In this document: positions 1-23,040 of the stretch, one piece after another
Layout of the letters: every line of letters starts with the position of its first letter
Numbering within the stretch: the first letter of the stretch is position 1
Virus record (IMG/VR): IMGVR_UViG_3300036835_000259
Location: 1 to 23,040 of that record
Length of the DNA stretch: 23,040 nt
Reading direction: 5' to 3' (one strand)
From: a virus
Position numbers and translations under genes: made by a program
Notes under the pieces: model-generated
The model's input: the letters and a program-made list of their open reading frames with translations, nothing else
Told to the model about the DNA's origin: nothing
The model's database searches: none

Positions 1-207
1 CGTGCCAAGGTCGTTGTTGGACACATTGCTGGAGAAGGCTGGCTCGCCCGCAGCACCAACAACATGCCAGGTGTCCATTACAATCGCACCGCCACCACCG
101 CCACCACTGACAGTGCCAGAGACAGCGTCCAAGCGTCGGAAGCGCTCCTCATAGTCGGCGTTACGGAAGGCGTTGTGCAGCCCGTCTCTGCGCTGGGTGA
201 CGGTCAC
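1..207 (-). CDS. Minor tail protein, N-terminal part (runs off window)
   Basis: Only the first 69 codons are present. The chosen start is a GTG whose last two bases overlap the TGA stop of the tail-hub gene (GTGA junction), which fits translational coupling. The visible protein begins with a charged helical stretch (RNADYEERFRRLDAV). A run of six glycines follows, then a segment with the motif WHVVGAAGEPAF. That motif resembles the 'GePaF' opening of receptor-facing minor tail or fibre domains found after the hub gene in many siphophages of Gram-positive hosts. The layout of helix, glycine hinge and beta domain fits a lower-baseplate or fibre protein. The C-terminal part that would decide the function is outside the window, so this is an inference from motif and position. 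Confidence 0.6.
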   Translation of the reverse strand, partial: MTVTQRRDGLHNAFRNADYEERFRRLDAVSGTVSGGGGGGAIVMDTWHVVGAAGEPAFSSNVSNNDLGT

Positions 208-1406
208 GGTGCCACCTGAAGCTGGCCAAGCTGCTCGTTGCCGTCGTCATCGATGTTGACAGTGACGCCAAAGCTGCGCACCGTCTGGCGGGTGATGACG
301 CCACGCTTGTCGCTGACCGCCGACAGTCTGAACTGATCGCCCACCGGGTCATAGTCCACGAACGGCTCGGGCACCGCGTTCGGCAGCACGCCGATGTCAC
401 CGACATACGGGAACGGCGTGATTCCGTAAGTGATCTTGCCATTCTTGCGGACGATGATCTCGGCCCCGGAGTTGGCAAGCAGAATGCTGACGTTGCCAAC
501 ATCGGACAGCGCTGCCGTCTCCTCCAGCAAGCCCACTGTCGCCATACTTGACGTATCGTCCTTGTACTGCGCCGTGGTTCCCGACGTGCCGGTTGTCAGA
601 AAGTAGTTGGCCATCTGGTCGGAATCGATGCTGCGCTCGAAGGCACCGAGGTTGTTCGGTCCCCAGCGGAACGCCACGATCACCGTCGGCCGGTCGGTGC
701 AGCGCTTGCGGTAGCAATAGACCAGACGAGTCTTCGGGTCCAGCCACCAGTCGCAGCCGTACTCGATCCCAGACACGTCATCATAGATGGTATTCGCCTT
801 GGTGTACTTCGGCCGGTTGAGCGTGATCGGCGCGTTGATCGGTGCAACGTCACGGCCCTGATACGCCGTCGCGCCACCAGGACCCTCGTTCGGCAGCGTG
901 CCGCCCCATGCCATCCACGTCGGCGTTGCTGGAGTGGACCCAGCCACCACTGGAACCGCGTAGCCATCCGGGGCGGTGGTCAGGTTCATCTCGGCCAGCA
1001 CGTCCTGGAGGATCGCCGCGTCATCGACCGCTGTCCACACCTTGTCACGTCGCAACATGCGCTTGCCCAGTCGTGACGCCCAGCCGACGCAACTGACAGC
1101 CATGGTGTCTTCGGTCCAGTTCTCGCTGATCGCCAGCACGTTGCCCGACCAGATCCAGTCCCAGATGTCGCCCATGTTGCCAGCAGTACGCCAGGCCAGC
1201 GTGGAGCGCCAGTTGTAGCGCTCGAAGCTGACGCAGGTCGAGTATGGCTGGATCAAGTCTGCGTAGTCAGTTGACATCGGATGATTGAACGACCCCGAGC
1301 CAGGCTTGTTCAGGATCAGTCCCAGACTGCGCGAACGCGCCTGCGTCAACTCACCGATCTTGGAGAGATCTTTGGAGTACCGCAGGTTGACGCGCCATTT
1401 CGCCAT
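204..1406 (-). CDS. Tail hub / baseplate minor tail protein (Tal or gp37-like)
   Basis: This 400-aa protein follows the Dit gene, the usual place for the siphophage tail hub that closes the tube tip. The N-terminus contains ARSRSLGLILNKPGSGSF, which matches the 'ars..l...ln.pGs.sf' opening of gp37-like and similar minor tail proteins. A later block (GNVLAISENWTEDTMAVSCVGW, split here by no gap) also fits that family, where this region continues the hub beta fold. The C-terminal half is beta-rich and ends near residue 400. No peptidase or lysozyme motif is visible, in keeping with the wall-degrading domains lying in the tape measure. The start ATG has only a weak Shine-Dalgarno (CCGAG) and lies 9 nt after the Dit stop. 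Its stop overlaps the next start. Structural role is likely; the exact subfamily is not certain. Confidence 0.75.
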   Translation of the reverse strand: MAKWRVNLRYSKDLSKIGELTQARSRSLGLILNKPGSGSFNHPMSTDYADLIQPYSTCVSFERYNWRSTLAWRTAGNMGDIWDWIWSGNVLAISENWTEDTMAVSCVGWASRLGKRMLRRDKVWTAVDDAAILQDVLAEMNLTTAPDGYAVPVVAGSTPATPTWMAWGGTLPNEGPGGATAYQGRDVAPINAPITLNRPKYTKANTIYDDVSGIEYGCDWWLDPKTRLVYCYRKRCTDRPTVIVAFRWGPNNLGAFERSIDSDQMANYFLTTGTSGTTAQYKDDTSSMATVGLLEETAALSDVGNVSILLANSGAEIIVRKNGKITYGITPFPYVGDIGVLPNAVPEPFVDYDPVGDQFRLSAVSDKRGVITRQTVRSFGVTVNIDDDGNEQLGQLQVAP

Positions 1407-1415
1407 CTCGGTTGT

Positions 1416-4400
1416 CTACATCCATGTGTCTTGGAAGTAGGTCACCATGTCCCAGCCCGGTGACAAGGCGCTTGCGTTGAGGTCGATGTTGTTGACGACT
1501 CCGTTGGGCGAGATGAAGATCCACTGTGAGGTGTCATCGAGGTAGCTGATCCGGTTGGCACCGTCACTGAGCCGGTACAGGCGCTTGCTGTAGCCCTTGT
1601 GCTCCAGCACCCACGTCTCCCCTGCCGGGATCGTGGCGTTGATCTTGGCCATCTGGCCAGTGGCCTCGTTGGTGATGACGGGGTTCGTCATCGGCCCTAC
1701 CAACTCGAACCGCGTCTGCGCCGGGAAGTTGCCAGCATTCTTGACAGCAGCCGCCGTGGTGTTGTAGCTGCCTGTCTCGAAGCGGAAGTCATCGATGCTG
1801 CACTGCATCATGCTCGGCACCCAGTAGATCCCGAACTCGCCCTTGACGCCGGTGCCGAACTTGGCGATGTCAGCCCCCGTCAGCGTGTAGGTCGTCGTCT
1901 GCTGCGGCGTGGCCGGTCCCATGCCTGGATCGACCACGAAGCGGTCAATCTTGATGACGTTTCCGGTCATCGTGACGCGGAACCAGTAGTTTGTAGCCTT
2001 GGCCATTGCCATGGCGCTACTGGACCACAGCGTGCTCTGCACGCCGTTGACACACTTGTCAACGTTCAAGACATCATTGGAGCCATCGAAGTGCGACTGG
2101 TAGCAGGCAATCCAGTTGCTCTTGTCAAGCAACTTGATGACGATCCCAGAGGTGTAGTTCGTGTACGACGGGTCGATCTCGATTCGTTGCTTGATCTGCG
2201 CTGTCAGATCCGGGTTGTTGTACGTCTTCCCTTGCAGGGTGGCGACAACCGGGATCGGCGTCTGTACGCCGGACAGGTATGGCCGGGGGGCCAGTGGGCG
2301 CAGCGTGTTGTTGAGCACCTGAACGCTGCCTGCACCGCTGTAGAACTTCCAGCCCTGTGGCTCGGCCAACGACTGATAGCGCCACTCGTCAAACGCCATG
2401 CCATACGCCGTGAACTGAATGCCGAGGCCGATTCGAGAAGCAGGCGTCAAGAACATTGCCACTTCATCGGATGTCAAGTCGTAGTACCAGGCCCCATACA
2501 CCGTGTACTCGGCTGTGAGGCCGGTGATGTCATTGGTCTGGATGATCTCGCAGATGATCTTCCCCTGCTTGAGCACACCCCGTAGCCAGTAGTTTTGGCC
2601 AGCGTTCCAGGCGAACGTGTTGCCCGAGTCCACCAAGCGCGTTTCAACACCCCTGACACGCTTCGTGATGACAGCGTGGCCATCACTCTCAATGCCTACG
2701 AATAGCTGGTTGTCGAAATCGATGTAGCTCATCACCAGCCGCATCGTATCCGTGTCATTGGTCGTGGCCGGATAGCTGCTGGGGATCTTGACCTTGACCG
2801 CGTTCCAGACATCGGTGTACGAGCGCGGCGTCAAGTAGAGCTTGTAGCTGTTGAGGATGGACTCGCCGCCATCCTTGTTGGCACTGTTGGTTGGCTGCGC
2901 CCACGGCGAGCGCCAGTCGAAGTACGTCGGCAACGTGTCGCTATGGGTGCCAAACGTCATGTCGGCATCGAGCATATCGCCAAGCTGAGGGTTGAGCACC
3001 AGCACGAAGATGCGAACTGAGTAGGCATTGTTCGGCGCGTAGATCCCCTCTAGCGGAACCCGCGTCCAGTCGCCACCCAACACCACATCGGGCGATGTCG
3101 CCCAGGAGATCAACGTATCGTTCTTGTCGTACCAGTCAACTTCCAGTGCCACTGCCCTTGACGCTCCGCCAGGTATCCGCGCCATGGCCGAGAACGAGTG
3201 CTTGTCGCCAGGGAAGTTGAGCCAGGACTTTGCGTACAGCCCCATGCTGGCGAACTGACCCGAGTTGCCAGTGTAGGTCGCCCGATAGAACGCATCGCTG
3301 TCAGCGCCACCAGTGGCAACTTGAGCGACAGTAGCGTTGAGGCCGGTGCGATAAGTGCCAGCCCGCGACGACGGATCGAAGACGAAGTTGCGTTGGCCCA
3401 GCGGCCCCAGCGTTGTGCTGAAGTTGGGCTTGGACGTGTCTCCCCAGTGATACTCCACGCTGGGGTAGCGCTTGACTGGGAGAGCTTGCAGGATGTCCGG
3501 ATCGGCGTAGCGCCCATAGAACCAACCTGACCTGAGCATTGTCAGTGAGAGGTTCATCCACGTACCGTCGGCCCAGTACGAGAAGCGCGGTCGCTTGTAG
3601 TGGAACCTAACCGACACCCTAGCTGTGTTGGCAGGCAAGGTGACAAACCAGATCACGCGCTGCCAGCTTGCCGTGAGTGAGTAGTCTCCGCTCGTCACCG
3701 TAGACAGGTAGGCGTTGCTGCTGTTGTAGCACAGAATCTCGATGTAGAACCGGGCATCGGCTGGCGGGGCCGCTTCAGTCCTGTAGTACGCAGAGACAGT
3801 GTAGTTGCCAGGAGTGGCAAAGTTGCCGTTGGGGACAGGAGCGCCACCGAAGTAGGCATCGTCCTGTTGCTGTCCAGCCTGCACAGAATCGATCTTGCCA
3901 CGGCCCCACGTCAGGCAGCCGGTGTCATCGATCTCCTGCCCTGCGCTGCCGGTGACCTGAGACTCGTTGTAGAGCGTTCCGCCCCAGGCCCCATCTGGTC
4001 CCAGGCCCAAGCTGCCGGTGTTGGCGGCGAACTTGGGGTTGAGGATGAAGTTGGCAACAGGCGTACTGCCACTAGTCGGAACTAGCAACCCGCCTGATGT
4101 TGTGTAGAAGTCACCACCAGACTGTGTATAGCCTGATGACACTCCACTGGTGAAATCCTCGATGATCGGCACATCGGTTGACGTGAAGGTGATCCACGAC
4201 GCCGTGCCGGTAACTGAGAGCCGATACTGGACCAGGCTCAGGAACCATGGCATCGAGGCCCGCAGCGTGAGGCTGAACTGGCGCTGGAAGTCGTTCGGGG
4301 TCGTCTGCTCCTCGGTGATCTGGAGCGGCGAGTTCTTCTTGCAGAGGATGTAAACAGACCTGGCAGGGTCGGGACCGTGGAAGATCAGCGCCCGCTCGGT

Positions 4401-4787
4401 GCTGATGTCCGAGAACGCTGACCGGAAGCTCTGGTTCATGTCGCGCAGCCGGTTCATCGTTCCAGCAATCACCTTGCCAGCAACAACCATCGTCCGCCCG
4501 CCGTACCAGGCGTTGAACGGTGTCTCGCCGTGATCGCCGGGATTGGGCTGGCGTGTGTCACGGATATCGGCGTCATCAATGCCGGTGATGCTCTTGATGA
4601 GGAACGTGTCGCGCCAGTTGACGACGTTCAGGTAGATGCCGTTGTATTCCAGGATCGCCTCAACGCCGCGCGGAGCCGCCAGGCCGGTGCCCTTGCGTAC
4701 TTCCTCCGACAGACCGGCAGCTTGGCTGATGAGCGCCGGTTGCAGCGATGAGATATCGCCGCCAGCATTGAGTGCGAGAACAGACAT
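1416..4787 (-). CDS. Distal tail protein (Dit) with large carbohydrate-binding insertion
   Basis: This 1123-aa protein looks like an 'evolved Dit'. Residues about 1-190 resemble the Dit ring domain (IRDTRQPNPGDHGETPF, then YGGRTMVVAGKVIAGTMNRL). Residues about 1010-1123 resemble the galectin-like C-terminal domain of siphovirus tail components (VKNAGNFPAQTRFELVGP, then GETWVLEHKGYSKRL). Between them lie four beta-sandwich-like modules. Two CBM4/9-like units, about 240-415 and 460-630, begin NFILNPKF and NFVFDPSS. Two LamG/ConA-like units, about 646-805 and 837-1003, share a core G..NYW.R....G..I and end FDEWRYQ or IDDFRFE. Ordinary Dit proteins are about 250-300 aa. The hexameric Dit ring joins tube to baseplate, and the modules probably bind host wall glycans. 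The start follows the 64-aa gene by 6 nt with almost no Shine-Dalgarno, so coupling is likely. Module types are inferred by eye. Confidence 0.78.
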   Translation of the reverse strand: MSVLALNAGGDISSLQPALISQAAGLSEEVRKGTGLAAPRGVEAILEYNGIYLNVVNWRDTFLIKSITGIDDADIRDTRQPNPGDHGETPFNAWYGGRTMVVAGKVIAGTMNRLRDMNQSFRSAFSDISTERALIFHGPDPARSVYILCKKNSPLQITEEQTTPNDFQRQFSLTLRASMPWFLSLVQYRLSVTGTASWITFTSTDVPIIEDFTSGVSSGYTQSGGDFYTTSGGLLVPTSGSTPVANFILNPKFAANTGSLGLGPDGAWGGTLYNESQVTGSAGQEIDDTGCLTWGRGKIDSVQAGQQQDDAYFGGAPVPNGNFATPGNYTVSAYYRTEAAPPADARFYIEILCYNSSNAYLSTVTSGDYSLTASWQRVIWFVTLPANTARVSVRFHYKRPRFSYWADGTWMNLSLTMLRSGWFYGRYADPDILQALPVKRYPSVEYHWGDTSKPNFSTTLGPLGQRNFVFDPSSRAGTYRTGLNATVAQVATGGADSDAFYRATYTGNSGQFASMGLYAKSWLNFPGDKHSFSAMARIPGGASRAVALEVDWYDKNDTLISWATSPDVVLGGDWTRVPLEGIYAPNNAYSVRIFVLVLNPQLGDMLDADMTFGTHSDTLPTYFDWRSPWAQPTNSANKDGGESILNSYKLYLTPRSYTDVWNAVKVKIPSSYPATTNDTDTMRLVMSYIDFDNQLFVGIESDGHAVITKRVRGVETRLVDSGNTFAWNAGQNYWLRGVLKQGKIICEIIQTNDITGLTAEYTVYGAWYYDLTSDEVAMFLTPASRIGLGIQFTAYGMAFDEWRYQSLAEPQGWKFYSGAGSVQVLNNTLRPLAPRPYLSGVQTPIPVVATLQGKTYNNPDLTAQIKQRIEIDPSYTNYTSGIVIKLLDKSNWIACYQSHFDGSNDVLNVDKCVNGVQSTLWSSSAMAMAKATNYWFRVTMTGNVIKIDRFVVDPGMGPATPQQTTTYTLTGADIAKFGTGVKGEFGIYWVPSMMQCSIDDFRFETGSYNTTAAAVKNAGNFPAQTRFELVGPMTNPVITNEATGQMAKINATIPAGETWVLEHKGYSKRLYRLSDGANRISYLDDTSQWIFISPNGVVNNIDLNASALSPGWDMVTYFQDTWM

Positions 4788-4793
4788 GTCTAC

Positions 4794-4988
4794 TTAGTTG
4801 TCGAGGATGGACTCGAAGTACGCCACCGCTTCGTCGTACGCCGTCGTATCCCAGGGGACGATCTCTGGCGGCGGCTCCAGTGTCACGTCTTGGTCTGGGA
4901 CTGGCACCGGCACGACATCATCCAGCGGTAGTAGCTCAGCCTTGCTGGGCGGGACTGGCTCGTCCGGCAGCGTTAGCAGCGTCATCAT
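4794..4988 (-). CDS. Small acidic proline-rich protein of the baseplate region
   Basis: This 64-aa ORF starts at an ATG overlapping the stop of the collar-fibre gene (ATGATGA), with GGAGG just upstream in that gene's end. It stops 6 nt before the Dit start. The protein is acidic and rich in proline and valine in its first 45 residues (PVPVPDQDVTLEPPPE). It ends in a short predicted helix, YDEAVAYFESILDN. There is no signal peptide, membrane segment or cysteine. The tight overlaps on both sides and the good ribosome site support translation. I do not recognise a family. Position suggests an accessory tail-tip or assembly role, but nothing in the sequence shows one. Confidence 0.65.
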   Translation of the reverse strand: MMTLLTLPDEPVPPSKAELLPLDDVVPVPVPDQDVTLEPPPEIVPWDTTAYDEAVAYFESILDN

Positions 4989-6121
4989 GCCGTCCTCCTC
5001 ACCTTCATGATCTTCAGCAGGCCGTAGAACGCCGGACGGAAGTCACTGCTCGGCGTGCTCACCCAGTTGACAGCCCCCTTGGTGACCGAATCGAGGAAGT
5101 TGGCAGGCTGCTGACCGGAAGCGTTGTAGGCGTTGGATGTCCACGACGCGATCTGACCCTGGCCTGCTGTCGAGCCAGCGATCCCGAGGTTGCCAACTGT
5201 GTTGGTGCTGCCGCTGACGCTGACGCTGAAGTTGTGCTGATGGTTGCCACCGGCTCGCGTGAACGCGGTGCCGGACGCCGATCCCACGTCGTTGATCGGC
5301 GCACTGGTTGTGCCACTGCCACTGGCGCTGACGGTGTGGCCGTGGCTGCCGGTGTAGAGCGTGCCAGCGCCGTGGGTGTGGTCAGGCGTGTAGCTCTGGT
5401 GGATGTGCTGCACACCTTGGACGGCGTGCTGATGGTCGAGGTTGAAGGCAGCGTTGGTGCCACCCGTACCCCTGATGCCAGGGCCTTGCGTCGGGCCGTC
5501 ACCCTGGTCGGCACCGGAGCCATCCGTCTTGTTGTAGGACGCGCCGATGATGAACTTGTTGCGCAGGTCAGGAACGTTGATGGGGCCGCTGATGCCGGTG
5601 AACTCATGAACGTTGACCTGATGGCCATCGCAGATCTCGAATCCGTCAGGCGAGTTGACGGTGCCAGCCGGACGCCACCAGTCGATCACTGCACCGATGG
5701 GCACTTCCTGCTGGACCACCAGCGGAGCCAGCATCGCCTGCGTGATGCCGCCGTCGGCTGCCAAGTAGCTTGTCGGAATCGAGCCTGCCTTGGCAGGGAC
5801 CGCGTTCCAGGGGATGCGGTCGTTGATCCGCGCTGGCACGTTCTGGTCCTCGAACACCACGTCGTACTCGGCCGGACCATCGGCCCAGAAGCGCACAGAC
5901 CCACTTGTGCCGGTCAGGAACGCCTTGCCCTGAGGCGTGGCCCCGCTGCGGGGGTCGGGGCCTGTGGTGACGCCCTGGTCGGTCTGGTACACGTTCAGCG
6001 CACTGCCAGCAACGTCGGTGGCGTTCCGTGGCACCAGCGTCACCTTGACGTTCGACAGCGCCTTGAACGCACCAGTCGCATCGGGCAATGCGATTGTCGT
6101 TTCGTAGTAGTCTCTGGCCAT
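4985..6121 (-). CDS. Tail collar-domain fibre / receptor-binding protein
   Basis: This 378-aa protein starts 10 nt after the tape measure stop, with AGGGAG upstream. Residues about 1-125 form a beta-rich domain that probably attaches to the tail. At about 139-195 is a phage tail collar domain: PIGAVIDWWRP, PDGFEICDG, then VPDLRNKFIIGA. From about 228 to 300 come repeated HxH pairs (HQH, HIH, HTH, HGH, HQH). In T4-type and R-pyocin fibres, HxH motifs coordinate metal ions along a trimeric needle. The C-terminus, FRPAFYGLLKIMK, matches the usual end of collar fibres. It is therefore probably a trimeric fibre that contacts the host. Its place between the tape measure and Dit genes is unusual, since such fibres normally follow the hub. 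Domain assignment is confident; the metal ion and receptor are not shown. Confidence 0.82.
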   Translation of the reverse strand: MARDYYETTIALPDATGAFKALSNVKVTLVPRNATDVAGSALNVYQTDQGVTTGPDPRSGATPQGKAFLTGTSGSVRFWADGPAEYDVVFEDQNVPARINDRIPWNAVPAKAGSIPTSYLAADGGITQAMLAPLVVQQEVPIGAVIDWWRPAGTVNSPDGFEICDGHQVNVHEFTGISGPINVPDLRNKFIIGASYNKTDGSGADQGDGPTQGPGIRGTGGTNAAFNLDHQHAVQGVQHIHQSYTPDHTHGAGTLYTGSHGHTVSASGSGTTSAPINDVGSASGTAFTRAGGNHQHNFSVSVSGSTNTVGNLGIAGSTAGQGQIASWTSNAYNASGQQPANFLDSVTKGAVNWVSTPSSDFRPAFYGLLKIMKVRRTA

Positions 6122-6130
6122 CGTGTCTCC

Positions 6131-9100
6131 CTACTGGATCGCGGTCTTCATGCCGAAGCTGACCGTTCCAGCAAGCTCCGTGGTGTCGATTGGTCCGCCT
6201 GCCTCGTTGATCGTGAAGTCCTGGTTGATGACAGTGCTGTTGGCGCTGCTGCTGGACATCGTGGAAGCCATGTTCGAGCCACCGCCACCGAGCGCGCCAG
6301 TCGCGGAGGACACGCTACCGTTGTTGGTGAAGTCGTACTGCGGCAGCAAACCGCCAATGCCGTTGAAGATTGCCTCGCGGAACTGCTGCCAGAGCGGCGA
6401 CGAGAACGTCTGCGGTGCGTTCGTCGCCCCTGTCACCTCGTTGATCGCCTGTGTGTTCTGCTTGCTGGCAATCGTGTTCTCCAGGATCGCCTTCTGGAGA
6501 TCTAGGTACTGCTGCGTCCCCGGCGTGGCCTCTGCCAGCAGTGCTGTCAACTCCTGGCCCTTGGTGTCGATATCGATCTGCTTCTGGCGCAGCAGCGATT
6601 CCTTCTGGGCCTGATCGACCTGGCCGCTGATCTGGCCGTCGAGATCGACCAGTTGCAAGTTGAGATCGAGCATCGACTGTGTGTAGTCGTGGCGAGTGCC
6701 AACCTCAGCGACCTTAGCGTCGAAGATCGCCTTCGTGTCCTCGGCAATCGTGACGTTCAGTTCCTCGATCTTCTGCGTCAGATCATCGATGGCAGCTTTG
6801 TTGGCAACGCCACCGACAGTGGGCAATGAAGCAAGCTGCTTCTGGTACTGAGCCAGCGCGTCCTGGTCGGCCTGTCGCTTCGCCTCACGCACACCGCTAC
6901 GCGACATCGCGGAGCCACCAGGCACCAGCGCCACGCCCAGCGTGTCACCGACAACGCCAATGGCATCTGCCATGCGCGAGAACAGGTCGAGCCTGGCGGT
7001 CTTCTTCGACAACTCATCGCCAATCCGAGTGATGTTGTCCTGGATCGCCTGGATCGTCTTCTCTTGGATCTGCGTGTTCAGTTCGTCAATCTGGGCGACA
7101 AGATCGTCAGCCGCCTTCTGAGCGTCAGGAGACTTGATATTGCGCAAGTTGGCAACCTGGCCTGCCAGTTCAGCCGCACGATTCTGGAGTCCGGCGATGT
7201 CCTGATCGTCAAGCGACTTGAGCAAGTCGGTCTGACCGAGCGCCGTGAGCACGCGCCGGTAGCGATCACGCTGGGCCTGCTGTGCATCGAACTTGGAATT
7301 GATCTTGTCAATGACCTTCTGTTCCTTGTCAAGCGCCTTCTGGAGCGCGTCGGCACGCTTCTGCTTCAGATCGTCCTCGGCCGCATAGATGTCCTCGGTG
7401 TTCTGCGCCACCCTGTCATCAGCCTGGTCAAGACGGCCCTGCAAGTTGTTGTGCTGTGCCAGCAGCGAGGCACGCTTGGCCTTGCTCAGCTTCTTGCGCT
7501 TGAGTTGGCTTTCGACCTGATTCAACTCGCGCTTGATGAGGTCGCGTTCGTCGGTCAGCGTCTCGCGTTCGTTCTGCTTCTCGTCAAGTGTCTTCTGCGC
7601 GATCTGAACATCGTCCAGGATCTTCTTGACTCGCTGGTTGCCCTCTTTGCCACTGACCTTGTATGTCTGCTGTGTAATGCGCCTTGTCGCAATTCCGAAG
7701 CGACGTTCGATGCTGGCGCGCAACTGGTCGAGCAGGCCGCTGTCCATCGTCGCCTGGTCGATGATCTTCAGGATCGGATCGACCTTCTTGGTCAGGTCGC
7801 GCACCTTGTGAATGCGCTGGCTGACGTGTGCCAATGCAGTGAACAGTTCGTTGAGCGAGTTGTAGTCGTCCTCGCTGAGTACGTCGCGCTCGCCAACAGC
7901 CTGCTTGACAATCTTCTTGACGCGATCCTGGACGGTGCCACCGCCCGCGAAGCTGACCGGCCCGCCATGGAAGCCAAGTATCGAAGCGAGGCCGCTCGCG
8001 CTCATGCCGAGCAGACCGGCGAGACGGCTCTGCTGGAAGCGGTTGACGATCCACTCACCGGCATGCGCCAGGATGCCGACCGGCGTACCCTCCATGCCGG
8101 GGATCTCGCCACCGCGCGCATAACCAGCATGACCGACGAGGTGGCCGTACTTGGCCATCTGGTAGCGCACCGACGCGATGATGTTGTCAATCGCGTTGAA
8201 GATGTTGCCGTGACCGGGCAGCTTGTACGAGTTGAACGTGGCTGAGATGACCTGGGCGATGCCCTTCGCCAAGTCGCCTGTCACTGAGTTGATGTCGTGG
8301 ACTTGCTGAATCGCCTTCGGGTTGCCCGACGACTCGCCCATGTCCAAGTTGTACTGAGCGTTGACATTGGCAGCGGTGACAGGAACACCAGCCAGCCGCA
8401 GCGCCGTCCTGATCCAGTTGCGATGCTGACCAGGAGGAGCAGGAGTGCCGCCGCCGCCCTGACCGCCACCGGCCTCTGCGTCGGCCGACGAGATCTGCTT
8501 GGAGATGTACCTGTTGGCGATCTTGCGCACGTGATCGAGCGCCGACTGTGCCAGCGTCTTGAGTGCGCCGTCAGGTCCGGTGACAGAGCGCCTGGCGACA
8601 CTGGTGAGTACATCAGCGACGTTCCTGAGCGCGCCGATCATCGCCAAGTGAATATGGTTGGCATGCTGCGCCCAGACCGCGCCAGCGAACTGACCAGGCG
8701 GCGTCTGGAGGATGCCTGCGTTGACGGCGAGATTCGGGTTGTGGATGCCCTGCTTGAGTTGCTTGTAGAGGCCGCTGGACTTGATCCAGTTGGCAGCCCG
8801 GTTCATATAGGCGATGCCCGCTGCATCGAAAGGCCGTGTGAGGTCAACCGCGTGACCAGTCGTATGGTCGGAGACGTTGCCAGAAGTCGTCAGGAGACTG
8901 TGGTCCGTCGTACTGCTGACGGTCAGCAGCGGCCAGTGCTTCTTCATCAGAATGATGAGGCTCTTGATGACAGCAGCCACGTTGCTGGGATGGCCGTCGA
9001 AGATCGCTGCATCGCCGGTCCGTCCACCAGCGAAGCCAATGGCATCTCCCCTGCCACCAGCATGGTAAGCATGAACGCGGTCGAACGTCTCGGAGAACGG

Positions 9101-12100
9101 GTGCCCATAGTACGCCTCGACAGCAGGGGCGACATAACGCTGGTGCGCCCAGTTCATCACCGCTTCGCCACGCCCGAGCCACGTCAGCACACGGTCACGA
9201 CCGCGCTCGCCCCAGTTGCCGATGACGCCACCACTCGCCTTGCCAGTGTCGGTGTTAGCCTTCGTCGGTGCCGAGAGGCCGAAGTGGATCGCGCTCTGGT
9301 CAAGCCCCTTGAGGGCGAGGTTGGTCTGGTGGCCGATGTAGTTGAGGCCGTCGTACGTGACTTGCTTGATCGACTGCCACGTCTGCGTCCAGCTATCAAC
9401 AACCTTGCTGCCACGGAAGACGAACGAGTCCTGGATGTTGGACAGGCTGCCACGCACATCCTGGTACATGTGGTTCATCATCATGGCCGTATACAGGCGC
9501 ATGTCACGGTACTGGTGCTGGATGTACGTCGTGCTGGTAGACGTGACATCACGCATGTTGGCCCAGAACTTGTTCCACAGCGCGAGTGCATCCTTGAGCG
9601 AGTCCGCACCGAACGGGATCACCATGTCCTTGTCGGTGGCGCGGGAAGCGTTGACGCGCGGCTGGGCCGGTGCGGGCTTGTCGTCGCCGCCGCCGCCACC
9701 ACCGAAGATCCCCTTGACGAAGCCGATGACCTTCTTGCTCAGGCCCTTGGCAATGTCAATGGCATCTCCGAACGCGCCCTTGATGCCGTTCCAGATCGCG
9801 CCGCCAATTGCCTCGCCAACCTTGAGGATGTCGTTGGCCATCCCCTTGATGGCGTCGAGCATCGTGGCAGGCAGGTTCTTCAGGCCATTGACAATCCGCT
9901 TGGCGATACCCTCAGCGAACTTGGCAACGTTCGGGAAGGCGTCCTTGAACTTGTCCCACAGCCACCTCGCCGCATCGGCAACCATATGGCCGATGTTCTT
10001 GAGGCCCTGGACGTAGTGCCTGACAACCCACTCGCCAAAGTCCTTGGCGGCGTTGAAGACCTCTTTGAATCCCTTCCATGCCAGCTTGGCCACGTCGATG
10101 AGGGCATGACCAAGGCCCTTGAGGCCCGCCTTGAGGCCGTCGAGGATCGCCTTACCCAGATCCTCAGCCAACTTGGAAGGAGACTTGACACCAAAGAAGC
10201 TGAGGATCGCATCCCACGCCGCCTTGAACGGCGCGAGCATCAGATCGACTATGCCCTCGAACGCCTTCTCCAGACCGTCGAGGATCGCCCGCCAGAGATC
10301 GTTGAAGGCGTCCAGGATCTCATGCAGGCCCTTCTTGAACTGCTCGTTGTCACCAGTGAATGCACCGATGAAGATGTCGGCAACGCCCTTGATGATCTTG
10401 ATGACCGCCGAGATGGTACGGATCAAGAAGACGAGCAGGCCCGTCAGCACCTTGAAGAAGCCCTGGATCTCGTTGATGATGTACTTGGCGATGAAGTCGG
10501 CCAGGATCTTCAGTCCGGCCATCAGGACCTTGGTGACATCATGGATGCTATGGATCTTGATGCCGATGTCACCGAACGCCTTCAACAGCGAGTCGATGGC
10601 TGGCTTGAGATCCTTCATCATCTCGCCAAACGACTTCTTGAGCGCGTCCCAGATCTTGCCAAGCTCTCCGAAGTGCTTGAGCAGCAGGAAGACACCAGCG
10701 ACAACAGCAGCGATCAGCAGGCCCCACGGTCCGAACGCGAACAGCGCCGTCGCACGTCCGATGGTGCCGATCCTGGTCAGCAGCGGGCCAACCTTGCCGA
10801 GCGTGCCGGTGAGCAGCCCTGCCTTGCCTTCAGCTTCGCCCAGGTGCTTCTGGAGCGCCATCCGCTCGCCCATGCCCTTGACAGCATCGCTGGCCTTCAG
10901 CGCACCGGATCTGATCCCGCCAATGGCCTTGCCAGCACCGCCAAGCAGCTTGACCATATCCCTGATGCCACTGAGCGCACCCAAGACCGACTTGCTCAGC
11001 ATGCCGACGACCAGACCCATCAGCGCGAACTTGGTGACCATCCCGCCGATTGGCGTGTTGGCGAACTTGATGAAGATCCCTGACAGTTCACCGACGAAGC
11101 GCAGCGCCTTGCCGAACGCTGGCAGCACCACGTCGCTGAAGAACTTGGCGAACTTCTCCAGCCGCTCGGGCGTGAACGACCGGAAGATCTCCTTGCCAAG
11201 TGAGACGACAACTCCACCGATCTTCTCTGCGGCCTCGCGCGCATCACCGAAGAACTTGCGCACCTTGGGGGCGTTCTTGTTCAGGCCCTCGGTCCAGCCG
11301 TTGATCGTCTTGGTAAGGCCCTCGACAGACTTCTTACCCTCACCGGCTGACAACCCGATCAACGTGCCAAGCAGCCTGAAGACGGCCCCGAACAGGTTCG
11401 CCCACGCTTCCAGGTGCTTCTCGCCCTCGTTGAAGAAGTCCGTCATCGCCTTGCGGTTGTCCGTCAGCTTGACGAACTTGCCAAGGATGCTGTCGATGTA
11501 GTCGAGAATCTTGCCGAGCGCCGGTCCGGCTTCCTCCGCTATGTTGGTAAGGCCCTTGCCAAGATCGATGATCGCCGTGGTGGCCTTCGGCAGATTCGTC
11601 GCGCCCTGCTCAGTGATCCGCTGGAACTGGTTGACCTGGCCTCGGGAGGTGAACGACTGGCGGATGTCACCGAGCGAACTACCGACCGACCCGGCCATGT
11701 CCTTGAGCGTCTTTTGGACATCGCCCTGCTTCAAGATCTTGTCAACAGTGTCTACAGCATCAGCGAACTGTGAAGTGATGACACCGTAGATGCCATCTCT
11801 CTTGTGGTCACCGATGAAGATCCGGCGGTAGTCCTTGTAGATGCTGTTGAAGGCTTCGTACAGCTTACGCTCAGCAGGTGACAACTGAGAGAGCAGGAAG
11901 TTGAGGTTCGCTGCTGCTGTCATCGAAGTTGACGCAGCGCGGGTTGCCTTGTCCTGAGCCAGATCGAGGCCACGGCTGGCCTTGTCAGCAGCGTCCTGAG
12001 CGTCCTTCAGCGCCTTCTCGGCTGCCTTGACGTTCTCCAGGTTCTCGACGCTGCCCCCGGCCTTCTGGCGGTCCTGGGTGGCCCTGGCTGCCTCGGTGGC

Positions 12101-13981
12101 CGAGCGGCCGACATCGAGGCGGGCCGAGCGCACATCGAGCCGAGCGCGAGCGATGTCAGTAGCACTGCCACCCTCTCGGATCACCTTGCGCAAGTTCTCC
12201 TGCGCCTCGGTCAAGCTGAGATTGGCACCCTCGGCGGCAAGTTTCGCCTGCTTCTCCTGGTAAATCAGATCCTCTAGCTGCCGCGCACCCGCCTCACGTG
12301 CTAGGTTCAACTGGTGCTGCGCATCCACTACGCCCTCTTGCGACTTGGCAAGCGCATCGTTGGCGTTTGCCAACCTAGTTGTCGTATCGGCGGCCTTCTG
12401 TGCGCCCTTCTCCTGGTCGGTGAACTGGGCCTGCTGGAGCTTCTGGTTCTGCTGGAACGCCTGCGTGACCGCCTTGACACGTGAGATGGCCCCGGCCAGC
12501 AGCCCAACAGCCGGGAGCGCTTCACCGATCCCTGCCACGAAGGCACCGCCGAGTGCTGCACCGGCCAGCGCAGCGCTGCTCGCCAGCGCAACTAGCTCAC
12601 CGCCAAGTGCAGTGACAGCCGACAGAAGCTCCTGGGCGAACGCCGCAGCAGCCAGCAGCGCCATGCCACGGACCTTGTTGTCGAACATGGCCACGTTCTC
12701 GCTGCCGCCACGGAAGCCGCTACTGAGGCTGCTGACCTCATGACCAGCTTCAGCCATCGCCCTGTCAATACCCCTGATGCTACTGGTGACGCGATCAACC
12801 TCAGCGCCCCAGAACGAAGCATCGCGGCTGCCTGCTCGGAAGTCGTTGCGGATCTTCGTGAACTCACGCCGGAAGCCGTCGAGCGCGACTCGCTGATCGC
12901 GCAGTTCGACGCCACCCTCACGGACCTTGTTGTTGTACTCGCTCCAGCGCTCGGTGACATCCTTGATGTTAGCGGCCATGTCCTCGGCACGCTTGGCGAT
13001 CCGCTCCTCCTCGGCGGCAGCACGTGCTTCCTGAGCGAGCCGCTGACGCTGGATACGCTCCTCAGCCTTGGCACCCGCCTGTCGGATGCCTTCCAGCGAC
13101 GACTGCCGCGCATTCTCGCGCCGGATCGAGTCCTCACGCTCGGAGTCTTCAATCGCCTTGTTGACAGCAATGCGGTTACGCTCCTGTGCGATGATCGCCG
13201 CATTGATGTCCTTCATCAAGTTGTCAACATCCTTGTTGTAATCCTTGATGTTCTGCTCGGACTGCTTGTGGTAATCGGTCTGCTCCTTGAGGAGAGCGTC
13301 ACTCTCGGCCTTGGCGATTCGCTCGCGGTCCTTGGCCTCGCTCTCATGGATATCCGTGATTGCCTTCGAGGATGACTTCTCCCTGTCAACCATCGTGTCG
13401 AGGATCTCTTTCCAGAACTTGCTCTGATCCTCTGGGCGACCAGCCAACGACCTCTGGCGTTCCTCAACTCGCCTGGCAACCTCACCGACACGTGAGCGGA
13501 ACTGATCGCCCAGCACGGTTTCCTTCTGGACCTTGCGAAGCTCCTGGCCCAGTTCCTTCAAGTTATCAACGGTGTCGCCAAGAGTGCGATCACCGGAGCG
13601 GAACTCGTCGTTGAGCTTGTGGTAGGAGTCGCGCAGGTAGCCGAAGCGCTCCCGAAGCTCTTGAGTCTTGCGCAGTGCGCCTTCTGAGCGGGCAGCGAAG
13701 TTGTCAACATCCTTCGCAAGACCCTGCACTGTCCTGCCGGTTTGGTCGCCATCCTTGCCAAACCCACGCATGGCAGCGCGCCAGTCCTCGATCTTCTTCG
13801 TGACGTTGCCGACACGTGTGTTGAGCGAGGTGATGCGCGAGTTCAGACCGTCAAGGTTCTTGTTGAAGCTGGTGACATCAGCGTCGAACTTCTCGATCTC
13901 CAGTCGAGCTTTGCGCAACACGGCAGCCATCTCATCCCGAGCGCGGAGGATGATCCTGAGGATGTATTCGACGCTATCCAT
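6131..13981 (-). CDS. Tape measure protein with M15-like peptidase and SLT lysozyme domains
   Basis: This is by far the largest gene, about 2,616 aa from the ATG at 13981. It sets tail length and travels through the tube. Residue numbers here count from the in-frame TTG at 14023. The N-terminal 430 residues are charged and coiled-coil. Hydrophobic stretches occur near 450-520, 1085-1120 and 1175-1220. A glycine linker near 1440 precedes the peptidase part. An M15-like metallopeptidase motif is seen as SDHTTGHAVDL (H1720, D1727) with NHIHLAM (H1790, H1792). An SLT transglycosylase-like domain follows, with MGESSGNP (E1897) and GIAQVI. The last 600 residues are again coiled coil. The ATG at 13981 has only a weak GGCGG ribosome site; the TTG has none. 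Tape measures with wall-degrading domains help DNA entry through peptidoglycan. The role is certain; catalytic activity is inferred. Confidence 0.95.
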   Translation of the reverse strand: MDSVEYILRIILRARDEMAAVLRKARLEIEKFDADVTSFNKNLDGLNSRITSLNTRVGNVTKKIEDWRAAMRGFGKDGDQTGRTVQGLAKDVDNFAARSEGALRKTQELRERFGYLRDSYHKLNDEFRSGDRTLGDTVDNLKELGQELRKVQKETVLGDQFRSRVGEVARRVEERQRSLAGRPEDQSKFWKEILDTMVDREKSSSKAITDIHESEAKDRERIAKAESDALLKEQTDYHKQSEQNIKDYNKDVDNLMKDINAAIIAQERNRIAVNKAIEDSEREDSIRRENARQSSLEGIRQAGAKAEERIQRQRLAQEARAAAEEERIAKRAEDMAANIKDVTERWSEYNNKVREGGVELRDQRVALDGFRREFTKIRNDFRAGSRDASFWGAEVDRVTSSIRGIDRAMAEAGHEVSSLSSGFRGGSENVAMFDNKVRGMALLAAAAFAQELLSAVTALGGELVALASSAALAGAALGGAFVAGIGEALPAVGLLAGAISRVKAVTQAFQQNQKLQQAQFTDQEKGAQKAADTTTRLANANDALAKSQEGVVDAQHQLNLAREAGARQLEDLIYQEKQAKLAAEGANLSLTEAQENLRKVIREGGSATDIARARLDVRSARLDVGRSATEAARATQDRQKAGGSVENLENVKAAEKALKDAQDAADKASRGLDLAQDKATRAASTSMTAAANLNFLLSQLSPAERKLYEAFNSIYKDYRRIFIGDHKRDGIYGVITSQFADAVDTVDKILKQGDVQKTLKDMAGSVGSSLGDIRQSFTSRGQVNQFQRITEQGATNLPKATTAIIDLGKGLTNIAEEAGPALGKILDYIDSILGKFVKLTDNRKAMTDFFNEGEKHLEAWANLFGAVFRLLGTLIGLSAGEGKKSVEGLTKTINGWTEGLNKNAPKVRKFFGDAREAAEKIGGVVVSLGKEIFRSFTPERLEKFAKFFSDVVLPAFGKALRFVGELSGIFIKFANTPIGGMVTKFALMGLVVGMLSKSVLGALSGIRDMVKLLGGAGKAIGGIRSGALKASDAVKGMGERMALQKHLGEAEGKAGLLTGTLGKVGPLLTRIGTIGRATALFAFGPWGLLIAAVVAGVFLLLKHFGELGKIWDALKKSFGEMMKDLKPAIDSLLKAFGDIGIKIHSIHDVTKVLMAGLKILADFIAKYIINEIQGFFKVLTGLLVFLIRTISAVIKIIKGVADIFIGAFTGDNEQFKKGLHEILDAFNDLWRAILDGLEKAFEGIVDLMLAPFKAAWDAILSFFGVKSPSKLAEDLGKAILDGLKAGLKGLGHALIDVAKLAWKGFKEVFNAAKDFGEWVVRHYVQGLKNIGHMVADAARWLWDKFKDAFPNVAKFAEGIAKRIVNGLKNLPATMLDAIKGMANDILKVGEAIGGAIWNGIKGAFGDAIDIAKGLSKKVIGFVKGIFGGGGGGDDKPAPAQPRVNASRATDKDMVIPFGADSLKDALALWNKFWANMRDVTSTSTTYIQHQYRDMRLYTAMMMNHMYQDVRGSLSNIQDSFVFRGSKVVDSWTQTWQSIKQVTYDGLNYIGHQTNLALKGLDQSAIHFGLSAPTKANTDTGKASGGVIGNWGERGRDRVLTWLGRGEAVMNWAHQRYVAPAVEAYYGHPFSETFDRVHAYHAGGRGDAIGFAGGRTGDAAIFDGHPSNVAAVIKSLIILMKKHWPLLTVSSTTDHSLLTTSGNVSDHTTGHAVDLTRPFDAAGIAYMNRAANWIKSSGLYKQLKQGIHNPNLAVNAGILQTPPGQFAGAVWAQHANHIHLAMIGALRNVADVLTSVARRSVTGPDGALKTLAQSALDHVRKIANRYISKQISSADAEAGGGQGGGGTPAPPGQHRNWIRTALRLAGVPVTAANVNAQYNLDMGESSGNPKAIQQVHDINSVTGDLAKGIAQVISATFNSYKLPGHGNIFNAIDNIIASVRYQMAKYGHLVGHAGYARGGEIPGMEGTPVGILAHAGEWIVNRFQQSRLAGLLGMSASGLASILGFHGGPVSFAGGGTVQDRVKKIVKQAVGERDVLSEDDYNSLNELFTALAHVSQRIHKVRDLTKKVDPILKIIDQATMDSGLLDQLRASIERRFGIATRRITQQTYKVSGKEGNQRVKKILDDVQIAQKTLDEKQNERETLTDERDLIKRELNQVESQLKRKKLSKAKRASLLAQHNNLQGRLDQADDRVAQNTEDIYAAEDDLKQKRADALQKALDKEQKVIDKINSKFDAQQAQRDRYRRVLTALGQTDLLKSLDDQDIAGLQNRAAELAGQVANLRNIKSPDAQKAADDLVAQIDELNTQIQEKTIQAIQDNITRIGDELSKKTARLDLFSRMADAIGVVGDTLGVALVPGGSAMSRSGVREAKRQADQDALAQYQKQLASLPTVGGVANKAAIDDLTQKIEELNVTIAEDTKAIFDAKVAEVGTRHDYTQSMLDLNLQLVDLDGQISGQVDQAQKESLLRQKQIDIDTKGQELTALLAEATPGTQQYLDLQKAILENTIASKQNTQAINEVTGATNAPQTFSSPLWQQFREAIFNGIGGLLPQYDFTNNGSVSSATGALGGGGSNMASTMSSSSANSTVINQDFTINEAGGPIDTTELAGTVSFGMKTAIQ

Positions 13982-14101
13982 GACAGCCGCCGTGTTGCGC
14001 CGTGGGAGTGACCATACCCCCAAGGATGACGAGTGACGTGTTCATGACAAGTGAGATGGCAGTATGGCTGGGTCCGGACACCCTTATCCTCAGCCGCACC
14101 G
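13982..14101 (-). other. Intergenic gap before the tape measure gene
   Basis: This 120-nt gap follows the 78-aa gene. It holds no recognisable promoter, terminator or strong Shine-Dalgarno. It contains the 14 codons that would extend the tape measure to the TTG at 14023, with an in-frame TGA just upstream of that. A 23-codon ORF on the same strand (ATG at 14044, starting MNTSLVILGG) ends in a TAG that overlaps the tape measure ATG region (ATGGATAG). That arrangement could couple translation, but the small ORF has no clear ribosome site. Confidence 0.45.
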
Positions 14102-14338
14102 CTAATCGTCCAGCGGGACGATCTGGAACTCCAGCGACTTGCCCAGCGGCAGTTGTGTCAACGCCTCGGTCTTCGAGGGGTCGATCAACAGACGACACAT
14201 ACCTGACGGCGTGGCCGCTGCCCACTGCTTGTTCGCACCACCAGCGTAGTCGGGTGTCATCTCGACTTCCACTTGGTAGGGCTTCTCGGGATCACCCATC
14301 GGGGTCACCCGCGTCACCTTCATCCGTGCGGTTACCAT
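14102..14338 (-). CDS. Small conserved-looking protein between chaperone and tape measure
   Basis: This 78-aa ORF has one of the best ribosome sites in the window: AAAGGAGGTGAG directly before the ATG, 27 nt after the frameshift product's stop. The protein looks like a compact beta domain. It starts MVTARMKVTRVTPMG and contains YAGGANKQWAAATPSG followed by a hydrophobic strand CRLLIDP. It ends with another strand pair, GKSLEFQIVPLDD. There are no transmembrane segments or catalytic motifs. Its place between the tail assembly chaperones and the tape measure suggests a tail assembly or tail-tip role. I do not recognise a named family, and the function is open. Confidence 0.75.
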   Translation of the reverse strand: MVTARMKVTRVTPMGDPEKPYQVEVEMTPDYAGGANKQWAAATPSGMCRLLIDPSKTEALTQLPLGKSLEFQIVPLDD

Positions 14339-14350
14339 CTCACCTCCTTT
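14339..14350 (-). promoter_or_regulatory. Strong ribosome binding site of the 78-aa gene
   Basis: AAAGGAGGTGAG lies immediately upstream of the ATG at 14338. The match to the anti-Shine-Dalgarno is near perfect and fixes this start. It contrasts with the weak site of the following tape measure gene. Confidence 0.8.
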
Positions 14351-14365
14351 CTGTCACTCGTGTTG

Positions 14366-14935
14366 TCAGTTCAGTTGGTCTACGTCTTGCCGCATCCGGT
14401 GGCGCTGTGAAGACACTTCACGTTCGAGTTGCAGCACCTCGTCCACATCATGCCCCTCGGCCTCGATGACATCGCGCATGGTGCCGTTCGGCTCTGCCAG
14501 CCCCCAGCGTGTGCGCGTCCTGGCGATGGAGCGCAAATGGCCCTGCCAGAATGGGTTGTCCCAGTCAGGCTCATCGTCGTCATCGATGTCAGGGTTGTAG
14601 ACAAGTTCGATTGCTCGGTTGTAGTGTCCGTTGAGTTCCTTGATGCGACCCGGCCGGTCATTCTCCTTGCTGTCCCAGTTCGGGTTCGTGAACAGCGCCG
14701 AGATCATGTCCTGGCGCTGCTGCTCGATACTCGCTCGCGCCTCCTGCTTCAGCAGCGCGGCGAAGACGGCATCGAACCGCTTCGCTGGCCAGTGGATTAT
14801 GTCCTCTAGCTTGTCGCCTCCTCCGTGCGTCCAGACGTAGACGACGGCTTCGACGGGGCCGATGTGGACACGCGGTCCGCTCGCTCCTTCTCGCGCTCTG
14901 CCACGCGGGCGGCGAACCGGGGCAGCGTCCGGGTG
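14366..14935 (-). CDS. T-part of the chaperone (second frame, reached by frameshift)
   Basis: This open frame supplies the C-terminal 189 residues of the long chaperone. It has no good start of its own. The first ATG, at 14707, sits one base after AGGA, too close for an effective ribosome site, and would remove the first 76 codons, including the WTHGGG and IIHWPAKRFDAV segments. The part after 14707 is acidic (NPDIDDDDEPDWDNPFW) and ends in helical sequence, EVLQLEREVSSQRHRMRQD. A gene caller would probably report only 14366-14707 as a small separate protein. Confidence 0.65.
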   Translation of the reverse strand, partial: HPDAAPVRRPRGRAREGASGPRVHIGPVEAVVYVWTHGGGDKLEDIIHWPAKRFDAVFAALLKQEARASIEQQRQDMISALFTNPNWDSKENDRPGRIKELNGHYNRAIELVYNPDIDDDDEPDWDNPFWQGHLRSIARTRTRWGLAEPNGTMRDVIEAEGHDVDEVLQLEREVSSQRHRMRQDVDQLN

Positions 14936-15741
14936 AAAAAACCGCGCAGTTCCTCGTAGTTCTGGTCGATGAACCGCTCGATGATCTCCTCATGGTCCTC
15001 ATCGCGCAGACCGTAAAGGCCCCTGTCAGGGTCCCAACGCTGCTCGAACACCTGCTTGGCCCAGGAGCGGTCCTTGGTCGGGATGTCGAGCCAGATGCAG
15101 TAGCACTCGCCCAGCAGGTCGGGCACGTAGGCGACAAGCTCGGTGACGAGCGCCATGAAGCTGGCGGCGTCACCCCAGTCGCGGGTCGTGAGCGCTTGCG
15201 CCCTGTCGCGCAGGCTGCCACCCTCAGGGCCGAACACATCGGCCATGCCACCGACGTTGCCACCGCTCGCCTTGATCGCCTTCGCCAAGGCTGCTGACAG
15301 GATCGAGAAGAAGCGCGAGCGCCCCATCCAGCCGAGCGGGGCCTGCACGTAGATCTCGAACGTCTTGCTCTCCCTGCCGCCGTGCTCCGGTGGGCAGCCG
15401 ACGAGCCAGCGCTTGAGATCGGTTCTGGCCTCCTGGTGGCCGAACTTCGTGCGCCAGTTCTCCTCCTCCTCGTCCTCCTCCTTGATGTCACTGGCATCGA
15501 AGATGACACCTTCGAGCGGGTTGCCCAGCGTCTCCACGAAGCTCGTCGGGTTGGCACCAGGCTCCAGCGCCTCCAGGCCCTCCAGGTCGCCCTGCTGGTC
15601 CTTGGACAACGCCTCGGCCTTCTTGCCATCCTGCGTGGCCGCAGCAGCAGCGTTGTGAGCTTCCACGCCCTCGCTCGCGCCTGCGGCCTTGCGGCGTGTC
15701 CTCTGCTTCGCGGGTGGTGGTGCTGTCGTCTCTGCTGCCAT
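14366..15741 (-). CDS. Tail assembly chaperone, frameshifted long form (gpGT-like)
   Basis: The -1 frame relative to the 311-aa chaperone is open from the slippery site at 14941 to a stop at 14366. A -1 slip on T TTT TTC after F269 would give a protein of about 458 aa: 269 residues of the first frame plus 189 of the second. The second part contains a domain-like stretch (VHIGPVEAVVYVWTHGGG, then DKLEDIIHWPAKRFDAVF) that begins before the first-frame stop. So the real domain overlaps the end of the short protein and cannot be made by the ATG at 14707 alone. That ATG also has a badly spaced ribosome site. Lambda gpG/gpGT and many siphophages make the same two-form chaperone by frameshift just before the tape measure gene. 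The long form is thought to link tape measure and tube subunits. Coordinates span both frames. Confidence 0.75.
14806..15741 (-). CDS. Tail assembly chaperone, short form (gpG-like)
   Basis: This is the 311-aa product when no frameshift occurs. The ATG at 15741 is chosen because AAAGGAGGG lies five bases upstream. The open frame extends 40 codons further, but that part overlaps the previous gene and reads as an antigene of it. The N-terminus is low complexity (Ala/Pro/Lys/Glu) with an acidic run (EEDEEEENW near residue 85). The core is helical, with a block LLGECYCIWLDIPTKDRSW followed by RGLYGLRDEDHEEIIERF and IDQNYEELRGFF, similar in pattern to tail assembly chaperones of actinophages. The last 40 residues after the slip site are Ser/Thr-rich and look unstructured. 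At 311 aa it is more than twice lambda gpG. It binds the tape measure during tail assembly and is not expected in the virion. Confidence 0.75.
   Translation of the reverse strand: MAAETTAPPPAKQRTRRKAAGASEGVEAHNAAAAATQDGKKAEALSKDQQGDLEGLEALEPGANPTSFVETLGNPLEGVIFDASDIKEEDEEEENWRTKFGHQEARTDLKRWLVGCPPEHGGRESKTFEIYVQAPLGWMGRSRFFSILSAALAKAIKASGGNVGGMADVFGPEGGSLRDRAQALTTRDWGDAASFMALVTELVAYVPDLLGECYCIWLDIPTKDRSWAKQVFEQRWDPDRGLYGLRDEDHEEIIERFIDQNYEELRGFFTRTLPRFAARVAEREKERADRVSTSAPSKPSSTSGRTEEATS
14935..14941 (-). promoter_or_regulatory. Programmed -1 frameshift slippery site T TTT TTC
   Basis: On the mRNA strand the reading is GGT TTT TTC ACC, so the heptamer T TTT TTC has exactly the X XXY YYZ phase needed for a -1 slip. 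The -1 frame is open on both sides and continues to 14366. A Shine-Dalgarno-like GAGGAA lies 8 nt upstream (14950-14955), comparable in position to the stimulator of the E. coli dnaX frameshift. A short CCGG/CCGG stem can form just downstream, but I see no strong pseudoknot. Placement directly before the tape measure genes supports the call. Confidence 0.72.
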
Positions 15742-15745
15742 GATG

Positions 15746-15754
15746 CCCTCCTTT
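15746..15754 (-). promoter_or_regulatory. Ribosome binding site deciding the chaperone start
   Basis: AAAGGAGGG lies five bases before the ATG at 15741. No comparable site precedes the upstream in-frame ATG at 15861, which would lie inside the HK97 gp10-like gene. Confidence 0.75.
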
Positions 15755-15760
15755 GATGGG

Positions 15761-16285
15761 CTATCGGACCAACAACCTTGCCTTGACGTACGGCTGCAAC
15801 TCAGCGAACGTGCGGTAGAGGAAGTGCTGGGCAGGCTGGCCCTGCACCTCTCGCACGCCAATCACCTTGCCGTAGAGGTGACTGAAGAACCACATCCGGC
15901 TTGGCACTTCCATCGGAGTGCTGCGTCCCAGTCGGACGATTTCCGATCCCTTGCCGGTGTAAGGTCGCTTGAAGGTTCCATAGATGCCGGTGCCCTGATC
16001 GGCGTACAGCGGGTGCATGCTGGTGCCTGCCTTGACACCGACCCAGGCTTCCCACTGACCGCCGCCACCGGCTCCACCAGGACGCCAGACGGCCCCGGTG
16101 CGCTCGACGTGACGCAATGTGTAACTGGTGTAGATAGGAACGTTGGCTTCCAGCAGATGCACGCCCACGTCGGCCAACTGGTCGATGATGTGCCGTGCGC
16201 CACCGAACGCCGTCGCGTACGCATGGTCGATACCACGCAGCGCGTCCTCTGAGTGAACTTCGATCTCGATCTCTTTGTCAGCCAT
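15761..16285 (-). CDS. HK97 gp10-like tail / head-tail joining protein
   Basis: This 174-aa protein matches the HK97 gp10 family pattern. An N-terminal helix (GARHIIDQLADVGVHLLEANVP) is followed by a loop YTSYTLRHVERTG. A strand segment comes next with HPLYADQGTGIYG, equivalent to the family's 'yA.yvE.GT', and a C-terminal VQGQPAQHFLYRTF. Family members act at the head-tail joint or in tail completion. The start at 16285 is chosen for its GGAG five bases upstream; an in-frame ATG at 16330 lies inside a large hairpin and has no ribosome site. The gene follows the tail tube gene, whereas gp10-like genes usually precede it. It could therefore have a different role here. Stop is 19 nt before the chaperone start. 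Confidence 0.72.
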   Translation of the reverse strand: MADKEIEIEVHSEDALRGIDHAYATAFGGARHIIDQLADVGVHLLEANVPIYTSYTLRHVERTGAVWRPGGAGGGGQWEAWVGVKAGTSMHPLYADQGTGIYGTFKRPYTGKGSEIVRLGRSTPMEVPSRMWFFSHLYGKVIGVREVQGQPAQHFLYRTFAELQPYVKARLLVR

Positions 16286-16364
16286 GATGACTCCGAGCAC
16301 ACGACGAGACGAGGGCCATGGGAAGCGCACCCTCGTCTCGTAGTCGTGTGAGCTTTGTTGTCAT
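16278..16364 (-). other. Possible 28-codon ORF in the gap after the tail tube gene
   Basis: An ATG at 16364 has AAAGG nine bases upstream and opens a 28-codon frame starting MTTKLTRLRDEG. Its TGA stop overlaps the start of the gp10-like gene (ATGGCTGA). The frame is the same as that of the tail tube gene, separated from it by two in-frame TAG codons. The first half looks helical. The large hairpin lies within it. It may be a leader ORF coupling translation, or chance; nothing proves translation. Confidence 0.25.
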
Positions 16365-16430
16365 GTCGATGAGCCTTTGCTTCTCGATGCTGACTGGCGA
16401 TTGCCCTTTGGTCTACGCCGTTGTCGTGTA
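16286..16430 (-). other. Intergenic gap after the tail tube gene
   Basis: This 145-nt stretch is the longest gap in the window. On the transcribed strand it holds, in order, an in-frame TAG five codons after the tail tube stop, a possible 28-codon ORF, a long stable hairpin and the GGAG ribosome site of the gp10-like gene. I see no clear sigma-70 type promoter. Confidence 0.6.
16298..16350 (-). promoter_or_regulatory. Large stable RNA hairpin between tail tube and gp10-like genes
   Basis: Two arms pair perfectly: 16306-16315 (GAGACGAGGG on the plus strand) with 16330-16339, and 16298-16305 (CACACGAC) with 16343-16350. This gives 18 GC-rich base pairs with one 3-nt bulge (16340-16342) and a 14-nt loop. 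No U-tract follows, so it is not a standard intrinsic terminator. It ends three bases before the ribosome site of the next gene. It could reduce or tune expression of the genes after the abundant tail tube protein, or be an RNA processing site. Confidence 0.7.
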
Positions 16431-17078
16431 CTACGGTCCGACTGCGGGGACCTGCTCGAAGATCTCCCCGAACTGGCTCTCGGGTGGCGCGGAGTCGTCC
16501 ACCATGCAGTTCCAGCGGACTGGCAGGCTGACCTGCTCGCCGGTGGACTGAAGTGTGAACCCACTTTCCTGCGCCGCGTGCAGCCCGCGCCGGAAGACCC
16601 ACGCGCGGATGATGAGATCCGGGAACTGGAACAGCACGGCCACCAGCAGTTCCTTGTAGCTCGTCGGGGCGCTCAGCCCCAGGTGCCGCTCGGAAAGCTG
16701 CGGTGCGGTCAACGCCACGTCAACCGGGTCGTCCAACTCCCACGCGAGCGCGAAGGTTTCGAGAGAACCCTCGGCAAGCTGGGTGCCAACCGACATCTCC
16801 CAGTTGGACGGGCGGCGGCGGATGGACGCACGCATCTGATCGACGGTGAAGTCCTCCTCCGCGTTGTTGCGTGTGATGTTGATGCCCGTCTTGGTGAAGC
16901 CGACCTCGATCCAGGGGTCCTGCAAGTCGTACTGCGTCGCCCCACTTGCCAGATCGAGAATGTCGCTGATGTCAGCAGGCCAGTCGGTCCCGGACGGTGC
17001 AACGACGAGACGCCCCGCACCCTGCACGAAGCCTTCCTCGTAGTCCACACCATGACGTGAACGGAAGAATCCTGGCAT
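16431..17078 (-). CDS. Major tail tube protein
   Basis: This 215-aa protein has the size and pattern of siphophage tail tube subunits. These include an N-terminal lead-in (MPGFFRSRHGVDYEEGF), a strand-rich core with DPWIEVGFTKTGINITRN, and the typical block DFTVDQMRASIRRRPSNWEM followed by VGTQLAEGSLETFALAWEL. The tube forms as stacked hexameric rings around the tape measure. The gene has a strong AAGGAGGTG site at 17088-17096, as expected for a very abundant protein. It is followed by the largest gap of the window with a strong hairpin. It precedes the chaperone and tape measure genes, the normal order. The family name is inferred from pattern and context; confidence is good. Confidence 0.8.
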   Translation of the reverse strand: MPGFFRSRHGVDYEEGFVQGAGRLVVAPSGTDWPADISDILDLASGATQYDLQDPWIEVGFTKTGINITRNNAEEDFTVDQMRASIRRRPSNWEMSVGTQLAEGSLETFALAWELDDPVDVALTAPQLSERHLGLSAPTSYKELLVAVLFQFPDLIIRAWVFRRGLHAAQESGFTLQSTGEQVSLPVRWNCMVDDSAPPESQFGEIFEQVPAVGP

Positions 17079-17087
17079 GTTCTAGTT

Positions 17088-17096
17088 CACCTCCTT
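17088..17096 (-). promoter_or_regulatory. Strong ribosome binding site of the tail tube gene
   Basis: AAGGAGGTG lies nine bases before the ATG at 17078, within the short gap after the 89-aa gene's TAA stop. It fits high expression of the tube subunit. Confidence 0.75.
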
Positions 17097-17101
17097 CCTA
17101 C

Positions 17102-17371
17102 TTACTCGGTCATGTCCTCCGGATTGTCATCCGGAGCTTCGGGTGCTTCGTCCGCAGGAGCAGCCGGGATGTCAGCCCCAGCGGCACCGCGTTCCACTGC
17201 TTCGCCGTCCTCACGGAAGACGTACCGCTTGGAGAGGCGTTCGTACTCCTCGTCGCTGAGCGCGACTGGAGCGCCGTTCAGAACGGCTGTGCGGTCGTTG
17301 TCGATCACGACCTTTCCGGACCGCATGCCCTGTTGGACGTTGCCGACCAGAACGTACTGCTTTGCCGCCAT
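17102..17371 (-). CDS. Small protein before the tail tube gene, function unknown
   Basis: This 89-aa protein starts at the ATG at 17371 (MAAKQYVLVGNVQQG). A longer frame could begin at a GTG at 17380, but that codon lies within the Shine-Dalgarno AAGGAGGTG itself (17378-17386), so the ATG is preferred. The first 50 residues look like a small beta domain with a conserved-looking VLNGAPVALSDEEYERLSKRYVF. The rest is an acidic alanine/proline-rich tail (ADIPAAPADEAPEAPDDNP). The position between the probable tail terminator and the tail tube is shared by small connector or assembly proteins in many siphophages. I do not recognise the family. Confidence 0.75.
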   Translation of the reverse strand: MAAKQYVLVGNVQQGMRSGKVVIDNDRTAVLNGAPVALSDEEYERLSKRYVFREDGEAVERGAAGADIPAAPADEAPEAPDDNPEDMTE

Positions 17372-17377
17372 ACTTGA

Positions 17378-17386
17378 CACCTCCTT
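17378..17386 (-). promoter_or_regulatory. Ribosome binding site deciding the 89-aa start
   Basis: AAGGAGGTG is followed by six bases and the ATG at 17371. The alternative GTG start at 17380 overlaps this site and cannot use it. Confidence 0.75.
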
Positions 17387-17390
17387 GCGC

Positions 17391-17993
17391 TCAGTCGTAG
17401 GTCGTCGTGTACGCCTTCACCGCGTACGAGAGGCCGACCGCCTGATACCACATCTTCAGGTCAGTGCGGCCCTTGTTGCGATATGTCCACGGGATTGACG
17501 ACTGACCGCGCGTCGGGTTCGTCAGGCCACTCAGCAGCGCTGCCGTCGTAGGGGTGCTCGACAGCACGTTGTGCGCTGCCGTTGCCATGCGAATAGCACG
17601 TCGATAGACGATCTCCGATCCCTCGTCGGGTGTGGCCGCAGCCAGCGAATGAATCGCCAGCGCTTGCCGGAACACGCTCATGTGATCTTGCCGAGCGCTC
17701 TCCGGGTCCGGAACCATGTCCTCGACAGCGAGGACGACATACGGGTACATCTCCGGTGGCACGTCCTCCATCGTCAGACGGGGGAAGTTGCCAACGTGGT
17801 AGTGATCCGGGGTCACCGGCTCCCACGTCATCGGCACGTACTCCTGACCACGCCGTGCAGCACGCGCCTCGTCCCTTGGAGCCTGCATGTCGTACACCGC
17901 CGCGAGCGCGTCGTTGAGATTGTCAACCAACGCGATCTCGATGGCGTCCAGGAACTCCTCGGCACCAAGCGTATGTTGCAGGATGCGACTCAT
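17391..17993 (-). CDS. Probable tail terminator / tail completion protein
   Basis: This 200-aa protein begins at an ATG overlapping the stop of the 184-aa gene (ATGA). It opens with helical sequence (GAEEFLDAIEIALVDNLNDAL), then DVPPEMYPYVVLAVEDM, then a second helix (VYRRAIRMATAAHNVL), and ends WYQAVGLSYAVKAYTTTY. The combination of an N-terminal helix, a 'YPyVvl' strand, a central 'v.R.a.R...a....l' helix and a C-terminal strand is what tail terminator proteins show. They cap the tube and join it to the head. It lies two genes before the tail tube, the usual place. The similarity is by pattern only; another neck protein is possible. Confidence 0.5.
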   Translation of the reverse strand: MSRILQHTLGAEEFLDAIEIALVDNLNDALAAVYDMQAPRDEARAARRGQEYVPMTWEPVTPDHYHVGNFPRLTMEDVPPEMYPYVVLAVEDMVPDPESARQDHMSVFRQALAIHSLAAATPDEGSEIVYRRAIRMATAAHNVLSSTPTTAALLSGLTNPTRGQSSIPWTYRNKGRTDLKMWYQAVGLSYAVKAYTTTYD

Positions 17994-18544
17994 GCCGCTG
18001 TGGTTGTCGTCGTGTCCGGTGGGCCGTAGACCGGCGGGAAGTCGAACGGATCGGGGGTGTAAAGCGGGGTGCCACCCGATGTCGTCTCCAGCTTGCCCGC
18101 CTGTTGCACGTGTGGAGCAGCGCCAGGCACTTGACTGACTGGCGGCAGGATCGGACCGACCTCGATGGCCAGATCACCGATCTCCTTGGCCAGCCTGTCA
18201 TCCAGCTTGCGCAAGTCCTCGGAGCGATCAGCCGCGTAGCTGACCTGCTCTGTCGTTCCTGCGGCCTGACTGACAACCTGCTTGGACCAGTAGTCGATCC
18301 CCGGACCGATCAACTGCCTTGCCAGGAGCTTCCCGGCGTACTGCTTCACGGTCGGAGCCAGGCCATCCTGGTCCAGATCGTCCGTGGGAATGCCCCACAG
18401 ACTCCACACGACAACATCCTTGCGCCGCCCGATCCCCTCCGCACCGAACAGCGGACTTGTCGCTAGCGCATCGAACGTCTCGGGAAGCTCGTCCCGAGCG
18501 TATCGTTCGAGTTCGTCCACTGGGATGTAGGCAGGATCAGGCAT
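17990..18544 (-). CDS. Probable head-tail connector (adaptor-type) protein
   Basis: This 184-aa protein is mostly helical in its first 135 residues (VDELERYARDELPETFDAL, later VKQYAGKLLARQLIGPGIDYW and LRKLDDRLAKEIGDLAIEV). It then has a proline/glycine/threonine-rich tail ending in five threonines and two alanines. Small helical adaptors that sit under the portal have this make-up and this position, between the capsid gene and the tail terminator. The start has only a weak ribosome site (CCGAG), 9 nt after the preceding TAG. This junction is almost identical to the one before the tail-hub gene. I do not see a diagnostic motif, so the specific connector type is not settled. Confidence 0.5.
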   Translation of the reverse strand: MPDPAYIPVDELERYARDELPETFDALATSPLFGAEGIGRRKDVVVWSLWGIPTDDLDQDGLAPTVKQYAGKLLARQLIGPGIDYWSKQVVSQAAGTTEQVSYAADRSEDLRKLDDRLAKEIGDLAIEVGPILPPVSQVPGAAPHVQQAGKLETTSGGTPLYTPDPFDFPPVYGPPDTTTTTAA

Positions 18545-18553
18545 CTCGGATGT

Positions 18554-19306
18554 CTACTCGGTTGTCGTGGACGAGCCGCCGCTCGCCCCGGTGTCCCCGC
18601 CGCCGTTGCCGCTGCGCGGCCGACGTGAGCGCCGCGTGCGCGGGCTGTTGGTGACCTTGCCACCGGAGCCGCCGCCGCCGCTCTCCTCCTCGGCGGCACG
18701 CGAGCCGTAGGGGATCTGCGGATCGCCGGTGCCGGTGACGCCCTCGCCGGGGACGACCGGGCCGTCGTCGGGTGTCTCGCGGGTTGACAGCGCCCGGACG
18801 GCCTTGTCCTGGTCCTGGTCCTCCTCCGCGACCGGCTCGCCGCCGACGTTGCCCTCCTGGCGGTCCACGGTGTTCTCGCCGTAGCCGATGTTCCAGGTGG
18901 CGATGCGCGGGCGGTTGTCATGGGACTTCTCCCACTCCACGATCCGCGTCACCGCCGCCGACGGCAGCACCTTCATGGCAGCGAGGATGTCGTCCTCCTC
19001 CATGTCCTCGAAGCCCGCGAAGGGCAGTCCGAGGCGGGCCTGCTCGTTGAGCGTCGGCTCGTCCGAGACGGGTTCGAGCTTCTTGGACAGCGCGACGTAC
19101 AGCGAGTTGTCTTCGTCGCCGCTCTCCAGCGCCTCCACCCAGTCCGGGTTCATGTCGCTGGCGGGGATCACCTCGTCACGGAAGAACGTCTCTCCGTTGC
19201 CGTTCTGCCAGCCCAGGCCCTCGCCTGTGATCGGGTGCGTGATCTTGCGCACGCCCTTGTGGACGGTGAGTTCGTCCACCAGCACCTTGTAACCCTGATT
19301 GGCCAT
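18554..19306 (-). CDS. Head-associated protein with acidic body and basic Gly-rich tail
   Basis: This 250-aa protein follows the major capsid gene by 17 nt with a good GGGAGGTG site. Residues 1-150 look folded: VLVDELTVHKGVRKITHPITG, an acidic region, then MEEDDILAAMKVLPSAAVTRIVEWEKSHDNRP (quoted in parts: ILAAMKVLPSAAV, RIVEWEKSHDNRP). From about 150 the sequence becomes low complexity: acidic (AEEDQDQDKAV), then glycine/serine-rich and strongly basic (RTRRSRRPRSGNGG), and ends in a Ser/Thr tail. That last part has a markedly higher GC content than its neighbours. Many actinophages carry such a gene after the capsid gene, possibly a head-to-tail joining or capsid-interior protein. I do not recognise a named family. 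Confidence 0.7.
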   Translation of the reverse strand: MANQGYKVLVDELTVHKGVRKITHPITGEGLGWQNGNGETFFRDEVIPASDMNPDWVEALESGDEDNSLYVALSKKLEPVSDEPTLNEQARLGLPFAGFEDMEEDDILAAMKVLPSAAVTRIVEWEKSHDNRPRIATWNIGYGENTVDRQEGNVGGEPVAEEDQDQDKAVRALSTRETPDDGPVVPGEGVTGTGDPQIPYGSRAAEEESGGGGSGGKVTNSPRTRRSRRPRSGNGGGDTGASGGSSTTTE

Positions 19307-19323
19307 TCAGTTCACCTCCCTTC

Positions 19324-20385
19324 TCAGCGCACGTCGGCGTACAGGAACGCCTCGGGCACCTTGAGACGCACCATGCGTCGGCTGGCCTGCCGCAGCAGTC
19401 GGGTGTAGACGCCCTCGCCCTTCAGGATGATCTCGGACTGCGGTCCGGGCAGGAACGTCGTCGTGTCGATGCCGGTCTTGATCTCGACCGGGCCGTTCAG
19501 CGTCTCCGCGATGTTGCCGTAGCCGGGGATGCTGTACGCGGTGGTGATGAGGATGTTGCCGACCGGCAGGTAGCGCGTGTGGTCCTGCGGGCGACGGCTC
19601 GCGCCGACGCTCTCCTCTCGGTACGCCTCGTTCGTCGGAACGAACGTCACCCCGGTTGGCAGGAGCTTGTTCACGTCTTCGAGGGTCGGCATGAACGGCT
19701 GCCCCGGCTCCACGTTGAAGTAGAGCGGGAGCTTCTGGTTCGTGAGCAGCAGTTCGATGTCGTCGTCGCTGATGTGAACCATCAGCCCCGGCGACCCTGC
19801 ATCGGTGCTGACCTGCTTGAGCCAGACCTTCAGGTCGTTGATCGGATCGGAGTTGACGAGATCCGTCCACGGCACCGTCGCTGACGGCTTGTGACCGGCG
19901 GCGAACGGGTAGTCGATGACAAGCGCGGTGTCACGCGCCTGGTACTCGATGGTGAGTTGGCCGGAGAACGCCTGCCAGCGCATCCACTCGGTCAGCCGCT
20001 CGTTGCGGCGTTCGAGGATCTGGCCGATCTCCACCAGCCGACGGGCCTCGCGGCCTGCCAGCTTCTCGCCGCCTTGCGTCAGGATCTCCCAACGCCGTGG
20101 CGAGATGCGGTGTGCTTCGTCCAGATAGGCAAGCTCGATGACCTCCTCGCGCTCCTCCCGTCCGGTAATGTCCATCAACGGGATTGACGCTTCGGGGGCA
20201 CGGAACTGGCCGATGCCTGTGGCGTAGCTGTCCTCCACCGACATCTTGACGTACTGGTCGTCCGTCTCGACCATCGGAGCGATCTGCTCTCCGATGAACG
20301 GCAGGAGTTCCATTTCCGTCTCGACCGGGCCGACGATTGCGTCCGTCAGTGTCGCCTGGTCCATGATGTCGTCGATGACTGCCAT
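19324..20385 (-). CDS. Major capsid protein (lambda gpE-like)
   Basis: This 353-aa protein has the length and features of the phage major capsid protein E family. The N-terminal part has LPFIGEQIAPMVETDDQYVKM, followed by a long central region with AHRISPRRWEILTQGGEKL and REARRLVEIGQILERRNERL. The core includes RDTALVIDYPF, DDDIELLLTNQKLPLYFN and VPTNEAYREESVG. The C-terminus carries SIPGYGNIAETLNGPVEIK and LRQASRRMVRLKVPEAFLY. It forms the icosahedral shell on the scaffold. The upstream gene encodes a gpD-type decoration protein, the lambda arrangement, which supports the call. The ribosome site GGGAGGTGG (20395-20403) is strong. Confidence 0.92.
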   Translation of the reverse strand: MAVIDDIMDQATLTDAIVGPVETEMELLPFIGEQIAPMVETDDQYVKMSVEDSYATGIGQFRAPEASIPLMDITGREEREEVIELAYLDEAHRISPRRWEILTQGGEKLAGREARRLVEIGQILERRNERLTEWMRWQAFSGQLTIEYQARDTALVIDYPFAAGHKPSATVPWTDLVNSDPINDLKVWLKQVSTDAGSPGLMVHISDDDIELLLTNQKLPLYFNVEPGQPFMPTLEDVNKLLPTGVTFVPTNEAYREESVGASRRPQDHTRYLPVGNILITTAYSIPGYGNIAETLNGPVEIKTGIDTTTFLPGPQSEIILKGEGVYTRLLRQASRRMVRLKVPEAFLYADVR

Positions 20386-20394
20386 GTTGCTATT

Positions 20395-20403
20395 CCACCT
20401 CCC
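20395..20403 (-). promoter_or_regulatory. Ribosome binding site of the major capsid gene
   Basis: GGGAGGTGG lies nine bases before the ATG at 20385, in the gap after the decoration protein stop. It fixes the start and fits high expression. Confidence 0.75.
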
Positions 20404-20412
20404 TTCTACTTG

Positions 20413-20799
20413 CTAGGAGAACTTGCAGGTCGGGAGCGCCTGCCGGATGAGGGCCTGGTCCGTCGCCCAGCCGACGATGCGGTCGGGCCGGAACCACTGG
20501 CCGTGGTTCCACATCGCTGACGGAAGGTCGCTCTGCGCCGTCTGGTCCGGGAAGACCTCGGTGCGAGCGAGGATGCCCAGCAGCAGGGCAGCGCCATCGG
20601 CGGCGACCCACTTCTGGTACTGGTTGCCGACCTTCTTGAGCGGCGTCCCGGAGATGAGCTTCAGTTCTCCGGTTGTCGGGTCGGGTGACACCGCGCTCGC
20701 GTCGAGCACGATGCTGGGGGCGACATCGACGTTGACTTGGTGACGCAGGATCTCCAGGTCCACGCCCATCGTGCGGGATGTGCGGATGTTCCACGCCAT
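20413..20799 (-). CDS. Head decoration protein (lambda gpD-like)
   Basis: This 128-aa protein matches lambda gpD-type decoration proteins. It shows an N-terminal arm (MAWNIRTSRTMGVDLEIL), a segment LKLISGTPLKKVG leading to the strand-turn block YQKWVAADGAALLLGIL, and a hydrophobic C-terminal half with TDQALIRQALPTCKF. In the family, 'G.pL.k...  dG...a.GiL' is the usual core. Trimers bind the expanded shell at threefold positions and stabilise it against DNA pressure. It lies between scaffold and capsid genes as in lambda. The ribosome site GGGGGAGGTG (20807-20816) lies within the end of the scaffold gene, whose stop is only 2 nt upstream of the ATG. Confidence 0.82.
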   Translation of the reverse strand: MAWNIRTSRTMGVDLEILRHQVNVDVAPSIVLDASAVSPDPTTGELKLISGTPLKKVGNQYQKWVAADGAALLLGILARTEVFPDQTAQSDLPSAMWNHGQWFRPDRIVGWATDQALIRQALPTCKFS

Positions 20800-20801
20800 T
20801 G

Positions 20802-21386
20802 TCAGTCACCTCCCCCAGTGGCGGTCCGGCCGCCGTAGCGCTTGTCACGCGACGGGCGTCCGATGGTGGTGCCGAGCGCGCGGCCCAGCGACTCCTTGTG
20901 CTTCGTGGTCTTCTCCTCGGCCGTCTCACCGGCGTCGTCACCGGAGTTGGCAGGACGACCGTGATCGTCCACCGCGATGCCCTGGTCGGAGAGCGCCATG
21001 GCCAGCTTGCCCTCTTGGGTCTTGGGCAGCAGACCCAGGAAGGTACGCAGCACGTGCGCCGCGCTGACATCTTCCTTGACACGCGCTCCGGTCGCCTCGT
21101 CGCCGGACAGTTCGAGTTCGGCGTCCGACAGGAGCACCGCCCCGACCTCATCGGCGTCAGGCGACAGGAACACGCGCCGGGCATATGCCAGGGCGGCTGG
21201 TGCCTTGTCCCAGCCCATGTCGCTCAGTTCCGTGATCTCGGTTGTCACCCGCGCCTTGCGGTCGAGTGCCTCGGCGTTCTCGGCTCGGGAACGGAGCGGA
21301 TCGACCTCGGAGTCGTGCGCCTGCCGCAGCCGCGCCTTGACATCCTCTGCCAGATCCAATCCGTCGAGATCTTCATTGAATCCCAC
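20802..21386 (-). CDS. Capsid scaffolding protein
   Basis: This 194-aa protein starts at a GTG with AAGGAGGTGTG eight bases upstream. The first 70 residues are highly charged and predicted helical (LAEDVKARLRQAHDSEVDPL, then SRAENAEALDRKARVTTEIT), typical of scaffold coiled coils. The middle has AYARRVFLSPDADEVGAVL and a helix VLRTFLGLLPKTQEGKLAMAL. The C-terminus is Arg/Lys/Gly-rich (IGRPSRDKRYGGRTATGGG); in scaffold proteins a basic C-terminus often docks to the capsid protein. It lies between the protease and the decoration and capsid genes, the expected place. Scaffold proteins have little sequence conservation, so the call rests on position and composition. Confidence 0.72.
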   Translation of the reverse strand: MGFNEDLDGLDLAEDVKARLRQAHDSEVDPLRSRAENAEALDRKARVTTEITELSDMGWDKAPAALAYARRVFLSPDADEVGAVLLSDAELELSGDEATGARVKEDVSAAHVLRTFLGLLPKTQEGKLAMALSDQGIAVDDHGRPANSGDDAGETAEEKTTKHKESLGRALGTTIGRPSRDKRYGGRTATGGGD

Positions 21387-21409
21387 TTGTCACACCTCCT
21401 TCTGTGGTG

Positions 21410-22789
21410 TCAGGCAGGCTGTCGCCTGCGTTGGCGTGCAGCACGAACACGACCTTCGGGCGTGCTCAGGTCGTACATCGGCACGACCGTTGTCGGTTCG
21501 GCTGGCTTGGGCGCGGGAGCCTTGATCGTCTCCCAGGTTGACGACTCCGCGAAGAACACATGCCCTGTCACCGGCTGGTAGAACTGGGCGAGGAACACCG
21601 CCCCGTTCGCCTTGTTCCGGAGCAGCGCACGGCTGTCCAGCGAAGTCTCCTCCACGACAAGGTCCTTGGCAGGTCCCTCACCGAGCAGGTCGCTGAGCGC
21701 GATGCTCAGCTTGTCCACCAGCTTGCCGTGAGACAGGCTGGCGAAGCTCGCCATCGGATCGCCGTGCTCATCGCTGGCGGCGATCATCGCGGTCTTGCCC
21801 TCGATCCAGCGCGCCGACGGAGCGGCCGTGACAGCACCATTGTCGTCCACGCTGTAGGGGACCACGTAGTTGGTCGTCTTGCCCTTGTACGACTCCTCGA
21901 CTTGGGCAAGGTTGGGATCGTTGTGGGTCACATCGACCACGTAGTAGTACGCACGCGGCTGATACGGCCTGGTCGGATCGTCGTGCTGCTCCTCGGGTGG
22001 GTTGAGCACCTGTTCGAGCGAGCGACGGATGTGCTGCGACGACGCGCCTTCGATCCAGATGACCTTCGCGTCGTTGTCATCCGCATTGCTGGGTTCATCG
22101 AAGTTCACGACCTCGAACTCGACGCCCTCCTGATGGAAGGTGTCATCCCCGAAGAAGACCCTGGGGAAGCCCTCCAGCCCTGACATCCACGGATGCTTGG
22201 TCAGGGCGACGTGGTTGAGCGCGCAGGGGAAGTACCTGTCATCCGCCTTGCGCACCCAGTCGAAGAAGATCCCCGACGACACGTTCGGCACGGAACCCCG
22301 CTTGACACGCTGTGCCACGTCCGGCTCTGTGAACCCCATGTCAGCCTGCATGACATGACAGTCCTTGAGGATGTTGCCCTCGCCCAGATCGACATCCTTC
22401 TGGACGATACGCAGGTTACGGATGTAGCCGGTGTTGTTGAGCGCGCTGTCACCCCTGACGAGCTTCTGCGTCTGCGGATCGACCCGATCAGGCTTCGGGT
22501 GACCGTCAGGGATAGTGACATCATCGAACGCCTTGGCGTCGAACGACTTGATGATGTCCTCCAGGGAGACGATCCGGCGCGTGCTGGACGAGCGTCCGGA
22601 CGGAACCACGCTGAACGGGACCTTGGTCTTCTGTCCCGGTGTGATGGCGATGACCCCTTCGCGCAGGATGTCCTTCCACAGATGCGTCGTGTCGCCATCC
22701 TTGACTTCCTCGACCGGAGCGGACGAGGCGAAGTTCAGGACGATGGCGAGCGGATGCAGCGTGCCTTCGGTGTCAGCGACCGCACTCAT
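21410..22789 (-). CDS. Prohead maturation protease
   Basis: This 459-aa protein starts at an ATG overlapping the stop of the upstream gene (ATGA), with GAGGAGG upstream. Residues about 90-200 fit a caudoviral prohead protease: DGHPKPD (H97), GYIRNLRIVQK, then SVPNVSSGIFFDW (S171/S172), followed by CALNHVALTKHPWMSG. The probable catalytic pair is H97 and one of the two serines. Residues about 280-345 carry a second region (PRAYYYVVDVTHNDPN, YVVPYSVDDNGAVTAAP) resembling the 'vrDvy.d..v.... y.vpY..d.dG.V' segment seen in some prohead protease and maturation proteins. The protein is about twice the usual protease length. It would cut scaffold and capsid precursors before DNA packaging. Family assignment is by motif; activity is inferred. 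Confidence 0.72.
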   Translation of the reverse strand: MSAVADTEGTLHPLAIVLNFASSAPVEEVKDGDTTHLWKDILREGVIAITPGQKTKVPFSVVPSGRSSSTRRIVSLEDIIKSFDAKAFDDVTIPDGHPKPDRVDPQTQKLVRGDSALNNTGYIRNLRIVQKDVDLGEGNILKDCHVMQADMGFTEPDVAQRVKRGSVPNVSSGIFFDWVRKADDRYFPCALNHVALTKHPWMSGLEGFPRVFFGDDTFHQEGVEFEVVNFDEPSNADDNDAKVIWIEGASSQHIRRSLEQVLNPPEEQHDDPTRPYQPRAYYYVVDVTHNDPNLAQVEESYKGKTTNYVVPYSVDDNGAVTAAPSARWIEGKTAMIAASDEHGDPMASFASLSHGKLVDKLSIALSDLLGEGPAKDLVVEETSLDSRALLRNKANGAVFLAQFYQPVTGHVFFAESSTWETIKAPAPKPAEPTTVVPMYDLSTPEGRVRAARQRRRQPA

Positions 22790-23040
22790 GCGCTGACTGG
22801 CCTCCTCTCGTCGCTTGGTGTGCTGGTTGCGATGATGGCTTGAAGCTCGGAGACGGTCTGGCGCAACTCGGTGACGACCGTGGCAGGGATCAAGTCACCT
22901 GACAGGTACGCCTCGATGATCCACGGATCGCCAGGTGAGAAGACATGTCCGCAGCCACCCCTGTCTCTGCGGTGCTTGTAAATCGGGTTGGTATCCCGAT
23001 TGAACTTCTCTGGCCTGTCAAGGGCCTTGAAGGCGTACAG
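22786..23040 (-). CDS. Unrecognised head-region protein, C-terminal end (runs off window)
   Basis: Only the last 84 codons are visible; the start is beyond the right edge. The frame ends in a TGA overlapping the protease ATG. The visible part is charged with a motif IYKHRRDRGGCGHVF, then SPGDPWIIEAYLSGDLIP and a C-terminal helix TVVTELRQTVSELQAIIA. Genes upstream of the protease are usually the portal or a portal-associated protein, so this could be a portal C-terminus or a small accessory protein. The sequence alone does not decide it. Tight coupling shows it belongs to the same head operon. Confidence 0.6.
   Translation of the reverse strand: MYAFKALDRPEKFNRDTNPIYKHRRDRGGCGHVFSPGDPWIIEAYLSGDLIPATVVTELRQTVSELQAIIATSTPSDERRPVSA

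Follow-up and report, generated by a model that had tools for sequence, protein, structure and literature searches.

How is a phage Dit of 1123 amino acids built, and what might the roughly 800 residues between its two halves do? The window analysed here, the whole 23,040-nucleotide stretch of record IMGVR_UViG_3300036835_000259, encodes the protein in a single open frame (ORF translation), and the plus-strand frame across the same interval is interrupted by many stops. The original prediction had not given the strand of this frame. The features discussed below are listed in the table.

Table. Features of the dit region, with positions in the 23,040-nucleotide window
Feature	Position	Strand	Basis
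Tape measure protein, 2630 aa	6131..14023	-	phrog_167, 1e-54
Tail-collar/fibre-like protein, 378 aa, between tape measure and dit	4985..6121	-	Pfam Collar E 0.006, under cut-off
dit gene, evolved Dit, 1123 aa	1416..4787	-	Dit domains at both ends
Dit N-terminal (belt/RIFT) domain, residues 1-193	4209..4787	-	Dit homologues; phrog_33 Dit
Residues 194-238, perhaps containing the initial strand of B2 (about 195-201) and the initial hairpin of B1 (207-238)	4074..4208	-	structure-match starts and profile extension, suggestive only
Module A1, residues 239-437, CBM4/22-like by homology to A2	3477..4073	-	profile
Module A2, residues 438-640, CBM22/CBM4-like beta-sandwich	2868..3476	-	separate model and fold matches
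Module B1, residues 646-812, ConA/LamG-like	2352..2852	-	profile relation to B2, and model
Module B2, residues 813-1008, ConA/LamG-like	1764..2351	-	model and fold matches
Dit C-terminal (galectin-like) domain, residues 1009-1123, and stop	1416..1763	-	SPP1_Dit
Tal-like / baseplate hub protein, 400 aa, directly downstream of dit	204..1406	-	relatives' homologues; phrog_1885 minor tail protein, weak

The ends of the protein had been predicted to be the two halves of a normal Dit, and a Dit fold was indeed found at both. By Pfam alone the assignment is weak, with residues 62-162 matching Sipho_tail at E 7e-4 and residues 1019-1098 matching SPP1_Dit at E 0.0019, both under the Pfam cut-off; a profile of the N-domain retrieved no Dit from the PDB sequences. 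Among 13 aligned Dits, SPP1_Dit matched all (best 4e-11) and Sipho_tail ten (best 1.5e-6) at E <= 1. In the predicted structure, whose C-terminal domain has a mean pLDDT of 82, 245 residues spanning the range 37..1123 could be aligned with a chain from the solved Douge baseplate, 8zdo_m (290 residues; Z 16.2, rmsd 3.9). This chain is most likely the Dit (DTP) of Douge, because the published DTP has 291 residues. The N-domain is 40-53% identical to that of 13 of the 14 other matched Dits (the exception, L084, shares 19%), and the C-terminal domain is 60% identical to that of relative L083 and 61% to that of L071. The locus also has the gene order tape measure - dit - tal, with a 64-aa open frame and the collar/fibre-like gene separating the tape measure from dit; the latter gene occupies the same position in close relatives. 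Homologues of the Tal-like protein adjoin or stand near dit in relatives. Taken together, predicted structure and relatives make the identification of both ends as Dit halves firm.

Relatives of this phage were reached through its major capsid protein. Peptide patterns of the whole Dit found none in named phages or IMG/VR, the 23,040-nucleotide DNA found none among phages, and no confirmed relative came from searching bacterial genomes, once with the Dit N-domain and once with capsid alignments. In the resulting set of 18 full-length Dits, the 1123-aa protein included, seven are classical, insert-free proteins of 283-305 aa. The same N- and C-domains are joined in insert-free Dits, clearly so in L073 and L075, whereas for L079 and L080 the evidence is Pfam plus weak direct matches. 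In L075 and L073 the N-match ends at 187 and the C-match begins at 1009-1017, in agreement with the module limits of 190-1010 proposed earlier; the insertion is thus located where these relatives have none. Five of the 18 carry A-type units, then B1-B2, between the halves. A long Dit in one metagenomic record of 23,040 bases might reflect misassembly or the fusing of adjacent genes, but the A-B1-B2 layout recurs in four other records without internal stops and with homologous neighbours on both sides, and we therefore reject this explanation, whose probability is negligible.

For the insert, two CBM4/9-like and two LamG-like units had been foreseen, which holds for the folds and fails for the families by sequence. 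At E <= 1, none of eight A-type units matched Pfam CBM_4_9 (PF02018) and none of 14 B-type units matched the Pfam LamG models; the insert of L078, by contrast, matches Laminin_G_3 at 5e-24. Against PDB sequences, neither the A-unit profiles (best 0.024, phage tailspikes) nor the B-unit profiles (best 0.068) gave a significant match. Some of the eight A units match PHROGs (best 6e-7), mostly of minor-tail, minor-head or unknown annotation and with no clear family, and the B units have no clear family in Pfam or PHROGs. The expected lectin or carbohydrate-binding folds were found in the models. A2, modelled separately (mean pLDDT 67, pTM 0.70), matches CBM22 (1h6x, Z 13.8) and CBM4-2 (2y6j, Z 13.1), a fold that structure matches also place in tailspike C-domains and cyclases. 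B2 (mean pLDDT 77 over residues 821-1000) matches CBM66 (4b1m, Z 16.4), with CBM66 and lectins at Z 15-17 and legume lectins at Z 15-16. Foldseek also matched the CBM2 of the J-1 evolved Dit (5ly8, E 7e-5). The model of B1 is moderately confident (mean pLDDT 75); that of A1 has a mean pLDDT of 32, and A1 was assigned by profile only. On these models A2 appears to have a CBM22/CBM4-like fold and the B modules a concanavalin-type lectin (CBM66) fold, a likeness in fold and not in family. The insert is accordingly described as made of CBM and lectin folds on the strength of structure for A2 and B2, of profile and model for B1, and of profile for A1.

Leave-one-out profiles recovered A1 at E 4e-5 and A2 at E 4e-17 (E per 1000 sequences). 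A profile of five B1 units recovered B2 of the 1123-aa Dit at E 9e-7; in the reverse search, five B2 units recovered its B1 at only E 1.5, and the B1 of L074 at E 1e-4, of L071 at E 0.02, of L072 at E 4.7 and of L083 not at all. The shared motifs quoted in the original prediction are present (NYW at residues 732 and 933, FDEWRYQ at 799, IDDFRFE at 998), and the internal duplication with divergence proposed from them is supported. The local scores of A1-A2 (60) and B1-B2 (49) were each reached in 3 of 500 shuffles. The B1 units of the five phages form one clade (support 100/99), by which a recent B1/B2 duplication is rejected; judged from these sequences, the duplication is old and common to the five phages.

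Four modules of two kinds are therefore present, as predicted, but their arrangement may not be the simple A-A-B-B tandem that had been assumed. The data are suggestive of a nested layout, with A1-A2 inside B1 and B1 inside B2. When A-inside-B1 was assessed by profile, the real leader beat 99 of 100 column-shuffled leaders; for the 1123-aa Dit alone, 0 of 200 shuffles reached the real leader, and the same count was 169 of 200 for L083, 15 for L071, 67 for L072 and 17 for L074. Ranked with 68 native segments, the leader windows came first and fourth, scoring 85.1 and 84.2 versus 84.4 for unrelated segments. We keep this nesting as suggestive because the relatives' shuffle results are mixed and the margin over native segments is small. 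The evidence for B1 inside B2, likewise suggestive, consists solely of where the structure matches begin: 47 of the 50 matches listed start at residues 193-198, in a stretch of the model with pLDDT 53-59, and the range of a match states no more than its first and last aligned residues. The B2 matches terminate at residues 1005-1011. A tentative but quite conceivable history is that the Dit arm was extended by successive nested insertions: B2 entered Dit, B1 entered B2 at its first loop, and the first loop of B1 in turn received the A modules. If the nesting is true, each new module would be carried further out and the number of A units would alter the far tip only; the phage adhesin would be lengthened module by module with its base untouched, and the most conserved module would sit nearest the tail.

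Mean pairwise identity among the five phages is 59 for the Dit N-domain, 54 for the C-domain and 56 for Tal, and 34 for B2, 28 for B1 and 25 for the A units. Modules far less conserved than the Dit core and Tal agree with the expectation for a receptor-facing part; the low conservation could also reflect relaxed constraint. The number of A units per Dit varies from one to two, with L083 perhaps having three. Modules are gained and lost between close relatives: a capsid tree of 13 labelled rows requires three changes of insert state, two of them forced by well-supported branches. The insert labels cluster on this tree no more than shuffled ones (198 of 500 as low), which counts against reading the insert's history from it. 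Phages with capsid proteins 66-87% identical to that of the 1123-aa-Dit phage offer a series of 0, 1, 3, 4 and perhaps 5 modules at one site, a natural set for studying the effect of modules on adsorption.

We consider it likely that the protein is an evolved Dit whose four inserted modules contact host surface polysaccharide. Dits form a ring of six. In the proposed mechanism, the two Dit halves would pair into such a ring (belt plus galectin-like domain) that connects the Tal-like hub with the tail tube, and four beta-sandwich modules inserted at the junction of the halves, two CBM22/CBM4-like and two ConA/CBM66-like, would give the tip up to 24 modules on six arms. Contacts of the modules with host surface polysaccharide would most likely be weak, multivalent and reversible, and would keep the virion close to the envelope until a receptor-binding protein and the Tal-like hub trigger DNA release; the dedicated receptor-binding protein may be encoded by the truncated gene downstream of Tal. 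Sugar binding and a role in adsorption are the most likely functions, as judged from modelled folds and from analogy with other phages. According to PMC10688798, transfer of an evolved Dit into classical skunaviruses yielded full infectivity on exopolysaccharide-bearing hosts, and PMC9128512 describes a Deep-Purple evoDit that binds more strains than the Deep-Purple RBP.

ConA and CBM folds may be purely structural, which counts against this reading. Two other roles for the modules need to be weighed. The modules might form a scaffold that docks a separate fibre or receptor-binding protein, without sugar binding, in the manner of the p2 Dit arm-and-hand. In each of the four other A-B1-B2 phages, Pfam Collagen matches the gene that immediately follows Tal (L071, L072 and L074 above the cut-off; L083 below it, at E 5e-5); in L073 and L075, whose Dits are classical, the gene in this position gives no such match (n = 4 vs 2). 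Moreover, the Dit arm of lactococcal phage p2 holds the RBP (PMC7291167, in the part available), and an inserted domain of the Corndog DTP helps shape a pocket for gp60 (PMC13252515, preprint, accessible sections). Docking surfaces, however, should be conserved along with their partners, yet the modules are the least conserved parts, their number differs from phage to phage, and they fold like glycan binders, so that we regard a scaffold as unlikely. It is very improbable that the modules are enzymes or enzyme remnants, for example depolymerase accessory domains: although the fold matches include glycoside hydrolases and cyclases, Pfam detects no catalytic domain in the 1123-aa protein, and where chain ranges are given the xylanase, arabinanase and mannanase matches cover one stretch of ~150 residues and not a whole enzyme.

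With polysaccharide contact as the preferred reading, the protein can be compared with known evolved Dits. In those of J-1, skunaviruses, P335 type I, OE33PA and Deep-Purple, as far as the available literature describes them, CBM-like modules either separate the N-terminal belt from the C-terminal galectin part or occupy a loop of the galectin, and close relatives without the insert exist, as they do here; they usually have one to two CBMs (PMC7291167, accessible part). The 1123-aa Dit differs in its four modules, two unrelated folds, ConA/LamG-type units and origin in an uncultivated phage. The nearest cases in the papers are the D2929 Dit, where two domains are inserted and three binding regions predicted (PMC10688798), and the Bxb1 DTP, which has three additional, CTE-like domains (PMC13252515, preprint). 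No Dit with >2 CBMs and no nested modules appear in the available portions of the open-access literature on evolved Dits (PMC9692632, PMC9437275, PMC7291167, PMC10688798, PMC8540738, PMC9128512, PMC6669499, PMC13252515, PMC13033339). The claim that four modules are more elaborate than known examples therefore stands against these papers and not clearly against databases, where a library of viral models includes Dit-named proteins of 851, 1042 and 1125 aa. A 1125-aa Dit-domain protein of Lactococcus phage P078 (Nevevirus) is found in that library.

The cultured Lactococcus phage P118 (Nevevirus) has a Dit of nearly the same length (1125 aa) and nearly the same gene order, with a 398-aa tail protein at the Tal place after the tape measure and the 1125-aa protein. 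It matches Dit_N at E 2e-32, CBM_4_9 at 0.025 (below cut-off) and, over residues 173-376, BppA (5e7t) at E 8e-10, giving at least one BppA/CBM module. By eye, CBM start and end motifs appear to be repeated about four times in its middle. None of the A and B profiles matched it significantly (best 2 bits, at 173-320); it is of the CBM/BppA kind with no ConA-type unit recognised, and belongs to another phage genus and host. We thus see the 1123-aa protein as a strongly elaborated evolved Dit of an already known kind, and not unique in size.

The same Dit core occurs in the mycobacteriophage baseplates of Douge, Claus, Corndog and Bxb1. In the descriptions available, Douge and Claus have a CBM beside the Dit ring on a separate BppU protein, whereas the lectin-like domains are built into the 1123-aa Dit; the second domain of Claus BppU resembles CBM66 in fold, as the B modules do, and binding of mycobacterial wall glycans on an array is reported for this protein (PMC13252515, preprint, accessible sections). 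In the Corndog DTP, too, a further domain sits between the two Dit domains, but it is Rossmann-like (same source). The nearest named Dits are those of Streptomyces and Arthrobacter phages, reached via a relative's Dit only, and weakly (best E 8e-4). In gp18 of the cultured Streptomyces phage OnionKnight (468 aa), Dit ends (SPP1_Dit 7.5e-9; Sipho_tail 0.003, below cut-off) flank a CBM_4_9-like unit (0.015, also below cut-off); it differs in having a single module, and its A/B profile matches are not significant (0.02-0.1). The evolved-Dit idea, drawn from dairy and Bacillus phages, is hereby extended to an environmental phage lineage, and such Dits can hide under names like 'minor tail protein' (OnionKnight gp18) or 'tail protein' (P118 gp19).

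Both ends of the 1123-aa frame proved to be domains of a distal tail protein (Dit), which bears out, on the minus strand, the original prediction of a split Dit (N-domain, residues 1-193; C-domain, 1009-1123). In the window protein alone the Pfam Dit-domain matches stayed under the curated cut-off; across 13 aligned Dits, at E <= 1, the C-terminal domain was recognised in all 13 and the N-terminal domain in 10. An AlphaFold2 model from an alignment of 15 sequences reached a mean pLDDT of 60 and a pTM of 0.39, with mean pLDDT values of ~68 in the N-domain (44-51 at residues 71-100), 32 in A1, 49 in A2, 75 in B1, 77 in B2 and 82 in the C-domain. It aligned with chain 8zdo_m from the baseplate of mycobacteriophage Douge (245 residues over 37..1123, Z 16.2, rmsd 3.9). 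Judged by length, this 290-residue chain is most likely the Douge Dit (DTP), for which the accessible part of PMC13033339 gives a belt domain at residues 1-142 followed by a galectin domain at 143-291.

The insert comprises A1 (239-437), A2 (438-640), B1 (646-812) and B2 (813-1008). A2, in a model built from 8 sequences of its family (mean pLDDT 67, pTM 0.70), is predicted to be a CBM-type beta-sandwich, matching CBM22 1h6x (Z 13.8, rmsd 3.6, 150 aligned), CBM4-2 2y6j (Z 13.1, rmsd 2.8, 146 aligned) and C-domains of phage tailspikes. For the whole model the match list was dominated by the ConA-like fold, with matches ending at 1005-1011 and therefore assigned mainly to B2: CBM66 4b1m_C (Z 16.4, rmsd 2.6, 156 aligned), many legume lectins (Z 15-16) and, by Foldseek, laminin LG domains together with CBM2 from the evolved Dit of phage J-1 (5ly8). 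A1 was found by an A profile built without it (E 4e-5); a B1-unit profile found the window's B2 at 9e-7, the reverse search giving only E 1.5. By profile, A1 and B1 are assigned to the same two families as A2 and B2. The earlier names, CBM4/9-like and LamG-like, agree with the structural matches of A2 and B2; none of the modules matched Pfam CBM_4_9 or Laminin_G, and the names therefore denote fold, not family. Predicted likeness to sugar binders does not prove sugar binding.

A capsid-protein scan led to 41 related loci, with a Dit match (E <= 1) in 14 of these records; another two scans yielded 7 and 15 loci, 1 and 5 of them in records outside the 41 (one common). The comparison set held 18 full-length Dits, the window's included; excluded from it were L106, truncated where its contig stops, and L084, whose 169-aa protein matched weakly and gave no hit to the C-domain. 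Two pairs of loci, L076/L077 and L075/L092, are probably near-copies, with identical match values within each pair. Seven of the 18 Dits are insert-free (L073, L075, L079, L080, L092, L100 and L104; 283-305 aa, with the C-domain tested in all but L104), and five carry A-type unit(s) followed by B1-B2. The window's Dit has two A units, and those of L071, L072 and L074 have one each; in that of L083 (1358 aa) a single A unit can be recognised, besides ~440 more residues, read as two more A-like units that a leave-one-out profile fails to recover. In L078 the Dit halves are separated by a Laminin_G_3 domain (5e-24). In L076 and L077 one B unit lies between the halves and a second opens the Tal gene, one module family thus occurring in two adjacent tail-tip genes. 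BLAST placed the B unit of L105 within the N-terminal (belt) domain, and in the alignment, by eye, those of L081 and L082 seem to lie there likewise. The same module family therefore occupies up to three tail-tip places.

Insert state varies among phages with capsid proteins 78-87% identical to the window's. On the capsid tree (13 labelled rows) it needs three changes, two forced by well-supported branches, and clusters no more strongly than shuffled labels (198/500 as low). The B1 units of the five phages form one clade (support 100/99), and for all of the single B units (those of the L077 Dit and Tal and of L081, L082 and L105) the B2 profile gave a better match than that of B1; the sequences therefore argue that the B duplication predates the five phages and that B1 is the copy that diverged. 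Among the five, mean pairwise identity falls from 59 in DitN, 54 in DitC and 56 in Tal to 34 in B2, 28 in B1 and 25 in A, as expected for a receptor-facing part; relaxed constraint would give a similar picture.

The modules may be nested instead of in tandem. The first hairpin of B2 and of single B units is absent from B1, and segment 207-238, before A1, looks like one; for its own fold A2 does not need this segment. Joining 207-238 to B1 was favoured in a profile test (89.1 vs 77.9, reached by 1 of 100 column shuffles); phage by phage, four of five joins were unconvincing, and native decoys scored close to it. The structure matches ending in B2 start at residues 193-198 in 47 of the 50 rows shown, as if, in the model, the first strand of B2 were drawn from before A1. 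We give nesting, A inside B1 and B1 inside B2, somewhat less than an even chance.

One to two CBMs per Dit are described in the accessible part of PMC7291167, and the longest Dit in the passages covered, that of OE33PA (659 aa), has several inserted domains, one a CBM, in the portion of PMC8540738 available. Against viral models, the top Foldseek row was a Dit-domain protein of 1125 aa from Lactococcus phage P078; other Dit-named proteins had 851 and 1042 aa, all three with low whole-model TM-scores (0.10-0.18). In P118, the sister of P078, a 1125-aa protein stands between the tape measure and a 398-aa tail protein. This 1125-aa protein, annotated only as 'tail protein', has a BppA-like CBM as well as a clear Dit_N domain; between the latter and the C-terminus some four CBM-like repeats can be made out by eye. 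OnionKnight, a cultured Streptomyces phage, encodes a Dit of 468 aa that includes a single CBM_4_9-like unit. Because such Dits exist, the window's is a large variant of the known evolved Dits, set apart in that it combines two folds, that its relatives form a variable series and that its modules may be nested.

By analogy with other phages, the four modules would most likely act as low-affinity, multivalent holders of host surface polysaccharide. As far as the accessible text of PMC10688798 and PMC9128512 goes, Dit-inserted CBMs of dairy and Bacillus phages bind host cells and aid adsorption; three classical skunaviruses given an evolved Dit by cloning reached full infectivity on exopolysaccharide-bearing lactococci (PMC10688798, in part), and the Deep-Purple evolved Dit bound more strains than the CBM region of the RBP, seemingly being insufficient alone for infection (PMC9128512, in part). 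In the available part of a preprint (PMC13252515), BppU around the Dit ring of mycobacteriophage Claus carries a domain resembling CBM66 4B1M, and BppU domains reportedly bind mycobacterial wall glycans on arrays. That domain shares the fold of the window's B modules.

The window, which spans an entire IMG/VR virus record, has ~62% G+C and no tRNA genes were found in its 23,040 bases; all genes of the structural module lie on the minus strand. Neither its DNA nor its Dit matched named phages, and its capsid and tape measure proteins have only remote named-phage relatives, all below 60% identity.

Features of the window and of related loci (L numbers; L111 is P118)
Feature	Record	Position	Strand	Details
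Protease-like head protein	window	21410-22789	-	phrog_976, E 7e-4
Major capsid protein	window	19324-20385	-	Phage_cap_E, 9e-9
Tape measure protein	window	6131-14023	-	
Collar/fibre-like protein	window	4985-6121	-	
Open frame	window	4794-4988	-	64 aa
Dit	window	1416-4787	-	1123 aa
Tal-like protein	window	204-1406	-	
Tal, N-terminal B-type module	L077	9449-11857	+	802 aa
Tal, N-terminal B-type module	L076	6324-8732	-	802 aa
Dit	L082	10428-13232	-	
Gene between dit and Tal-like gene	L082	8448-10424	-	658 aa
Frame directly after Tal	L083	12743-19001	+	at least 2086 aa
Dit	L111	16972-20349	+	1125 aa

The collar/fibre-like gene, also kept in close relatives, sits between tape measure and dit; the usual order, dit directly after the tape measure gene, is seen in L081, L104 and L105. 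Between the collar-like gene and dit lies the proline-rich acidic open frame, with a purine-rich stretch just upstream. The tape measure protein has a Transglycosylase SLT match just under cut-off (residues 1895-1954, E 3e-4) and, upstream of it, what we take by eye to be an M15-type peptidase motif.

Besides its B module, the L082 Dit has an apparent intein-like block at a conserved GRT motif, read by eye from what we presume to be the start and end motifs; one aligned Dit, by eye this one, matches LAGLIDADG_3 (4.5e-9) and Hom_end (4e-4). The gene beside it has two Laminin_G_3 stretches (6e-31). The L083 frame, still open where the sequence examined stops, has a collagen-like stretch under cut-off, and the gene at the same place in L071, L072 and L074 has collagen repeats.
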